Origin: Methanolobus mangrovi
Lineage (GTDB): Archaea > Halobacteriota > Methanosarcinia > Methanosarcinales > Methanosarcinaceae
DNA length: 64,000 bases
Reading direction: 5' to 3'
NCBI RefSeq assembly: GCF_031312535.1
Contig: NZ_CP133594.1
Location: forward strand, 682,001-746,000
The translations under genes and the position numbers were made by a program. The notes beneath the pieces were generated by a model. It was not told the DNA's origin. It saw only the letters and a list, made by a program, of their open reading frames with translations, and did not search any database. Below are positions 1-64,000 of the stretch, in pieces. Numbering within the stretch: the stretch's first letter is position 1; every line of letters begins with the position of its first letter.

Positions 1-163
1 AAGTCCGAACAGAACAGAACCGGTAACAAGTTCAATGTACGGTTTTTTTGATCCCGGGTTCATAGATGGGAAATGGTGATATGGATTATATAGAATTTGG
101 TGAGTGTCAGGATTTACGAAACTTTTAATATTTCAAACCCTACATCTAAATGGGGGTAAACAT
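1..163. other. Window edge and leader of the VOC gene
   Basis: Two frames are open from the window edge and stop at 49-51 (TGA) and 77-79 (TGA), so this could hold the last residues of an upstream gene, but neither tail is recognisable. The end of the stretch carries a GGGGGT ribosome-binding site just before the ATG at 164. Nothing else is supported here. Confidence 0.3.
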
Positions 164-532
164 ATGGCAACATTCATTCATATCGATGTACCAACGGACG
201 ATCTTGAACGTGCAAAGAAATTCTATTTTGATCTTTTTGACTGGGAATTTGAAAAACCATTTCCAGAAATGGATTACTATCTCTACAAAACGACTGGCCT
301 GAATGGGGAAGAAGGTATCAGGGGTGGAATGGGTCTTCGGGGAGAACCTGAACAAAGAATTACCAGTTATATCGGTGTTCCGTCTATTGAGGAATATACA
401 GATAAGATAGAAAAAGCCGGAGGCAAAGTGCTTAATCAAATGCCAGTACCTGGCTGGGGCTATCTCGCCATCTGTCTTGATACCGAAGGAAATATGTTTG
501 GCATCTGGGAAGATAATAGTGAAGCCGTATAA
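164..532 (+). CDS. VOC-family (glyoxalase/bleomycin-resistance fold) protein
   Basis: A 122-aa cytosolic protein with the single beta-alpha-beta-beta-beta repeat pattern of the vicinal oxygen chelate superfamily. It opens with MATFIHIDVPTDDLERAKKF, typical of short VOC proteins in which a buried strand is followed by the 'D..RA..FY' helix, and ends with the 'D.EGN.FGIWE' strand seen in the family. The start at 164 is preferred over an upstream in-frame start at 104 because a GGGGGT ribosome-binding site lies about 8 bases before it and the domain begins right there. The family includes lyases, isomerases and binding proteins; the substrate here cannot be told from sequence. It stands alone, not in an operon. 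Confidence 0.85.
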   Translation: MATFIHIDVPTDDLERAKKFYFDLFDWEFEKPFPEMDYYLYKTTGLNGEEGIRGGMGLRGEPEQRITSYIGVPSIEEYTDKIEKAGGKVLNQMPVPGWGYLAICLDTEGNMFGIWEDNSEAV

Positions 533-700
533 TCTTTAGCTACAGGGTATTGCAGTCTTTTTATTTTTTATTACTGACGGGGATGTCATTTACAAAAATG
601 AATATCCACTGCTTATTTTTTATTATGTAAATATGATTTATTTCTTCTTTAAGACGTTACCTTTACATATCAGACTTACACTTTAAGTAGCCATTAGAAC

Positions 701-714
701 TTTGTATATACAAA
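701..714 (+). promoter_or_regulatory. Palindromic TATA element upstream of the orphan mtaC
   Basis: TTTGTATATACAAA is a perfect 14-bp palindrome containing a TATA-like core. It lies about 80 bases before the mtaC start at 794, so transcription would begin near 730 and leave a leader of about 60 bases. A palindromic TATA region could also be a repressor site. The rest of 533-793 is AT-rich and shows no gene. Confidence 0.4.
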
Positions 715-793
715 ACCTTCTTAGCACAATAATTTATTCGTGTAAGCAGACATGCACCGCATAAAAAACATAAATTCTAGTAAAGGAGGCTCA

Positions 794-1558
794 ATGCTAG
801 ATATAGACCCGACAGGTATCCTTATAAGATACAATGTCAAACTCGAGAGTGAGTTATCCACTGATGAAGTAGCTAGAGAACTTTTTCCTTCAGATGTACT
901 TCTAAGCAATATAGTTGAGGCAGTTTTTGAGGGCGATGAAGATGAGGTCATCATTACTCTCAAAGAGGCAGTAAAAGCTGGCAAAGATCCTATATCCCTC
1001 ATAGACGATGCTCTCATGGTAGGAATGGATATCGTATCTCAATTATATGATGACGGGCTCCTCTTTCTCCCGGATGTGATAATTGCATCCCATGCCATGA
1101 CTGATGGAATTGAATATTGTAAAGAGATATCCGGAAAGACCCATGAATGTAAGGGAACGGTTGTATCATATGTTGTTGAAGGGGATATCCATGACATCGG
1201 TAAAAAGATATTGACCGTATTTTTGAGATCAAATGGATACGATGTCATAGATCTTGGAAGCGACGTGCCTATAGATGAAGTTATAATTGCTGTGCTGAAA
1301 CACAGACCTATTATGCTCACTGGTACCTCCCTGATGACAACGACCATGTATTCCTTTATGGAAGTTAATAACCGCTTACTTGAAAATGATATCAGAATAC
1401 CATTTGTATGTGGTGGCGGGGCTGTAACCCAGGACTTTGTGATGAACTATGAATTGGGTATATATTGTGAAGATGCTGCAATGGTCCCTAAAATTGCAGA
1501 TATGATAATAAAAAACAAAAATATAGATGAATTAAGGGAACAATTTCATGTACATTAA
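794..1558 (+). CDS. mtaC: Methanol corrinoid protein MtaC paralogue (no MtaB partner)
   Basis: A 254-aa corrinoid-binding protein, the same length as the MtaC at 5642 and alignable along its whole length. The N-terminal helical cap (about residues 1-118) precedes a Rossmann-type B12 domain with the cobalt-ligating motif E-G-D-I-H-D-I-G-K (His133). In the family it carries the methyl group taken from methanol by MtaB and offered to MtaA. The start at 794 is chosen because AAAGGAGG lies just upstream and it matches the other MtaC start; an earlier in-frame ATG at 752 has no such signal. No mtaB follows; the next gene is a PAS/GAF sensor. Codons are not the optimised set used in mtaCB at 5.6 kb, so it is probably weakly expressed and may be regulatory, or a paralogue that works with the other MtaB. 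Confidence 0.88.
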   Translation: MLDIDPTGILIRYNVKLESELSTDEVARELFPSDVLLSNIVEAVFEGDEDEVIITLKEAVKAGKDPISLIDDALMVGMDIVSQLYDDGLLFLPDVIIASHAMTDGIEYCKEISGKTHECKGTVVSYVVEGDIHDIGKKILTVFLRSNGYDVIDLGSDVPIDEVIIAVLKHRPIMLTGTSLMTTTMYSFMEVNNRLLENDIRIPFVCGGGAVTQDFVMNYELGIYCEDAAMVPKIADMIIKNKNIDELREQFHVH

Positions 1559-1592
1559 CACTATTAGTACAGAAAAATAGAACATAATAGGT

Positions 1593-1663
1593 GGCTCACA
1601 TCCAAAATCATATCCCTCTTGTGTAGATTGGATTGAAGGAAGTATAAAACTTAGATGAGAGCC
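1593..1663 (+). promoter_or_regulatory. Stem-loop holding the 18-base mta leader motif
   Basis: GGCTCACATC (1593-1602) can pair with GATGAGAGCC (1654-1663) with one mismatch. The loop carries TTGTGTAGATTGGATTGA (1619-1636), which is exactly repeated in the leader of mtaCB at 5573-5590. It sits 60 bases after the orphan mtaC stop and about 230 bases before the PAS gene. It may be the leader of a lost mta operon, an RNA element in the 3' region of mtaC, or a protein-binding site. The rest of 1559-1868 is AT-rich without a gene. Confidence 0.5.
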
Positions 1664-1868
1664 AAATATTAATCTGCATCCTTCATGTATTTAATATCTC
1701 CTTTTTAGTCAGGAAACACTAAAGATATGGATAATTCATTTTGATTCTAAATAATCATATATGATTCATCTTTGTGTAAAAAATGTAAGTAGATAATAAA
1801 CAGCTATAATGGCGTAAGGATATAATATTGTTAAAAAAGGGGGTCATATCATCAGTTCTGAAAATCTC

Positions 1869-4800
1869 ATGGAAACAAAACATCCCTCTTGCCTGAGGGA
1901 CGCGGAACTTACAGGTATTGGTCCCGTTTTTTCATTTCTCTGGAGCAATGACAACAAGAGGTCAGTAATATCGGTTTCAGATAATATCTCCCTTTTGGAT
2001 TATTCATCCGAAGATTTTAGTTCAGGGGAAATAGAATACTCTGATATTGTTCATTCACAGGATTTTCAAAAACTAGATGAGATTTTATCTAAATTCAGGA
2101 AGGATGACAAATCATCGTATTTTTCAGCAGAATACAGGATAATGGCCAGAGATGGCAGAACATGTGAAGTAATCGAAAAGACCTTTGAGATCTTACAGGA
2201 TGGAAGCAGTCTTCTTCATGGACTTGTATTTGTAACGGGGAGTCTGGAACATACAGATAATGCTTCTATAGCTGCCGAAAAACAAAATATGTACTGCCAG
2301 AATATAGTTGACACTATACAGACTCCTCTTTTAATACTTGACAGTGCATTCCATGTTCTCTCTGCGAACAGGTATTTTTATGACCTCTTTAAGTTAGGTC
2401 CTGAAAAAACAGAAGGAAGACTTTTTTTCGACCTTTATGGAAGAAACTGGGATAGGCCTCTACTGAAATCATTCCTTGAAAAATTGATGGCGGAGAATGT
2501 TTTCTTTGATAATCTGGAGCTGGAGTGCAATGTAGAGGGACTTGGTAGCAGAACAATGCACCTTAGTGCAAGACCACTTGAGATGGGGGTTGATAATGAG
2601 CTACGTATCCTTCTTTCAATAGAAGACATCACGGTCCGGAGAATGTCTGAAATAGAGCTTAGGGCATCTGAAGAAAAATATTCCACGCTTATTGAGAAAG
2701 GAAATGATGGTATTCTCATTATTCAGGATGGACTGCTCAGTTTTGCCAACTCTAAATTCTCCCAGATGACTGACCTCGAAGAAACCGATCTAACAGGTCA
2801 GAATATCCTGTCATATGTTCCTATGGAATATCATCGCATGATCACCAAACGTTTAGAAAAAGTCCTGAAAGATAAACGTGGTGTCAAAAGGAATGATGAG
2901 GTAGAGTTCATCAAAAAAGATGTTAGTACTTTTCCTGCAGAGATAAGTCTCTCATATATACTACATGAACAACGTCCTTCCGTAATGATGGCTGTCAGGG
3001 ATATATCGGAAAGAAAGCGTGCTGAAGCTGAGCTTAAAGCATCTGAAGAGAAGTATTCCACACTTGTAGAGAAAGGAAATGATGGTATAATTATCCTTCA
3101 GGATGATTCATTTAAATTTATCAATTCAAAGTTCTCTGAATTAACCGGCTATTCAAGGGAAGAATTGTATGAAAGGGCTTTCATGGACAATTTACCAGTT
3201 GATTATCAGCGGATGATCAGCAAACGAATTAAGAAAGTCCTGAAAGATGGGCGCAGCATTCGCCGAAACAATGAAGTTGAATTTCTTAAAAAAGACGGCA
3301 ATACATTCCCTGCTGAAATAAGCTTGTCTTTCATCATGCATGAAGGTAAACCGTCGGTGATGGTGGATATCAGGGATATCTCTGAGAGGAAGCTTGCTGA
3401 ATCAGAGCTTAAGGCTTCCGAGAAGAAGTATTCCACGCTTGTTGAAGAAGGGAATGACGGTATTATTGTTGTGCAGGATGGAGTTCTCGTTTTTGCCAAC
3501 ATGAAATTCTGTGAAATTACCGGTTTTTCTAGGAATGAAATACTGTACAGGCAATTTGAAGACTTTTTAGTACTTGAGTACAAACGCCTTGTTACGAATA
3601 AGTTCAAGAGAAGTCTTGAAAAGAACCGCAAGGCAACTCTGAAATATGAGATAGAGTTGATCTCAAAGACCGGAAAAAGTACTCCTGCGGAAATAAACTC
3701 CTCTATAATATACCATGAAGGCAGGCCGGCTATAATGGCTATTATCAGGGATATTACCGATCAGAAAGAAAAGGAAAGGGAACTCCTTGAGCTCATTGAA
3801 GTTCTGAAGGTTCTGGAAACGGTTATCAAAAGCAGTCCTGCAGTCGTGTTTTTCTGGAAACCTTACGAGGACTGGAAAGTGGAGTTCGTTTCAGAGAATA
3901 TTTCCCAGTTTGGATATGAGGCCAATGCGCTAATGTCAGGTAAAGTGCTTTACGGCGACATTGTTCATCCATCCGATATGGAAAGGCTCACAATGGAATA
4001 TGACATGTTCTCAGGTGAGGATCATCTATCCTTTGAATATCGCATACTCACAAAAGCCGGTGAAGTCAGGTGGGTGGACGAAAGATCTGTTATTAAACGT
4101 GATGCTGAAGGTAATGTTCAATATATTCAGGGTATCATTGTTGATATCACCGAGCGTAAGAATGTGAAGAATTTCATGCAGATCGGCTCGGATGTGGGTA
4201 TGCTTTTCAGTCCGTTGGGTGATGTTGGTGATATGTTCTCCCAACTTGTGGAATTTACAACCCAGATGGATAATCTTGATTGTGGTGCTCTCTATCTGGT
4301 TGATGAAACCACCGGCGATATGAACATAGTAGCTCATTCCGGTCTGTCTTTGGATTTCGTTAAAAGCACACGGCATTATGGTGGTAAGTCAATCCACGCC
4401 AGGCTTCTTAAAACAGAATATCCTCTGTATACGAGGTATTATGAACTGACCGCCATGATCCCCGGAGATAAATTAAGTTATGAAGGTCTTGAAGCTACCG
4501 CCCTGATTCCTATTAGGTATGGTATGGAACTTGTAGCCATACTTATGCTTGCGTCCCATAATGCATATGGGGTTCCTTTTGAGGTTCGTGATTCCCTTGA
4601 AACCATTGCTTCTCAGATAGGTCCTGTAATAGGTCGTATGCGTGAACAGGCGGATATCCAGAGGGATATAAGAAACCTTCAGGTTATTTTTGAATCAATG
4701 GAAGACATGGTGTTCATGCTGGATAATGATGGATGCATACTTTATGCGAATCCTTATTCATGCACCAGGCTTGGTTATTTGGAAAACAGCCTGATAGGAA

Positions 4801-5003
4801 TGAATCTTATCAATATCTATCCGCAGAAAATGCTCCTTGAGGCGGCAGCAGAACTCAAGGTAATACTGGAGGGCAAGGCGCATATTTGCACAATACCATT
4901 TGAGTCGTCTTCGCATGAAGTAATACCTGTCGAGATGCGTTGTTCAATGGGGCAACTGGATACCAATCCAATAACGATATGCGTCAGCAGAGAAATGGTA
5001 TGA
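1869..5003 (+). CDS. Multi-PAS/GAF sensor protein without a kinase domain
   Basis: A 1044-aa soluble protein made almost wholly of sensory domains: about seven PAS domains (roughly residues 20-125, 140-255, 265-385, 390-510, 515-630, 640-760 and 935-1040) and one GAF domain (about 770-925). PAC-type ends such as 'MAVRDISERK', 'MVDIRDISERK' and 'GIIVDITERK' mark the boundaries. It stops right after the last PAS; there is no His-containing phosphoacceptor helix, HATPase, GGDEF or HTH domain. Related Methanosarcina proteins (MsmS-type) sit beside methyltransferase genes and sense redox or ligand state; this one lies between an orphan mtaC and mtaCB, so a role in methanol-gene signalling is a fair inference. 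The ATG at 1869 has only a distant GGGGG upstream, so the exact start is less sure. Confidence 0.85.
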   Translation: METKHPSCLRDAELTGIGPVFSFLWSNDNKRSVISVSDNISLLDYSSEDFSSGEIEYSDIVHSQDFQKLDEILSKFRKDDKSSYFSAEYRIMARDGRTCEVIEKTFEILQDGSSLLHGLVFVTGSLEHTDNASIAAEKQNMYCQNIVDTIQTPLLILDSAFHVLSANRYFYDLFKLGPEKTEGRLFFDLYGRNWDRPLLKSFLEKLMAENVFFDNLELECNVEGLGSRTMHLSARPLEMGVDNELRILLSIEDITVRRMSEIELRASEEKYSTLIEKGNDGILIIQDGLLSFANSKFSQMTDLEETDLTGQNILSYVPMEYHRMITKRLEKVLKDKRGVKRNDEVEFIKKDVSTFPAEISLSYILHEQRPSVMMAVRDISERKRAEAELKASEEKYSTLVEKGNDGIIILQDDSFKFINSKFSELTGYSREELYERAFMDNLPVDYQRMISKRIKKVLKDGRSIRRNNEVEFLKKDGNTFPAEISLSFIMHEGKPSVMVDIRDISERKLAESELKASEKKYSTLVEEGNDGIIVVQDGVLVFANMKFCEITGFSRNEILYRQFEDFLVLEYKRLVTNKFKRSLEKNRKATLKYEIELISKTGKSTPAEINSSIIYHEGRPAIMAIIRDITDQKEKERELLELIEVLKVLETVIKSSPAVVFFWKPYEDWKVEFVSENISQFGYEANALMSGKVLYGDIVHPSDMERLTMEYDMFSGEDHLSFEYRILTKAGEVRWVDERSVIKRDAEGNVQYIQGIIVDITERKNVKNFMQIGSDVGMLFSPLGDVGDMFSQLVEFTTQMDNLDCGALYLVDETTGDMNIVAHSGLSLDFVKSTRHYGGKSIHARLLKTEYPLYTRYYELTAMIPGDKLSYEGLEATALIPIRYGMELVAILMLASHNAYGVPFEVRDSLETIASQIGPVIGRMREQADIQRDIRNLQVIFESMEDMVFMLDNDGCILYANPYSCTRLGYLENSLIGMNLINIYPQKMLLEAAAELKVILEGKAHICTIPFESSSHEVIPVEMRCSMGQLDTNPITICVSREMV
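2659..3786 (+). repeat. Three tandem PAS-encoding repeat units of about 375 bp
   Basis: Units starting near 2659, 3037 and 3412 share near-identical DNA at their starts (for example GAAGTATTCCAC-type stretches at each) and the same order of motifs through to 'RDISERK' or 'RDITDQK'. The spacing is 378 and 375 bp. This indicates recent internal duplication of one PAS module. Confidence 0.75.
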
Positions 5004-5641
5004 TATATCTCTTTTGGTTCAGTTCCATCTTTTTTCTACCTTTTTTGTTTTGTATTTAAAATACATGTATATTTAGGATGTAATATCCGGTGAATTTTTC
5101 ATTTTTATTCATAATCCCGTTCAGAATCATGATTTTGCCAGTTACTCTTTGAATTTTATATTATACGTATCTAAAAATAGAAATTTTGTACTATTTAAAT
5201 GTGATGGTGCTTTTAGCAGTAACTTTTTTTCATTTTATTAGTATTTAGATTTTTAGCTATCAGTAGACATTACTTTTTTTTATACTTCTGGTATTCTATT
5301 ATTGGTATACATTGGACTATACATTTCTTTTTATATGATTATCTTTTTTAAAAAAACAATTCACAATATATAAACATTTGCCTATTAATTGTAGTTGCTG
5401 AATTACTCAAATGCACAACAATTTTAAAAACAATATCAGTATCTGGTATATTTTATTATTATTCAAAACGATTAATTATTCTCCAATGCATACTTTTATA
5501 TATGTGTATCTTTCAAAGATAACATTTATATAGGATGGTAAAAGTGCATGTTTGAGGTTCAATAGAACCTTTTTGTGTAGATTGGATTGAGCTTGACCCA
5601 AGCTCAATAAACTAAACTATCCAAATTGAAGGAGGTATAGA
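5004..5641 (+). promoter_or_regulatory. mtaCB promoter region and leader
   Basis: A 638-bp AT-rich region with no gene. TATA-like boxes are seen at 5365-5374 (AATATATAAA), 5494-5503 (TTTTATATAT) and 5524-5533 (ATTTATATAG), which would give leaders from about 85 to 245 bases. Long leaders are known for Methanosarcina mta operons. The last 15 bases hold a strong GGAGG ribosome-binding site. Which box is used cannot be told from sequence. Confidence 0.6.
5555..5607 (+). promoter_or_regulatory. Structured mtaCB leader element with 18-base motif
   Basis: AGGTTC-AATA-GAACCT (5555-5570) forms a 6-bp hairpin. It is followed by TTGTGTAGATTGGATTGA (5573-5590), shared exactly with 1619-1636, and by an 8-bp hairpin TTGAGCTT-GACCC-AAGCTCAA (5587-5607) that overlaps the end of the motif. 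The position 35-85 bases before the mtaC start fits a post-transcriptional control element. It does not match a riboswitch I know. Confidence 0.55.
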
Positions 5642-6406
5642 ATGTTAATAGTAGACAAAGAAGGTATCCTGATTAGATACAACGTTAAAATGGAAAAATC
5701 AATGACCCCTGAAGAGGCGGCAGCAGAACTCTATCCAAAAGATGAGTTATACCGTGCAATCGCAGAAGCGATCTTTGAGGGTGAAGAAGATGACGTAATT
5801 GAAGGTCTTGAAGCAGCTATCGCAGCAGGCAAAGACCCAATAGCACTCATCGACGATGCACTTATGGTAGGTATGAAGGTAGTAACAGACCTTTATGACC
5901 AGGGTGTCATTTTCCTTCCAAACGTAATGATGTCAGCAGATGCAATGCTCGAAGGTATCGAGTTCTGTAAGACCCAGTCCAACGAAACCCCTGTACAGAA
6001 GGGTAAGATCGTGTGCATGGTCGCAGAAGGTGACGTACACGACATCGGTAAGTCAATCGTAGCAGCACTTCTCAGAGCAGCTGGATACGAAGTTGTCGAC
6101 CTCGGAAGAGATGTACCATCCGCAGAAGCACTCGCAGCTGTCAAGGAACACAAGCCACTTATGATGACCGGAACTGCACTCATGACAACAACCATGTATG
6201 CATTCAAGGAAGTCAACGACCTTCTCGTCGAGAGCGGAATCACAATGCCATTCGCATGTGGTGGCGGAGCAGTAAACCAGGACTTCGTTTCAACCTACTC
6301 CCTCGGAGTATATGGTGAAGAGGCAGCAGATGCACCAAAGATGGCAGATGCTATCCTTGCAGGCGCAGACATAGCAGCATTGAGAGCGAAATTCCACCAG
6401 CACTAA
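5642..6406 (+). CDS. mtaC: Methanol-specific corrinoid protein MtaC
   Basis: 254 aa. An N-terminal four-helix cap (about 1-118) is followed by a B12-binding Rossmann domain with G-D-V-H-D-I-G-K (His133, lower cobalt ligand). The cobamide of MtaC accepts the methyl group of methanol from MtaB and passes it to MtaA in the cytosol. A strong GGAGG ribosome-binding site lies at 5630-5636. Codon use is extreme (C-ending two-fold codons, few rare codons), as expected for one of the most abundant proteins in methanol-grown cells. mtaB follows after 10 bases in the same transcript. About half of its residues match the orphan MtaC at 794. Confidence 0.96.
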   Translation: MLIVDKEGILIRYNVKMEKSMTPEEAAAELYPKDELYRAIAEAIFEGEEDDVIEGLEAAIAAGKDPIALIDDALMVGMKVVTDLYDQGVIFLPNVMMSADAMLEGIEFCKTQSNETPVQKGKIVCMVAEGDVHDIGKSIVAALLRAAGYEVVDLGRDVPSAEALAAVKEHKPLMMTGTALMTTTMYAFKEVNDLLVESGITMPFACGGGAVNQDFVSTYSLGVYGEEAADAPKMADAILAGADIAALRAKFHQH

Positions 6407-6416
6407 GGTGATTAAA

Positions 6417-7796
6417 ATGGCAATTAACAGATTCACAACAATGGCATACTCCGAAGCTGACGAAATGGTCTTCGGTAAAGCAAAGAAACCTGTAAAAGCT
6501 GGTCTCGGTCTTGAGATCGGAGCAGGATACACAACCGCAGAAGTAAACTACGCACCAAGGCCAGAAGCCGGTGAGTCCATGGAGAAACTCGTAAACGAGT
6601 ACCAGAGGATCACAAAAGACATCATGGCAAGAATGGTTCAGGTCGGTTTCCCATCCGTAGTACTTGAAACAGAGCACGTCCAGCAGATGACCAACAACCC
6701 AGCATGGGGAGCAGCTGTTGCACACGCACAGAAGACCATCATGGAAGAGTACTATGAAGAATATGGAATCAAATGCGCACTGAGACACACCCCTGGTGAC
6801 ATCAGAGAGCACAAAGAGTTCATGGACCTCAGAGGCGACAAGATGACTGTAGTCATGGAGTCCTTCGACCAGGTCGCAGAAAGCGGCGCAGACCTTCTCT
6901 CCATTGAATCAATGGGTGGAAAGGAAATTTTCGACTACGCAGTACTCAGGAACGATGTTCCAGGTATGCTCTACGCAATCGGCTGCCTTGGTTCAATGGA
7001 CATGGACTACCTCTGGCAGGAGATCGCAAAGGTCGCACAGCAGAAGGGCGTAACCGCTGCTGGTGACACAGACTGTGCACAGGCAAACACTGCAATGTTC
7101 ATTGCAGGTGGTCTCCTTGACAAGAACCTTGCACACACACTTGCAATCGTCGCAAGAGCAATCTCAGCTCCAAGATCACTCGCTGCATACGAAGCAGGCG
7201 CAGTAGGTCCAGGAAAAGACTGTGGATACGAAAACATCATCGTAAAAGCAATCTCTGGTATGCCAATGTCATTCGAAGGAAAGACATCAACCTGTGCACA
7301 CTCCGATGTAATGGGTAACCTTATCATGCAGTGCTGTGACCTCTGGTCAAACGAGTCCGTTGAATACCACGCAGAATTCGGTGGTACAACAGTACAGTGC
7401 TGGTCAGAATCCCTCAACTACGACTGTGCATTGATGAACACTGCACTTAAGTCAGGCAACGAGAAGATCCTCAGAGACCTCCTCATGGCTTCCGACAGAT
7501 TCAGAGACCCACAGTCCTACATCCTTGCATACGACAACGCATACAAGGTTGGAGAAGCAATCGTAAAGGACGGAGAAGACATCTTCCTCCGTGCAAAGAA
7601 CGCTGGAATGGAATGCTGCAGCATCCTGAACGGCTCCGAAGGTCTCGAAATGACAAAGTTCGAGCTCGGTGCACTTGCAAAGGCAACCGCAGAATTCGAG
7701 GCACTCACATCAGAGTCCGAGACATTCATGAGCGAATGCATGGAGAAATACTCCGCAGAAGTACCAGTATTCAAGCCAGAGAACTACGCTCTCTAA
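6417..7796 (+). CDS. mtaB: Methanol:corrinoid methyltransferase MtaB
   Basis: 459 aa, full family length. It activates methanol on a zinc site and transfers the methyl group to Co(I) of MtaC. The family's zinc ligands (one Glu, two Cys) are matched by the Glu in 'SIESMGGKE', the Cys in 'DTDCAQANTAM' and the Cys in 'GKDCGYENI'. The start is the ATG at 6417 (MAINRFTTMAYSEADEM), with AAGGTGAT just upstream; a GTG at 6408 overlaps that ribosome-binding site and is rejected. Codon use is as strongly biased as in mtaC. No in-frame amber codon is present, unlike methylamine methyltransferases. The operon ends at the hairpin at 7807. Confidence 0.96.
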   Translation: MAINRFTTMAYSEADEMVFGKAKKPVKAGLGLEIGAGYTTAEVNYAPRPEAGESMEKLVNEYQRITKDIMARMVQVGFPSVVLETEHVQQMTNNPAWGAAVAHAQKTIMEEYYEEYGIKCALRHTPGDIREHKEFMDLRGDKMTVVMESFDQVAESGADLLSIESMGGKEIFDYAVLRNDVPGMLYAIGCLGSMDMDYLWQEIAKVAQQKGVTAAGDTDCAQANTAMFIAGGLLDKNLAHTLAIVARAISAPRSLAAYEAGAVGPGKDCGYENIIVKAISGMPMSFEGKTSTCAHSDVMGNLIMQCCDLWSNESVEYHAEFGGTTVQCWSESLNYDCALMNTALKSGNEKILRDLLMASDRFRDPQSYILAYDNAYKVGEAIVKDGEDIFLRAKNAGMECCSILNGSEGLEMTKFELGALAKATAEFEALTSESETFMSECMEKYSAEVPVFKPENYAL

Positions 7797-7806
7797 ATGT
7801 AGTACT

Positions 7807-7834
7807 AAGAAGTTTTTCTTCGGAAAAACTTCTT
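7807..7834 (+). terminator. Terminator hairpin after mtaCB
   Basis: A perfect 12-bp stem, AAGAAGTTTTTC paired with GAAAAACTTCTT, closed by a TTCG tetraloop and followed by TTTCTTT. It lies 10 bases after the mtaB stop. This is an unusually strong intrinsic terminator or 3'-end stabiliser for an archaeon. Confidence 0.85.
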
Positions 7835-8241
7835 TTCTTTATATTTCAAAAACGAAAATATATTCCAATTATCAATTCACACTTAACTCCACAATAAAAC
7901 TCATAGGCTTTACAGAAAAAAACGGAGTCACAAACGCCATCAATTCTACCTCCAACTCCACAACCTTCACTATTATGGCATGTGTATCGAAACTTCCCCT
8001 GTAAAGCCTTTGACACTTTCTGTTGCATATCTTTTCTGATTCAGGTAACTGGATGTTCTTTACTTTGATATTTATACAGGAATTCTATCCTAAGATGTAT
8101 AGATAAAATTCATTTTTCGATTATATTTCATCACAAAGTTTTGTTTTGTGTACACACATCATGATTTCATGCACATATGTCGTGATTTTGTATTCATTAC
8201 CCTGATATGCACAAACAAACATCCATGAGAATGGTGCCTTT
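7835..8241. other. Intergenic region without a supported gene
   Basis: AT-rich spacer. On the minus strand a 60-codon frame (7846-8028) has several cysteines but no recognisable start signal or family. Near 8150-8200 there is an imperfect repeat of a CACAT(A/C)TG(A/T)CGTGATTT-like sequence upstream of the secreted-protein gene, possibly a promoter-proximal site. Confidence 0.4.
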
Positions 8242-9321
8242 ATGAATTTTTTAAAACGATACAATTTATTCTCTATTCTTATTCTATTAGCAATAATTGC
8301 GGTTTTAGGCTTAACTGGACACACCAGTTCAGAGCAGTTCGATGTAAACGAAATCAGTGTAATGCCTTCTTCTTATCAGGTGGAGCCGGGAAGCATGTTT
8401 ACAATAGAAGTTGAACTTCTGCCGGTTATGCCAATTTCAGGTGCACAATTTAGTGTGTACTATCCGGAAAATGGTTTTTCTGTGCTAAACGTTTCAGAAG
8501 GTGATTTCTTCTCCCGTTATGACTTATCTACTGTATTTGAATTAAAGAACGACACATATGATGGTACAAGTTCAGGAACTATCTATTGTGCTATACTGGG
8601 AAACCATTCTGTTGCAGAATCAGGGACAATTGCAGTTCTTACAATGGGTGCCGGAAATTATACGGGTTATCTGACAATTGATCTTGAAGATGTAATTCTT
8701 AGTGATGCTTCTTCAAGTCCTGTAAATTATATAGTTAACAACGCAACAATACTGGTAGATTCAAAACCTGAATTGGTTGATATTGGAACAGTACAGGTCA
8801 CTGAAGGAAATCTACTAAATCTCACATTGAAAGCAACAGATGCTGACAACGATGTACTTGTATTCTCTGTGAATTCACTCCCGGATGGTGCAACACTGAG
8901 TAATTCATCCGGATCTTTGATGTGGCTACCAAACACCAATCAGGTCGGAGAACATTCTCTTGAATTATCTGTAACAGATGGATATCTGACTGATACAAAA
9001 TCTGCAGTTATTGAAGTTCTTCCATCTGATCTTTCACCCATCGCCCATGCAAACGGTCCGTACGAAGTAAGGACAGCAAAGAAACTCCGTTTCTCAAGCA
9101 CCGGTTCCTATGATCCTGACGGCACTATTATGTCTTATACGTGGGACTTTGGTGATGGTAATGTGGGTATTGGTCCAAGTCCGTTCTATACATATAATAA
9201 AGCAGGCGTGTACACATTAACTCTCACTATAACGGATGATGCAGGAAATATTGGTATTGATAAAACAACTGTTACTGTTGAGAATATATTCAAGTTCTAT
9301 CTTGATAAGTTCAACTATTAA
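8242..9321 (+). CDS. Secreted cohesin-like/Ig-like/PKD-domain surface protein
   Basis: 359 aa. An N-terminal hydrophobic segment (about residues 8-27) acts as signal peptide or anchor. Then comes a cohesin/NEAT-like beta-sandwich opening ('SSYQVEPGSMFTIEVELLP', about 38-165), a putative Ig-like domain of the 'VTEGNLLNLTLKATDADND' type (about 185-263) and a C-terminal PKD domain with the hallmark 'YTWDFGDGN' and 'YTLTLTITDDAGN' (about 268-350). Methanosarcinaceae surface proteins often combine such modules for adhesion or cell-envelope binding. There is no C-terminal anchor, so it is either held by its N-terminus or released. The gene stands alone, with the lipoprotein gene behind it on the other strand. 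Confidence 0.8.
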   Translation: MNFLKRYNLFSILILLAIIAVLGLTGHTSSEQFDVNEISVMPSSYQVEPGSMFTIEVELLPVMPISGAQFSVYYPENGFSVLNVSEGDFFSRYDLSTVFELKNDTYDGTSSGTIYCAILGNHSVAESGTIAVLTMGAGNYTGYLTIDLEDVILSDASSSPVNYIVNNATILVDSKPELVDIGTVQVTEGNLLNLTLKATDADNDVLVFSVNSLPDGATLSNSSGSLMWLPNTNQVGEHSLELSVTDGYLTDTKSAVIEVLPSDLSPIAHANGPYEVRTAKKLRFSSTGSYDPDGTIMSYTWDFGDGNVGIGPSPFYTYNKAGVYTLTLTITDDAGNIGIDKTTVTVENIFKFYLDKFNY

Positions 9322-9353
9322 TAAAGTAAAAAAGTGAATCAGGACAGGAGGCG

Positions 9354-10382
9354 CTAAGCTTCCTGCCATCCAAATTCAGCCATAGTTTCTGCATCACTTT
9401 CCTTAATTTTCAAACTATACTGGCACATACCATCGTTTAAACTCCGGGAACTGAAATCAGATATTTCTATACCGTGAAATGTGCTGAAATATGCAATTAC
9501 CAGTTCTTCTTCAGTTGGTTCCATCAGGAAATTGATATTTCCTTCAGCGTACCAGAGTTGCCATGGTGTCTGGTCACATGCCTGTTCTGATTTCATTTCT
9601 ACAACTTTATCCAACATGCTTTGAGTCATCTCATTCCACATGTCATCAATTATTACAGATTCTACAATTTCATTGTATAATCTTATCTCAACGATGTGGT
9701 TGGTAATGACCTGTGTGACCATCTGGTCAGACCTGTTACCGTAGCCACCGTGGCTGCTGTTGAATGTGTAAGTGAGGATGTGTACTTCAGGTTCTTCCTC
9801 ATTGTACTGATGGTCTGTCAAAACGGGGTTTGAGCCGTCAAAACTGTACGTTGGTGCATTCATGATCCATTCTCCGGCCATTGCTTCTGCATCCTCTGTA
9901 GATATTGCGGCTGCATAGCGCTTCAGCTTTAGCAATGCTTCATCTATTTCCCTGAGTTTATCCGGCATATAATCATGGAAATATGGGTCCACTTTTACAG
10001 TTTTGGTAGTTCCGTCCTGGTCAAGTGAAATTTCCACAGTTCCTGTATCAGCAACAATGGGCTGCCCCTCCTGTGGTTCATAGAGTTTATCCATTTTAGT
10101 GAACTGATTGTCTCTGAAAAGTTCAAGCAGGTTGCTGCGTGTTTCCTCATCAATAGGTTTGATGTACCTGGCTGTCAGCTTATTTTCATAATTATAATAG
10201 CTGAGATTGACCGTCGTAGAGTTAATAACTAGCTCCTGTACTGCCATGCTTTGTAAAGTAAAAGCTCCGTATGTCAGGTGAGTGATTACTGCGTCATCAG
10301 AAATATCAGTTGTATCATTTTCTGTACATCCTGCGCTTAGAATAGCGAGTGTCAGGATACATATCATTATCATTCTTTTCAT
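9354..10382 (-). CDS. Lipoprotein of unknown function
   Basis: 342 aa from the ATG at 10382, which has GGGGA upstream and starts the signal sequence MKRMIMICILTLAILSAGC. The lipobox L-S-A-G-C places the lipidated Cys at residue 19. The mature part has two similar halves with 'EAMAGEWIMNAPTYSF' and 'DAETMAEFGWQEA'-like endings, suggesting an internal duplication of a small alpha/beta domain. I do not recognise a family; lipoproteins like this are common in Methanosarcinales envelopes. It is convergent with the PKD protein gene (32-bp gap). Confidence 0.75.
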   Translation of the reverse strand: MKRMIMICILTLAILSAGCTENDTTDISDDAVITHLTYGAFTLQSMAVQELVINSTTVNLSYYNYENKLTARYIKPIDEETRSNLLELFRDNQFTKMDKLYEPQEGQPIVADTGTVEISLDQDGTTKTVKVDPYFHDYMPDKLREIDEALLKLKRYAAAISTEDAEAMAGEWIMNAPTYSFDGSNPVLTDHQYNEEEPEVHILTYTFNSSHGGYGNRSDQMVTQVITNHIVEIRLYNEIVESVIIDDMWNEMTQSMLDKVVEMKSEQACDQTPWQLWYAEGNINFLMEPTEEELVIAYFSTFHGIEISDFSSRSLNDGMCQYSLKIKESDAETMAEFGWQEA

Positions 10383-10746
10383 GAAAATTCCCCAAAAAGT
10401 CTTCCTTATAATCAAGATATATTCAGCCTATTTCTATTTTTGGTGTAATTTTTTACAGCTATTACCATGCAGATTATCATCAACTTATTGAATAATTGCT
10501 TAAACTTCTAATCAATTCGCAGTTATCGATAAAAGAATGGATGTTATCCCGATATAACAACAATTGCGCAAAACGAAAAAAGAATTAAGGTCGATGGATA
10601 CATTACCATTGACAGTTCAATTTGCCAGCATCTGCCTGTTGGGATGATTATTGTCTTCTTATGGAAAAGGAAATGGAAGTTTCAGGCAGTATTCAGATGA
10701 ATACAGTTATGTTTTCTTTGTGCTTCAAAAGCAATAAAAAGAAAAA
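10383..10746. other. Intergenic region between lipoprotein and Rieske genes
   Basis: AT-rich. It contains the upstream region of the minus-strand lipoprotein and the 3' region of the Rieske gene. A plus-strand frame from 10622 runs into the Rieske gene antisense and is not supported. No other feature is seen. Confidence 0.4.
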
Positions 10747-11070
10747 TCAGATCAGCACGGATATATTTCCGTCTTCAATCTGTGTTTCAAAAACCTCAAC
10801 TTTTGGGTCATCTATGTCAATATATTCGCCTGTGTCAACATTCTCTCCTGTGCGAATATCGAAACCCCAGTTATGGCATGCACATTTGAGTGTATAGTCT
10901 TCCAGGGTCCCGTTCTTAAGCGGACAGCCCTCATGCGGACACTCATTCAGGAGAGCATATACTTTGTTGTCTTTCTTTATCAGGGCGATCTGTTTATTCC
11001 CTGATTTGATGACCTTTATTTTTTCTTCTTTCAAATCGTCTTCTTTGATTGCAAATACCCACTCTGACAT
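10747..11070 (-). CDS. Rieske-type [2Fe-2S] ferredoxin
   Basis: 107 aa. The Rieske motif is complete: C-P-H (with 'NECPHEGCPLKNG') and, 18 residues on, C-A-C-H ('LKCACHNWGFD'), giving two Cys and two His ligands. No TM segment or signal is present, so this is a soluble electron carrier of the type that feeds oxygenases or reductases, here in an anaerobe. The ATG at 11070 has GGTGA upstream; a GTG three codons earlier overlaps that ribosome-binding site. A single-gene unit; the partner is unknown. Confidence 0.9.
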   Translation of the reverse strand: MSEWVFAIKEDDLKEEKIKVIKSGNKQIALIKKDNKVYALLNECPHEGCPLKNGTLEDYTLKCACHNWGFDIRTGENVDTGEYIDIDDPKVEVFETQIEDGNISVLI

Positions 11071-11163
11071 AAGTTTCACCCACTGATATTTTACATAAGT
11101 ATAAATCCTTCTGCATACTTGATGTAGTAATAGTATATTCTCATAAAATGCACTGTTCTTCGC

Positions 11164-11400
11164 TTATAAATAATTGACGTGGAGTAATCATTATGGTGCA
11201 AAGTGGATTTTTCTCGACATAAGTACCGACAAGCTTAATTCCCTTGGTGTCGTTACAAAAGCACTGCTCTTTTTTGTTTTGCATTACAAAACAATTTGGA
11301 ACATCAATTCTTAAAGCGGGCCAAATTGAAAACAGATTTCGATGATGTGACTTCATCCTATGTTTTGCATTGATGGCCACATAATCACAGGAACTATAAT
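11164..11400 (+). promoter_or_regulatory. Promoter and long structured leader of the RNA helicase gene
   Basis: A TATA box CTTATAAATAA at 11164-11174 predicts a start near 11195 and a leader of about 205 bases. The leader holds a stem GTA-CGAC/GTCG-TAC (about 11223-11256) and a perfect 8-bp hairpin TTGTTTTG-CATTA-CAAAACAA (11274-11294). Cold-induced DEAD-box genes of methanogens are known to have long leaders. A minus-strand frame at 11141-11413 is taken as antisense noise. Confidence 0.5.
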
Positions 11401-12693
11401 ATGGAATCATCAACTTTTAAAGACCTTCATTTATCTAGAAATATCGAAAAAGCAATTGAAGAACTAGGTTTCGAGGAACCTACTCCAATTCAGGCTCAGT
11501 CTATTCCTCATATATTAGAAGGCAAGGATGTTATTGGTCAGGCGCAGACCGGCACAGGTAAGACTGCTTCATTTGGAATACCTGCTCTGGAAATGGTAGC
11601 ACCTAATAGCAGAAATACTCAGGTACTCGTTCTCTGTCCTACAAGGGAACTGGCAAATCAGGTTGCCGATGAATTAAACAAACTTGCAAAATACCAGCAG
11701 ACAAAGATACTGCCAGTGTACGGTGGACAGAACATCGACAGGCAGATAAAGGCTCTCAGAAGTGGTGTTCAGATTGTGATCGGAACTCCTGGAAGAATAA
11801 TGGATCACATCGAGCGCAAGACACTGAAGCTAAACAATGTAGAAATGGTTGTCCTTGATGAAGCTGATGAAATGCTTGATATGGGATTTAGAGAGGACAT
11901 TGAAAGTATCCTCAGCAGTGTCCCTGAAGAAAGACAGACCATTCTTTTCTCAGCTACAATGCCTGCGCCAATAATGAAATTGGCTCAAAGGTTTCAAAAA
12001 AATCCGGTGCATGTCAAGACCATTCATAAGGTGGTTACAGCACCAAACATGGAGCAATCCTATTTTGAAGTTAAGCATCATATGAAACCCGATGTCCTTT
12101 GCAGGATGATCGATATTTATGATGTCAAATCATCCCTTGTATTTTGTAATACTAAGAAAAAGGTGGATGAATTAGTTAGTCTTCTTAAAACCAGGGGTTT
12201 TCTTGCTGACGCTCTTCATGGTGATCTGAAGCAGGCCCAGAGAGAAAAGGTAATGGCAAGTTTCAGGAAAGGGGAAATAGAGACCCTTGTTGCAACTGAT
12301 GTAGCTGCCCGTGGTATCGATGTTGAGAATATTGAGGTTGTATTTAACTACGATATGCCACAGGATGAGGAATCCTATGTACACAGGATCGGAAGGACCG
12401 GACGTGCAGGAAGGCAGGGTATAGCATTCACATTTGTGACTCCTAAAGAGATCTATAAGATCAAGAGTATCCAGAAGTACACCAAGACAAAGATAAAGAA
12501 TCAGAAGGTCCCAACCAGAAGTGATGCTGAGGATTTCAAGGCTAATATGCTTTCAAAGAAAGTTAAGGAAACTATTGATGAGGGCCACCTTGGTAAATAT
12601 ATGCACTGGGTGGAAAGCATGTTAGATGAAGATTATACTTCTATGGATGTTGCTGCCGGACTTGTCAAGATGATGCTTTCCGGAAAAAAATAA
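11401..12693 (+). CDS. DEAD-box ATP-dependent RNA helicase
   Basis: 430 aa with all core motifs: Q motif ('GFEEPTPIQAQSIP'), motif I A-Q-T-G-T-G-K-T (about residue 49), Ia 'PTRELA', II D-E-A-D, III S-A-T, and motif VI H-R-I-G-R-T-G-R near residue 328. It unwinds structured RNA in an ATP-dependent way. A 60-80 residue C-terminal extension replaces the RNA-binding tail of bacterial CsdA/DeaD. In Methanococcoides a homologue is cold-induced; the long leader and the TRAM gene nearby fit a cold-responsive RNA-handling set. No clear ribosome-binding site precedes the ATG. Confidence 0.95.
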   Translation: MESSTFKDLHLSRNIEKAIEELGFEEPTPIQAQSIPHILEGKDVIGQAQTGTGKTASFGIPALEMVAPNSRNTQVLVLCPTRELANQVADELNKLAKYQQTKILPVYGGQNIDRQIKALRSGVQIVIGTPGRIMDHIERKTLKLNNVEMVVLDEADEMLDMGFREDIESILSSVPEERQTILFSATMPAPIMKLAQRFQKNPVHVKTIHKVVTAPNMEQSYFEVKHHMKPDVLCRMIDIYDVKSSLVFCNTKKKVDELVSLLKTRGFLADALHGDLKQAQREKVMASFRKGEIETLVATDVAARGIDVENIEVVFNYDMPQDEESYVHRIGRTGRAGRQGIAFTFVTPKEIYKIKSIQKYTKTKIKNQKVPTRSDAEDFKANMLSKKVKETIDEGHLGKYMHWVESMLDEDYTSMDVAAGLVKMMLSGKK

Positions 12694-12715
12694 TTACATA
12701 TTCGGGGGAATTGTT

Positions 12716-12733
12716 GCCGGAGTATAATCCGGC
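12716..12733 (+). terminator. Hairpin after the helicase gene
   Basis: GCCGGA-GTATAA-TCCGGC is a perfect 6-bp GC-rich stem, 22 bases after the helicase stop, followed by ATTTTCCC. It is a likely terminator or 3'-end hairpin. Confidence 0.6.
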
Positions 12734-12968
12734 ATTTTCCCATCATGTACGATTCATGTTATATAGTTTGAGCATGTCTTATAGGAATAGAATCAATTAT
12801 CCCTGCTATGCTTAAAAATCAGATTTTTCAGCAATGGTCATGGATGAATTTTGTTTTATTTAAATTGGATGTTTCCACTATTGTAATAATCCGCAGGCAG
12901 CATTTTCATGATGTCTTTGTTTTTGAATAAAGCAGGAATAAAAAGTTTACAAGCACTGAGGTATTAAT

Positions 12969-13307
12969 CTGGCTAATTATAGAAGTAATAAAAGAAAAAG
13001 TAATGCAATGGGTGGAAATCCTGAGGGGCAGGAAGTTGTCAGGGTTAGAACTCCACGCAAAGAAAATGGCGAGGTTCTGGCGACAGTATCCAATCTTCTA
13101 GGGGCCAACAGAGTAAGGTTGCAATGTATGGATGGTGTGGTCCGTATGGGTAGAATTCCTGGATCAAAGAAGAAAAGAATGTGGGTCCGTGAGGGCGACA
13201 TTGTTATAGCTACTCCCTGGGAGATCCAGGATGAGAAAGCTGATGTCATATGGAAGTACACTCGTCCCCAGATCAACTGGTTGGAACGTAAAGGCTTCCT
13301 TGGATGA
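12969..13307 (+). CDS. eif1A: Translation initiation factor aIF1A, probable CTG start
   Basis: 112 aa from a CTG at 12969. The OB-fold core ('[24 protein letters not shown]', '[17 protein letters not shown]') is the S1-like domain of aIF1A, which binds the A site of the small ribosomal subunit during initiation. The first ATG is at 13008, but translation from CTG gives (M)[15 protein letters not shown], and to my memory Methanosarcina aIF1A proteins begin M-A-N-Y-R-S with the same basic tail. GAGGT at 12958-12962 lies 6 bases before the CTG; no ribosome-binding site lies before 13008. If the CTG is real, the gene for an initiation factor uses a near-cognate start, as bacterial infC does. A sequencing error (A to C) is the main alternative. 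Confidence 0.85.
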
Positions 13308-13509
13308 GATGAATTATATTATTCATCTTTTCTAATATCTATTTTATATTCATATAATATCTTATTCTGATCTTCACCGGGCAATAGCTTGGCCTAAATT
13401 CTTGGTTATCAATATATTCTTGGATATGTCTGCAACTCATACATTAGTTTAAGCTACAAAATGTAAAAAAATAGTTAGAACGAATATTGTAATAATTAAA
13501 AAGAGTATT

Positions 13510-13532
13510 GAAGTATCATATAATGATACTTC
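13510..13532. terminator. Bidirectional hairpin between aIF1A and TRAM genes
   Basis: GAAGTATCAT-ATA-ATGATACTTC is a perfect 10-bp stem with a 3-base loop between the convergent ends of the aIF1A and TRAM genes. It can serve both strands. Confidence 0.6.
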
Positions 13533-13551
13533 TGTAATAAGATGAATGTGT

Positions 13552-13758
13552 TTATTCTGCGACTTCGCCGAATGCGAACTTTCTCATTACTTTTGTAACT
13601 TTAATTGTTACTTCGTCGCCTACGGATGTACCTGGTACAAAGATTACAAAGCCGCTTACTCTTGCAATTCCGTCTCCTTCTCTTGCAAGGTCTTCGATTG
13701 TTACGTCGTATGTCTCTCCGGCATCTACAGGCGCTGTGGTTTCATTTCTGTTAAACAT
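13552..13758 (-). CDS. Stand-alone TRAM-domain RNA-binding protein
   Basis: 68 aa. Almost the whole chain is one TRAM domain (about residues 10-66) with 'DVTIEDLAREGDGIARVSGFV' and 'VPGTSVGDEVTIKVTKV'. Free-standing TRAM proteins are abundant in methanogens; in Methanococcoides they are cold-responsive and behave like RNA chaperones. GGAAGTGAA lies before the ATG. Convergent with aIF1A. Regulation may involve the AT-rich upstream region. Confidence 0.93.
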   Translation of the reverse strand: MFNRNETTAPVDAGETYDVTIEDLAREGDGIARVSGFVIFVPGTSVGDEVTIKVTKVMRKFAFGEVAE

Positions 13759-14162
13759 TTAAATTCACTTCCTTTTTATAGCTTAAAATATCTGAGTAAG
13801 CTTAAAACATAATGCAAAATAGAAATCTACAGTTAAAGTAAATGCCATTTAATGTCAATACGTTTAGCGAATAACAGTCTTATTTTAAAGCAGCCTTTCT
13901 ATGACTTGTTTGTATATAAGTATTGTGCATGATATTGATTTCTTGCAAAAATTCATTCGTATGATATTAAATCTAAACCCCTCTGAAATAGTTTAATGGA
14001 ATATTTGTCAATCACTTTCAAATAAATCCGGTTTAAAACTCCATATTTGCCAAACAGTTTTTCTGTCAGCAAAAAATAATGAAAAAGATACTGCCATCTC
14101 TATTTCTTACAAAACCCATAACTGCTCTTACTATGGTAGGTTTGATATTTCCTTTATGCCTT

Positions 14163-14278
14163 TTAATAATATTTCTCTTCCTGCATAACATTCAGTTAAA
14201 ATCTTTTATAATGGTATTTCTATCAAAAGAGAAGCTTACATTTTCATAACTGATCACTTCTACATTGACACCGGTCAT
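14163..14278 (-). pseudogene. Relic: N-terminus of an ABC-transporter ATPase gene
   Basis: From an ATG at 14278 the minus strand reads MTGVNVEVISYENVSFSFDR and then NTIIKDFN before a TGA; a frame shift continues as LNVMQEEKYY. This matches the start of iron/cobalamin-type ABC ATPases (strand, then 'NVSFSYD...ILKDFNL.V..GE') but stops before the Walker A motif. A similar relic lies at 54792-54900, and the bases before both ATGs are also alike. It is not functional as an ATPase. Confidence 0.5.
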
Positions 14279-14550
14279 TTTTTTCTCGCCAAGTATTCTC
14301 TAATGTACTGGCTGTTTCAACATAGGATGCATACTTGTGAATATTGTTATCTAAGTAGATGTCTTCCCTTCGTATATGTTATCCAAAGAATAAAATTAGT
14401 TTCTTATTCATTTTTGTTGAAGATGTAATTTATTTAATGTGAAACGGGAGGAGTTATTGAGAGTAGATATTCATCATTATGATGATATATGCAAATATAG
14501 ATATATTTATATGATATAAAAAAGTAGTAAATTATGTAATCAACAAACAT

Positions 14551-14667
14551 ATGAAAAACGGAAAAACGAAAGGTGTGAAATGTGGAGATTTCGGTTTCAT
14601 CGAATCATCCCCTCAGACTTTGCCTTACATTAAAGGTAATATCTACTCTTCCGCATTTTGCCCTTAA
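14551..14667 (+). other. Possible small RNA or 38-aa peptide
   Basis: A TATA-like run at 14500-14520 would start transcription near 14537. An ATG at 14551 opens a 38-codon frame (MKNGKTKGVKCGDFGFIESS...) of unknown kind without a clear ribosome-binding site. A hairpin of six G and six C lies downstream at 14734-14749. It could equally be a non-coding RNA. No family is recognised. Confidence 0.25.
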
Positions 14668-14733
14668 TATCTGAAGTGGAGTATGGGCAGGGAACCCGGA
14701 GCTTATGTTTGTTGATAGGTTATTGTCTTTTGC

Positions 14734-14749
14734 GGGGGGTTTACCCCCC
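14734..14749 (+). terminator. G6/C6 hairpin
   Basis: GGGGGG-TTTA-CCCCCC is a perfect hairpin of pure GC pairs in an otherwise AT-rich spacer. It may end the putative small transcript upstream. Confidence 0.4.
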
Positions 14750-14918
14750 TTCAACTTATATTTGGTTTTGTATTTTTCATTGTTGCAATGTGATGCCTGT
14801 TTTCAACTACTTTTTATATTTTAAATCCACGCTCTGTATAAATCTATTTTATAGTAGGTGTAGATTTATTAACAATGTTTATATAGTTCGGCAACCTATT
14901 TCTTATAGGTGAAGCAGT

Positions 14919-15029
14919 ATGAAGAATAGCACTTATATCGAGATTAAGCGAGGTTTTGTTCTATTTTTGTTGTATCTGTTCCTAATGATATCACTGGGGT
15001 TAATGTCCAGAGTGACTCATATTATCTGA
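14919..15029 (+). CDS. Small single-pass membrane peptide
   Basis: 36 aa: MKNSTYIEIKRGFVLFLLYL followed by more hydrophobic residues, giving one TM helix (about 13-30) and a short tail. ATAGGTGA lies before the ATG and a TATA box TTTATATAG near 14879. The ribosome-binding site is part of a small CCTAT/ATAGG hairpin (14895-14909), so access might be controlled. No family is recognised. It ends 10 bases before the convergent pncB stop. Confidence 0.5.
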   Translation: MKNSTYIEIKRGFVLFLLYLFLMISLGLMSRVTHII

Positions 15030-15038
15030 TGAATTGAA

Positions 15039-16247
15039 TTATTCATCAAGTCCTTTCTTTCCAAAAATATAGTTTGCCACTCTGATGGCATCCTTATCTC
15101 CTGTTTCTTTTCCTTCATCGTCACTTAACTTCACTACAGGTATACCATCGATGCTGTGAAGCTTTATAACCATATTAAGAGGAGGGCTGGACCTGAAGAA
15201 ATCATAGTTATTGGTAATGCTCGTTCCAATCCCGAATATACAGTTTATGCGACCTTCGCATTGCTTCTTGATCTCTATGGCATCTGAAGCAGATAGTGAA
15301 TCACTGAAAACAACTACTTTTGTTAGTGGATCAATGCTCATTTTCTTATAATGCTGTACGACCCTGTCTGCAAACTTCAGTGGATCTCCACTGTCATGGC
15401 GAACACCGTCATACAATTTTGAAAGCTTCAGGTTGAAATTCCTGAAAAATGGTTCCGAACCAAATGTGTCGGAAAGTGCGATTCCCAGATTACCTTTATA
15501 GACGTTGACCCAGTTCTCCAGTGCGAACAGGTTGGCATTGCGTAGTCCGATGAGTGCTGAATTTCCCATTATCCATTCATGGCCGATGGTACCTGTCGGC
15601 TTAACACCGTATTTCTTAGCAAGGTACACGTTACTTGTGCCTGAGAACGTTTTACATTTATGGAGTATCCTGACAGCAAGGTCATGGATCTCAAAACTGC
15701 GCCTCCTACGAGTTCCGAATTCTGAAAAACGACAGCTGTTCTGCTCAAGCTCTTTAGCGTTGCTTAGCATAAGTTTTTCGTATTCTTTCAGGAGAGTTTC
15801 ATATCCGTATCCATCACCGTGTTTCTCATCCTTCCAGTCTGTTTCTATTATTTCAAAATAGAGTTCAGAGATAGTGGCCATGAGGATTATCTCCCAGAGG
15901 ATACTGCTGTGCCAGGGACCTTTTATCGTGAGGTCAAGGTCTGCATCCCCGGTCAGTCCCACAATCACCTCAGATGGGTCAAAACGATAGTTTTTAAGAT
16001 ACTCGACATAACTGGGTTTAAAATAAGTACACTCTGCTCTCAGCCATGTGTATTCCTCCTCTGTCAGGATGAGCTTTGGTATGTCTTCATCAATGATCCG
16101 TCTCAGTTCTTCTACAAACTCATTTGTGAAGCGTTGTTTTCCCCTGTTGGTAAAACGATATTCTGCAGATGCCTGTGGAAACAGCTCAAGGATTGCCATC
16201 TGCATTGTCAATTTATAAAGATCATTATCCAGTATTGAGCAAATCAA
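15039..16247 (-). CDS. pncB: Nicotinate phosphoribosyltransferase
   Basis: 402 aa, full family length. It joins nicotinate and PRPP to nicotinate mononucleotide with ATP hydrolysis, in NAD salvage. The N-terminal '[17 protein letters not shown]', 'EYRFTNRG', '[10 protein letters not shown]' and 'GVRHDSGDP' motifs are typical. The start is a TTG at 16247 with GGAAG about 7 bases upstream; the first ATG would remove the conserved D-N-D-L-Y-K segment. Single gene, convergent with the small peptide at 14919. Confidence 0.94.
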
Positions 16248-16444
16248 GTTGTTTCTTCCTGTGTGATTATTAATAAGTAATCGCTGTAAGCCTTCCTACA
16301 TGCGTATAACTTTTATCTATTTATCATGTTTGCTTGTGTTCTGTATTGAAGTTCTACTACACAATCAGAAGTCTGTACGGTATATATTAATATAGTTTTG
16401 TGTTATTATTGTGTACAGCTATCACGAAAAAGAAGGGATCAATT

Positions 16445-17224
16445 TTGAGCGGCAATATCATTAATGAGAATAATAACGGAATTTACTTGCAGCAATTTGA
16501 AAGCCTGCGTTCAGAGATCATCTCTTTAAAAAAGGATGTCAACAGGGTACTTGAACGCTCCAACCATCATCGTATGGATGCTCTGTTCACTGAAGTGAAA
16601 GGAGATTTGTCACGGCCTGTACTTCATTATCTGCTAGAGGATACAAAAGAAAGCTTTGAAGAAGGCTTTTGCATGGAATGCGACAAAAAAGAGATATGTA
16701 AACCTGCATTTTCCAATCTCCTTCATGAAATGGCCTTACTTCTCCTTGAGGATAGGGCCACAGAGGACGCACTGGCTCATTTCAGGGAAAGGTTTGATGA
16801 ACTCAAAGGTTTTGCAATCACAGATGATTGTGATGGCTGTGTACAGACTGCTTCCAGGGTATTTGACAAACAGATAGGACTGATACGCTCGTTCAACATA
16901 ATATCTAAAGAGGAATTGAATTCCGCGAACAATGTGAATATCACTGATATATCCGACAACGTTGTCACAGATGTATGTGAACCTCTTGCCAATAAACAAC
17001 GCCTGGCTATTCTCAGGTCCATGAATTCCGATACCAGTAGCTTTTCAGAGCTTTCAAAGATAACAGGTCTCCGTGGTGGAAACCTTCTCTTCCATATACA
17101 GAAATTGCTGGATACGGGTATGATACTCCAGAGAACAGAGCGAGGGGATTACATGATTACAAAAAAAGGCCATTTAACCTTAAAAGGAATGGCTGAGCTA
17201 TATGAAAAGCTCAGCAATATCTAA
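16445..17224 (+). CDS. ArsR-type winged-helix regulator with Cys-rich N-domain
   Basis: 259 aa from a TTG at 16445 preceded by AAGAAGGGAT; an upstream GTG at 16400 has no such site. The N-terminal part contains a short coiled coil (about 10-40) and a Cys cluster C-x2-C-x5-C ('CMECDKKEIC', about 79-88) plus C-x2-C ('DDCDGC', about 128-133). The C-terminal 80 residues are an ArsR-like winged helix ('ANKQRLAILRSM', 'FSELSKITGLRGGNLLFHIQKL'). Size and layout are like the Msr regulators of methanol genes in Methanosarcina, but I cannot assign it to them. The Cys set suggests a metal, FeS or redox input. Divergent from pncB. Confidence 0.75.
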   Translation: MSGNIINENNNGIYLQQFESLRSEIISLKKDVNRVLERSNHHRMDALFTEVKGDLSRPVLHYLLEDTKESFEEGFCMECDKKEICKPAFSNLLHEMALLLLEDRATEDALAHFRERFDELKGFAITDDCDGCVQTASRVFDKQIGLIRSFNIISKEELNSANNVNITDISDNVVTDVCEPLANKQRLAILRSMNSDTSSFSELSKITGLRGGNLLFHIQKLLDTGMILQRTERGDYMITKKGHLTLKGMAELYEKLSNI

Positions 17225-17275
17225 TTATTCCGATTGTGGTCAATTAGTTGGGAACTGAAGAAATACAGTTATTTT

Positions 17276-17644
17276 TCAGAATAACCTTGTCACTTTTACT
17301 GGCTCACAATCTTTAAGTTTCATATAGATCGCCATGATCTCTTCAGCGCTTTCTTTTCCCATTCTTTCACTTATCAGTTCAAGGAAAAGTGTCATGTAAT
17401 GGGGTGGTACGCACCCAAGGCTCTCTTCTCCTGTTTTTATAAGTGACAAAAGGTACTCCAGATCCTCATCATCCAGGGCTGATATGCGGTTCCTGAAATC
17501 TTCCTCACTTTTTGCATAATGGTTTGAAAGTGGTGGAAGTATGGATCTGTATGGTGCTTTTGAACCTGCACATTCAAGTCCTGCACATTCCGGAGCTACC
17601 TTTTTCAATACTACTATGTCTTTAGGGGATAGTTCTCTTGCCAT
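17276..17644 (-). CDS. Conserved hypothetical protein
   Basis: 122 aa with GGTGA just before the ATG. It is mostly helical, with Cys in 'APECAGLECAG' near the N-terminus and one at 'LGCVPPHYM'. No known domain is recognised. It may be co-transcribed with the U32 gene lying 75 bases upstream on the same strand (stop at 17719), which would suggest a link with that gene. Confidence 0.65.
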   Translation of the reverse strand: MARELSPKDIVVLKKVAPECAGLECAGSKAPYRSILPPLSNHYAKSEEDFRNRISALDDEDLEYLLSLIKTGEESLGCVPPHYMTLFLELISERMGKESAEEIMAIYMKLKDCEPVKVTRLF

Positions 17645-17718
17645 ATTCTCACCTGATTTTTTCTTTATTATTTTAAGGGTTGTATTTGAGCATGAATATG
17701 TGGGTTCTATTGATGTCT

Positions 17719-20184
17719 CTATAACACACCTTTGAAATAGTGACCCTGATCGTATTCTTCATCCCTTGAGGATTTCAGCTTTATTTGTTTTCCATCAAGT
17801 GCCTTTCTGAAATTACGTGTGATGTCTTTTACATCTGCTTTTTCATAAAGGGAAAGGTCAAGCCTGAGCACATCGGCGCCGGAGTCACAAAGTTTGTCGA
17901 GTTCCTCTATCATATTCAGCACAGTTGAATTGTAGATAAGGGTGCGTTCGTTTTTCCTTCTAACCGGGAATGACCCTTTGGTATTGTCTACGAGCAATAC
18001 CTCACTTTCATCTTTGATTATGCCATCATCAATGAGGGGCTTTAGCAGGTCATTCTTTGTCACAAGCAAAAGTTCGCGTCCATAGGCCATGACCTCGATC
18101 TGAAGGGCCGGGTCAGTGTTGACACATGCATCCTGAGTTTCCTCAAGATTCAGTTCACTTGAAAGTGTTACGCGGTAAGCACCGGATTTATTGAATGCAT
18201 TTGTTGTGTATGCATTGAATGGATTGAACTCCTTCTGGGCAACGAACGGCACATTCAATTCATTTGCCAGCCGGACAGGTCCGTAATTAGAACATGCAAG
18301 TTTAAATCCTGCATCGGTGACCTGCTGCATCTGTTCTTTTAATTCCGGCATGTCCTCTTCAAAGCTTATCTGCGGTGTCATCAGGACAAATTCTATATTC
18401 TTTTCCTTCAGGCCGTTAGTCCTGAGAATATTGTCCTCATTCATCAGTTCAGCGAACAGGTGAATAGGTGCATAAATAATGTCAGCACCGGATTTGGATG
18501 CAACGAAGATAGAATCAATGTCTGCTACTTCAACACTTAACAGGGGTATTTTCGACTCTGTTTTGGTTTTTTCTCTATTATATCCGGTTGAAACGTCAGG
18601 ACAACTGCGGTTCCTGCCCAGACGTGGGAATCTGGAATTGAACAGTTCCTCAACTGCTTCCCTTCTGGTGCCTGAAAGAGCTCCAATGGGGATGAATATA
18701 TTGTCATCCACATCCAGGATTATATCTTTTGCATGGAATGTTGTATCGCCCAGTTTCCCAAGGGCTGTTATTATCTGCTCCTGGCTTGTGGGAGAACTTT
18801 TTGCTTCCTGCACTATGTAATCGCTGATTGCTTCAGTTTCCATATTCCTGCTTTTCACACTAATGCGCAGTTTTTCTCCCTTTCTTGCATGGATCTTTAT
18901 TGTCAGGGGAGTGGATTGAAGTTCAATATTTTGCAATCTTTCAAGCAATTGCGGATCAGTGGAAACATAGACCTCATCATTGTTCCTTACGGATTTACTG
19001 GTCTTTGCACTTATCAGTAAAGTGGCATCCTCGCCTTTCTTAGCAATCTTCACAGCTTCCCCGTTAACAAGAATTCCGTGCACACGGCAACCGATAATTC
19101 TTACTGGGGTGTTTATGCTTATGCCGTCATTCACTTTTATGTCATGGAGGGGCTGAATGGTTAGTTTACCTTCTTCCTGTGACTTCGTTATATTTGCTAC
19201 CTTCCCAAGATACGCGCCATAATTTGCACTGTATTTGCGCTGTGTGACGTCGTTTTCACCAAGCACGAAGCCTCGTGTAAAACCTCTGTAGAACAGTTTT
19301 GCAAGCTCGTTCTCCATTTCATCCAGTTCATCACTGTTGAAATTTTCACCAGTATCACATAGTTTTTCCGCAACGCTTCTGTAGGTTCCGGCACTGGCAG
19401 TCACGTACTCAGGTTTCTTCATCCTGCCTTCGATCTTCAGACTCATTACACCAGCTTTTATAATATCCCCGAGTCCCGGGAAAGTACAGAGTTCTGCACA
19501 GCTTATCGGATAATCACCTACAAGTTTGCTGTCTATGATCTCTCCGTCTACTGACAGTTTGAAAGGCCTTCTGCATGGCTGGAAGCATGCGCCCCTGTTT
19601 GCGCTTCTGTCCGTAATGGCAGTGCTGAACAGACATCTGCCTGAAAATGAATAACAAAGAGCACCATGAACGAAAAGTTCTATTTCCACAGATGTCTTGT
19701 CTATGATACTTTTGACCTGCTCGGTAGTCAGTTCCCTTGAAAGTATAACCCTGGAAGCACCTGCATCCCCAATGAAATCAACACCCTGCGGATTGTGTAT
19801 TGTCATCTGGGTGCTTGCATGAAGGGGAAGGTCCGGAAAATGCTCTTTGAGTAAAAAGAACAGGCCAAGGTCTTCCAGTATAACAGCATCTATGTTGTAT
19901 GCATATGCCTTGTGAACAATATCAATTGCTTCTTGCATCTCATTTTGCTTGAGGGGTATATTCAGGGCCATGAACACTTTGACACCATAGGAGTGTGCAA
20001 GATCGATGTTATCCCTGAGTTCGTCAACGGAAAAATTAGTTGCACCCTGACGGGCATTGAATTGCCCGACTCCCAGGTAAACAGCGTTGGCTCCTCCTTT
20101 TATAGCGGCTCTCAAGGCTTCAGGGTCACCAGCAGGAGCCAGGACTTCGGGGGGTGTACAGTTTGAAGTTTTATTACTATGCAT
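17719..20184 (-). CDS. U32 peptidase-family protein (RlhA/DUF3656 type)
   Basis: 821 aa. The N-terminal U32 domain ('PEVLAPAGDPEALRAAIKGGANAVYLG', about 12-300) contains the family signature 'ELFVHGALCYSFSGRC' and four Cys (C-x6-C, then C-x3-C in 'GACFQPC'), which in RlhA/TrhP-type proteins bind a [4Fe-4S] cluster. Then come a beta-rich DUF3656 collagenase-like part and a second TIM-barrel-like half. The bacterial relatives hydroxylate rRNA or tRNA bases; an RNA-modification role is more likely than proteolysis. Large size and domain order match archaeal members. Confidence 0.85.
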   Translation of the reverse strand: MHSNKTSNCTPPEVLAPAGDPEALRAAIKGGANAVYLGVGQFNARQGATNFSVDELRDNIDLAHSYGVKVFMALNIPLKQNEMQEAIDIVHKAYAYNIDAVILEDLGLFFLLKEHFPDLPLHASTQMTIHNPQGVDFIGDAGASRVILSRELTTEQVKSIIDKTSVEIELFVHGALCYSFSGRCLFSTAITDRSANRGACFQPCRRPFKLSVDGEIIDSKLVGDYPISCAELCTFPGLGDIIKAGVMSLKIEGRMKKPEYVTASAGTYRSVAEKLCDTGENFNSDELDEMENELAKLFYRGFTRGFVLGENDVTQRKYSANYGAYLGKVANITKSQEEGKLTIQPLHDIKVNDGISINTPVRIIGCRVHGILVNGEAVKIAKKGEDATLLISAKTSKSVRNNDEVYVSTDPQLLERLQNIELQSTPLTIKIHARKGEKLRISVKSRNMETEAISDYIVQEAKSSPTSQEQIITALGKLGDTTFHAKDIILDVDDNIFIPIGALSGTRREAVEELFNSRFPRLGRNRSCPDVSTGYNREKTKTESKIPLLSVEVADIDSIFVASKSGADIIYAPIHLFAELMNEDNILRTNGLKEKNIEFVLMTPQISFEEDMPELKEQMQQVTDAGFKLACSNYGPVRLANELNVPFVAQKEFNPFNAYTTNAFNKSGAYRVTLSSELNLEETQDACVNTDPALQIEVMAYGRELLLVTKNDLLKPLIDDGIIKDESEVLLVDNTKGSFPVRRKNERTLIYNSTVLNMIEELDKLCDSGADVLRLDLSLYEKADVKDITRNFRKALDGKQIKLKSSRDEEYDQGHYFKGVL

Positions 20185-20326
20185 GCAGATCAGATTCTTG
20201 TTAGCTTGAATGATAAAACGATAATTATGGTATTGGGCGCAGGAACGGAAAGGAACAATAAACCTTTCCGTGTCGGCTTGTAATATGTTCGTCTAATTTA
20301 AAACAATTTCCTTGAGCATTTTGACT

Positions 20327-21832
20327 CTACTGGTCCATATCATGATATTGGGGCTCAACAGTGGTCCCTTTACCTATAAGCAGGTTGTATGAGTCATTTG
20401 TTTCGTTGTACTTGACGAGCACATTGAATAGTTTAATTATACTGCCATATTGGGCTTTTGTGATAACTTCGTTGTCTTCTGAAAGGTTATGGGTTGGCAG
20501 TACTGCGTAGACTGCTTTTTTTGAAGTGCCGTCACATATCCTGTAAAGCTTGTACCTTTCATCACCCAGATCTTCCGACATCAGTGAGCCTATCACATTT
20601 ATGTGCTTCTGGTTGTGCATATCTATCTTGGACATGCGGGCGAATTTTGCTTTGTCAGGAATAATGAGATTTTGCCTTGATAATTTATCTTTCCTGAGTA
20701 TTGCATATGAGTATTTGATATCGGTATTAATGTAGCGATATGGTTCATTACATTCTGCAAGTTTCAACATGAGTCTTGTGGGCTCGATGTCTCTTTTGTG
20801 CTCAAAGCTCCAGCATGTCTCAAGAGTGCATTCGCCTGACCAGATGAAAGAACATGGGCTGTAGATCTTGATGCCCATTCTCTTCAGCATTATAGTGAGC
20901 GTTCTCATCCCTGTTGAATTGACCTTGTCAGCAGGTTCTATTATTATAATACTGCCATCCGGTGAAAGTTTTCCTGCCATATTCTTTACAATATCGGCTT
21001 TTTGCTCCATGCTCAGGTCTTTCATTTCATTCAGGACATTGGAAAACACCATGAGGTCAATGTTATCCGGCAGTTTTTCAACATTCAGTTTGCTGACATC
21101 AGCTCTGATAGGTTCTTCGATCGTAACGTTTGATTTTATGCCAGCATACTGTGGTACAAGGAAATTGTATGCTTCGATGTTCTCATCGAATAATTCGATT
21201 GTATGGATGTTTGCCTTTCGATCATCAAGGCGGTTGTAAAAGTCAATAATGGCCAGTGGAATAGTACCGGGCCCGGTTCCTACATCCAGTATTTTCATAC
21301 GGTTCTTCAACATACCTTCTTTTGCAAGGTCATGGAGTAGATACTGGAACTGTACAAAATACACAGGGAACTGATAAGCAAGATATCCCAGGGTGCTGTA
21401 TCCTGTTTCGTAGCTTATCTTCCTGGAACTACCTTCTTTCCAGTAGTCAGCTTTCTGGTCACGGATGGCTTTCCTGATCTTTTCCATGACTATTTCATCA
21501 TCCCAGTTTTTGCTGGTTTTCTTCTCGATATATTGTTCGACAAGACGTTCCATTTTCCTGGAGACTGCAGTTGACTTGAAAAAGCGCTCATTCTTTTTTA
21601 TTTCGTCAGCTGTCAGTTCTATCTTCTTGAGAGGAGCGGCACGAACTATCCTGAAATCCCCTTCATCGGCAACAACATCGACTCCAAGGTCAAAAAATAA
21701 GGGCTTCAGGGTTTTGTATACCTGCTTAACAGATGTTTTTTCCTTAAGGTAGTCTGTAAGCTCCGATAACATGAACTCTGGTTTCATACGTGAAACGTAT
21801 TTGAATGTGGATATAATCTCCCTGTCTGACAT
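20327..21832 (-). CDS. Rsm22/METTL17-like SAM-dependent methyltransferase
   Basis: 501 aa from the ATG at 21832 (MSDREIISTFKYV). An N-terminal helical part is followed by a class I methyltransferase fold with 'ILDVGTGPGTIPLAIIDFY' (SAM site), 'MVFSNVLNEM' and 'IIIEPAD'. Next is a Cys segment C-x7-C-x4-C-W ('PCSFIWSGECTLETCWSFEH'), like the cluster-binding motif of mitochondrial Rsm22/METTL17, which assist small-subunit ribosome assembly. A role at the archaeal small subunit is inferred. A TATA element lies near 21918-21927. An upstream in-frame start at 21946 would extend through the TATA region and is rejected. Confidence 0.8.
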   Translation of the reverse strand: MSDREIISTFKYVSRMKPEFMLSELTDYLKEKTSVKQVYKTLKPLFFDLGVDVVADEGDFRIVRAAPLKKIELTADEIKKNERFFKSTAVSRKMERLVEQYIEKKTSKNWDDEIVMEKIRKAIRDQKADYWKEGSSRKISYETGYSTLGYLAYQFPVYFVQFQYLLHDLAKEGMLKNRMKILDVGTGPGTIPLAIIDFYNRLDDRKANIHTIELFDENIEAYNFLVPQYAGIKSNVTIEEPIRADVSKLNVEKLPDNIDLMVFSNVLNEMKDLSMEQKADIVKNMAGKLSPDGSIIIIEPADKVNSTGMRTLTIMLKRMGIKIYSPCSFIWSGECTLETCWSFEHKRDIEPTRLMLKLAECNEPYRYINTDIKYSYAILRKDKLSRQNLIIPDKAKFARMSKIDMHNQKHINVIGSLMSEDLGDERYKLYRICDGTSKKAVYAVLPTHNLSEDNEVITKAQYGSIIKLFNVLVKYNETNDSYNLLIGKGTTVEPQYHDMDQ

Positions 21833-22049
21833 TATGGTTTCATAGCCTTTCCCACATGATAAATATACTGATGAAAGTTTTATACCGTACTCTGCACTGG
21901 ATGCGTCCCAAATCGAATAATTTAAATAGTAAACACACATAATCAACTTTAGTTGTCTTAAAACAATTAAAATGGTCTATCTCCAATGATCAAGACGACC
22001 GGAGTGGGTTAATTCCAATGGACGAGGGTTCTCCACAAAAAAAATCAGG

Positions 22050-22376
22050 ATGGATTATATGAAACCTGAAAAACAACTATTCAATAAAATAATAGATAAA
22101 GCACGGGAATCCGTTCTAAACTTTGACAGCGGAGAAGCCGAATCTGCCGTCCGTGAAGCGGTTGATGCTGGCATGGACCCTGTCGATCTTATAGAACTTG
22201 GATTTATCGAGGGTATGAAAGAGATGGGGGATCGTTTCGAAAAAGGTGATGTTCCTCTCTTGCATATCTTTGCAGCATCAAGAATAATGGAAAAGGGTCT
22301 TTCATTGCTCAAATCCTGTGCAATGGAAAATAAACTGGACCTGAGAATATTTGGTAATATTGTTATGAATGTCTGA
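22050..22376 (+). CDS. Free-standing corrinoid-protein cap domain (truncated)
   Basis: 108 aa (or 105 from the ATG at 22059, which has AGGATGG before it). The chain matches only the N-terminal helical 'B12-binding 2' cap of MtbC/MtaC-type corrinoid proteins ('AREAVDAGMDPVDLIELGFIEGMKEMGDRFEKGDVPLLHIF'-type region, about 30-85). It reaches the first Rossmann strand ('GNIVMNV') and then meets a TGA where E-G-D-x-H-D-I-G would begin. The cobalt His is therefore absent. No Rossmann remnant follows. Either a decayed corrinoid gene or a domain used alone, for instance as a decoy or regulator. Confidence 0.7.
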   Translation: MDYMKPEKQLFNKIIDKARESVLNFDSGEAESAVREAVDAGMDPVDLIELGFIEGMKEMGDRFEKGDVPLLHIFAASRIMEKGLSLLKSCAMENKLDLRIFGNIVMNV

Positions 22377-22491
22377 GTCCGGGAGATTCAAATTAATTTC
22401 TTTTAATTCATTACTTCTCTTTTTCATCTTTTTTTAGAACAAAGCAGCTCATACTGTAATATTTATTAATGATGAACATCCATTTTTTATT

Positions 22492-22893
22492 ATGGATAGT
22501 TCTGTCACATATGAACAACTCCTGATGCGACGGTCAGATGTCCTGATAGCTGACGGACAATATGAAGATGCTATATCCTGTCTGGATGAGATACTAAAAG
22601 AGCACCCTGATGATGAACATGCTCTCTCGATGAAAGGACTTGCGTATTGCCTGATGGGTGATTCTGAAAAAGGCATTGAATGTCTGGAAGAAGCACTGGA
22701 AATTGATCCATTCTCAAAGGAAGTTCTCATAATCTTTGCAGATGCCTGCCTGCGTTCTTCAATGCCTGAGAAGTCATTGGGGATACTGGACCGGGCAATA
22801 AGCTTCTATCCTGATGATGATGGACTTGTAATGTTAAAAGAAGTCATTATTATGGTCAGGGACAAAAATCGCAGTAATTTGTGTTTCAATTAA
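22492..22893 (+). CDS. TPR-repeat protein
   Basis: 133 aa with three tetratricopeptide repeats ('GQYEDAISCLDEILKEHPDD', then 'GDSEKGIECLEEALEIDP', then 'MPEKSLGILDRAISFYPDD'), covering most of the chain. TPRs mediate protein contacts; the partner is unknown. A TATA element at about 22459-22468 lies some 25 bases before the ATG, so the mRNA is probably leaderless. Confidence 0.85.
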   Translation: MDSSVTYEQLLMRRSDVLIADGQYEDAISCLDEILKEHPDDEHALSMKGLAYCLMGDSEKGIECLEEALEIDPFSKEVLIIFADACLRSSMPEKSLGILDRAISFYPDDDGLVMLKEVIIMVRDKNRSNLCFN

Positions 22894-22938
22894 CTGCAAA
22901 TCATTAACTATTTAAAATAACACTTTCTATTATTTTAT

Positions 22939-24027
22939 ATGGGCTGGTATGTAATAGACGCAGTTGAACGTGCAATGGAAAGGACACGGACGTGTCTTTT
23001 TGAGCCGGTCGACATATGGAAATGGTTGAAACTAACTATAATAGTCTTATTTATTGGCGGTGGTTTCAGCAGTGGTGGTAATGGAGGATCCTACAATAAT
23101 TATGATGGGTCCGGGTCAGGCTTTTCCAGAATACCACAGGGGTTTATTGATGTCGTTACCAATTTTTATGAGCATCTGATGTCTTATTCCGGGGTTACAC
23201 TTCTCATTTTGGCTATAATATTGATATTCCTGTTCATTCTCCTTCTGAGCCTTATTGGAAGTGTGATGGAGTTTGTTTTTGTGGAATCACTCGTTCGCAA
23301 TGATGTACGTATAAGGGAGTATTTCAGCAGGTATTTGATGAAAGGTGTGGCTCTTTTCATTCTGCGTATACTTATAGGTCTGGGAACTCTTCTGTTTTTT
23401 GTAATTCTTGCATTGCCTCTGTTATTTATGACTGGTATTATGAATGAAGGCATTGACCGTCTGGGTGGGGCTTCAATTATGCTTCTGGTAATGGGACTTA
23501 TAGCCATTCTCTTTATAGTTGCTATCATTGCAGGCATAATAGGATCATTCATCAATCTGGCTATACCTGTTTCCATGTATTCTAAAAGAAGTATATATTC
23601 AGCCTTATCCCAAGTGTTGGGACAATTCAGACATGACTGGCAGCAGATAGTAGTGTATTGGGTAGGTCGTTTGATACTTGCTATTGCAGCAGGCATACTT
23701 GTGGCAATTCTGGGACTCATAGCAATTATTGCATTGGGGATATTGCTTCTTATTGTAGACTTCATTCTTTATTTTGGTTTTTCAGCAATAATTGCGAACA
23801 CCACTGTGTGGCTCCTGTTCATTCCGATACTGCTTGTCGAGTTTATCATCTTCATATTTGTGATGACCTTTGTAGGAATGCCTGTAAAGGTTTTTATGAA
23901 ATACCATATGCTCACTTTCCTGGAAAAATGGTATCCTATTGGTATTCCTATGTTTGATTCTCATCATAAGATAGGTGAGAGCAACATGGATGAATGGCTG
24001 AATGAAGCTACAGCGCCTGATGAATGA
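22939..24027 (+). CDS. Archaeal multi-pass membrane protein (DUF7544-like)
   Basis: 362 aa. It starts 'MGWYVIDAVERAMERTRTCL', then a TM segment and a glycine/serine-rich loop (about 42-60), then about six further TM segments to residue 325. It resembles a family known in haloarchaea and methanogens that begins with the same 'W....A...A.......F' helix. The function is unknown. TATTTAAAAT at 22909-22918 lies about 25 bases before the ATG, so it is probably leaderless. Confidence 0.7.
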   Translation: MGWYVIDAVERAMERTRTCLFEPVDIWKWLKLTIIVLFIGGGFSSGGNGGSYNNYDGSGSGFSRIPQGFIDVVTNFYEHLMSYSGVTLLILAIILIFLFILLLSLIGSVMEFVFVESLVRNDVRIREYFSRYLMKGVALFILRILIGLGTLLFFVILALPLLFMTGIMNEGIDRLGGASIMLLVMGLIAILFIVAIIAGIIGSFINLAIPVSMYSKRSIYSALSQVLGQFRHDWQQIVVYWVGRLILAIAAGILVAILGLIAIIALGILLLIVDFILYFGFSAIIANTTVWLLFIPILLVEFIIFIFVMTFVGMPVKVFMKYHMLTFLEKWYPIGIPMFDSHHKIGESNMDEWLNEATAPDE

Positions 24028-24170
24028 ATCTGTTTTTTGGGGCAGACAACAGTTTGCCTTCTAATGCTTTTTTTAGATTTGTGTAATTCTTCTTTTAATC
24101 GGGTTGCAGATTTTTTAATGACACGAACCGTTGTCACAAAATAGATATCATCTGTCGTCTTTGTACGGTT

Positions 24171-24755
24171 ATGACCAGAATAGTCCTTGCTTCTGCATCT
24201 GCAAGAAGAAAAGAGTTGTTAGAACAACTGATAGGCGCGGATTTCGAAATCTGTATCAGCTCCTATGCTGAAGACACGGGCAAGGGTCTGAAGCCGATAG
24301 AACTTGTCATGCATCACTCTCGTGAAAAAGCAATTGATGTGGTGAAAAATCGTGAGGAAGGCATAATTATCTCTGCTGATATGATTGTTGTCTTTAAGGG
24401 TGAGGTACTTGGAAAACCGGCTGATGAAGGTCATGCAAAAGAGATGTTGCAAAAGATCAGCGGACAAAAGATACAGGTTATCACCGGGTTGACCGTGATG
24501 GATGCCGGCAGCATGAAGGAGGTTACGGAATGTGAGATAACTGATGTCTTGATGCGTGAAATGCCTGATAAACTAATAGATGGCTATGTGCAAACGGGTG
24601 AATCTTTAGGCAAAGCCGGAGCTTTTGGAATACAGGGCAAAGGAGCCATACTCGTTGAAAGATTAGAAGGTGACTATTTTAATGTCGTGGGTCTTCCCCT
24701 TTTCAGATTATCAAAGCTGCTTGAAAAATTCAATATAAATGTTCTGGGTGTGTAA
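24171..24755 (+). CDS. maf: Maf-family nucleotide pyrophosphatase
   Basis: 194 aa, full length. 'RIVLASASARRKELLEQL' at the N-terminus and 'IISADMIVVFKGEVLGKP' and 'GDYFNVVGLPL' are Maf signatures. These enzymes hydrolyse non-canonical or modified nucleoside triphosphates (dTTP/UTP/m5UTP class) to monophosphates, guarding nucleic acids. The substrate cannot be fixed from sequence. Single gene. Confidence 0.92.
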   Translation: MTRIVLASASARRKELLEQLIGADFEICISSYAEDTGKGLKPIELVMHHSREKAIDVVKNREEGIIISADMIVVFKGEVLGKPADEGHAKEMLQKISGQKIQVITGLTVMDAGSMKEVTECEITDVLMREMPDKLIDGYVQTGESLGKAGAFGIQGKGAILVERLEGDYFNVVGLPLFRLSKLLEKFNINVLGV

Positions 24756-24864
24756 ACTCAGTTTTGATCAAAGCACAATTAGTTGAAGGTACAATATTCA
24801 AAATAACGTAAAGTAAACAACAAAAAATAAAAAAAGGAAGAAGGAAAATCAAAATAAGATATTT

Positions 24865-25797
24865 TCAGATTTCTCTTTTCTTCTTTCTTAGAATTCCAAC
24901 AGCACAAAGCATGGAAATTACCAGCATAGGAATTTCAAATCCGGGGGATTCTTCTTCTGCGGTTTCTTCTGCAGGCATCTCTTCTTCAACAGGTATCTCA
25001 GATTCAAGGAGTGCATATGTTGTTGGCGTCTCCAGTTTCAGGTCATGGAGTTTTATGGATGTACCGGTTTGTCCACTTGAAGTAATCAAACCATCTGCGA
25101 TGACCTCCACTTCAAAACTGTATGATTCATCGGCTGGAACTGTCATTCTCACAGTACCTCTTGTCCTTTGACTTTGTTCTACGTTTGAGACAACGACACT
25201 GCCAGTGTATCTTGTGTACTGGTCAACAACTGCTGTGACAACAATAGTGACTTTATCTGCTTCATCACCCTGATTGTAGATTCCGGGTGAAGCTTCAAAG
25301 ATAATGTCCTCACCATAGTTTGTTGCCTGTATGGTTTCTATCATAAGGTCGGTAAGTATCACATTTGAAACCGGGGTAGTTGTCTGTTCAATGAGTCGGA
25401 TCTGGGTAATGTACTCATCTACAAGATTATTGTCCTCGAACAATTCTACCATAACCAGCTGCTCTCCACTTTTCGGAACGTTGAAAGTGAGGGACTTGTA
25501 TGTCTGAGAACCCGCTTTAAGGTAACCCACATTCTCCATATGGTCCGATGTAATGAGGTTCGTATATGGGTCCTTTGTTTTCACCTTAATGGAAAGTGTA
25601 CCTGTATCACTATTCAGGGGGTTTTGTACATAGGCAGTTACCTTGAGTTCGAACTCTTCATCTGCCGGTGTTGACATTACATCCACATTGGTAACAATGG
25701 GATGTCGTGCTTCTTCGACCACATTTTCATTCAGGCATCCACTGCAGATACAAAAAAGAAAAATGGAAAAGAACAGCAGAAAGTTCATAACTTTCAT
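24865..25797 (-). CDS. Surface lipoprotein with PGF-CTERM-like tail
   Basis: 310 aa. The N-terminus has a signal with lipobox C-S-G-C (Cys at residue 21). The middle is made of beta-sandwich, CARDB-like repeats. The C-terminus is E-rich and ends 'ESPGFEIPMLVISMLCAVGI' followed by LRKKKREI, which is P-G-F, a TM helix and a basic tail, as in archaeosortase (PGF-CTERM) substrates. Having both a lipobox and a sorting tail is unusual. The gene lies 8 bases after the related lipoprotein gene at 25806 and is probably co-transcribed. Confidence 0.75.
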   Translation of the reverse strand: MKVMNFLLFFSIFLFCICSGCLNENVVEEARHPIVTNVDVMSTPADEEFELKVTAYVQNPLNSDTGTLSIKVKTKDPYTNLITSDHMENVGYLKAGSQTYKSLTFNVPKSGEQLVMVELFEDNNLVDEYITQIRLIEQTTTPVSNVILTDLMIETIQATNYGEDIIFEASPGIYNQGDEADKVTIVVTAVVDQYTRYTGSVVVSNVEQSQRTRGTVRMTVPADESYSFEVEVIADGLITSSGQTGTSIKLHDLKLETPTTYALLESEIPVEEEMPAEETAEEESPGFEIPMLVISMLCAVGILRKKKREI

Positions 25798-25805
25798 GCT
25801 ATCGC

Positions 25806-26615
25806 CTACAGTTTAACTGTCAGAACTAAAGTTTGCTCGTCTACTATATGGTCGCCATACATTAACCTGACATAGACATCAGTCTCACCGTTTGGTGCAT
25901 CTTCTTTCACAGGTATCTCCAGTCCTTTTGTGTAGGATGTTCCACTTTTTGCCATGGCCTGGGTTATATTCATGGATGCCTGGTCTGCTATGAGCTTATT
26001 GTCAACATCTACAACAACAGTTAGTATTCCGGCAGGTAAGGTGCTCTGGCCTTCATTCTTTACTGAGAATGTAATGGTTGCATTATCTCCTGCTTTAAGT
26101 TCCCATGTTTCTGCTGCAGATGTACGCAGTGAATCCATATCCGCTACAAATCCAAGGAACTGGAGTTTTGCATCCGGGAGTATCGTTACTTCTACAGGTA
26201 CTGATTTTGTCTTTGTCATCTGTAATCCTTCATCATCTGCTCCGGAAAGGTAGCTGATGGTCACTGCAGAGTCATTTACATCTGTATCAAAGGCAGGTGC
26301 CATTATCTTAGCATTGAGGATGGAAGATTGTGCAGTATCTTCTTTTCCTGCAATATTAACAGAATCTGTTCCTGTAACTGTAAAAGGCATGTAACTTGAA
26401 ACCATCACAGAATCAATGGACTGTGTAGCATTGTTAGTTACTCTCAGGGAGATATCCTGTTCCTGGAATTCCTTAATGACTACAGGGGGGGAAGTAAGGA
26501 ATACATTTTCAGGACTCACAGGGTCTACGGGTTCAATTGTTGTTGTACAACCTGATATCAATATCAGGGCTAAAAGTGATGTGATCACTATTATTTTCTG
26601 GACTAGTTCTCTCAT
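25806..26615 (-). CDS. Surface lipoprotein, CARDB/S-layer-like
   Basis: 269 aa. Signal peptide with lipobox I-S-G-C (lipidated Cys at residue 23), followed by two beta-sandwich repeats ('VTNNATQSIDSVMVSSYMPF', 'SVKNEGQSTLPAGILTVVVD') of the COG1361/CARDB kind found in methanogen envelope proteins. First gene of a two-gene unit with the PGF-CTERM-like lipoprotein. Exported to the outer face of the membrane; role unknown. Confidence 0.78.
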   Translation of the reverse strand: MRELVQKIIVITSLLALILISGCTTTIEPVDPVSPENVFLTSPPVVIKEFQEQDISLRVTNNATQSIDSVMVSSYMPFTVTGTDSVNIAGKEDTAQSSILNAKIMAPAFDTDVNDSAVTISYLSGADDEGLQMTKTKSVPVEVTILPDAKLQFLGFVADMDSLRTSAAETWELKAGDNATITFSVKNEGQSTLPAGILTVVVDVDNKLIADQASMNITQAMAKSGTSYTKGLEIPVKEDAPNGETDVYVRLMYGDHIVDEQTLVLTVKL

Positions 26616-26802
26616 AATTAGTACCTCACTTCTGAAAGTACTTAAAAGTTTAAAAATCCTTTGATAATTTTTATATTAAGAATCTATTTATTATTTATCA
26701 GTATTATTAAATTAGGTTACTAAGCAATAATTTAACTATATATCATTAAAAGTTACAGTAATATTCAGTAAAAGGAATCTTTAAACCAGATTAAGGATAG
26801 TC

Positions 26803-26812
26803 TTTTAAATAA
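26803..26812 (+). promoter_or_regulatory. mtaA TATA box, leaderless start
   Basis: TTTTAAATAA is centred about 23 bases before the mtaA ATG at 26830 and there is no ribosome-binding site, which predicts a leaderless mRNA. This contrasts with the long-leader mtaCB operon. Confidence 0.6.
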
Positions 26813-26829
26813 CCCGTATCCATTGCATT

Positions 26830-27870
26830 ATGGAGGAATCCTGTCTGCTTGATCTAACATTGAAAGAGCGTTTTATTTATTCCCTGGAAAGAAAAGATGT
26901 GGATAAAGTACCTGTTTGTTCGGTGACCCAAACCGGAACAGTTGAGCTTATGGAAATAACCGGTGCCAAATGGCCTGATGCACATTATGATCCTGAGAAG
27001 ATGGCAACGCTGGCTATTGCAGGACATGAGCTTACAGGACTTGAAGCAGTAAGGTATCCTTTTTGTAATACAGTTATAGCTGAGACCCTTGGATGTAATT
27101 TTGATGAAGGGTCTATAGATACACAGCCTTACCAGCTTGATTTTCCATGCAAGAACAAGGAAGATGTTGCAGGGATTATTGTTCCCGAAAACCTGCTTGA
27201 AAGCAGGAGAATAAAAATAATGCTTGAAGCCACGGATATAATAAAAAGCAGGGTTTCAGATGATGTTCCGATCATAGCAGGGATGATTGGACCTGCAGCT
27301 ATTGCTTTCTATCTATGTGGTGCGAAAAACTATCTTAGATGGTGTATAACTGAACCTGAACTTCTAACGCAGCTCTTTGCTATGGGTACTGAGTTTTGTA
27401 TAGAATATGCCAATGCTCTTTTTTACCGTGGTGTGGATGCAGTAGTCATAATAGATTCCGAAGCTGGTCCTGATATATTCCCACCACCACTGTTCGAGTC
27501 TCTTATACTTCCTCATTACCGCCTACTTACAGAGAGAATGGCCGGTCATTCTATTCTTCATATTTGTGGTGATGCCACAGACATTCTTGACATGATGGCA
27601 GAATCAGGATTTCACGGACTTAGTATAGAAGAAAAGGTGGATCTTGCTTATGCAAGCAAGATGGTTTCAGACAGGGTATGCCTTATAGGTAATATATCTC
27701 CTGCTGCCACCTTGCTTGGTAAATCTCCCGAACACATCAAAAATGAAGCAAAACAATGTATTATGGATGGGGCAGGTATTCTTGCACCCGGCTGTGGGAT
27801 AGCCCCGCGTACTCCTATTGAGAACATCAGGGCTTTTGTGGCAGCAAGGGATGAATTCTATACGAAATAA
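26830..27870 (+). CDS. mtaA: Methylcobamide:CoM methyltransferase MtaA
   Basis: 346 aa, UroD-fold. It moves the methyl group from methyl-MtaC to coenzyme M, making methyl-CoM for methanogenesis. Zinc ligands are the H-x-C of 'LHICGD' (His244, Cys246) and the Cys of 'APGCGIAPRTP' (Cys322). The N-terminal 'VDKVPVCSVTQTGTVELME' is close to the Methanosarcina MtaA sequence as I remember it, favouring MtaA over the methylamine enzyme MtbA. It stands alone, away from mtaCB, as is usual. Confidence 0.9.
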   Translation: MEESCLLDLTLKERFIYSLERKDVDKVPVCSVTQTGTVELMEITGAKWPDAHYDPEKMATLAIAGHELTGLEAVRYPFCNTVIAETLGCNFDEGSIDTQPYQLDFPCKNKEDVAGIIVPENLLESRRIKIMLEATDIIKSRVSDDVPIIAGMIGPAAIAFYLCGAKNYLRWCITEPELLTQLFAMGTEFCIEYANALFYRGVDAVVIIDSEAGPDIFPPPLFESLILPHYRLLTERMAGHSILHICGDATDILDMMAESGFHGLSIEEKVDLAYASKMVSDRVCLIGNISPAATLLGKSPEHIKNEAKQCIMDGAGILAPGCGIAPRTPIENIRAFVAARDEFYTK

Positions 27871-27907
27871 GGATTATTGCATGTGGATAATACTTGCAAT
27901 AGTACTA

Positions 27908-28189
27908 TTATAGTATCCTCTCGTAGACATCTGTCCAGTGAAGCTGGGAGCCGGCTGCAATAAACATCGAAACGGATAATGCTTCTGCTATTTCATCTTC
28001 AGTAGCACCATTATCCTTTGCTCTCTGGGAATGTATGGCGGTGCATTTCTCGCATCTGAGAAGTACTGAACAGGCTATGGCCATAAGTTCTTTGGTTTTG
28101 GTATTAAGGGCTGCATCTTTGAATATGGATTCACGCATTTTTCCAAAGGCTTCTGCAGTTTCAGGTAATCTTTCATTCAAATACGTCAT
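27908..28189 (-). CDS. AhpD/carboxymuconolactone decarboxylase-like protein
   Basis: 93 aa, all-helical. The redox motif C-E-K-C followed by T-A-I-H ('RCEKCTAIHSQRAKDNGA') matches small AhpD-like peroxidase-partner proteins. The ATG at 28189 has GAGGAT upstream; a start at 28219 would overlap that site. Possible role in peroxide or thiol chemistry. Single gene. Confidence 0.88.
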   Translation of the reverse strand: MTYLNERLPETAEAFGKMRESIFKDAALNTKTKELMAIACSVLLRCEKCTAIHSQRAKDNGATEDEIAEALSVSMFIAAGSQLHWTDVYERIL

Positions 28190-28340
28190 GATATATCCTC
28201 TGCTGTAGATTTGTTTCATGATTAAAAGGTTATAGGTCAGATCATTCTGTGAATCATATATTTACTGTTTTGTTTGCTTAGTGTATGTATTTTTATCATT
28301 AGCGAGTATTAACAATAGGCCTATAAAGAGGTTTTAATCA

Positions 28341-29252
28341 TTGAAAGGTTGGATTCTTTATAAAACACCTCAGATCGAACTGAGTCCGGAAGCTTATGAA
28401 ATTCATCGCCTGATAGAAACGGCAAGCAAAAAAGGAATAGAAATTGAAGTTGTCTCTCCTGATCAGTTCGACCTTGTGGTCACAAGGGAGGACCGCAAGA
28501 GTATATTGCTTAATGGTGAAGTAGTTTCCCTGCCGGATTTTCTCCTGCCACGAATGGGTGCCGGCACTACCTATTTTGGTATGGCGGTAATAAGGCATCT
28601 GGAAAGACTTGGCGTATATACTTTCAATTCAGCCCAATGTATCGATACTGTTAAGGATAAACTTTACTCCCAGCAAATACTGGCGGAGAATAATATCCCT
28701 GTTCCAAAAACCATGCTTGGTAAATATCCTATCGATGATGAGCTTGTTGAAAGGTATCTGAAGTTCCCCCTGGTACTCAAGACCCTTTCAGGTTCAATGG
28801 GAAAAGGTGTTTTTTTGTGTGATAATAAATCACAATTCAACGACCTGATGGAATTGATCCACGTAACAAATCCAAAACTGAACATAATCCTCCAGGAGTT
28901 CGTTGAAAGCAGCCGGGGAAAAGATCTCAGGGTATTTGTTGTTGGTGGAAGGCCTATAGCCTGTATAGAACGTAGTTCAAATGACAATAATTTTAAAGCA
29001 AATTTTTCCAGGGGGGGGCAGGTCACACAATTTGCGATGACTCCTGAGGTCAAGTGGTTAGCAACAGAAACTGCAAGACTTTTCGGCCTGGAGATAGCTG
29101 GAATAGACCTGCTTTTTGATGGAAAACACTTCAAGATATGTGAAGCAAACTCTTCTCCAGGCTTTAAAGGCATTGAAAGTTGCTGTGATATAGATATTGC
29201 CGATGAGATCTATAATTTCATAAAAGTTCGTCTTGGTAAATTTGAAGATTGA
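28341..29252 (+). CDS. RimK-type ATP-grasp ligase
   Basis: 303 aa. ATP-grasp fold with 'FPLVLKTLSGSMGKGVFLCD' (ATP loop), 'LQEFVESSRGKDLRVFVVG' and the metal-binding 'FKICEANSSPGFKGIE'. Archaeal members add glutamate to cofactors: MptN to tetrahydromethanopterin (making tetrahydrosarcinapterin) and CofF to F420. Either would fit a Methanosarcinales genome; sequence alone does not decide. The start is a TTG at 28341 with GAGGT 8 bases upstream. Confidence 0.85.
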   Translation: MKGWILYKTPQIELSPEAYEIHRLIETASKKGIEIEVVSPDQFDLVVTREDRKSILLNGEVVSLPDFLLPRMGAGTTYFGMAVIRHLERLGVYTFNSAQCIDTVKDKLYSQQILAENNIPVPKTMLGKYPIDDELVERYLKFPLVLKTLSGSMGKGVFLCDNKSQFNDLMELIHVTNPKLNIILQEFVESSRGKDLRVFVVGGRPIACIERSSNDNNFKANFSRGGQVTQFAMTPEVKWLATETARLFGLEIAGIDLLFDGKHFKICEANSSPGFKGIESCCDIDIADEIYNFIKVRLGKFED

Positions 29253-29647
29253 ATCATATGAGTATCATTTAAAATAAAGTGCATATACACATATAATTAG
29301 TGTATGTACAAAAATCTTTTTTTCACATGTTTTTAGTGATGTTCTTTTTATAATTTTGATATAGTTTTGCACACATGTACATTATAAATATATGAAATAT
29401 GGCTGGAAAAGTATTGTTGCTTTCATTGATATTTTGTGATTATGTGCGCGATATATAATCTATATTGTGGCAACAGGTATTATTTTTTTGTTCGTGTGCC
29501 GTGGAACTAGTCACCACATTTATATATATTAAAATTATATAGAACTTGTGTTATATTGTGCAACTTATACTTGCATATGTGCAATACATCATTCACAACT
29601 GTTAATAAATTTCATTTAATGTATATACAATATTAGGATGTGGTCAA
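29253..29647. other. Chemoreceptor upstream region
   Basis: A 395-bp AT-rich spacer with several TGTGCA/TGCACA-type words (near 29370, 29441, 29557 and 29577) and the dyad TACAC...GTGTA near 29286-29304. They may be operator sites for the chemoreceptor gene. No gene is seen. Confidence 0.35.
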
Positions 29648-31699
29648 TTGAATTTAAAAAACATTACTATTAATCGGAAGATCATCGCATTCGCTTTGAT
29701 ACTTACAATCTTGCCTGTGACAGCCGTTGGGCTTTTTGCATACGATCAAACTGCAACTGCAATAAGAGATCAACTTCATGAAAGACTTGACGAACAGGTA
29801 TTCATGGAAAAGCAGTATATAGATGCTGTATTTTCGGTTGCCCAGGAAAGTCTGATAGCCAATATGGGAGTTGCAGAAGATTCTTTCTATTCACATGGAA
29901 ATGCAAAACTCTCTGATGGAAAGATAGTACTTGGAGATGATTATGTTGTTAATAGCGACAATGGAATCGTCGATAATGTCCAGAAGCAAATTGGCGGTGA
30001 GGTAACGATCTTCCAGGTCAATGATGGTTCTGCAAGCAGAATAGCAACAACCACCCGTAATTCAGATGGAAGCCGTGCATTGGGAACACGGGTGTCTGAT
30101 GAAGTTTATAATACAGTGGTTATCAAGGGTCAGACATACAGTGGAAGAGCTGATGTTCTTGGCAGTTATTACGTAACAAATTACGAAGCTATCAAAGATG
30201 CAAGTGGAAAGACCATTGGTATCCTTTCAATTGCTTCACCTGAAGAACATTACAGGCAGATTATCAAGGAACAGATGTCTACAATTACTTTCGGTGAAAC
30301 CGGATATATGTATGTAATGGACTCTACTGGTGATGTTATTATTCACCCGAGCATAGAAGGAGATAATATTATCAGCAACGATTTTGCAAAAACAATGGCT
30401 GCTGAAAAAGACGGTGAGCTTGTTTATAACTGGCAGGGACGCGATAAGGCAATAAGTTACACTTACTATGAAGACAAGGACTGGATCATTGCATCAGGTA
30501 CTTACATCGATGAATTCGAGGCTCCTGTAAGGGCAATCAGAAATGGTCTGGTAGCAGCCGTTCTTGTATTCGTTGTTCTTGGTTCCGCTGCAGCATTCCT
30601 TATCAGTAGGTCAATTTCAGGTGGAGTTGAGAAGATCGTTTCAGACTTCAAGAAAATATCAGATGATGCTCTTGAAGGCAAGATCAACACCCGGGCTGAA
30701 ACAGATGTTGATATTGATTTCCTTGCGATTCCAAGTGGTCTTAATGATATCCTTAACACACTGACAAATGTCATCAATGTGGTCAGTAAGAGCGCGAACA
30801 ATGTTGCTTCAACAGCAGAAGAAATGTCCGCATCCGTTGAAGAAATGACTGCTGCATCCACACAAATATCCACAACAGTTGGTGAGATAGCTAAGGGTTC
30901 ACAGGAACAGTCTTCCAGGTCAGAGGATGTTGCAAAGACAATGAATGACATGACCATTGGTGTGCAGGATATTGCAAGCAATGCTCAGCAGGCAGCTGAA
31001 GCAGCTATTGCTGCAAAAGAGTTCATATCAGATGTAGGAAGGCAATCCCAGGATATGCTTGTGCAAATGGATGCTATCCAGGGTGCTACAAATGAGTCTG
31101 CAACTGTCATCAAAGAGCTTGAAGGCAAGTCTAATCAGATCGGAGAGATCGTCGAGCTTATTACCAGTATTGCAGATCAGACCAACCTGCTTGCACTTAA
31201 TGCAGCAATTGAGGCTGCAAGGGCAGGAGAGCACGGTCGTGGATTTGCTGTAGTAGCTGATGAGGTCCGAAAGCTTGCTGAGAATTCAGGAAATGCAGCA
31301 GCCCAGATATCACACCTGATCACTGAGATCAAGGATGGAACACATGCAGCGGTCACATCTATGGAATCCGGTACAAGGACTGTTACAGAAGGTGTCAGTG
31401 CACTTTCAGTTACTGTAGAGGCTGTACAGGGAATAGTGGAACAGAGTAACAGGGTTGCCCTTATGGCAGAGAACATTGCAGCTGCAGCACAGGAACAGTC
31501 TGCATCCATTCAGGAGATTACTGCGACCATTGATGAAGTGGCCTCTATCTCACAGGAAACGGCATCAGGTACAGAGCAGACCTCTGCGGCTGTGGAGCAG
31601 CAGAACGCATCTATGATGGAGCTTGCAAAGAGTTCACAGGAACTTGCAGAGATGGCTACTGAGATGCAGGAAATAGTTGCAAAATACATAACTGAGTAA
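29648..31699 (+). CDS. Methyl-accepting chemotaxis protein with Cache sensor
   Basis: 683 aa. TM1 (about 12-30), an extracellular Cache-type sensor (about 35-295, '[17 protein letters not shown]'), TM2 (about 300-322), a HAMP-like linker, and a cytoplasmic signalling domain with the highly conserved hairpin tip '[20 protein letters not shown]' (about 507-526) and '[14 protein letters not shown]'. It would signal to CheA/CheW and control the archaellum. The start is a TTG at 29648 with AGGATG upstream. Single gene. Confidence 0.92.
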
Positions 31700-31925
31700 A
31701 TGAGAGGGGTATACTCCTCTTTACTTTTTTTTCAGTGATCAGGCCACTATTCCTTTTTTATTTTCATATTTTCTTTTTTTGTATTTGTTACTCGTCAAAT
31801 ATAAGTATTTGAAATGAAAAATTCTCTATTTGAGAGTATAATAATGATGAGTGTAGCCGGGTTGTGGAGAATTCTACCGGAAAGTTGAAAAATGATATGG
31901 ATAAGTTGGGTACCAGAGTGATAAC

Positions 31926-32468
31926 ATGTCAGGATCAGATCTAGATAGTAAAAAAGTGTTAATGGTTGTCGCACAAGATGGTTTCAGGGATGAAGAGTTC
32001 TTTGAACCCCTTGATATGTTCGAGGATGCAGGAATAACTATCACTATTGCAAGTAAGACAACAGATGAAGCAACTGGAGCACTTGGTGGAAGTGTAAAAC
32101 CTGATGTTCCTATAGATAAAGTGATTATTTCAGAGTATGATGGAATTGTCATTGCAGGAGGGCCGGGTTCAAGAAAACTATTGTGGCCGGACAAGAAGCT
32201 GCAGAAGCTGGTTGCAGATGCCTTTGAACAGGAGAAGGTTGTGGCTGCTATATGCGTATCCCCTGTGATACTTGCAAGAGCCGGGATACTTGAAGGTAAA
32301 AGGGCTACTGTTTTCAAAGACTCTGAATCTATCAAAGAGCTTGAAAAAGGCAAAGCAATTTATGAGGATGCAGATGTCATCGTAACGGAGAATATAGTTA
32401 CTGCACGTGACCCTGCAAGTGCTGAGGCCTTTGGAGAAGCTGTTCTTGAAGCTCTTGAGAAATGGTAA
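31926..32468 (+). CDS. DJ-1/PfpI-family protein
   Basis: 180 aa. The class I glutamine-amidotransferase-like fold has the nucleophile elbow 'AAICVSPVILARAG' (Cys110) and 'YDGIVIAGGPGS'. Members act as glyoxalases/deglycases, chaperones or peptidases; this one is not assignable further. Followed at once by an intrinsic hairpin. Confidence 0.88.
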   Translation: MSGSDLDSKKVLMVVAQDGFRDEEFFEPLDMFEDAGITITIASKTTDEATGALGGSVKPDVPIDKVIISEYDGIVIAGGPGSRKLLWPDKKLQKLVADAFEQEKVVAAICVSPVILARAGILEGKRATVFKDSESIKELEKGKAIYEDADVIVTENIVTARDPASAEAFGEAVLEALEKW

Positions 32469-32485
32469 AGCCGGATATCCGGCTT
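32468..32485. terminator. Palindromic terminator after the DJ-1/PfpI gene
   Basis: AAGCCGG-ATAT-CCGGCTT is a perfect 7-bp stem that overlaps the stop codon and is followed by AATTTTTC. It lies between convergent genes. Confidence 0.75.
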
Positions 32486-32536
32486 AATTTTTCATCTTTT
32501 TTTTTGACTTTTTCTTAATTCGTTTTGTGCTTTAGA

Positions 32537-33307
32537 CTAGGGCTTGATGTTCATGAGGTCTTTAGCAATGGTGACGTTGCCAGCAAAGTATTTCCTTATG
32601 TGGTCCACAGCCTCTCTCTCATGTCCCTGCATGTGTGGATAGAGGTGTGTCAGGTAGAGTTCCTTTACGTTGAGAGGAGCCTCATCCAGCATGAGGGTGA
32701 ACATGTCAGGAGTGGTATGATTGGTCATGGGGAAGCCCAGCGGGAATGAGCATTCGTGTATGAGTATATCTGCACCCTCTGCCAGCTCCATTACTTCCTC
32801 ACATGGCTCGGTGTCTCCTGTGTAAACAACGCTTTTGCCTTCGCTCTCAATGCGATATGCCAGTGAGTTGTCCGTATGAACGGTCTTAGCACACCTGATG
32901 CTGCAATTCGCATCCTGTCCGTCCGCACCCACCGGCCTGAATTCATCCCCTGGCGAGAGTTCCGTGATATCCACGGTGAACCTGTCTTTTAGATACTCAT
33001 AGACTTCCAGTGTCTTCTCAAACCATTCACGGGTGCCCTGAGGCCCGTATAGCCGCATCTGTGTCTTGCCTACAAGCCAGTTGGCCTTGAACAGGGCAAG
33101 TACATCCCCCACATGGTCCAGATGCAAATGCGTGAGCACGATGCCATTAATATCCTTATGTTCGTGCCTGCTCTCCTGTATTCTACCAAGAACACCGCAC
33201 CCGCAGTCAAAAAGCAAGGTCGTGCCCTCTATATCTATGAGCACACCAGACTGTACCCTGCCAGCCTGAGGTATGCCAACTCCTGTGCCAAGAAACGTAA
33301 TTTCCAT
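32537..33307 (-). CDS. RNase Z-like metallo-beta-lactamase-fold hydrolase
   Basis: 256 aa. Metal motif T-H-L-H-L-D-H (His60, His62, Asp64, His65), later His in 'HTDNS', Asp in 'YTGDTEPC', and a final 'LTHLYPH'. The fold is that of RNase Z and related arylsulfatase-like hydrolases. It is close to the tRNA-Leu gene but on the other strand and has no obvious exosite arm, so a non-tRNA substrate is possible. Confidence 0.85.
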   Translation of the reverse strand: MEITFLGTGVGIPQAGRVQSGVLIDIEGTTLLFDCGCGVLGRIQESRHEHKDINGIVLTHLHLDHVGDVLALFKANWLVGKTQMRLYGPQGTREWFEKTLEVYEYLKDRFTVDITELSPGDEFRPVGADGQDANCSIRCAKTVHTDNSLAYRIESEGKSVVYTGDTEPCEEVMELAEGADILIHECSFPLGFPMTNHTTPDMFTLMLDEAPLNVKELYLTHLYPHMQGHEREAVDHIRKYFAGNVTIAKDLMNIKP

Positions 33308-33395
33308 ACCTGCTATAATAAGGCTTAAGTAACTTAACTTTTATTAAAGGGATGTTCGAAACCGTATGGCTGGCACTTAGATACTAATTCTCACT

Positions 33396-33480
33396 GCGAG
33401 GGTCGCCCAGCTAGGTCAAAGGCGCTGGACTTAAGATCCAGTATCGAAGGATTTCGAGGGTTCGAATCCCTCCCCTCGCA
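33396..33480 (+). tRNA. tRNA-Leu (anticodon UAA)
   Basis: An 85-nt class II tRNA. The acceptor stem GCGAGGG pairs with CCCTCGC and the discriminator is A. The anticodon stem CTGGA/TCCAG closes loop CTTAAGA with anticodon TAA at 33432-33434. The long variable arm and T-arm GGGTTCGAATCCC are present. CCA is not encoded. Its last four bases are part of the casposon target duplication (33477-33490), and the tRNA is left intact. Confidence 0.97.
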
Positions 33481-33490
33481 CTTTATTTTC
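33477..33490 (+). repeat. Left 14-bp casposon target-site duplication
   Basis: CGCACTTTATTTTC begins in the tRNA-Leu acceptor end and is repeated exactly at 48058-48071. Fourteen bases is the usual length of casposon target duplications. Confidence 0.88.
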
Positions 33491-33526
33491 GGGATATAGT
33501 TAACACTAAAAAACGGAACTTTTGTG
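33491..33526 (+). repeat. Left terminal inverted repeat of the casposon
   Basis: Starts GGGATATAGTTAACACTAAA and continues with AAACGGAAC. It aligns with the reverse complement of 48021-48057: GGGATATA is identical, then TAAC and CTAAAAA are shared. A near copy is at 50049-50075. Confidence 0.75.
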
Positions 33527-33634
33527 AAAAATTCATAGTTGGGACTATTTTCACAGTATATTTAGAAATAGAATTAAAGATACTTGCCAAAAGATTAAGT
33601 ACTGTGAATACTAACTAACATTGGTTAAAAAATA

Positions 33635-35044
33635 ATGCTTTTAAGTAATTATATAAACATCGTTTATGATAAACTAACGTTTTTAGATAGTATTTTGAGT
33701 TTAATTAAAGAAACAATCATTTCATACAATCTCAAATTTATTGATGAAATGCCTCATTTATTAACAATATTTAATACTGCTCTTCCATTGATAATTGCTC
33801 TTCTTACTTCATTTGGAATCTATGTTTATTATAACAAAAACAAATATGCTCTTTCTTATAAGTTAGAAAAACCTCATGAAATAGACGCATCACCAAAATC
33901 AGTAAATAATGTAATCGAAAATTGGGTTTCTTTCTCCAAATTATTAAAATACACATGTGGTTTTTCCTTTTTGTTGTGGGTATTTTGGTCAATTTTACTA
34001 ATATTTGTGTATCTAATATTTGGTTATGTTGGAGTTAAAGTAGGCATAGCGATTATTCTTTCGCTGCACATATTCGTCATTTCAAAGTTATATTCAGTAA
34101 TGTACAAAATCCAAATAGAAGAGGGAAGAAATAACTACGGATATATTTCAATTTATACATTATTCGTGTCTATTACCAGACTATTAATTTATGTATTTTT
34201 AAATTTATACAATGTACATAAGAAGTCTTTTTTCTCAACCGTTTCATCAATACTGGATAAGCTTTCCATTGAAGGCAATGTGAGATATATTTTCTATGCT
34301 GTTTCTTTAGTTTTTAGACTATTAATACTACCAATTGTTTTGATTCGCGTTTTAGTGCGCTCATTTGTATTTATATTAATTTATTTAGCAATACCAGCTT
34401 CTCTAATATTAAATAGTCTTGAATTTTTTATTCTATATGAATCATTACTTTTGGTTTATTTTGTTGTAAAATGTATGCCTTTATACCAAAATGTAAGAAC
34501 AATGTCAAGAGATCCCTTATTTGTAAATATAGAAATGATTAATGGAGAAACAATAAGTCATTTATTATTGTATCAAACTACTCTTTCAGATTATAGATTT
34601 AAAAGTTATATTACACAAAAAGAATTCATTGTTCCCCACTGTAATATTAAAAAAATATGTGAAGACTATGGGTTTGAATTAAGACAATTAGATAACTTAA
34701 TTGAACAGAAGCATTTTCTTATATCCGATTTCAATAATTTAAAGTATCAGCAAGACACAATAAAAATGCTTATACGGGTATTTCAAAATCAATATATGCA
34801 TAGAGTTTGGTACAAAAAAGCGATACTCTATAAAAGAATGAATGAGCCAGATCAAATGAAGCTTTCTTTAGAAGAGGCTATTAAAAGTACAAAATCAGCC
34901 TATGTTTTTCCGACAAAAAGCAGAAAAGTTTACTTGCAATTTATTTCATTCCTTAAAAAAGATAAGGAATTTTATGATGAGAGGGATAATAAATGGTTTA
35001 TAGATTTATTAGATGACACTAACAATAATGTATCAACCTCTTAA
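33635..35044 (+). CDS. Multi-pass membrane protein, casposon cargo
   Basis: 469 aa. About six TM segments (roughly 47-66, 107-130, 132-152, 170-190, 218-240, 243-280) and a C-terminal cytosolic helical region (about 330-469) with a TPR-like stretch ('WYKKAILYKRMNEPDQMKLS'). No family is recognised. Very AT-rich, more than the neighbours outside the element. It sits between the left terminal repeat and the polymerase gene, and its last 26 bases overlap the 3' end of that convergent gene. A defence or envelope role is possible but unproven. Confidence 0.7.
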   Translation: MLLSNYINIVYDKLTFLDSILSLIKETIISYNLKFIDEMPHLLTIFNTALPLIIALLTSFGIYVYYNKNKYALSYKLEKPHEIDASPKSVNNVIENWVSFSKLLKYTCGFSFLLWVFWSILLIFVYLIFGYVGVKVGIAIILSLHIFVISKLYSVMYKIQIEEGRNNYGYISIYTLFVSITRLLIYVFLNLYNVHKKSFFSTVSSILDKLSIEGNVRYIFYAVSLVFRLLILPIVLIRVLVRSFVFILIYLAIPASLILNSLEFFILYESLLLVYFVVKCMPLYQNVRTMSRDPLFVNIEMINGETISHLLLYQTTLSDYRFKSYITQKEFIVPHCNIKKICEDYGFELRQLDNLIEQKHFLISDFNNLKYQQDTIKMLIRVFQNQYMHRVWYKKAILYKRMNEPDQMKLSLEEAIKSTKSAYVFPTKSRKVYLQFISFLKKDKEFYDERDNKWFIDLLDDTNNNVSTS

Positions 35045-37685
35045 CAGCCGGAGTATTCAAATTGAGATTTCCATCCCTTATCCTTTGCTTTATTCCCTGA
35101 AACCTGCTCCTTGAAACTCCGAGAACTTCCGCTTCAGATTGTGACATGGTAAGGATATTATCCATTATCTCTTGTTTATTGATGAACTCCTGTGCCTTTT
35201 TCACATCAAGCGCCTGCTCATCAATATTGTTAGCTTCTTTGCCGATATAGATAACAGAATCAGCATGAACATGTTTTCTTTCCATTATTCCAATATCACC
35301 ATCAAACTTGGATTCTGGATGATTGGCATATTCTATTATTGTCCTGCTAAGTTGCTTGAAATAATGTGAGCCTTGCTTAATCTCTCCTGTTTCATAATCA
35401 ATAAATGGTTCGTAAACAATACCCTGAGGTTCATTTGAATAAGGAGATAATGGCTTTACAGCTTTACCGTTTTCCTCAACAGTCTGGAATCCTATATTAT
35501 AGAAGTTAAATGGCTTAATCTGCTCTTTCCATGATTTTCCTTTATTAATCTCATCAAACCTATGTAACACATTAGGAGTACTAACAGTAAGCCTTGAGAT
35601 TGCATACAGGTTGGAATACTTCTCTTCAATATCAGTTTCCGAAATTAACCCATAGTGCAACTTAAGAAGGTCTTCCCATATCTCAGCCTGCCAATCCTCA
35701 ACGTCCTTTGTAAATGGGTTTGTTAAGTGTCCAAGTCCATGTAATTTAAAAGATCTCTCACTTTCCATGAATTTGATTTTGCCATTTTCATAAGTGTAAA
35801 GAGCATAGCGTTTTGAGGATATCCCATAGAACCACATGTTCTCTTTTTCAGCCTTCAAGAGATCAATATCAAGACTATAAGGGTTTAGAGGCTGAAAATA
35901 GTCTACAATCTTCTGTGCGTGTTCAGGAGGAACAAAAATAGAATCGGTATCCATGTAAGCATGGACCGCACCAAGCTCGTTTGTTTTTGCCTCTGCCATA
36001 GCCAGGAATAACTTTGAGCCTGATGTAATCATCACACCTAGCAGAGGATGGAAATAATTGCCAGCCTTTTCAAATCTGTTTTCTGAAGTATTGAAGTCAT
36101 CCAAACCATAAACCTGAATGTCACTTTTCTCATTTTCAGGATTTAGCTCAATAAAGATTCCATAACTCATTGCATTAACAAGAATCTTAATAGCCTGTGC
36201 TCGACTCTTTAATTGTTGGTATTCTGGACTATCTTTGTCAATCTTCTTCATTTCAATCTTAATCTTCTGCCGTTCCTCAACAAGCACCTGAACAAGATTA
36301 TCCGTTTTAGGATCAATATCAATTCCAAGCATCTGAGATTTGTTTAATCGTCTCTGAACTCCTATTGGAATGAACTTGATAGCTTCAGTAATCTGAGGCA
36401 CTTTTCCAGTAAGAATTATTGAACTTATGACATCAGGAAGAGAATACCATAATTCTGAATCAGAACTCAAGTAATTTATACCTACATTAAAAGAAGTGCC
36501 TTCCTTCTTGTATATCTTCCTGACAGGCAATATATCCTCGTCAGGATGCAACTTTACCATTACGACAAAATCTTTCCAGTTTTCTTTATCCTGAAGATAA
36601 TCAAGATCTACATTTGACAGCATTTCCCTTGTTTCATCAGTGACTTCTTTCATCTCAAGTGATTCAGCTATTATGTACCTCCAGAGATTCATTAACATAG
36701 TAATGGTTGGATACATACTTGTGAAATCAAGAGTTGTTACCTTTACAGGATGTTTCCTTATCTTGCATTCACATCTCCCTCCAAAGTAGGAAGTCATAAT
36801 ATTTCCCAGAATTTCGGGAGAAAAGTCAGGATTCAAATTCAAAAAAGATTTAATCCCTAATTGCTTCAGAGCATGTTTTCCAATTGATGCATTGCTGTAT
36901 ATCTTGGTTGGTGGAATATCTATTTGATAGCGATCTAGTTCCTTAATGAGTTTTTCATAAACTTCCCAAGTTGCACGAACATCCTTTATCATGTAGCCGA
37001 TGTATGTATCTGTAACTTTTCCATGTTCATCACTTTTTGTCTTCTTTGTTGTTGTATTGAGTTTCTTGCAGGCTTTTTCAAGTGATATCTTGTTAGTACG
37101 AAGAAGAACCTCTGCTAATGTTTGGACATCAAGGAAGTATCCTGAGAAACGATCTTTACCTTCATTGATCTTGGTTGAAGTGAACTTGAAATCATGTCCC
37201 TCTCCCATTTTTTTGATAATTATGGGAGGGTTGAAACGATTGTCAGAAAGTGTAAAGGTGAGTCCACCTTTATTTCTTCCTCTTGAATCACCTACATGTT
37301 TTGCTATCCTGCTGATGTCAAAAGGGAGATTAAAACCTATACAAAGTGTTTTCCATCCGAATATTTCTGGATAAAAAACATCATCTATGAATTCTTTGAG
37401 AGTATAAAGAGCAATGTGTTTTTTGTTTGCATAAGAGACAAAAATATCCTTTTCTTTATCAGTAAGTATAGATTCTTCATAGAATATGCCCTCATGGTGA
37501 ATGTATCCATTTTGATATATCTGAAAACATCCTATCTTCATGTTTTGATACTGATTAGTCGTAGTTTCAGTATCAAAAACCAATACATTATCATGTCTTA
37601 GTGGAATTTCCTTTGGCCTGAAAAAGGAGGTATTTGATGAATCACTCACTTTATGAGTGTATCCTCTAACAGCAATCTTAGACAT
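35019..37685 (-). CDS. polB: Casposon family-B DNA polymerase
   Basis: 888 aa. The 3'-5' exonuclease domain starts with V-F-D-T-E-T (Asp38, Glu40) and 'CIGFNLPFDISRIA'. Polymerase motifs are A 'TLDFTSMYPTI' (about 318), B 'KILVNAMSYGIF' (about 503) and C 'YMDTDSIF' (about 578). The C-terminal 85 residues ('VIYIGKEAN...', 'MSQSEAEVLGVSRSRFQGIK') look like a small HTH-type DNA-binding tail, and two decayed copies of this tail lie at 48.7-50.0 kb. In casposons PolB is thought to copy the element. Its start overlaps the HNH stop by 8 bases, so it is the last gene of the RHH/212-aa/HNH/polB operon. Confidence 0.93.
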   Translation of the reverse strand: MSKIAVRGYTHKVSDSSNTSFFRPKEIPLRHDNVLVFDTETTTNQYQNMKIGCFQIYQNGYIHHEGIFYEESILTDKEKDIFVSYANKKHIALYTLKEFIDDVFYPEIFGWKTLCIGFNLPFDISRIAKHVGDSRGRNKGGLTFTLSDNRFNPPIIIKKMGEGHDFKFTSTKINEGKDRFSGYFLDVQTLAEVLLRTNKISLEKACKKLNTTTKKTKSDEHGKVTDTYIGYMIKDVRATWEVYEKLIKELDRYQIDIPPTKIYSNASIGKHALKQLGIKSFLNLNPDFSPEILGNIMTSYFGGRCECKIRKHPVKVTTLDFTSMYPTITMLMNLWRYIIAESLEMKEVTDETREMLSNVDLDYLQDKENWKDFVVMVKLHPDEDILPVRKIYKKEGTSFNVGINYLSSDSELWYSLPDVISSIILTGKVPQITEAIKFIPIGVQRRLNKSQMLGIDIDPKTDNLVQVLVEERQKIKIEMKKIDKDSPEYQQLKSRAQAIKILVNAMSYGIFIELNPENEKSDIQVYGLDDFNTSENRFEKAGNYFHPLLGVMITSGSKLFLAMAEAKTNELGAVHAYMDTDSIFVPPEHAQKIVDYFQPLNPYSLDIDLLKAEKENMWFYGISSKRYALYTYENGKIKFMESERSFKLHGLGHLTNPFTKDVEDWQAEIWEDLLKLHYGLISETDIEEKYSNLYAISRLTVSTPNVLHRFDEINKGKSWKEQIKPFNFYNIGFQTVEENGKAVKPLSPYSNEPQGIVYEPFIDYETGEIKQGSHYFKQLSRTIIEYANHPESKFDGDIGIMERKHVHADSVIYIGKEANNIDEQALDVKKAQEFINKQEIMDNILTMSQSEAEVLGVSRSRFQGIKQRIRDGNLNLNTPAVKRLIHYC

Positions 37686-38010
37686 CGACAGTCATCCCCA
37701 TACCAAGATTGATTAAATGCTGTCCAATCTCCTTCAGTAAAGCACCAATTGAAATGATACCAAAGGCCCTTTTGTTTTGCAAGGAAGATTCACTTGATCT
37801 TTCTTTAGGGCTAAGCCTGTTCTGTTCGGCAGTTATCTTTGCATGACAGTTCTTACAAAGGGGCTCTGTCCAATCCGAATTACTCTTTCCTTCAACATGA
37901 TGGTTTTCAATGGTTGCAGAGTGATCTTCTCCACAAATGCAACATGCCATTGGTGGCTTTTTTCCCTTCTTGTTTCTCTTAACGTAGGTTGCATATGCTT
38001 GTTTTTCCAT
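37678..38010 (-). CDS. HNH endonuclease of the casposon
   Basis: 110 aa. Zinc-HNH motif: C-x2-C ('CCICGEDH'), H-H ('ENHHVEG') and C-x2-C-H ('LCKNCHAKI'). The ATG at 38010 has AAGGAG upstream; a GTG three codons earlier overlaps that region. HNH nucleases are a common part of euryarchaeal casposons, perhaps helping excision or target processing. Overlaps the polB start by 8 bases and lies 12 bases after the 212-aa gene. Confidence 0.9.
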   Translation of the reverse strand: MEKQAYATYVKRNKKGKKPPMACCICGEDHSATIENHHVEGKSNSDWTEPLCKNCHAKITAEQNRLSPKERSSESSLQNKRAFGIISIGALLKEIGQHLINLGMGMTVDV

Positions 38011-38022
38011 AGTGTTCACTCC

Positions 38023-38661
38023 TTAATTCGGGTATATTTCAAGAAATTCAGGTTCTTCCTGAGCATCCCTTATTTCATAGAGCTTTTCAAGATCTGTTTC
38101 GAAATGATGCTCTTTGCCCTCTGCATCAATGATTTTCAGATTCTTGTATTTCTTAAGAATAGGCTTGTCTGGATCTTTCAAAGCCCTCTGAACATCATTG
38201 AAGTATTTTGCAATCAAGCTTCTATCCTTGGAAGAAGCAGTTACAATAGTTTTAACTCCACCCTTAGAGTAAATCAGCATTTCAACTTCTAAGCTGTCCG
38301 TTTTGTTAACAACCCATTTTCCATTGGATTTCTGAAGATTATTACCAAGATTCTTTAGTGCGAAGTCTGTTCTCAATCCTCTCTTCTTTAGTACTTGGGT
38401 TAATGATTCACCTTTTCTCAGGGATCTTAAGATCTCAAGAGAAAGATTTCTCTCCCTTTTTTGTTGAGAGCTGAGAGCTTTCCAAGGTGCTTTACTCAAG
38501 TCATAATCATTCATCCTAAGCTTTCTCAATTGGCTCAGGCTTTTATCTGGAAACATTTGATGCTTCCTGATGATCTCCTTTGCATACCTGGTATCTCTCG
38601 ATTTAGCTTTGAGCCAATCTCCATAAGTTCTAAAATCTTTGGAAAACTTAGGACGGCTCAT
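38023..38661 (-). CDS. Casposon protein of unknown function
   Basis: 212 aa, basic N-terminal half ('MSRPKFSKDFRTYGDWLKAK', 'SSQQKRERNLSLEILRSLRK', 'KKRGLRTDFALKNLG') with a helical, DNA-binding-like look, then a beta-rich C-terminal part ('VVNKTDSLEVEMLIYSKGG'). The start at 38661 overlaps the RHH stop as ATGA, so the two are translationally coupled. No domain is recognised. Its place in the replication operon suggests a role in DNA handling of the element. Confidence 0.75.
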   Translation of the reverse strand: MSRPKFSKDFRTYGDWLKAKSRDTRYAKEIIRKHQMFPDKSLSQLRKLRMNDYDLSKAPWKALSSQQKRERNLSLEILRSLRKGESLTQVLKKRGLRTDFALKNLGNNLQKSNGKWVVNKTDSLEVEMLIYSKGGVKTIVTASSKDRSLIAKYFNDVQRALKDPDKPILKKYKNLKIIDAEGKEHHFETDLEKLYEIRDAQEEPEFLEIYPN

Positions 38662-38798
38662 CTCTCTTCCTCCCATAGTTTCATTAAGGCTATTCTTACA
38701 ACTTCAGCTTGAGAGCATCCAAAGAAGTCTGACATCAATTCGAGTTTCTCCCTGTAATAGGGAGCTAATGTTATTGTTAATCTGTTTACAGGTGACAT
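38658..38798 (-). CDS. Ribbon-helix-helix protein
   Basis: 46 aa: MSPVNRLTITLAPYYREKLE, then LMSDFFGCSQAEVVRIALMK and LWEEER. The N-terminal strand ('RLTITLAP') and two helices with 'S-Q-A-E-V-V-R-I-A' are the CopG/Arc RHH pattern. GAGGT lies 5 bases before the ATG. It is the first gene of the minus-strand casposon operon and overlaps the next start by ATGA. It probably represses the divergent promoter region at 38799-38973 or helps pack the element ends. Confidence 0.8.
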   Translation of the reverse strand: MSPVNRLTITLAPYYREKLELMSDFFGCSQAEVVRIALMKLWEEER

Positions 38799-38973
38799 TT
38801 TTTACCTCACCAATAACCAAAATAACCGCATGTTTTATATTCAAATTTGACCTATAATATGACATCTAATTTGATGCTATTTGGCATTTAGTTAAGAGAA
38901 TATAATTCCTATTTAGAGATATTTGGCTTATAGTTAGAAAATACAACATTTGTAAAAAAAATGAGGTATTCAT
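38799..38973. promoter_or_regulatory. Divergent promoter region of the casposon
   Basis: A 175-bp AT-rich gap between the minus-strand RHH-polB operon and the plus-strand HTH-cas1 operon. It holds repeated ATTTGGCATTTAGTTA/ATTTGGCTTATAGTTA words (about 38879-38894 and 38919-38934), likely operators, and AT-rich TATA candidates. The RHH and winged-helix proteins coded on either side are natural binders. Confidence 0.55.
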
Positions 38974-39834
38974 ATGGATAAACAAATGAAAAGCAAAGAC
39001 TTTGATGAAAGTTTGAAAGAATACCTCTCTAGCTATGGAATTGTAAAGAGAGCGGATATTTTAGATGCCTTTAGAGGTGAGCGCAGCAAAAGATCAATTG
39101 TTCGGCACTTAGAGAACTTGAAAGAAGCTGGATTCATAGAAAAATTGTCTGCCAAACAAGTCACAAAATATGGTATCAAGCCAAAAGATTATCGTGAAAA
39201 GTACTTTTTGCTAAAGGAGAATACAGAAATAAAAAATCATATTGATGCTGTCTTTAAGCTCTTTGATGATGGTGATTCTGAAGCTAAAATCGCTGCTTTA
39301 GGGGAAATGGATACTTATAGTAATTATTACTTTTTAGAACCTTTGCAATTAGATATTCTGGTTAAAAATCTTAGTGAAAAAGACATTGAATTGTCATATC
39401 AACTAATGGTTGTTATTCACCACTATATTGTGGATAAAAAGATTCAACCAAGTGACATCAACTTACTGCTTACCAAGTTGAGATCGCTTTTGAAAAATAT
39501 ACCACCTATGTCTCAACAACGTCCTGTTCTTCGAGGGAATATTATTGCCTTACTTTGCAAGTATAATGATGAAACTGTAATTGATCAACTTATCAAAGAT
39601 GCCGAAACAATGGAAAACTTCGCAGATGTAAAAGACGAGTATGATAAACTATATGCTGCCAAGTTAATCGAAAAGAATAGGACGAAGCTTTTCAATCTTG
39701 AAATTGAGTTGAGAAATAAAGGTAAGCACAAAAATGCCAAAGTTCTTTCTCAAATAAGGGATCAGGCAAGAAAGGGAATAGATATAGCGGTGCTTGGTGG
39801 AAATGTTAATACTCTGAGGAGTGACCTTAAATGA
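38974..39834 (+). CDS. Casposon winged-helix protein
   Basis: 286 aa. The N-terminal 70 residues form a winged helix ('YLSSYGIVKRADILDAFRGE', 'SIVRHLENLKEAGFIEKL') and the rest is all-helical, HEAT-like (about 85-275). Its stop overlaps the cas1 start (ATGA), so the two proteins are made together. It may regulate cas1 or guide the casposase to the ends or the tRNA-Leu target. No precise family is recognised. Confidence 0.8.
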   Translation: MDKQMKSKDFDESLKEYLSSYGIVKRADILDAFRGERSKRSIVRHLENLKEAGFIEKLSAKQVTKYGIKPKDYREKYFLLKENTEIKNHIDAVFKLFDDGDSEAKIAALGEMDTYSNYYFLEPLQLDILVKNLSEKDIELSYQLMVVIHHYIVDKKIQPSDINLLLTKLRSLLKNIPPMSQQRPVLRGNIIALLCKYNDETVIDQLIKDAETMENFADVKDEYDKLYAAKLIEKNRTKLFNLEIELRNKGKHKNAKVLSQIRDQARKGIDIAVLGGNVNTLRSDLK

Positions 39835-41045
39835 GATTTTTACTGTTAAACGGTCATGGCATTGATATGCGTGTCAATGGAGCTAAACTTCATGTCAAGA
39901 ATGGAAGATTCTCTACCACTGAAGAACCTGAAGAATACGTATTCTCTCCAAAAAGAATGGACATTGATAGTGTTATTATCTATGGAAGAAAAGGAAATCT
40001 TACACTAGATGCTATCCGTTGGTTGATAAAACACAATGTTCAGATATCAATACTCAACTGGGATGGAAAGTTACTGACTACAATGCTCCCGCCTGAAAGC
40101 ACTAATGTCAAGACAAAGTTTGCTCAATACCATGCTTTTGAGGATGACAAAGCAAGAGTCAAAATAGCAAAGAATTTTATAGATGCTAAATTCGATAAAA
40201 CTCAAGTGGTACTTGATTATCTAAAACAACGCTATCCCGAAAGTGACTATGATTTCACAGAAGATTTCAATAAACTGAAGAAGACTAAAACCATTAAGGA
40301 AATAATGGGTGTCGAGGGTGGAGTAGCCTACAAATACTGGAACGAGTTCTCAAAAGCTATTCCTGAAAAATACGATTACGAATCAAGAATAGATTCAAGC
40401 CGTAGGCCCAACGGGGCAGGGGACATGGTAAACACTATGCTTAACTATGGCTACGCTTTGTTAGAGGCAGAGGCCCTTAGGGCCATCAACGCTGTGGGGC
40501 TAGATCCCCACGTGGGTTTTTTGCATGAAATGAATACTAGCAAGAATAGTCTTGCTTATGACTTACAAGAACCTTTCAGGTTCTTAGTAGATCTTGCTGT
40601 TTTAAACCTCATAGAAAGAGATTGCATGGAGAAGAAAGATTTCATTAGAACTGAAAGTTATTCCTTGCGCCTGAGGCCCACTGGGGCTAAGAAACTAACT
40701 GAAGAGATCAATCTATGGTTCAACAAGAGAGTTAATTACAAAGGGAATATGACAATGTGGAGTTATGTAATGTTCCTGAAAACTAGGGAATTAGCTCAGT
40801 ATCTAGTTGGTAAGAGACAGGAGACAGATTTTGTAGAACCACAATATGAGACAAAGAGACAGGATACAAACGACATAAGACAGAAAATACTCAGTATTTC
40901 CTATTCCGATTGGAAAAAGCTAGGATTTTCAAAAGGAACATTACATTATATGAAGAAAAATGCAAAAGCAGATACCCCTTTTACACTTAATGCACATAAT
41001 AAAGAGCGTTTGGATAAGTGGGAAAAACTTGTTGCAAATGGTTGA
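39831..41045 (+). CDS. cas1: Cas1 casposase (integrase)
   Basis: 404 aa. The N-terminal beta domain (about 1-90) and the helical catalytic domain carry the Cas1 triad: Glu162 in 'GVEGGVAYKYW', His232 in 'DPHVGFLHEMN' and Glu247 in 'AYDLQEPFRF'. A C-terminal extension ends with an HTH-like segment ('YSDWKKLGFSKGTLHYMKK', about 365-385), a mark of casposases against CRISPR Cas1. No cas2, other cas genes or repeat arrays are nearby. It joins element ends to target DNA, making 14-bp duplications. A run of GAGACA repeats lies within its 3' part and beyond. Confidence 0.95.
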   Translation: MRFLLLNGHGIDMRVNGAKLHVKNGRFSTTEEPEEYVFSPKRMDIDSVIIYGRKGNLTLDAIRWLIKHNVQISILNWDGKLLTTMLPPESTNVKTKFAQYHAFEDDKARVKIAKNFIDAKFDKTQVVLDYLKQRYPESDYDFTEDFNKLKKTKTIKEIMGVEGGVAYKYWNEFSKAIPEKYDYESRIDSSRRPNGAGDMVNTMLNYGYALLEAEALRAINAVGLDPHVGFLHEMNTSKNSLAYDLQEPFRFLVDLAVLNLIERDCMEKKDFIRTESYSLRLRPTGAKKLTEEINLWFNKRVNYKGNMTMWSYVMFLKTRELAQYLVGKRQETDFVEPQYETKRQDTNDIRQKILSISYSDWKKLGFSKGTLHYMKKNAKADTPFTLNAHNKERLDKWEKLVANG

Positions 41046-41145
41046 TTTTGATGGAGACATGTAGTCTCCTTTGTCTTTTCATGCTATATTTAGGAGACAA
41101 TTCCAAGAGACATGAGAGACAAATGCAAAGGACAGACAAGAGACA
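40814..41145 (+). repeat. GAGACA repeat cluster at the cas1 3' end
   Basis: The exact hexamer GAGACA occurs nine times in 332 bp (40814, 40821, 40848, 40856, 41054, 41094, 41107, 41116, 41140), half inside cas1 and half after it. A perfect hairpin GGAGAC-ATGTA-GTCTCC (41053-41069) lies 8 bases after the cas1 stop. It may be a protein-binding array, a recombination region or the joint between casposon core and hsd cargo. Confidence 0.65.
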
Positions 41146-41325
41146 AATAAAAAATATTATATAGTAATGATGTGATTAATCTAAATGCCATTTTGTATTA
41201 TTTTGATTTTTTACTTCCTTATAGCAAAATAAACCAAATATAAGTATTGAATAGACAACATGTACGCATCATAAAATTACTATAAAATGATTATTAAGAA
41301 TAGTTTAAAAGAGGGATTTTACTAA

Positions 41326-43368
41326 ATGAACATTCTCCAATACGAATCAAAAATTTGGGCAACTGCAGATTTATTACGTGGCAGTGGAATTAAAGAATCA
41401 GAATGGCCGTCATACATGATGCCATTTTTTGCTCTTGTTATGATTGAAAGCCGTCTTGTTAGAATGTTTGATGATTTAAAAGCTGAAATTGGCAAAGAAG
41501 CATTTGCTAATATAGAAAAAGATGACCTATACAATATGATTAAAGATCAGGGACAGGGTTACAACATATACATTTTTGAACACGACAAAATCCTAACTGA
41601 TATCTGTAAGAATGATAAATCATTTGATATTGATTTTGACGCTTATCTCAATGGTTTTGATGGCGAAACCAAAGATCTTCTTGGCGTGGATGTTACAGAA
41701 GGCGAAAAATTCCTCGATATCAAAGGTGTGGTCACCAAGCTCAAAGCCAAAAAAGTATTGTTTAGCTATACTAAATTATGGGCTGAGATTAACCTTAAAC
41801 CTTTTAATAACTCCGAAATAACCACACTGGAAGAACACATCAAGCGTAAATGGGCAGATATTTCAGCAGAAACAGCTGGAGAACAATATACGCCAGATGA
41901 TGTAATTGCACTTATTGCCGAGATTATTTCTTCAAAAATAGAAGAGTCAGACAAACTGCTTAAAATATACGACTGCACTTGTGGCGGCGGTAATATGCTG
42001 TTTGGGGTCGAAGATCGTATTAATGATAAATTCAAACGTCTTACCCAGACTTACGGTCAAGACTGGAACGATCCACTATATGCACTTGCTAAGATTGAAA
42101 GCCGTTTTCGACCTGATTCTAAAATTGAACATGGCAATACTCTAGTAGAGGACAAGTTCTACAATGAAGAATTTGACGTAGTTGTTGCAAATCCTCCTTA
42201 TGGTGTGAGCTGGAAAGGATATCAAAAGGATATTGAAAACGACAAAACTGGAAGATTCCATTTTTTGCCATCTGTCTCCGATGGGCAGCTTTTATTCATG
42301 CAGCACCTTATTTCCAAGCTTGATTCAATCGGTATGGGAGTAGTGGTACACAACGGATCCAGCTTATTCAGTGGTGATGCTGGTTCAGCAGAAAGTAATA
42401 TCCGCAAATGGATGCTTGATAGCGATATTGTGGAAGCAGTGATCCAGTTACCGACAGATGAGTTTTTTAACACTGATATTTACACTTACCTCTGGGTGCT
42501 GAATAAGAATAAACAGTCGCAGCACAAAGATAAAGTAATGCTGATTGATGCCAGTGAAAAATTCAAGCCATTGAAAAAGAATAAAGGTTCCAAGCGCAAA
42601 GAAGTGGATGAAGTCAGCCGTTTAGAGATTGTTGAAACACTTACAAAATACCTAGACAGTGATTACGCCCGTGTATTCGACAAGGAGTTTTTCTACTTCA
42701 ACAAACAGGCCATCATGCTCACCAATGTAGATGAATATGGTAATAGCTTTGAATCGAAGTTAAAGAAAGGCAAGAAAAGTGAAAAGCTTACGCCAACAAA
42801 ACTTACCAATGGTGAGCGCGAAATGAGCGAGTTTGTTATCACATCCTTTGATACAACTCAATACGATTCCTTGGATGATGTCTTTGCACAGGACATCAAG
42901 CCCTTTATTGCATCCCTGAATTACAAAGAACAGCCTCTTGTTATCACCACTGCTACGGCACAGTACTGGTTTGATGCTGAGCAAGAATCGCTGATTAAAG
43001 AAACAAATGGTAAAAAAGAGTGTCTGGGCTGTGGAAAAATAGTGGTAAAATCTGCTTATAAAAAAGCGAACAAAAAAAATCCAGATCGCATTGAAATCAC
43101 CGTTGAGCTCACACCTGATTACCAGAAAGATTATGAACTTATTCCCTATCACAAGGACGGAGCTGCAAATCAAGCGGAGATTGCAGACTTTATGGCAAAA
43201 TACATCACCAAACCATTTGCATACTTAGATAATCTGGTGGGTGTGGAACTGAATTTCAATAAGATATTTTACAAACCAGAAAAACTGGACAGAGTAATTG
43301 ATATTTTGGAAGAGATTGATGCGCTTGAGATGAAGTTGAAGGAGTTAGAAACGGGGCTGTCATTATGA
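41326..43368 (+). CDS. hsdM: Type I restriction-modification methyltransferase subunit
   Basis: 680 aa. N6-adenine methylase: SAM-binding region 'DCTCGGGNMLFG' (about 216) and catalytic N-P-P-Y ('VVVANPPYGVSW', about 286-297). It methylates host DNA in complex with HsdS. It is longer than the usual 480-540 aa HsdM, with an extra C-terminal part carrying C-x2-C ('KECLGCGK') and a helical tail. GAGGGAT precedes the ATG. It overlaps hsdS by 4 bases. Confidence 0.92.
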   Translation: MNILQYESKIWATADLLRGSGIKESEWPSYMMPFFALVMIESRLVRMFDDLKAEIGKEAFANIEKDDLYNMIKDQGQGYNIYIFEHDKILTDICKNDKSFDIDFDAYLNGFDGETKDLLGVDVTEGEKFLDIKGVVTKLKAKKVLFSYTKLWAEINLKPFNNSEITTLEEHIKRKWADISAETAGEQYTPDDVIALIAEIISSKIEESDKLLKIYDCTCGGGNMLFGVEDRINDKFKRLTQTYGQDWNDPLYALAKIESRFRPDSKIEHGNTLVEDKFYNEEFDVVVANPPYGVSWKGYQKDIENDKTGRFHFLPSVSDGQLLFMQHLISKLDSIGMGVVVHNGSSLFSGDAGSAESNIRKWMLDSDIVEAVIQLPTDEFFNTDIYTYLWVLNKNKQSQHKDKVMLIDASEKFKPLKKNKGSKRKEVDEVSRLEIVETLTKYLDSDYARVFDKEFFYFNKQAIMLTNVDEYGNSFESKLKKGKKSEKLTPTKLTNGEREMSEFVITSFDTTQYDSLDDVFAQDIKPFIASLNYKEQPLVITTATAQYWFDAEQESLIKETNGKKECLGCGKIVVKSAYKKANKKNPDRIEITVELTPDYQKDYELIPYHKDGAANQAEIADFMAKYITKPFAYLDNLVGVELNFNKIFYKPEKLDRVIDILEEIDALEMKLKELETGLSL

Positions 43369-44678
43369 TGACGCATAATATGGCAAGATATGATGCTTAC
43401 AAATCAACTGATTCTCTTTGGTTCAATGAAGTCCCTGTTCACTGGAAAAATGGAAGGGTTAAGGATTTTGTAGACATTAATGCTTTAGCAAAAGTACCAA
43501 CTGATCTTAACGATGATGATTTAGTTGAATTTGTTCCCATGACAAATGTAAATGAGGACCTTGGGGAAATAAAACAATTCAACTTTGTTCCGATTAATGA
43601 TGTTTCTAGTGGTTATACCAAATTTAGAAATGGGGATGTGATATTTGCAAAAATCACCCCCTGCATGGAAAATGGTAATTGTGCAATTGTGAGTGGTCTT
43701 TCGCATAATATTGGTTTTGGTAGTACTGAATTTATGGTATTTCGCACTTCAAGTAAACTGACACAAAAATATTTACATTACTTTCTATATAATGAACTTT
43801 TTAGAAGAAATGCTGAGCCATTCATGAAAGGCACTGCTGGGCAAAAACGAATCAGTAGTCATTACATGGCTACGCATTATTTTGCATTACCTCCTCTTGA
43901 TGAACAAAAAGCCATTGCAGCTTACCTCGACACCAAAACCACACAGATTGATCGCAAAATAGACATGCTAACTCAAAAGGTCACCCAATATAGCAAGCTC
44001 AAACAATCTCTGATTAACGAAACTGTCACCCGTGGTTTAGATAAAACCGTGGTAATGAAAGATAGCGGAATTGAGTGGATTGGTGAAGTGCCAGAACATT
44101 GGCGTTCTCTTCGAATTCATGATTGTGCAGTACCAACTAAAAATAAAAATATAGGGTTGCAAAATAAAAACTTGCTTTCCTTGAGTTATGGCAAAATTAA
44201 GAAGAGAAATTTTAACACTAGCTTTGGTTTGCTACCTGCCTCTTTTGAAACATATCAAATAGTAAATAATGGAAACATTATTTTACGTTTAACTGATTTA
44301 CAAAATGACAAAAAAAGTCTAAGAGTTGGACTGGTAACGCAAAAAGGTATTATCACCTCTGCATATCTCTGTTTAAAATTCAAGAATTGGATTGATCCTG
44401 TTTTTTCGTATTATCTCCTTCATCTATACGACATATCAAAAGTTTTTTATTGGTATGGAGGTGGATTGAGATCAACAATGAAATTTGATGATATAAAGGT
44501 GCTACCTTTTTTAGTTCCACCTCTTCTCGAACAAAAAGCAATAGCCACCTATCTCAATACAAAAACATCTCACATTGACTCCATTGTTGAAACTATCAAT
44601 GCCCAGATAGAAAAACTTAAAGATCTGCGCAAAACATTGATTAACGACGTTGTGACCGGCAAAATTAAAGTTGTATAA
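43365..44678 (+). CDS. hsdS: Type I restriction-modification specificity subunit
   Basis: 437 aa with two target-recognition domains (about 20-185 and 230-400), each followed by the conserved coiled-coil spacer ('LPPLDEQKAIAAYLDTKTTQ' and 'VPPLLEQKAIATYLNTKTSH'). Each domain reads one half of the split target. The two spacers are close repeats, which permits domain swapping. Translationally coupled to hsdM by a 4-base overlap. Confidence 0.94.
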   Translation: MMTHNMARYDAYKSTDSLWFNEVPVHWKNGRVKDFVDINALAKVPTDLNDDDLVEFVPMTNVNEDLGEIKQFNFVPINDVSSGYTKFRNGDVIFAKITPCMENGNCAIVSGLSHNIGFGSTEFMVFRTSSKLTQKYLHYFLYNELFRRNAEPFMKGTAGQKRISSHYMATHYFALPPLDEQKAIAAYLDTKTTQIDRKIDMLTQKVTQYSKLKQSLINETVTRGLDKTVVMKDSGIEWIGEVPEHWRSLRIHDCAVPTKNKNIGLQNKNLLSLSYGKIKKRNFNTSFGLLPASFETYQIVNNGNIILRLTDLQNDKKSLRVGLVTQKGIITSAYLCLKFKNWIDPVFSYYLLHLYDISKVFYWYGGGLRSTMKFDDIKVLPFLVPPLLEQKAIATYLNTKTSHIDSIVETINAQIEKLKDLRKTLINDVVTGKIKVV

Positions 44679-44690
44679 GGAAATGAAAAT

Positions 44691-47600
44691 ATGAATGAAC
44701 TTCACCTGCAAGATAAGTTTTTAATTCCATTTATTAGAGATGAGCTTGGTTACCGCGAAGTAAAAGCCAATACAGTAACAAGCTCATTGATTATAGAAGA
44801 GGACTTGCAGGAGTTTATTTCTCAAACCGAGCTAAATAAAAAACCTTATGAAACCTTGCTGAAAAAATATAGTGGTGACAAAGACAAACTGTTGAAAGAC
44901 CTGATTGAACTCATCCAGGAACGTAGCAGCAGTAGCCGTAATATGGCACTGTTCATTAATGCTAACAAGTCTATTACCATGAAGGGCATTAAACTACACC
45001 TATTTTACACAAGTGACAGCGTAATTCATAACAATGTACTGTTTGATGAGAATATCTTTTCAGTGGTGCAGGAACTGCCCTATAAGTATAGTTATAACGA
45101 CAAGCAGATATTTTCTTTCCGACCAGATATTGTGTTATTTGTGAATGGAATTTATCTGGGGTATAGTGAATTAAAGTCCAATTACACAAGTCAAAATGCT
45201 CGTAAAAATGGACGTGGAAAGGTAATTAAAGATTACTTTGAGGCAATTAGAATCTATCATAAGCATTTTGATAGTAATGATATGTTGAGTGAAAAAGAGA
45301 AAGATTTCTATCGCAAAGATTTCTTGAAGATATTTGAAAAAGCAATTCATATCACCACTACAGACATCGGTGAAACTTATGTTATTCGTACTATCATAGA
45401 TTATTTCGATGAAATGCTTACCACTTGTCGTGAAGGCAAGTTTGATCGTGAAGAGATTGAGAAAAAAGCTAATCGTGTGTTTAAGCCATATCCATTGCTC
45501 AAACCCGATGCCGAAAAGAAAGACAAATTGAAAGAATTATTTACTGTGCTATATGGCAAAGATTTCATTGAAAAAGAAATTCTATATTATAATTTTATTG
45601 AACGTGATGTCTATACCACTAAAAAAGGCAAAGAATTAAAAAGCGAGTCAGGAAAGCTGATTTCACCCCGACCCAAACAAAAGTTTGGTACGGATAAGAT
45701 CATGGCAAAAATTGATGAGTTTTTGGCACACGAGCAAGAAGACGATTATTTTGAAAAAATACTAGAAAAACAGCTTATTGGTGTATCTGAAACCAAGAAA
45801 AAAGAGTTGCTGAGAAAACGCAGAGCTTATTCTAATAATAAAAATGTATATTCCTTGTTAATGCAGTATGCAGCAGGCTTTGGTAAGTCCAATATTATTG
45901 GATGGTCTGCTTTACAGCTTAAAGATTTACGGCACGCTGATGAGTATGTATACGACAAAATCATGATTGTGGTGGATCGTTTACAATTGCGCAGTCAAAT
46001 TGATTCTTTAATGCTCAACATGAATATCGACAACCGTATGTATGTTGAAGCCCGCAACAAAAAAACTTTCCAAGAAGCACTTGAATCCGATACGCGTTTA
46101 GTGATTGTGAATTTGCAAAAGTTTGGTTCTGTACGCGAGATGCTGGATGATGAAGTGTTGCAAAAACTTGCCGGAATGCGAATTGTGTTTTTGATTGATG
46201 AAATTCACCGATCCAACAGCGGTGACCAGCATGAAGAAATGATCAGTATCTTCGATGAGTTACAATCGCCATTTGATAACAATGTACAGTATTCTCATAT
46301 GCGAAAAAAGAAGAATCTAATCATCGGTTTTACTGCCACGCCAGATGATCATACGCTTGCTAGATTTGGAGAATTCAGCGGTTATGCAGAAAGTGAAAAA
46401 CTGTGGAGACCATTTGATTCATACACCATGAAAGAAGCGATTGAAGATGGATATATACTCAACCCATTAAAAAATATCGTGCCTGTGGCCTCCAAGATGT
46501 TGTTCGATTTACCTGTAAATCAGTTAAAAGGTTTTACTGAAAAAGAATACAAAGATGCCCAGAAAAAACAGATTTATGAAAACCGTGATCGCATTGATGC
46601 AATTGCTAAATATGTGGCTGACCTGTTGGTAAAAGATGTCTATCGCCAAATACGCGGAACAGGCAAGGCGATGCTTGCCGTATATTCAATTAAAGCTGCG
46701 ATTGCTTATAAACAGGCGGTGACCAAATATTTTAATATTCTAATTCAAGAACCAAAATATGCAAAGTACTCTGAGGCACCGATTCACATTGTATATTCCA
46801 GAAATCAAGACGAGCAAAGAGCAAGTGTTCTTAACGATGATTTGAGTGAAGAAAAGGTAATGCAAAATTTTGCACTTAAAAAAAATGGATTAATAATTGT
46901 GGTGGCTAAATTACAAACCGGTTTTGATGAGAAAAAGCTGCACACGCTGTTTTTAGATAAAGAAATTAAAGGCATTAGTGCGATTCAAACTATTTCCCGC
47001 GTTAATCGTACAACCAAATACAAAAACGATTGCAAGATTGTTGATTTTTCTTATAACAATGTGAATGTTCAGAATATCAAAGATGCTTTTGAACATTATT
47101 CCAATGTTGTTGTCAGTGACTTTGATCCCTTTGGCGATAAAAAAATACTGGATATCTTATATGTAGAACTAAAAAAGTCAGACATATTTGGTAAGTTCTT
47201 TAGTAGATTTATGGCGATTTACAATGATAAAACTAAGCGAGATGATCCAGAAAGTTATCTGGATTTTGAAAGCAGTTTAGAAAAGTACATTGAAGTAAAT
47301 CCCAAGCGCACCGCCGACACAAAAGCCAAGGGATCACAGTATTTTACAATCTTAAATCGCATTGAATATGTGATTGAATTGGATAAAAAATACTGTGAAC
47401 CGAGTTTTTTATTCTTTTGGCGCAAGTTCAACACTTTGTATAATATGATGCATCGCAGTGATGCTATAAAAGATCCGATTGAAGTTTATTTTGATAATCA
47501 GATTGGTATTATTGAAGTTGAAACTGAAGATAGAAATGAAAAGGAAAAGAAACCCACTCAAGTAGCAACCGGCAAAGAACCAAAGGGTGATTATCAATTT

Positions 47601-47915
47601 GATATCCTTGCAATCATTGCTGCACGTAACGAACATGAGGCTAAAACAGCCTTGCTTATTCAAGACTTTGAATCTAAAATTGAGAACTTTTTTGAATATG
47701 TACGGAATGAGAATGACGGTAAGCGCTTGATTGTAAAAATTAACTCTAATTCATCAGAGTCGGAAATATATGAGGACTTTGCCAAAATATATAGACGATA
47801 CAAAGCACTTAATCGTCAGAAAGTTGGGGATTATTTCTTCCAAGAAATGGATGATTTGGTAAATAAACTGTGTGACGATTTTCAGTTTAAAATATCTAAA
47901 AGTTCTTCAAGTTAA
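44691..47915 (+). CDS. hsdR: Type I restriction endonuclease subunit
   Basis: 1074 aa. An N-terminal nuclease-like part has the PD-(D/E)xK-type residues 'FRPDIVLFVNGIYLGYSELK' (about 145-165). SF2 helicase motor: Walker A 'AAGFGKSN' (about 394-401), D-E-I-H box 'LIDEIHRS' (about 500) and 'GFTATP' (about 543). It translocates and cuts DNA lacking the HsdM mark. AAGGA precedes the ATG and it lies 12 bases after hsdS. All motifs are intact. It is the last gene before the right terminal repeat. Confidence 0.93.
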   Translation: MNELHLQDKFLIPFIRDELGYREVKANTVTSSLIIEEDLQEFISQTELNKKPYETLLKKYSGDKDKLLKDLIELIQERSSSSRNMALFINANKSITMKGIKLHLFYTSDSVIHNNVLFDENIFSVVQELPYKYSYNDKQIFSFRPDIVLFVNGIYLGYSELKSNYTSQNARKNGRGKVIKDYFEAIRIYHKHFDSNDMLSEKEKDFYRKDFLKIFEKAIHITTTDIGETYVIRTIIDYFDEMLTTCREGKFDREEIEKKANRVFKPYPLLKPDAEKKDKLKELFTVLYGKDFIEKEILYYNFIERDVYTTKKGKELKSESGKLISPRPKQKFGTDKIMAKIDEFLAHEQEDDYFEKILEKQLIGVSETKKKELLRKRRAYSNNKNVYSLLMQYAAGFGKSNIIGWSALQLKDLRHADEYVYDKIMIVVDRLQLRSQIDSLMLNMNIDNRMYVEARNKKTFQEALESDTRLVIVNLQKFGSVREMLDDEVLQKLAGMRIVFLIDEIHRSNSGDQHEEMISIFDELQSPFDNNVQYSHMRKKKNLIIGFTATPDDHTLARFGEFSGYAESEKLWRPFDSYTMKEAIEDGYILNPLKNIVPVASKMLFDLPVNQLKGFTEKEYKDAQKKQIYENRDRIDAIAKYVADLLVKDVYRQIRGTGKAMLAVYSIKAAIAYKQAVTKYFNILIQEPKYAKYSEAPIHIVYSRNQDEQRASVLNDDLSEEKVMQNFALKKNGLIIVVAKLQTGFDEKKLHTLFLDKEIKGISAIQTISRVNRTTKYKNDCKIVDFSYNNVNVQNIKDAFEHYSNVVVSDFDPFGDKKILDILYVELKKSDIFGKFFSRFMAIYNDKTKRDDPESYLDFESSLEKYIEVNPKRTADTKAKGSQYFTILNRIEYVIELDKKYCEPSFLFFWRKFNTLYNMMHRSDAIKDPIEVYFDNQIGIIEVETEDRNEKEKKPTQVATGKEPKGDYQFDILAIIAARNEHEAKTALLIQDFESKIENFFEYVRNENDGKRLIVKINSNSSESEIYEDFAKIYRRYKALNRQKVGDYFFQEMDDLVNKLCDDFQFKISKSSSS

Positions 47916-48020
47916 TTTTTGGATTTATTGAAACATCACAATTTACTCTTTTTTTATCATTGCATTCATGATTAATTGCAATTTTTATATCTAAGTAATT
48001 GGCAATTTTATTTCTTAAAT

Positions 48021-48057
48021 TTTAAAGCGTACACTTTTTAGACGTTATATATATCCC
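48021..48057 (-). repeat. Right terminal inverted repeat of the casposon
   Basis: Read on the minus strand it begins GGGATATATATAACGTCTAA and goes on AAAGTGTACGC. It shares GGGATATA and CTAAAAA with the left repeat, and is closer still to the outward element end at 48072-48109 (GGGATATATA, AAAAAGTGTACG). Confidence 0.75.
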
Positions 48058-48071
48058 CGCACTTTATTTTC
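48058..48071 (+). repeat. Right 14-bp casposon target-site duplication
   Basis: CGCACTTTATTTTC, identical to 33477-33490. It is flanked on both sides by element ends: the right end of the intact casposon and the left end of a second one. Confidence 0.88.
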
Positions 48072-48109
48072 GGGATATATACAAGCGGAAAAAAGTGTAC
48101 GGCGTTTTG
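48072..48109 (+). repeat. Left terminal repeat of a second casposon
   Basis: Starts GGGATATATACAAGCGGAAA and continues AAAGTGTACGG. It mirrors the right end of the first casposon across the shared 14-bp target. Another AAAAAAAGTGTACC occurs at 48137-48150. Confidence 0.7.
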
Positions 48110-48170
48110 CATTTAGCCCACACAACCATTGTTTCCAAAAAAAGTGTACCTTGAAAAATATAAAATAAAA

Positions 48171-48689
48171 TTAAATGAGCGAATATGTATAATCGCCTGT
48201 TTTTTGATAGGTATAACTCTCTGATATTTTATCAGTAGTAGCTAAATATCCATGGATGTCGTCAATTGAATAATATTCTATGTATATGGTAAAATTATCA
48301 ATGAATTCAGAATCTTGGGGAAGATACAACTTGTAATCAAAGTTTACAACTTCGTTTCTTTGAAGATAGTGTCCTTCAGAACTCGACCAATCAAATTCAC
48401 TTCTGTCTTTATACCTAGATAATACCTGATTAGAAGATATGGTTACAAAAACATCACCATCATCACCAACATTTTTCATTGTGACACGAAAGTCTGCCAT
48501 ATAATCATCCCAGTCATTAAAAGTCAACGAATTAAAAACAACTTCATCGTTTTCTTGTATACATGTCAAAGGATTGGGAGGTTCCATATAATCGCCAAGT
48601 GGATTGAGTAACAATATACCTACAAGCCCAACAATTATAGCTCCAAGAATTGTTGCAATTGTTTTATTTTCACCTAGTATATCAACCAT
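48171..48689 (-). CDS. Small membrane-anchored protein of unknown function
   Basis: 172 aa from the ATG at 48689 (MVDILGENKTIATILGAIIV), or 185 aa from 48728. One N-terminal TM helix (about 9-28), then a beta-rich extracellular part with 'FRVTMKNVGDDGDVFVTISS'. A TATA-like run within 48700-48715 favours the shorter, leaderless form. Cargo of the second casposon; no family is recognised. Confidence 0.55.
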   Translation of the reverse strand: MVDILGENKTIATILGAIIVGLVGILLLNPLGDYMEPPNPLTCIQENDEVVFNSLTFNDWDDYMADFRVTMKNVGDDGDVFVTISSNQVLSRYKDRSEFDWSSSEGHYLQRNEVVNFDYKLYLPQDSEFIDNFTIYIEYYSIDDIHGYLATTDKISESYTYQKTGDYTYSLI

Positions 48690-48724
48690 AATCACAATAC
48701 AATATAAAAATATAAATATTTTAT

Positions 48725-48907
48725 TCATATTTCAATAGCTTCAGCAGGAGGCAAAAACAAAAAACTCCCGTATCTTTTCAATATCATGCTATGTCTAAAT
48801 ATGAGTTTCTCAAGCTCTTGCATTTCAATCTTATTAGTTCCTTGCTGATATACACACATCCATTGGGCTTCAGATGCCTTTTTTCCAAAATCCAGTATTC
48901 CCTTCAA
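48725..48907 (-). pseudogene. Decayed casposon polymerase C-terminus, copy 1
   Basis: The frame contains 'CVYQQGTNKIEMQELEKL' and ends 'LFLPPAEAIEI'. This lines up with 'CVYIGKEANKVEMQELESN...NITPAEARKIGI' of the copy at 49761 and with the tail of the intact PolB ('VIYIGKEANNIDEQALD'). Catalytic domains are absent. Confidence 0.55.
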
Positions 48908-49001
48908 ATTTGGCTTTAGTTGTAGATATTTATTAACTTTACATCAATAATTTTTTATTAATTTAAGATATGTAAGTGTGTCTAATTTTTGAGTTGATGG
49001 T

Positions 49002-49751
49002 ATGACTAAAATAGAGGATTTGAACAAAAAAGTTGATGAATTATGTACAGAAGCAAAAGAAATTATGGATATCATAACTAAAAAGGATACCACATTTCTT
49101 GATTTAATGTATTCTTACCAAAAATGGTACACTGAATCTATGTATGTCATCAAACAAGTAATACCTGATAGGCTACCAGAATTTAAAGCTCAATATGAAT
49201 CACCTAAGAATATACACAAAGCAGAAGCACTAAATGTTCTTACTTACTCAATTAATGATTATTTTAGAAACATTAATGTGACAAAAAATGGGGAACAAAT
49301 GTTTAATCCCAAAGAGGTTGTACTAAGTAAATTTTTAATACAAGCTACAATTTTGACATCTGCACGAGAAGGATTGAAATCTTCATTATTTGATATTCAG
49401 GGTATGTTACAAGCTGAAATACATGATAATGAAATATCTAAAGCAAGAGAGCTTTATAAAAATGATTACTTAAGGTCTGCAGGAGTAATTTGTGGTGTTG
49501 TTTTAGAAGGTCACTTAAACAATATATGTACATTAAAACAGATAAAAATGAAAAAAAGAACCCCTACATTAGCAGATTATAATGATGCTCTTAAAAATGA
49601 AAATATCATAGATTTAACAAATTGGAGATGGATTCAAAGACTAGGAGATATCAGAAATCTATGTGCTCATAAAAAGGAAAGAGAACCAACTAAAGATGAA
49701 GTTCAAGAACTAATAGATGGAGTAGACAAAGCAATAAAAATTATCTATTGA
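49002..49751 (+). CDS. HEPN-like protein, casposon-associated
   Basis: 249 aa, all-helical, with a coiled coil at the N-terminus. The C-terminal 90 residues ('YLRSAGVICGVVLEGHLNNI' and then 'GDIRNLCAHKKEREPTKDEV') have the R-x4-H motif (R-N-L-C-A-H) of HEPN ribonucleases, common in defence and abortive-infection proteins. There is no paired nucleotidyltransferase or antitoxin nearby. It lies between two decayed copies of the PolB tail. A nuclease or defence role is inferred. Confidence 0.65.
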   Translation: MTKIEDLNKKVDELCTEAKEIMDIITKKDTTFLDLMYSYQKWYTESMYVIKQVIPDRLPEFKAQYESPKNIHKAEALNVLTYSINDYFRNINVTKNGEQMFNPKEVVLSKFLIQATILTSAREGLKSSLFDIQGMLQAEIHDNEISKARELYKNDYLRSAGVICGVVLEGHLNNICTLKQIKMKKRTPTLADYNDALKNENIIDLTNWRWIQRLGDIRNLCAHKKEREPTKDEVQELIDGVDKAIKIIY

Positions 49752-49760
49752 TAAAGATAG

Positions 49761-50038
49761 TTAATAAAAAATATTAGAAGTTGCTATTTTCCTCATCTCC
49801 TTCGTATTCAAGCTAAATTCCTCTTCTTGCACCCTTTCCTTCAATTTTTTAAGAGTACTCCTATATTTAATTCCTATTTTCCTAGCTTCAGCAGGAGTAA
49901 TGTTGAGTACATACTCTCTTATCTTTTCAATATCGTGATACGTCTCAACAGTATTGCTTTCAAGTTCCTGCATTTCAACCTTATTGGCTTCCTTGCCAAT
50001 ATACACGCATCCTTTAGGCTTGAGATGTCTCATTGGAA
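49761..50038 (-). pseudogene. Decayed casposon polymerase C-terminus, copy 2
   Basis: Reads 'GCVYIGKEANKVEMQELESN', 'DIEKIREYVLNITPAEARKI' and 'SLNTKEMRKIATSN' and matches the last 85 residues of the intact PolB, including the HTH-like tail. No polymerase motifs remain. The open frame runs on to 50114 only because it crosses the terminal repeat at 50049. Confidence 0.75.
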
Positions 50039-50048
50039 AAAGTATCTG

Positions 50049-50075
50049 TGGATAGTTAACAAGAAAAAACGGAAC
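50049..50075 (+). repeat. Third copy of the casposon terminal repeat
   Basis: TGGATAGTTAACAAGAAAAA then ACGGAAC. It equals the left repeat of the intact casposon (33491-33520) except for a 2-base deletion and a few substitutions. It has the same orientation, so it is the left end of a further, lost element. No 14-bp target copy is seen next to it. Confidence 0.65.
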
Positions 50076-50188
50076 TCTTAGTTTAAAGTTGTAATGTCTG
50101 TCAGCTAAATACAAAAAACACTAGAATACTATACCTATAAAAGATAAATATCGATAAATCAATATTGAAAATATGCTGTAATTAAAAA

Positions 50189-50779
50189 TTATATATACGT
50201 CTCCCTCAATATTTTCATTCTTTGTTCAGAAACATCGTCTTTCATTAAAGCGAAAAGTAGTCTGTCATGCCATTTGCCATCATTTAACCAATATTTTCTT
50301 TGTCGTCCTTCTGGCTGAAAACCTGCTTTGATCATTGTTTTTTCAGAACCTATGTTTCCTTCTACACAATCCCCGGTAATCCTGAATGCATCGATGACAT
50401 CAAAAGCATAATATACCAAAAATTCACAAGCAGCATTTCCATATCCTTTTCTCCATTGACTATCATCAATCTGATATCCAATAAGATAATTTCCGTTCGT
50501 GAATTCTACTGGAATCAATGCGCATTGCCCTATAAAAGTGTCTGTATCTTTTTCCCTGATGGTGAATACATGGAAATCCGGAATTTTATCATCCTTTAAG
50601 GAATCGTCTATTGAACTGATCAATGGCGAAAAATATGCCATCGTAGCTTCTTCTGTATTTGGTCCGAAAAACAAATATTTGCAGACACTCTTTTTTGAAA
50701 GCATTGAGGCTATATCTTTTAAATCTGCTTCTGTACAATAACTAAAAATAATATTGTTCTTGTTCCATTTTAGCTTCAT
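50189..50779 (-). CDS. GNAT-family N-acetyltransferase (RimJ/RimL-like)
   Basis: 196 aa. Acetyl-CoA binding core 'YLIGYQIDDSQWRKGYGNAA' (motif A region, about 115-135) and 'RITGDCVEGNIGSEKTMIKAGF'. GGGG precedes the ATG. Similar proteins acetylate ribosomal-protein N-termini or antibiotics. The substrate is unknown. It lies just beyond the casposon debris. Confidence 0.88.
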   Translation of the reverse strand: MKLKWNKNNIIFSYCTEADLKDIASMLSKKSVCKYLFFGPNTEEATMAYFSPLISSIDDSLKDDKIPDFHVFTIREKDTDTFIGQCALIPVEFTNGNYLIGYQIDDSQWRKGYGNAACEFLVYYAFDVIDAFRITGDCVEGNIGSEKTMIKAGFQPEGRQRKYWLNDGKWHDRLLFALMKDDVSEQRMKILRETYI

Positions 50780-50985
50780 TCATGCCCCCCAATTTAAAAA
50801 TATTCAATGTTCAGGATATTTTATAATTTGGTTATTGCACTCACATTTATTGGTTTATTTAAATGTAGAGGAACTACATGATATATACGCATGTACCTTC
50901 CACATATTCCTGGCCTTTTCCTAATATGAGTATTCAAGATGAACTATTAATTACAGCATTCACTACAAAACATAGAATAAATCTT

Positions 50986-51543
50986 TCACTCCCTCCAATG
51001 CTCCGGCTTATTCAAAGCATCAGCACAAATAACCCTGCCCTTAACTTCATCACTAGATTCTGGGTTTAAAGGATAGATCATCCATGCACCTGCGTGTTCT
51101 TCTGGAATTGGATAAGGTGCATCAAAACCCAAACTTCCGGCATTCTGCTTAAATCCATACTTTGGATAATAACTTTCATGTCCGAGAACAAATACCATTC
51201 CAGCGCCAATTTCTTTCAATTTCTTCAAACCTTCATTGATTAACATTCCACCTATTCCTTGTTTTTGATGTTGTGGTTTTACTGCAAGAGGTGCAAGAAG
51301 GTAAATTAACGGAGATGTTTTTCCATTTAAAGTTGCTTTTGTAAATAAAATATGTCCAACTGCTTCATCGTTCTTGAAAGCCAACAATGATAAAACCGGT
51401 GCTGCGCTTTTGTCTTCAAGAAGTTCAGATACTAAGATTGCCTCCTTCTCATAACCGAATGCTTCTTTTTCTACGCGCATTACATCATCAAAATCAGATT
51501 CTTTTGCTTCCCTAATATGAACATCTTCTTTCATTTTTATCAT
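50986..51543 (-). CDS. GNAT-family N-acetyltransferase
   Basis: 185 aa. 'LAPLAVKPQHQKQGIGGMLI' (acetyl-CoA site, about 86-105) and 'VLGHESYYPKYGFKQNAG'. The start may be 51543 or the ATG at 51534; neither has a clear ribosome-binding site. A fragment of a relative's C-terminus lies nearby at 51925-52003, and a decayed relative at 51627-51918. Confidence 0.87.
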   Translation of the reverse strand: MIKMKEDVHIREAKESDFDDVMRVEKEAFGYEKEAILVSELLEDKSAAPVLSLLAFKNDEAVGHILFTKATLNGKTSPLIYLLAPLAVKPQHQKQGIGGMLINEGLKKLKEIGAGMVFVLGHESYYPKYGFKQNAGSLGFDAPYPIPEEHAGAWMIYPLNPESSDEVKGRVICADALNKPEHWRE

Positions 51544-51626
51544 TATAAATTAATGCATAATTCATTTAAAGGCTTTCCAATCTCCTCCTCACATGAGCAT
51601 TCAAACTATAGGGGGAGATAACGACA

Positions 51627-51918
51627 ATGAACATTTCTATCAGATTAGAAGAAGAAAAGGACTTCAAAACTGTAGAATTCCTGACTATTATCATCGTTTT
51701 GGTTTTGTCAGTGCTAAAGAATATAATATCCGGACATCCTGGGGTGACGATCTTGATGCATTTATGGCATTGGAACTCTAGATTGTAGTTTGATGGACAT
51801 TTCAGGAAAATTCTATGAGGACGAGGTTTTTAATATTGAAAATGACGAGCTGGAGGAATTTGAAAAGCAATTTCCCTACAAAGAGAAACATGTTAAGGAC
51901 ACTCAATTAGATCTATAG
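51627..51918 (+). pseudogene. GNAT acetyltransferase pseudogene
   Basis: Starts MNISIRLEEEKDFKTVEFLT after GGGGGAGAT, then shifts frame and jumps to 'YYHRFGFVSAKEYNIRTSWG' and 'DDLDAFMALEL', meets a stop, and resumes as 'DISGKFYEDEVFNIENDELE' to a TAG at 51918. Start, end and C-terminal pieces of a roughly 200-aa acetyltransferase are present but the middle, with the acetyl-CoA site, is lost. Confidence 0.75.
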
Positions 51919-51924
51919 ATAAAG

Positions 51925-52003
51925 AATTGGGTTTGGGTTATTTTCTTTTCTCAAGTGTTCTGGTTTGTTTAAGGCATCTGCATATACTACCTTGTCTCTA
52001 ACA
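51925..52003 (-). pseudogene. C-terminal fragment of a GNAT gene
   Basis: The minus strand reads 'VRDKVVYADALNKPEHLRKE', matching the last residues of the acetyltransferase at 50986 ('VKGRVICADALNKPEHWRE'). Nothing more of the gene remains; the GNAT pseudogene occupies the adjoining DNA. Confidence 0.6.
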
Positions 52004-52081
52004 ATAGACTTAAATATAATTACCTCAGTAAATGCCTTCCGTAGATATGTCGTTAAGGACATAGCTTTAAGGAGGCTCATC

Positions 52082-52387
52082 ATGCAAAAACCAGAAAATC
52101 ATATATTTATTTGTGCAAGCACAAGACTGAACGGAAAAGTACAGGGCGCATGCAAGAACAAGGACTCACATGATTTGGTAGCAATGTTTACCGAAGCAGT
52201 AATGGACAGGGATATGGAAGGTGAAGTGATGGTTACTGCAACCGGATGTGTAGGTCTGTGCGAGAAAGGACCAATAGTAATGATCTATCCTCAGCAGGCA
52301 TGGTATGGCGAAGTAACTGAAGATGATATTGATGATATACTCGATGCATTAGCTGAAGGTTCAGTCGTAGAAAGATTAAGCATCTAA
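52082..52387 (+). CDS. Thioredoxin-like [2Fe-2S] ferredoxin
   Basis: 101 aa. Cys at 11, 24, 56 and 60 give C-x12-C-x31-C-x3-C, the pattern of thioredoxin-fold [2Fe-2S] ferredoxins, ending 'GCVGLCEKGPIVMIYP'. The ATG at 52082 has AAGGAGG upstream; the longer frame from 51965 runs through the GNAT debris. It is an electron carrier; it lies convergent with hybrid-cluster protein, a possible partner. A strong terminator follows. Confidence 0.93.
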   Translation: MQKPENHIFICASTRLNGKVQGACKNKDSHDLVAMFTEAVMDRDMEGEVMVTATGCVGLCEKGPIVMIYPQQAWYGEVTEDDIDDILDALAEGSVVERLSI

Positions 52388-52409
52388 AGAGACTGAATGT
52401 AATATTATA

Positions 52410-52444
52410 AAGCGAATTGTTCAATTATATTGAATAATTCGCTT
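52410..52444 (+). terminator. Terminator after the ferredoxin gene
   Basis: AAGCGAATTGTTCAAT (52410-52425) pairs with ATTGAATAATTCGCTT (52429-52444) with one mismatch and a TAT loop, followed by TTT. It is a strong intrinsic terminator. Confidence 0.8.
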
Positions 52445-52643
52445 TTTATTACTCGATAATACTATTCCTGTACATTTTTCCAGTATGTCTCATTTATACT
52501 ATAGCTGTTTTAAATGCATATCCGGTTTTATCTTATTAATCGAGTTATTTAACTCCTCAGAATTTTCTTAGTTCCTGATAGTTTTTGTTCTCAAGGAATA
52601 GTTCTCTGTCCTGATAAAGTCCTTGTTTTCAATAGTTAAGGGA

Positions 52644-54263
52644 TTATTTTAAGAGCCTCTCCATGTCCTCTTCTACGGTGGTGTTCGGTGTAATGTTGAA
52701 CTTATCCACCAGTACCTTGAGGACATTTGGTGAAACAAATGCCGGTAGTTTTGGACCAAGGGTAATATTCTGTATTTCAAGCCTCAGTAAGGTAAGCAAC
52801 ACAAGGACTGCCTTTTGCTCGTACCATGCGATATTGTACGAGATCGGTGCCTCGTTAACATCTGTAAATCCAAGTCTTGCCATAAGTCCCTGTGCAATAA
52901 CGATAAGCGAAAACGAATCATTACACTGTCCTGCATCCAGTACTCTTGGAATTCCATCAATGTCTCCAAGGTTAAGCTTATTGTAGCGATATTTCGCACA
53001 TCCGGCGGTAAGTATGACAGTATCCCTGGGTAATGCCTCTGCAAAATCTGTGTAGTACTGCCTGTCCTTGTGACGTCCGTCACAACCTGCCATGACAATG
53101 AACTTCTTTATCTTGCCTGCTTTGACAGCATCGACTATCTTATCTGCATTGGATAATACAGAATTGTAAGCAAACCCACCCATGATACTACCTTCTTCCA
53201 GTTGTACCGGAGGTTCACAGCTTTTCGCCTGCTCGATGAGTTCCGAGAAATCTTTCTGGCCATCTTTAGCTACAATATGTGTTGCACCGTCATAGCCTAC
53301 GGAACCTGTGGTGTATAACCTGCCAATGTAGCTCTCCCTTGGAGGGATTATGCAATTGCTTGTCAGTAATATTGGTCCGTTGAAACTCTCGAATTCCTGC
53401 TTCTGATGCCACCATGAACCGCCATAGTTGCCTACCAGATGTTCGTACTTCTTAAATTCAGGATATGAATTTGCAGGCAGCATCTCACCATGAGTATAGA
53501 TGTCAACACCGGTTCCCTCTGTCTGATCCAATAGTTGTTTCAGGTCTTTCAGGTCATGACCGCTTACCAGAATTCCCGGATTGTCCCTTGTTCCAATATT
53601 GACCTGTGTAGGCTCCGGATTTCCGAATGTAGCGGTATTTACCCTGTCAAGGTCTGCCATTACATCAAAACCCTTTTCCCCACATTTCAGGACCAATGAG
53701 GTGAGATCCTTATCGGTCAGGCTGTCATCTGTGGTTGCCACAAGGCCTTCTTCTATAAATGAATTAACTTTTTTATTGGTATTTCCAAGCATCATAGCAT
53801 GGTGTGCATATGCTGCAATTCCCTTGATACCAAAGATCAACAGTTCTCTTAATGAGCGGATATCTTCGTTCTCTGTTGCAAGTATGCCGGTATCCCTGTC
53901 CTTGAGGTTTTCCGGGCTCAAAGTTGCGATTTCGGGTAGATCGTTCACATCAAGTGAATTGTTATCCATAAGTTTCTGCTTGATCTCACTTTGAAGCTTG
54001 AATCCTCTGTCGATACGGTCCTGAATTCCACTCGCCCTGAAATCGGTATTCGTTATTGTTGAGAACAGTGCATCAAGCATAAAATCATCAGTGCCATTTT
54101 CGGAAATATTTGCTTTTCTTGCTTTCTGGTTGTAGAATGCAATACTCTTAAGCACATAGATGAGATCATCCTGAAGGTCTGCAACCTCCCCTTTCTTACC
54201 GCACATACCGTTTTTTGTGCAGCCTTCCCCGTTCATTGTTTCTTCACATTGGTAGCAGAACAT
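52644..54263 (-). CDS. hcp: Hybrid-cluster protein (hydroxylamine reductase)
   Basis: 539 aa. The N-terminal cluster motif is C-x2-C-x8-C-x5-C (Cys3, 6, 15, 21; '[21 protein letters not shown]'-type start) and the C-terminal half has the hybrid-cluster ligands in '[13 protein letters not shown]' and '[11 protein letters not shown]'. Hcp reduces NO or hydroxylamine and protects against nitrosative stress in the cytosol. GGTGAT precedes the ATG at 54263. Convergent with the [2Fe-2S] ferredoxin gene. Lengths and motifs are complete. Confidence 0.95.
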
Positions 54264-54312
54264 TTTATCACCTTTTTAAGGTATGCTGTGCAGGTATATC
54301 TATTTACTTTGA

Positions 54313-54651
54313 ATAGTTGAATGGCAATGGTCAGTGCTTATTAAAACAGAACCTGCCAGTCGATCCGTAGTTCCTGATTCGAAGAGCTATACAATTGTCT
54401 TCAACTCGGATGAAACATCCCCAATTAAAGCAGACTGCAACGTTGGAAATGGAAGCTACACACTGGAAAGAAGCAACCTTATTTTATCATCAGGACCAAT
54501 GACACTTGCTTACTGTGCTACCGATTCGCTGGATACTCAATATCTTTCCTTATTGAGCAATGTAACAACTGTTTCAATTGACAATGGCAAGCTTGTTCTT
54601 GGTATAGGGGAGAATGGCTACAAAATGCTATTTGTTAAAAGAAACACTTGA
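54313..54651 (+). pseudogene. Truncated META/HslJ-domain protein
   Basis: The frame reads 'VEWQWSVLIKTEPASRSVVP' and then 'SYTIVFNSDETSPIKADCNVGNGSYTLE'-like META sequence to 54651. It is open only back to a TGA at 54310, in the middle of the domain's first strand, and a GTG at 54334 would be the first start. The signal peptide and lipobox expected in this family are missing, so it is a decapitated gene. Confidence 0.6.
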
Positions 54652-54791
54652 CCCAATGTCTATCACATTAGGAAGAAGGAAATGATGAACTAATTTGGTG
54701 GTTATATCGGAAATGTACTTCTTAGATGATAATACTTATATGTTTGTATGCCTATTGAGATACCTAACGTCCCACAAAACTGAATAAAAAC

Positions 54792-54900
54792 ATGGCTGGT
54801 GCAAATGTGGAATTGATAGGATATAACAACACAAGTTTCTGTTCAATGGGAACACCATCATAAAAACTTTAACCTGAATGTCATGCAGGAAAATAAGATG
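54792..54900 (+). pseudogene. Relic: N-terminus of an ABC-transporter ATPase gene, second copy
   Basis: From an ATG at 54792 the reading is MAGANVELIGYNNTSF, then after a frame shift FLFNGNTIIK and NLNVMQENK. It pairs with the relic at 14163-14278 in sequence, break points and the bases ahead of the ATG (both have a CTTAGAT...ATAC/AAAC region). It ends 30 bases before the first gene of the solute-binding/GTPase/ATPase operon. Confidence 0.5.
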
Positions 54901-54929
54901 CTGTTCAAAGACATATCAGGGGGAATAAT

Positions 54930-56165
54930 ATGAAAGCAATCGATGAAACAATGAGCATATACCAGATATTAAGTGAATATCCTTTTTTACTAAAAATATT
55001 CAAACAGCATGGAATGGGGAAATTTGAGAAAAAGGATGTTCTTGAACAACTTGGTCCTCTATTAAAATTGAAAACAGCCCTGACAATGGTATTAGTGAAC
55101 AAGGACTCTTTTATTGAGCTCCTGAATCAGGCTGTTCAGGACAGTGAAGCAAAAGGAGATTTCACCCTTGCAGATTCTCCGGAAAGGCAAAAAGAGCTGA
55201 CCCTTCTTGCTCTTTTACCATGTGGAATGAAGATGCCCTTTAACCGCGCACTTGATGCATTTTCAGCTGAATACAGCAAACAGACAGGCAATGTACTCCA
55301 TTCCCTTGTAGAAGGTAATGTCAATCATGAGATCTCATATTATGCCTATATGGATTCGGTTACATCGATAGAGGAACTACCGGACATAATTATCAGTTCT
55401 GACATAAACAGCTTCTACCATAAACCCTTCCAGGAGAATTTCCTTAGTAAGGAATATTTCGTGGATCTTGCTGCATCTCCCATGAACAGTGATTTTGAGT
55501 CTATCGGTTTTGCAGACCCACGTGGCCAGTTTACCATGATCTCAGGAAACCTTCTTGTTCTGGTTACAATAGATGAACTTATGGGGGATAATGCCAGACC
55601 GGAATCATGGGAAGACCTGCTAAAAGAGGAGTTCAGGAACAAGGTTGTTATGAGGGGACAGAACGGCTTTTTCTGTAATGGTGTACTGCTTCCGTTCTAC
55701 CAGATGTACGGTATGGAAGGGATGAAGAAACTTGCTTCATCGATATATGCAGGCCTCCATCCATCTGAGATGGTCAAAATGATAAACAGCAAAAAAGATG
55801 ATGTTCCGCCAATGTATATCATGCCTCACTTCTTTGCCAAGAAAATTAAGGATACATCCCGGGTAACGATCACCATACCTTCAGAAGGAGCTATTGTAAG
55901 CCCTGTACAGATGCTAGTTAAAAAGGATGCAACAGAGCGTGTCAAGGAAATCACTGATTTCCTATGTGGTAAGAAGTTCGGTGAGATATCTGCCAATGCC
56001 TTCTTCCCCACAACGAACCCCGAGGTTAAAAATAAACTTGAAGATGTAGACTCAATCTATTGGGTGGGCTGGGACTTCCTGCTGAATAATGATATAGGAG
56101 CACTTAAAAAAGAGATTGCAGAGGTCTTTAATAAAAAGTTCATGCTGACCGGAGGTGTTGTGTGA
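54930..56165 (+). CDS. Cytosolic solute-binding-like protein with DUF1858-type N-domain
   Basis: 411 aa. Residues 1-70 form a DUF1858-like helical module ('MSIYQILSEYPFLLKIFKQH'). Residues 90-400 look like a class II periplasmic-binding protein of the iron/putrescine type ('PDIIISSDINSFYHKPFQ', 'SWEDLLKEEFRNKVVMRG', 'VSPVQMLVKKDATERVKEIT'). There is no signal peptide or lipobox, so it acts in the cytosol. It is the first gene of an overlapping three-gene operon without a permease. It may bind a metal or cofactor for delivery by the GTPase and ATPase. GGGGG precedes the ATG. Confidence 0.75.
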   Translation: MKAIDETMSIYQILSEYPFLLKIFKQHGMGKFEKKDVLEQLGPLLKLKTALTMVLVNKDSFIELLNQAVQDSEAKGDFTLADSPERQKELTLLALLPCGMKMPFNRALDAFSAEYSKQTGNVLHSLVEGNVNHEISYYAYMDSVTSIEELPDIIISSDINSFYHKPFQENFLSKEYFVDLAASPMNSDFESIGFADPRGQFTMISGNLLVLVTIDELMGDNARPESWEDLLKEEFRNKVVMRGQNGFFCNGVLLPFYQMYGMEGMKKLASSIYAGLHPSEMVKMINSKKDDVPPMYIMPHFFAKKIKDTSRVTITIPSEGAIVSPVQMLVKKDATERVKEITDFLCGKKFGEISANAFFPTTNPEVKNKLEDVDSIYWVGWDFLLNNDIGALKKEIAEVFNKKFMLTGGVV

Positions 56166-56857
56166 GACTTGTTACAGTAGCAGGTCCACCTTCATCAGGA
56201 AAAACCAGTATCATTATCAAGACCATCGAAGAGCTCAGACACAAGGGTTTAACTGCTGGTGTTGTTAAATTTGATTGTCTCTCGGCTCAGGATGAGGGGC
56301 TCTATTCAGCTCGTAATATTCCTGTCAGGACCGGTCTCTCCGGAGGTCTCTGTCCTGACCATTTTTTTGTAAGCAATATTGAAGAGGCTCTCAAATGGGC
56401 TGAAGAACGGAAGTTCGATTTCCTGATTACCGAGAGTGCCGGTCTTTGTAACCGCTGTTCTCCCCATATCAAGGATGTTCTGGCAATTTGTGTTATTGAT
56501 AACCTGAGTGGTATCAATACACCTAAGAAGATCGGGCCAATGTTAAAACTTGCAGACATTGTTGTTATTACTAAAGGGGATATCGTCTCCCAGGCAGAGC
56601 GCGAGGTCTTTGCATACAAGACTAGACAGGTCAATCCCGGTGGAATGATAATTCAGATCAATGGAGTAACAGGTCAGGGTAGTTTCTATCTTGCAAAATT
56701 CATTGAAAAAGCTTCTGCAGTTGAAACCCTTCAGGGAGCCACACTTCGATTCACAATGCCAGGAGCCCTGTGTTCATACTGTCTTGGAGAGAGAAAGATA
56801 GGGGATGACAGGCAGATAGGTGTTTCAAAGCTGGTAAATTTCAGAGGAGATGATTAG
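56162..56857 (+). CDS. HypB/UreG-like P-loop GTPase
   Basis: 231 aa from a GTG overlapping the previous stop, with GGAGGTG upstream. Walker A 'GPPSSGKTS' (about 7-15), switch-like 'TESAGLCNRCSPH' (with C-x2-C), nucleotide-base motif 'ITKGDIVSQ', and a C-terminal 'GALCSYCLGERKIG' with a second C-x2-C. Relatives (HypB, UreG, CooC) use nucleotide hydrolysis to insert nickel or another metal into an enzyme. The two Cys pairs suggest metal or FeS binding. The client enzyme is unknown. Confidence 0.8.
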   Translation: MRLVTVAGPPSSGKTSIIIKTIEELRHKGLTAGVVKFDCLSAQDEGLYSARNIPVRTGLSGGLCPDHFFVSNIEEALKWAEERKFDFLITESAGLCNRCSPHIKDVLAICVIDNLSGINTPKKIGPMLKLADIVVITKGDIVSQAEREVFAYKTRQVNPGGMIIQINGVTGQGSFYLAKFIEKASAVETLQGATLRFTMPGALCSYCLGERKIGDDRQIGVSKLVNFRGDD

Positions 56858-56858
56858 G

Positions 56859-57872
56859 ATGAGGACGGATATGCTTCATATGACTATAGATGAACTCATG
56901 GAGATGATGCCCTGGATAGCGGATTTCTTCTCTTCATTTGCAATTGATCCCTCACAGTTAGGGAACAAGAGACTGGAAGAACTGGGCTCGATATTTGGTG
57001 AAGATTATTTTGAAGAAAAGGGAAGTGACTATCAAACCTTTATTGACGGTTTTTTCCAATTCATTGAGCAGGTCAAAGTTCTTCAACAGGGGAGCGTTTT
57101 CACGGTTGAATCTCTGACCGTGCTTCCCGGGCACAATAAGAGTGGTGAGAAAGAGACCTTTTCGGTGGAACTGAAAAAGGGAAAAGTAACAGCCATTGTC
57201 GGCCCCACAGGATCCGGTAAGTCACGTCTTCTGGCTGATATCGAATCTCTGGCTCAAGAGGACACTCCTACCAAGCGCAGAATACTTGTCAATGGCAGAG
57301 CCCCGGATGATGAGGAACGTTTCTCAACTGAAGGACACTTCATTGCGCAGCTTTCACAGAACATGAATTTTGTTATGGACCTCAGTGTAGAGGACTTTCT
57401 GACCCTGCATGCCGAAAGCCGTATGGTTGATGAGATATCCCATATTGTTCAGAAAATATATGATACTGCAAACATTCTGGCAGGCGAGCCCTTCAGCAGG
57501 GAAACTCCGGTTACCGAACTATCAGGAGGACAATCAAGAGCCCTGATGATTGCTGATACCGCACTTCTCAGCCCTGCATCGGTCGTCCTGATAGATGAGA
57601 TAGAGAATGCAGGAGTAGACAAAATAAAGTCGCTGGAGCTTCTGGTAAGTAATAACAAGATCGTTCTGATAAGTACACATGATCCACTTCTGGCCCTGTC
57701 GGCTGACCAGCGACTGGTCATTAAGAATGGCGGGATCTCAAAACTCCTAAATACCACACAAGATGAGAAAAAGCATTTGGAGAGCCTCGAAAAGATAGAC
57801 CGGAAAATTAGTCATCTCCGAAATCAGTTGAGAACGGGTGAAGAGATTGATCTTAGTGACCTTCTGGTGTAG
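56859..57872 (+). CDS. Soluble ABC-type ATPase with DUF1858-like N-domain
   Basis: 337 aa from the ATG at 56859 (GGAG 9 bases upstream); an ATG at 56850 is also possible. A helical N-terminal 70 residues ('MTIDELMEMMPWIADFFSSF') resemble the module in the first gene of the operon. The ABC domain has Walker A 'GPTGSGKSR' (about 115-123), signature 'LSGGQSRALM' (about 221), Walker B 'VVLIDEIENAG' and H-loop 'STHDP'. There is no membrane domain or permease gene in the operon. It probably powers a soluble assembly or delivery step. Confidence 0.82.
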   Translation: MRTDMLHMTIDELMEMMPWIADFFSSFAIDPSQLGNKRLEELGSIFGEDYFEEKGSDYQTFIDGFFQFIEQVKVLQQGSVFTVESLTVLPGHNKSGEKETFSVELKKGKVTAIVGPTGSGKSRLLADIESLAQEDTPTKRRILVNGRAPDDEERFSTEGHFIAQLSQNMNFVMDLSVEDFLTLHAESRMVDEISHIVQKIYDTANILAGEPFSRETPVTELSGGQSRALMIADTALLSPASVVLIDEIENAGVDKIKSLELLVSNNKIVLISTHDPLLALSADQRLVIKNGGISKLLNTTQDEKKHLESLEKIDRKISHLRNQLRTGEEIDLSDLLV

Positions 57873-57997
57873 GTTTGTTTTATGGGCATAGTGAATGATA
57901 CAAGGATTGTCAGGTAAAGAAAGATAACCATAATAGAGGAAGTATTCTTAGTTAAAGAGGATGTGAATTAAATATTCCCAAATCATTTAGTGTCAAT

Positions 57998-58294
57998 ATG
58001 GCAGAAAGGAAAAAAGATGTGAGTGAATACGAATTACCCGACGATCAAAAAAAAGCCCTGGATAATTGGATCACGTTAAATATACTCCCACAAAAAACAC
58101 CAGAGAAACCTTACGCCAGTTATGCGCTTAAACTTCTGTTTGAGGAATCACCAGATGGTTTCTTTATCACAAATCCGCAGTTTAAAGAAGCGATGGTCAG
58201 ATGTGGATTCTCACCTGTAAATAAAAATAAGTTAAATTGGGATTTCCGAGTTTCCCTAAAACCTCCAGAGTTGAAAAAATCTAAAAGAGGTTAG
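57998..58294 (+). CDS. Conserved hypothetical protein
   Basis: 98 aa, charged. Central part 'YASYALKLLFEESPDGFFIT' and 'NPQFKEAMVRCGFSPVNKNK' look like a small helical DNA-binding or adaptor protein that is widely scattered in bacteria and archaea, but I do not recognise a named domain. No ribosome-binding site is evident. Single gene. Confidence 0.6.
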   Translation: MAERKKDVSEYELPDDQKKALDNWITLNILPQKTPEKPYASYALKLLFEESPDGFFITNPQFKEAMVRCGFSPVNKNKLNWDFRVSLKPPELKKSKRG

Positions 58295-58327
58295 AAACGG
58301 GCATATATTGAATGAGAGGGTAATAAA

Positions 58328-58525
58328 TCACTTTTCCTCTTCGTCATTATGCTTTTTATGCTTGTTATACAATACCAAATACAAAGAACCAATGCATATA
58401 TAGAGTGCTCCTAATGCCATATATGCGCTGTTTTCACCGATTCCTGCAGCGATAAAAAAGCATATTGCTGCTACATACCATAAAACCGCTATAATTGAAT
58501 AATACTTTTTTTTCATGTTGCTCAT
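58328..58525 (-). CDS. Small two-TM membrane protein
   Basis: 65 aa: two TM segments (about 9-27 and 33-52) and a charged tail ('NKHKKHNDEEEK'). GAGGA precedes the ATG closely; the fourth residue is a second Met with better spacing. No family is recognised. Confidence 0.65.
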   Translation of the reverse strand: MSNMKKKYYSIIAVLWYVAAICFFIAAGIGENSAYMALGALYICIGSLYLVLYNKHKKHNDEEEK

Positions 58526-58604
58526 TATCCTCTTATTTTTTCTATATAAGAAATTTTTGTATTACATAGGGGCTTGCGATAATATCATTATAACTGGGTG
58601 ATAA

Positions 58605-58670
58605 GCTAAACTGTCAAGTAAAGGAAAAGTTATAAGCGATGCTGAATGGAAGAAATTTGTTGAGGAATAA
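58605..58670 (+). pseudogene. Possible C-terminal gene scrap
   Basis: A short frame with a protein-like end, 'KLSSKGKVISDAEWKKFVEE', followed by a stop. No start or upstream body is present. It may be the tail of a lost gene; the case is weak. Confidence 0.25.
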
Positions 58671-58802
58671 ACATTGAAACGATGAACCAGAGTATTATTC
58701 TTTCTTTTTAGCATCCCAACAGTTTTCAAACTTAGGATCTGGATTCTTTCTCTACATAACTCATAAATCCAAAGGCTAAATATAATCTTAGTAGTCATTA
58801 AA

Positions 58803-59609
58803 ATGAAGATTTTTTCAAACCAAAGAAACATGGCCGGTAAAATAATGGATGATATTGAGATAAAGCGCAAACAAGATGAGGCTATCAGGAAAGAGTACGA
58901 AGAAGGTGAGGAGAAAAAGCCTGCTGAATCCATAAAAAACTCCATTGGTATGGAGTTTGTGCTTATACCTGCCGGTGAGTTGTGCATGGTTTCAAATGGA
59001 TATAGCCATGAAGGACCAGTTCATAAAGTGATCATCTCAAAGCCATTTTACCTCGAAAAGTATCCAGTGACCCAGAAAGAATGGAAAGCTGTGATGGGTA
59101 ATCATCCTTCGTGTTTTGAAGGAGATGACAGGCCTGTTGAATGTGTTTCATGGAATAAAGTACAGGAATTCGTTAAGATGCTGAACGCAAAGGAAGGTAC
59201 TGACAAATATCGTCTTCCATCTGAAGAAGAATGGGAATATGCCTGCAGAGCTGGCACGACCACCAGATATTCTTTTGGTAATGCTGATTCGGAATTGGAT
59301 GAGTTTGCCTGGTATTATTACAATTCAGAACATGAAACCCACCCCGTAGGCAAAAAGAAACCGAATCCCTGGGGATTACATGACATGCATGGCAATGTAT
59401 GGGAATGGTGCCAGGATGAATGTTATAAAAGTTATGAGTGTTCTCTGGCTGATGGTAATGCCTGGGAAGCTGTTGCCAGCTCTGCTCCAGCCCTGCGTGG
59501 TGGTAGCTGGGTCAATTATCCCAAAAAATGTCGTTCTGCCTATCGTAGCAGCTTTAACCCGGACTATGGAACATACTCTCTTGGCTTCCGTCTTCTCAGA
59601 TCTGTTTGA
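58803..59609 (+). CDS. Formylglycine-generating-enzyme-like (SUMF1-fold) protein
   Basis: 268 aa. The SUMF1/EgtB-type C-lectin fold spans about 45-267: 'NSIGMEFVLIPAGELCM', 'PFYLEKYPVTQKEWKAVMGN', 'RLPSEEEWEYACRAGT', 'WGLHDMHGNVWEWCQD', 'ALRGGSWVNYPKKCRSAYRS'. True formylglycine-generating enzymes have a Cys pair in the last motif; here only one Cys ('KKC') is present, so aldehyde formation is doubtful. No sulfatase gene is nearby. The start may be the ATG at 58803 or 58845. Confidence 0.87.
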   Translation: MKIFSNQRNMAGKIMDDIEIKRKQDEAIRKEYEEGEEKKPAESIKNSIGMEFVLIPAGELCMVSNGYSHEGPVHKVIISKPFYLEKYPVTQKEWKAVMGNHPSCFEGDDRPVECVSWNKVQEFVKMLNAKEGTDKYRLPSEEEWEYACRAGTTTRYSFGNADSELDEFAWYYYNSEHETHPVGKKKPNPWGLHDMHGNVWEWCQDECYKSYECSLADGNAWEAVASSAPALRGGSWVNYPKKCRSAYRSSFNPDYGTYSLGFRLLRSV

Positions 59610-59691
59610 TTACTTACGGCTCTACCAATTTACAACTTTATTGCAAAGTAGCAAAAGACACGCTTGAAGTCTATAATGAAAACAAAAATAC

Positions 59692-60684
59692 TCAAACAGT
59701 ACTGTTATAGGTGGAATTATTTAGAAATACTTTCACAAGCATTCTCGTCCCTTCCATTTGAGACAACATTCCATGACCGCCGGTATCATATAGTACCAAT
59801 TGCGATTGATCTATTTTATTGTGGGCATTTTCTGCATGTTTGTAACTCACCAATGCATCGTCTTTAGCGTGGATGATTAATGTTGGTGCACGAAGGTTAA
59901 TTGTAGGCACGGTATAAAATTCAATCATTTTTTCATCGTTTATAGTGCCTTTATACCTTTGAGACATTGGATGCATTATATCAAGCATTTCCTGAGCCAA
60001 TTCTTTCTGCTCTGGATTAAAAGTTTCATATATTTCTATAGGAATTCCCATCAGGTCCAGAATCGCAGGCTGAAAGAATCTTGTAAGGAGCCAATATGCA
60101 TAATCAGACTGCTGGACGGTGTGAATAATACCAACATAAAATGGATCTTTGTCATCTGGTGCTGGACCCATACTTACAGCAGACACCAATATCAATGCTG
60201 AGCATCTGTCAGGATGGTCGTTGGCAAACTGTGTGGCTGATGGTCCACCAGCTGATACGCCAACAACAATTACTTTATCTATATTAAAATTATCCAGAAG
60301 AGCTTTATACGCTTCAGTTTGCAATTTTATCGAAGCATTATCTGGAATGGGTGATCGAAGATATCCATATCGTGAAACCGAGATGAATTTATATTCGTTT
60401 CCAAAAAGGAGTTTGCCCAACCAAAGTCCCTGATCATAACCACCTCCTGCACCATGTAGCAATAAGACAGGTTTCCCTTCCCCCTTTATAGCATACTCAA
60501 TATCTCCGTACTCTGTTTCCAAAACACTACTGTCCGTAGGCAATCGCTTTTGTGCTTCCGTCATAGTATCATGGTAATTCGGATAAGTTAGAGCAATTAG
60601 TATAACCGTTGTACAAATTAAACATGCCAATATAATTAGTAAAATATTCCTGATTTTACTCTTAATTTCTTTCAAGAAAATCAC
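59692..60684 (-). CDS. Membrane-anchored alpha/beta hydrolase
   Basis: 330 aa. An N-terminal TM segment (about 11-33) precedes an alpha/beta-hydrolase domain with oxyanion motif 'LLHGAGGGYDQG', nucleophile elbow G-V-S-A-G (Ser in 'VVGVSAGGPSATQF'), Asp in 'IIHAKDDALVSY' and His in 'YDTGGHGML'. The triad Ser-Asp-His is complete. Esterase or lipase activity outside the membrane is likely; the substrate is unknown. Confidence 0.88.
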   Translation of the reverse strand: MIFLKEIKSKIRNILLIILACLICTTVILIALTYPNYHDTMTEAQKRLPTDSSVLETEYGDIEYAIKGEGKPVLLLHGAGGGYDQGLWLGKLLFGNEYKFISVSRYGYLRSPIPDNASIKLQTEAYKALLDNFNIDKVIVVGVSAGGPSATQFANDHPDRCSALILVSAVSMGPAPDDKDPFYVGIIHTVQQSDYAYWLLTRFFQPAILDLMGIPIEIYETFNPEQKELAQEMLDIMHPMSQRYKGTINDEKMIEFYTVPTINLRAPTLIIHAKDDALVSYKHAENAHNKIDQSQLVLYDTGGHGMLSQMEGTRMLVKVFLNNSTYNSTV

Positions 60685-61021
60685 TTCTGATTTGCAGTCA
60701 CTATACCCAGACTTAAGTCCAAGACCTGTTTACAACTCCTAAGCATCTCGATTATTTATTTTATTTGGCAATATGTTTCACAACAATTTCCCAACATTTT
60801 ATTGTAATAATCCTCCCTATAATATTCCATAACTCCCAACTTTTATAATCTTTCCGACTTTCTACATGAAACCCCAAAACTGTAAATTTTGATTGAAAAT
60901 AATAGTCTCATCTTTTTAAATCAGAGATTTAATGAGCATATTCCAGTTAATAAGGAAAGAACGTTCTTAATAATCCTCCCTATGCCTTTATACTGTTTCA
61001 ACTTTTGAGGGTGGGATTGAA
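60685..61021. other. Intergenic region with a short direct repeat
   Basis: AT-rich. TAATAATCCTCCCTAT occurs at 60805-60820 and 60968-60983. No gene is seen. GAGGGTGGGA near the end is the ribosome-binding site of the small ORF at 61022. Confidence 0.5.
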
Positions 61022-61129
61022 ATGATAAATCATATCACCAATCTATCATTACGTAAAGCTGCAATTATTGCTGTTTTTAGTTACCTGGTTATATTCGTAC
61101 CTGGTATCTTAGCTAATAAGAATTTTTAA
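61022..61129 (+). CDS. 35-aa membrane peptide, perhaps a DUF4386 remnant
   Basis: Reads MINHITNLSLRKAAIIAVFS and then YLVIFVPGILANKNF, one TM helix. GAGGGTGGGA precedes the ATG. The sequence resembles the first helix of DUF4386 multi-pass proteins ('L-R-K-A-A...G-I-L-A-N'), which would continue for about 200 residues; here it ends at once. It may be a truncated gene that still makes a small peptide. Confidence 0.4.
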   Translation: MINHITNLSLRKAAIIAVFSYLVIFVPGILANKNF

Positions 61130-61175
61130 TCCCATAATCTATTTAGTATAGAACAGAATATCAGATTTAATAAAT

Positions 61176-61877
61176 TTGGATGTGAGTAAAATAAAATCAA
61201 TGGTCATTATAGCATTGTTTTTGCTGATAACGCCTGTGAGTATTGTTTCTGGAGAAAGCGGTGTTGATTATGATGCATACAAAGAAAAATGGGATCTACT
61301 GTATGAGGACAAAAATGACTGGCTGTGTGTGGACTATGCAGTAAATTATGCAAGGAACAATCCTGGTTGGAACGTGGTTATCCTTTCACCATCACCAGCT
61401 TTCAGGTATCAGCCTCACATGGCTAACTACAAGATCGATGGAAACATGCTTTTGATCCATGAGCCTCAGGTCAACCTCACATATGAACTTGAGATCATCA
61501 ATGGAAGCATGACAGTTCCTTTCTATGAGGATTATCCGGACGATTTTTCAAGTCAGTGGGCAAGACCCACTTATTTCCATTTTATTGCAAATGAAACAGA
61601 TGTGGTCAGAACATATTATTCACTGCAGGATAATCGCGATGAGTTCTTTGATTATGAGAATATGAGCAGCTATGAACCTGTAAACCTTACATCGGAACTT
61701 GATGATAATGCCTACACAATGGTAATACAGGACAATACCAGCAGTAAGATCGATAATACAACCACATTGAATAATACTACCACTGTAGCATATAATAATG
61801 AAAGCATTGACGAAACGGAAAGTTATACTGCAAAAATCATTCGTTTTGGAAAATTGATCATAGGTATGTTTTCATAG
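61176..61877 (+). CDS. Exported protein of unknown function
   Basis: 233 aa. Signal peptide (about 1-26, 'IKSMVIIALFLLITPVSIVS'), then a domain with 'NDWLCVDYAVNYARNNPGWN' and 'PHMANYKIDGNMLLIHEPQ', reminiscent of the transglutaminase-like surface proteins of Methanosarcinales but without a visible catalytic triad. The C-terminal 60 residues are Asn/Thr-rich with many N-x-T/S sequons ('NNTTTVAYNNES'), likely N-glycosylated. The start could be TTG 61176 or GTG 61182. Confidence 0.6.
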   Translation: MDVSKIKSMVIIALFLLITPVSIVSGESGVDYDAYKEKWDLLYEDKNDWLCVDYAVNYARNNPGWNVVILSPSPAFRYQPHMANYKIDGNMLLIHEPQVNLTYELEIINGSMTVPFYEDYPDDFSSQWARPTYFHFIANETDVVRTYYSLQDNRDEFFDYENMSSYEPVNLTSELDDNAYTMVIQDNTSSKIDNTTTLNNTTTVAYNNESIDETESYTAKIIRFGKLIIGMFS

Positions 61878-62142
61878 ATAGAACATCAAATATTGTGGGT
61901 ATATTATTTGTTACAAGCTTTCAGTATTGATCTGATTGATATTTTATTTATTCCAATAGCTGTGCAGGAACGGTTTTCGTAGTATGGTTTATCATAAAAG
62001 GATTAAATGAATATGCAATGGTCTATGTATCTACAAAGCAGATTTGAATGAGATAAAATAAACATATAAGAGTAAAGAGGGATAAAGCCCCTTTTGTTGT
62101 TTATTTGCCAATTTCTGGGCAGTAACCGTATTCTCCCCCGCT

Positions 62143-64000
62143 TTATCTTATACGTGCAGCTACCACTTTATATTCGGGACATTGGGTATCACTGTCGCAA
62201 ACGTCAGATGTTAGATTATTAATCATAACTTCAGAAAAGTGGAAAGTTGTGCTTAATATCCCTTTTTTTACCGCAGTTGAGATCCGGGCTTTGATATCTG
62301 TTTTTCCACGTGGTGATTCTACACAGACCATATCGCCATTATTGATCGAATATTCTTTTGCATCATCAGGATGTATCAAAAGTACATCTTCGGTAACTAT
62401 TTGTTCATTCGGGGTACGACGGGTCATTGCTCCGCTGTTGTAATGTTCCAATCCACGGTTGGTTGTAATAATGAAAGGATAATCTTTGCTGTGTTCCTGC
62501 AGCTCTGACGTTTCCTTATATGTCTGTTTATAGAATGCTCCCTTGCCCCGTTTGAAGTTTTCTTCATGCAATGTAGGAGTATCACCACCGCCATCAGCCA
62601 CAGGCCATTGCAATCCGTTCTTGCCCAGATTTTGCCAGGTAATACCTTTAAAGAAAGGAACTATTTGAGCAATTTCATTTAACACATTTTGTGCCGAGTA
62701 GTCAGGTTGTGGATATCCCATGCGTTGCATGATCTCCGTTATTATCTGTCCATCGGGTCTGGTGCCGGATAAAGGGTTAACTACTCTGTTCACACGTTGT
62801 ACGCGACGTTCTCCATTGGTGAAGGTACCTTCTTTCTCCAAGAACGAAGCAGCGGGTAGTATAACAGTAGCAAGCCTCGCGGTTTCGGTCATGAACAATT
62901 CCTGTACAACCAGAAGCTCCAGTTTGCTCAATGCTCTTATAACCATCTGGCTATTTGAGTCCGTTTGAACCACATTTTCTCCGATTATCCACATAGCTTT
63001 CAGTTTATCCTGCAATGCAGCTTCGTACATCTGCGGAATATTATAACCTATATGTTTGGGTAATTTGGCGCCATAAAAATCTTCATACAGGGCATGTATC
63101 TCATCGTTGGTCACATCTAAATAACCTGCACCCTGATTTGGCTGACAACCCATATCGGCTGCACCCTGTACATTGTTTTGTCCACGCAATGGATTAACAC
63201 TCACACCCGGAAGACCTATATTGCCTGTGATCATTGCCAGATTAGCAATCAGCATAACAGTTGAGGTACCCTGTGAATTCTCGGTTGCTCCAAGCCCATG
63301 GAAAGACATTGCATTTTTTGCGGAGGCATAAGCAATTGCAGCTTCATGCACCAGATTACGATCAACACCCGTTATGCTTTCCAGTTCATCAATGTTCTGC
63401 GATAGGATATGTTGTTTGAATTCTTCAAATCCTTCGGTGCGTTGTTCTATAAATGAAGTATCTATCAAATCCTCTTTAATGATATAATAAAAGAAAAGAT
63501 TCATCAAAGCCACATTAGTACCGGGTTTTAGCTGTAAATGGTAATGAGCATAACGTGCCAGTTCGGTCTTACGGGGATCGATCACTATCAGTGTTGTATC
63601 CTTCATGGCGGCTTGCTTGATCTTTGCACCTGTGACCGGATGTGCATCCGTAGGATTAGCCCCGAACACCAAAATACAATCGGTGTGTTTGATATCGTCA
63701 ATTGAATTGGTGGCAGCACCGGTTCCAAAAGTGCGTTGCATACCTAAGGCAGTAGGGGAATGGCATACACGGGCACAGTTATCGATATTGTTAGTGCCGA
63801 TCACTGCACGCATGAATTTTTGCATCAGGTAGTTTTCTTCGTTGGGACAACGTGCTGATGAAATACCGGCAATATGGTCCGGGTCATTTTTTTTAATGAT
63901 CCTATTCAGTTCTGATGCGATAAAATCATAGGCTTCATCCCAGTTTGCCTCCACAAATACACCATTCTTTTTGATAAATGGTGTTCTGATACGGTCGGGG
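62143..64000 (-). CDS. Formate-dehydrogenase-like molybdopterin oxidoreductase (5' end outside window)
   Basis: At least 618 aa; the frame runs on without a stop to the window edge (upstream codons read 'DRIRTPFIKKNGVFVEANWD'). Molybdopterin-binding motifs: 'GTNNIDNCARVCHSPTALG' (the Cys of 'A-R-V-C-H-S-P' is the place of the metal-ligand Sec/Cys of formate dehydrogenases), 'LVFGANPTDAHPVTGAKI', 'GLGATENSQGTSTVMLIANL' and 'NVQGAADMGCQPNQGAGYLD'. The N-terminal [4Fe-4S] domain lies beyond the edge. It oxidises formate or a related substrate; the electron acceptor is unknown. Arg codons CGT/CGC are more frequent than in neighbouring genes, a hint of transfer. Confidence 0.88.
   Translation of the reverse strand, partial: PDRIRTPFIKKNGVFVEANWDEAYDFIASELNRIIKKNDPDHIAGISSARCPNEENYLMQKFMRAVIGTNNIDNCARVCHSPTALGMQRTFGTGAATNSIDDIKHTDCILVFGANPTDAHPVTGAKIKQAAMKDTTLIVIDPRKTELARYAHYHLQLKPGTNVALMNLFFYYIIKEDLIDTSFIEQRTEGFEEFKQHILSQNIDELESITGVDRNLVHEAAIAYASAKNAMSFHGLGATENSQGTSTVMLIANLAMITGNIGLPGVSVNPLRGQNNVQGAADMGCQPNQGAGYLDVTNDEIHALYEDFYGAKLPKHIGYNIPQMYEAALQDKLKAMWIIGENVVQTDSNSQMVIRALSKLELLVVQELFMTETARLATVILPAASFLEKEGTFTNGERRVQRVNRVVNPLSGTRPDGQIITEIMQRMGYPQPDYSAQNVLNEIAQIVPFFKGITWQNLGKNGLQWPVADGGGDTPTLHEENFKRGKGAFYKQTYKETSELQEHSKDYPFIITTNRGLEHYNSGAMTRRTPNEQIVTEDVLLIHPDDAKEYSINNGDMVCVESPRGKTDIKARISTAVKKGILSTTFHFSEVMINNLTSDVCDSDTQCPEYKVVAARIR

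Follow-up and report, generated by a model that had tools for sequence, protein, structure and literature searches.

Tandem casposons at a tRNA-Leu gene of Methanolobus mangrovi and its relatives suggest that casposon arrays are extended next to the tRNA, with decay of the older copies and their fusion into hybrids

Background

Casposons are transposons that insert by means of a relative of the CRISPR enzyme Cas1. The adaptation machinery of the CRISPR systems is thought to have descended from casposons, with the casposon target giving rise to the CRISPR leader and repeat. The locus analyzed here, which lies within a 64,000-nucleotide stretch (hereinafter, the window) of the Methanolobus mangrovi genome (a single contig of 2.62 Mb), raises the question of whether casposons accumulate at a tRNA gene in a fixed order, similarly to spacers in a CRISPR array, and what becomes of the older copies. 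An earlier note, made from the sequence alone, described two casposon ends in the window as mirror images around one 14-bp target, read them as a tandem insertion at a tRNA-Leu gene, and compared the tRNA 3' end to a CRISPR leader-proximal site that gains elements successively. Tandem casposons that share a target and are separated only by the target site duplication (TSD), as well as the comparison with CRISPR arrays, have been published previously (PMC6563490, PMC9939771, PMC10359463).

Results

The insertion target is the 3' end of a host gene for tRNA-Leu(TAA) (positions 33396..33481 of the window, plus strand; identified with ARAGORN). The first target copy, CGCACTTTATTTTC (33477..33490, plus strand), overlaps this end and is directly preceded by the leader part of the target, which comprises the T-arm motif TTCGAATC and 8 additional nucleotides (33461..33476, plus strand). 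The second copy (48058..48071, plus strand) is common to two casposons, units 1 and 2, and lacks the upstream T-arm motif. These are the only two perfect copies of the 14-mer in the window; they are identical and represent a 14-bp target duplication that starts with CGCA at the tRNA 3' end. The mirror arrangement proposed in the earlier note is exact: the second copy is flanked by GGGATATATATAACGTC on the minus strand (48041-48057) and GGGATATATACAAGCGG on the plus strand (48072-48088), and the mirrored arms reach 30 nt, with 80% complementarity. The junction pattern TATWWCCCCGCAN10GGGWWATA has a single match in the window (48050-48079) and none in 100 shuffles. The short end motif GGGATATATA, with 1 mismatch allowed, is found in the window at the chance level (5 occurrences against 4.7 expected), and we therefore rely on the combined junction pattern rather than on this motif.

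Unit 1 (33491..48057, plus strand; 14,567 bp) carries a full set of casposon genes between unlike ends. Its left end (end family A, gggatatagttaacactaaaaaacggaact, 33491..33520, plus strand) is followed by a cargo ORF for a probable membrane protein of 469 aa (33635..35044, plus strand; hydrophobic stretches judged by eye) and by a class I PolB (35019..37685, minus strand; Pfam DNA_pol_B, E-value 1e-7; class assigned from the tree) that shows 61-78% identity to the class I PolB of other units. Next come genes for two conserved casposon proteins of 113 and 217 aa (37678..38676, minus strand), a gene for a conserved 286-aa protein that lies directly 5' of cas1 (38974..39834, plus strand; without a confirming Pfam match for an HTH domain), the casposase (Cas1) gene itself (39831..41045, plus strand; 404 aa; Pfam Cas_Cas1, E-value 3e-68; 94% amino acid identity to the casposase of genome G009), and cargo in the form of type I restriction-modification genes for the M, S and R subunits (41326..47915, plus strand). 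The right end (end family B, gggatatatataacgtctaaaaagtgtacg, 48028..48057, minus strand) adjoins the second target copy. The cas1 gene is solo, that is, outside any CRISPR-Cas operon, with genes for casposon proteins and hsd genes as its neighbors, and a polB gene is present in the same element, as expected of a casposon. No match to Cas2 was detected among the ten window proteins scanned, and the locus does not display the short spacers and Cas2-dependent acquisition that characterize a CRISPR array. Given its affinity to elements of the Methanosarcina type and its insertion at tRNA-Leu, unit 1 is probably a family 2 casposon. The earlier note considered the end at 48041-48057 to be the right end of an intact element; this is borne out with respect to the gene set, but the two ends of the element come from different end families. 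As putative terminal inverted repeats, these ends share the outer GGGATATA but differ in 10 of 30 positions.

Beyond the second target copy, the left end of unit 2 (end family B, gggatatatacaagcggaaaaaagtgtacg, 48072..48101, plus strand) is followed by an ORF of 185 aa without a family match that is possible unit 2 cargo (48171..48728, minus strand), a remnant of the C-terminal part of a class II polB (48716..48919, minus strand; blastn to class II polB genes), a DUF4145 ORF that could belong to the cargo of either unit 2 or a third remnant (49002..49751, plus strand), and a second class II polB C-terminal remnant (49785..50034, minus strand; 90% nucleotide identity to unit 2 of G024). Both polB scraps have the same orientation as the unit 1 polB and may come from one rearranged unit or from two. 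The end family (gtgtacg) and the PolB class (class II) of unit 2 are mutually consistent; by eye, its end also contains an extra inner block that recurs in ends of G078, G012 and G107 as well as in the far units of G085a and G002b. A search for the right end of unit 2 and for a distal, third target copy yielded neither, and unit 2 is thus known from one end and remnants only. The sequence features point to an older, eroded family B casposon remnant, of which one end and two scraps of the PolB C-terminus survive. With two casposons and one target copy between them, and the far end of unit 2 not detected, the tandem reading of the junction is supported.

Two other candidates for parts of the array were discarded. 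Position 62162, considered as the far target copy of unit 2, has no adjoining casposon end. The 28-nt likeness of 50052-50079 to the left end of unit 1, considered as a third casposon end, is attributed to chance because the segment, by eye, reads as coding sequence just upstream of a polB C-terminal remnant.

In the genus, the tRNA-Leu(TAA) locus was found in about 24 of the 27 genomes, nearly always with a casposon end adjoining, and none provided a usable empty site; the boundary with the host chromosome was therefore set by synteny. In seven relatives, the counterpart of a gene at ~52.0-52.5 kb of the window follows the array, at a distance of 14 to 31 kb from the tRNA, and accordingly, the segment of ~33.5-52.0 kb is considered to be the casposon island. 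In G014, the closest genome by the tRNA flank, the first unit is different and the assembly is broken, so that no direct view of the locus before and after insertion was obtained. Two additional features are found in this part of the window. A GNAT acetyltransferase-like gene (50986-51543, minus strand), relatives of which adjoin casposase C-terminal fragments in G007, G025, G009:C3 and G003:C37, is possible casposon cargo. A Cas1 remnant of 34 residues with a stop codon (52532-52633, minus strand; 50% identity to residues 266-299) lies beyond the array itself, immediately before the 52644-54263 ORF.

A survey of one genome per species with exact patterns places the junction in a broader context. 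In the genus, the junction pattern yields 22 matches, in 15 of the 27 genomes; in the order, there are 51 matches in 31 of the 186 genomes, all within Methanosarcinaceae, and the reversed control yields 0. Across 84,980 species, the matches come mostly from Methanolobus, Methanococcoides and Methanosarcina, with a few scattered matches elsewhere. A tRNA-adjacent pattern, TTCRANTC-N8-CGCA-N10-GGGNWATA, is present in 63 of the 112 genomes of the family (control, 0). In line with the tandem insertion proposed for the window, other genomes of the genus contain two, three or at least four casposons behind this same tRNA-Leu, with copies of the 14-mer between them: the G001 array consists of three units with four target copies, and the G006 array of at least four units, whereas the other arrays have two or three. 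The target copies along each array match the tRNA-end sequence of the respective genome, and in most arrays, the target at the first junction is identical to the tRNA copy. Two arrays are at odds with the simplest order of insertion. In G001, copies 2 and 3 are the same, and copy 1, at the tRNA, is the most deviant, with 2 differences; in G006:C2, a single base alternates over the four copies (TTTG/TTCG/TTTG/TTCG). These patterns are not explained by simple duplication.

The comparison across genomes also bears on the notion that the mirror arrangement reflects not a pair of transposon ends but a transcription terminator or some other functional hairpin. The 89 nt of the junction indeed fold strongly (-29.6 kcal/mol, z = -5.3). 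However, other junctions range from -7.6 to -53.3 kcal/mol and from 11/30 to 29/30 in arm identity, according to the end families involved; the tRNA-end 14-mer forms the loop; and the junction pattern is missing from the other families of the order. The earlier note had named a palindromic terminator at loci without casposons as the observation that would overturn its reading; instead, the two arms at other junctions are in most cases derived from different end families, with a median identity of 19/30, and within the order the motif is found in the casposon-bearing family and in none of the others. We consider a functional hairpin to be highly improbable.

Several observations on the arrays of the relatives are worth recording. 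Neighboring units in most arrays belong to different end families, with close matches in G033a and at one junction of G109; like neighbors may have been lost by recombination. Unit 3 of G006:C2 (~2960440-2967155) is a closed 6.7 kb unit with nearly matching ends and target copies that lacks both cas1 and polB and contains intact cargo ORFs, by eye HEAT-repeat-like and GIY-YIG-like; it is a candidate for a natural non-autonomous casposon. Casposase fragments, mostly the C-terminal ~60 residues, are scattered in many genomes, as are C-terminal fragments of polB; in the genome analyzed here, casposase or polB fragments map to positions 174519, 422555, 866233, 1934117 and 2392993 of G000:C1. As seen from these scattered fragments, the segments of casposons near the ends persist longer than the central part.

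We then consider the unlike ends of unit 1. The left end belongs to the ...cggaact family and the right end to the ...gtgtacg family, whereas in most bounded units the two ends differ in 0-5 of 30 bases. Altogether, seven units have unlike ends, namely unit 1 of the window (10/30), G015a, G004, G085b, unit 2 of G085a, G081 and G078. In the PolB tree, the window PolB is placed beside the class I PolB of units with family A or related ends (G001, G026, G019), and every unit with a class II PolB has a family B (gtgtacg) end on the PolB side. In the Cas1 tree, the window Cas1 adjoins the Cas1 of G009, which comes from a unit of the gtgtacg type at both ends. Sliding nucleotide identity favors the class I set (61-86%) up to ~38.56-38.75 kb and the G009/G015 set (mostly 78-98%) beyond this segment, in which both classes are still alignable; we denote the segment (38560..38750) the crossover zone, with the class I part to its left and the family B part to its right. 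Taken together, these comparisons indicate that unit 1 is a hybrid, with the left end and the PolB module from one casposon family, and the right end and the Cas1 module from another. Such a structure would follow from homologous recombination between neighboring units in the same orientation, and we infer that the hybrid arose in place, within the window array. Recombined PolB and Cas1 modules likewise occur in units whose ends match, for example, unit 1 of G026.

A related event is discernible in G025 and G019, which share both the tRNA flank and the distal flank. The G019 array consists of an intact unit 1 of 13.2 kb and a decayed unit 2. In G025, unit 1 is missing, and the tRNA is followed by ~45 bp that resemble the unit 1 left end and then by the body of unit 2 (91% identity). 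Deletion between similar ends of adjacent units appears to be the best account of the G025 array, and judging from this pair of genomes, array collapse can fuse two units.

Fusions of this kind lend some weight to the possibility that the casposons in the window were brought together by chromosomal rearrangement or deletion, rather than by two insertions at one target, as has been argued for the casposons of Methanolobus psychrophilus R15 in a review (PMC9939771). Deletion fusions seem to happen in arrays, to judge from the seven units with unlike ends and the case of G025 and G019, and the far end of unit 2 is missing. Nevertheless, the window junction contains an undamaged 14-bp copy of the local tRNA end precisely between two complete ends, and the same arrangement, built around the target sequence of the respective genome, is found at the tRNA-Leu genes of many species, including the arrays with three (G001) and four (G006) units. 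Hence, rearrangement as the origin of the window junction is improbable in our assessment.

If casposons insert successively at the tRNA, the units next to it should be the youngest. To compare the units, profiles were built from 30 full-length copies of the casposase and 28 of PolB, and the tRNA-side unit was compared with the far-side unit at the 51 junctions, which were picked by the junction pattern alone, with gene content ignored. The tRNA-side unit is more intact with respect to cas1 and polB at 27 junctions and the distal unit at none, with 24 ties; thus, the polarity predicted in the earlier note, with the newest element next to the tRNA, holds when intactness serves as a proxy for age. 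With a minimum of 8 kb or a closed unit required on both sides, the split was 21 proximal to 0 distal, with 15 ties; per genome, 19 are proximal, 0 distal and 4 neutral. The species compared are related to each other, but the tRNA-side units differ in family from species to species, an argument for independent insertions. Among 26 arrays with a tRNA or T-arm as the anchor, a set that overlaps the 51 junctions and was partly picked via intact cas1 matches, unit 1 is more intact in 21 and unit 2 in 0. By total coverage instead of intact ORFs, 6 of the 37 informative junctions lean distal, all of them pairs of two decayed units. Dating of units by the divergence between their left and right ends was rejected for lack of a usable order: the proximal units were not ranked youngest, and unit 2 of both G001 and G006 has perfect ends.

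That intactness tracks age is our interpretation of these counts. Proximal units might instead be intact for other reasons, such as protection from deletion or being the sole mobile unit, with insertion possible at any target copy. The end divergence within units and the target copies of G001 and G006, which give no clean order, as well as the presence of two intact units in three arrays (G006, G009a, G026), are compatible with this alternative. The one-way distribution of 27 to 0 over 51 junctions argues against it, as does the lack of an upstream motif of the Aciduliprofundum boonei type (PMC6614799) on any internal copy, and we regard it as unlikely. Under the preferred interpretation, age-dependent decay, new units would be added beside the tRNA, similarly to the leader-end growth of CRISPR arrays, and older copies would decay and fuse into hybrids.

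The distribution of the leader motif agrees with this polarity. The motif TTCRANTC is found at none of the internal target copies (0 of 51 junctions), where a casposon end occupies the place in which the T-arm motif would be; in the window, the recognition motif is likewise confined to the proximal copy, where it reads TTCGAATC. These counts, along with the 27:0 polarity, lend support to the likening of the tRNA 3' end to a CRISPR leader-proximal site. The casposase of A. boonei requires TCAAATC 8 bp upstream of the TSD together with the first two target bases (PMC6614799), and that of Methanosarcina mazei requires 30 bp of tRNA-Leu beyond the TSD (PMC6977970). Furthermore, in M. mazei, a mini-casposon entered the left TSD of the casposon already in place, giving a tandem (PMC10359463), which fits growth at the tRNA side.

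By analogy with A. boonei and M. mazei, the following scenario can be proposed for the window casposase. The Cas1-type enzyme would recognize the T-arm TTCGAATC, 8 bp before the cut, together with CGCA at the 3' end of tRNA-Leu(TAA), and the casposon would insert there with 14 bp copied. The target copy beside the tRNA would retain the T-arm and stay usable, whereas the distal copy, now preceded by a casposon end, would lose its status as a target. Once an insertion has taken place, a good target is expected only on the tRNA side, and therefore, each later insertion would fall between the tRNA and the previous casposon. Older units would be pushed outward and decay, and the tandem units would later recombine.

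Some casposon ends, in Methanococcoides genomes such as L248 (end at 1006), L249, L259 and L261 as well as in the right end of unit 1 of G028b, carry their own mimic of the tRNA T-arm (TTCRAATC-N8-CGCA) ~50-60 bp inside the end, and several of the mimics are followed by another casposon end. The strict form of the mimic is present in 4 of 52 Methanococcoides ends compared to 0 of 78 in other genera. Arrays may thus also grow on the casposons themselves.

Discussion

Sequence comparison makes it very likely that the window contains a casposon array shaped by T-arm-directed insertion at the tRNA side, outward decay, and recombination that produced the hybrid unit 1. We give about even chances to a more general proposition, namely, that tRNA-anchored arrays keep insertions in order, with growth exclusively on the side of the tRNA, and at the same time serve as a recombination workshop, in which fusion of neighbors, with ends travelling together with the adjacent PolB or Cas1 module, yields casposons with unlike ends such as unit 1. 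If casposon arrays already grow only beside a tRNA-derived leader, the ordered growth of CRISPR arrays would have been inherited with the enzyme rather than invented. Through hybrid units, new lineages of casposons could emerge, as could new pairings of PolB, Cas1 and ends. With the present catalogue of arrays, growth at the tRNA side becomes open to strain comparison. We found no earlier report of quantified array polarity or of hybrid units, although our coverage of the literature is incomplete (Krupovic et al. 2016, Beguin et al. 2016).

The closest known relatives of the window elements are the MetMaz-type family 2 casposons, found at tRNA-Leu in Methanosarcina and relatives, which share with the window Cas1 and PolB, tandem units with a TSD between them, and a 14-bp TSD that starts with CGCA and has a 4-bp overlap with the 3' end of tRNA-Leu (PMC6977970, PMC9939771, PMC10359463). 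The window differs in having a hybrid unit 1, whose ends are unlike, and only a remnant of unit 2; in addition, the polarity of arrays is quantified here across species. In M. psychrophilus R15, a member of the same genus, a casposon likewise adjoins a decayed second casposon, an arrangement that has been compared to Tn7 islands (PMC4046053). However, the terminal inverted repeats of that second element were not found, and a rearrangement was later proposed (PMC9939771), whereas in the window, the near end and the shared target are intact. The family 1 casposons NitNF5-C1 and NitNF5-C2 are also arranged in tandem in one target, although that target is the ef-2 gene of a thaumarchaeon, as opposed to a tRNA (PMC6563490).

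Among other mobile elements, Tn7 islands at glmS resemble casposon arrays in the repeated insertion at one safe site and the inactivation of some copies over time (PMC4046053), but the transposition machinery is unrelated. In contrast to CRISPR arrays, casposon arrays consist of whole transposons of ~8-18 kb with PolB and cargo, involve no Cas2, and imply no spacer function. With the leader-end growth of CRISPR arrays, they nevertheless have in common the homologous integrase Cas1, a duplicated target, an upstream recognition motif, and, if intactness reflects age, the newest unit beside that motif.
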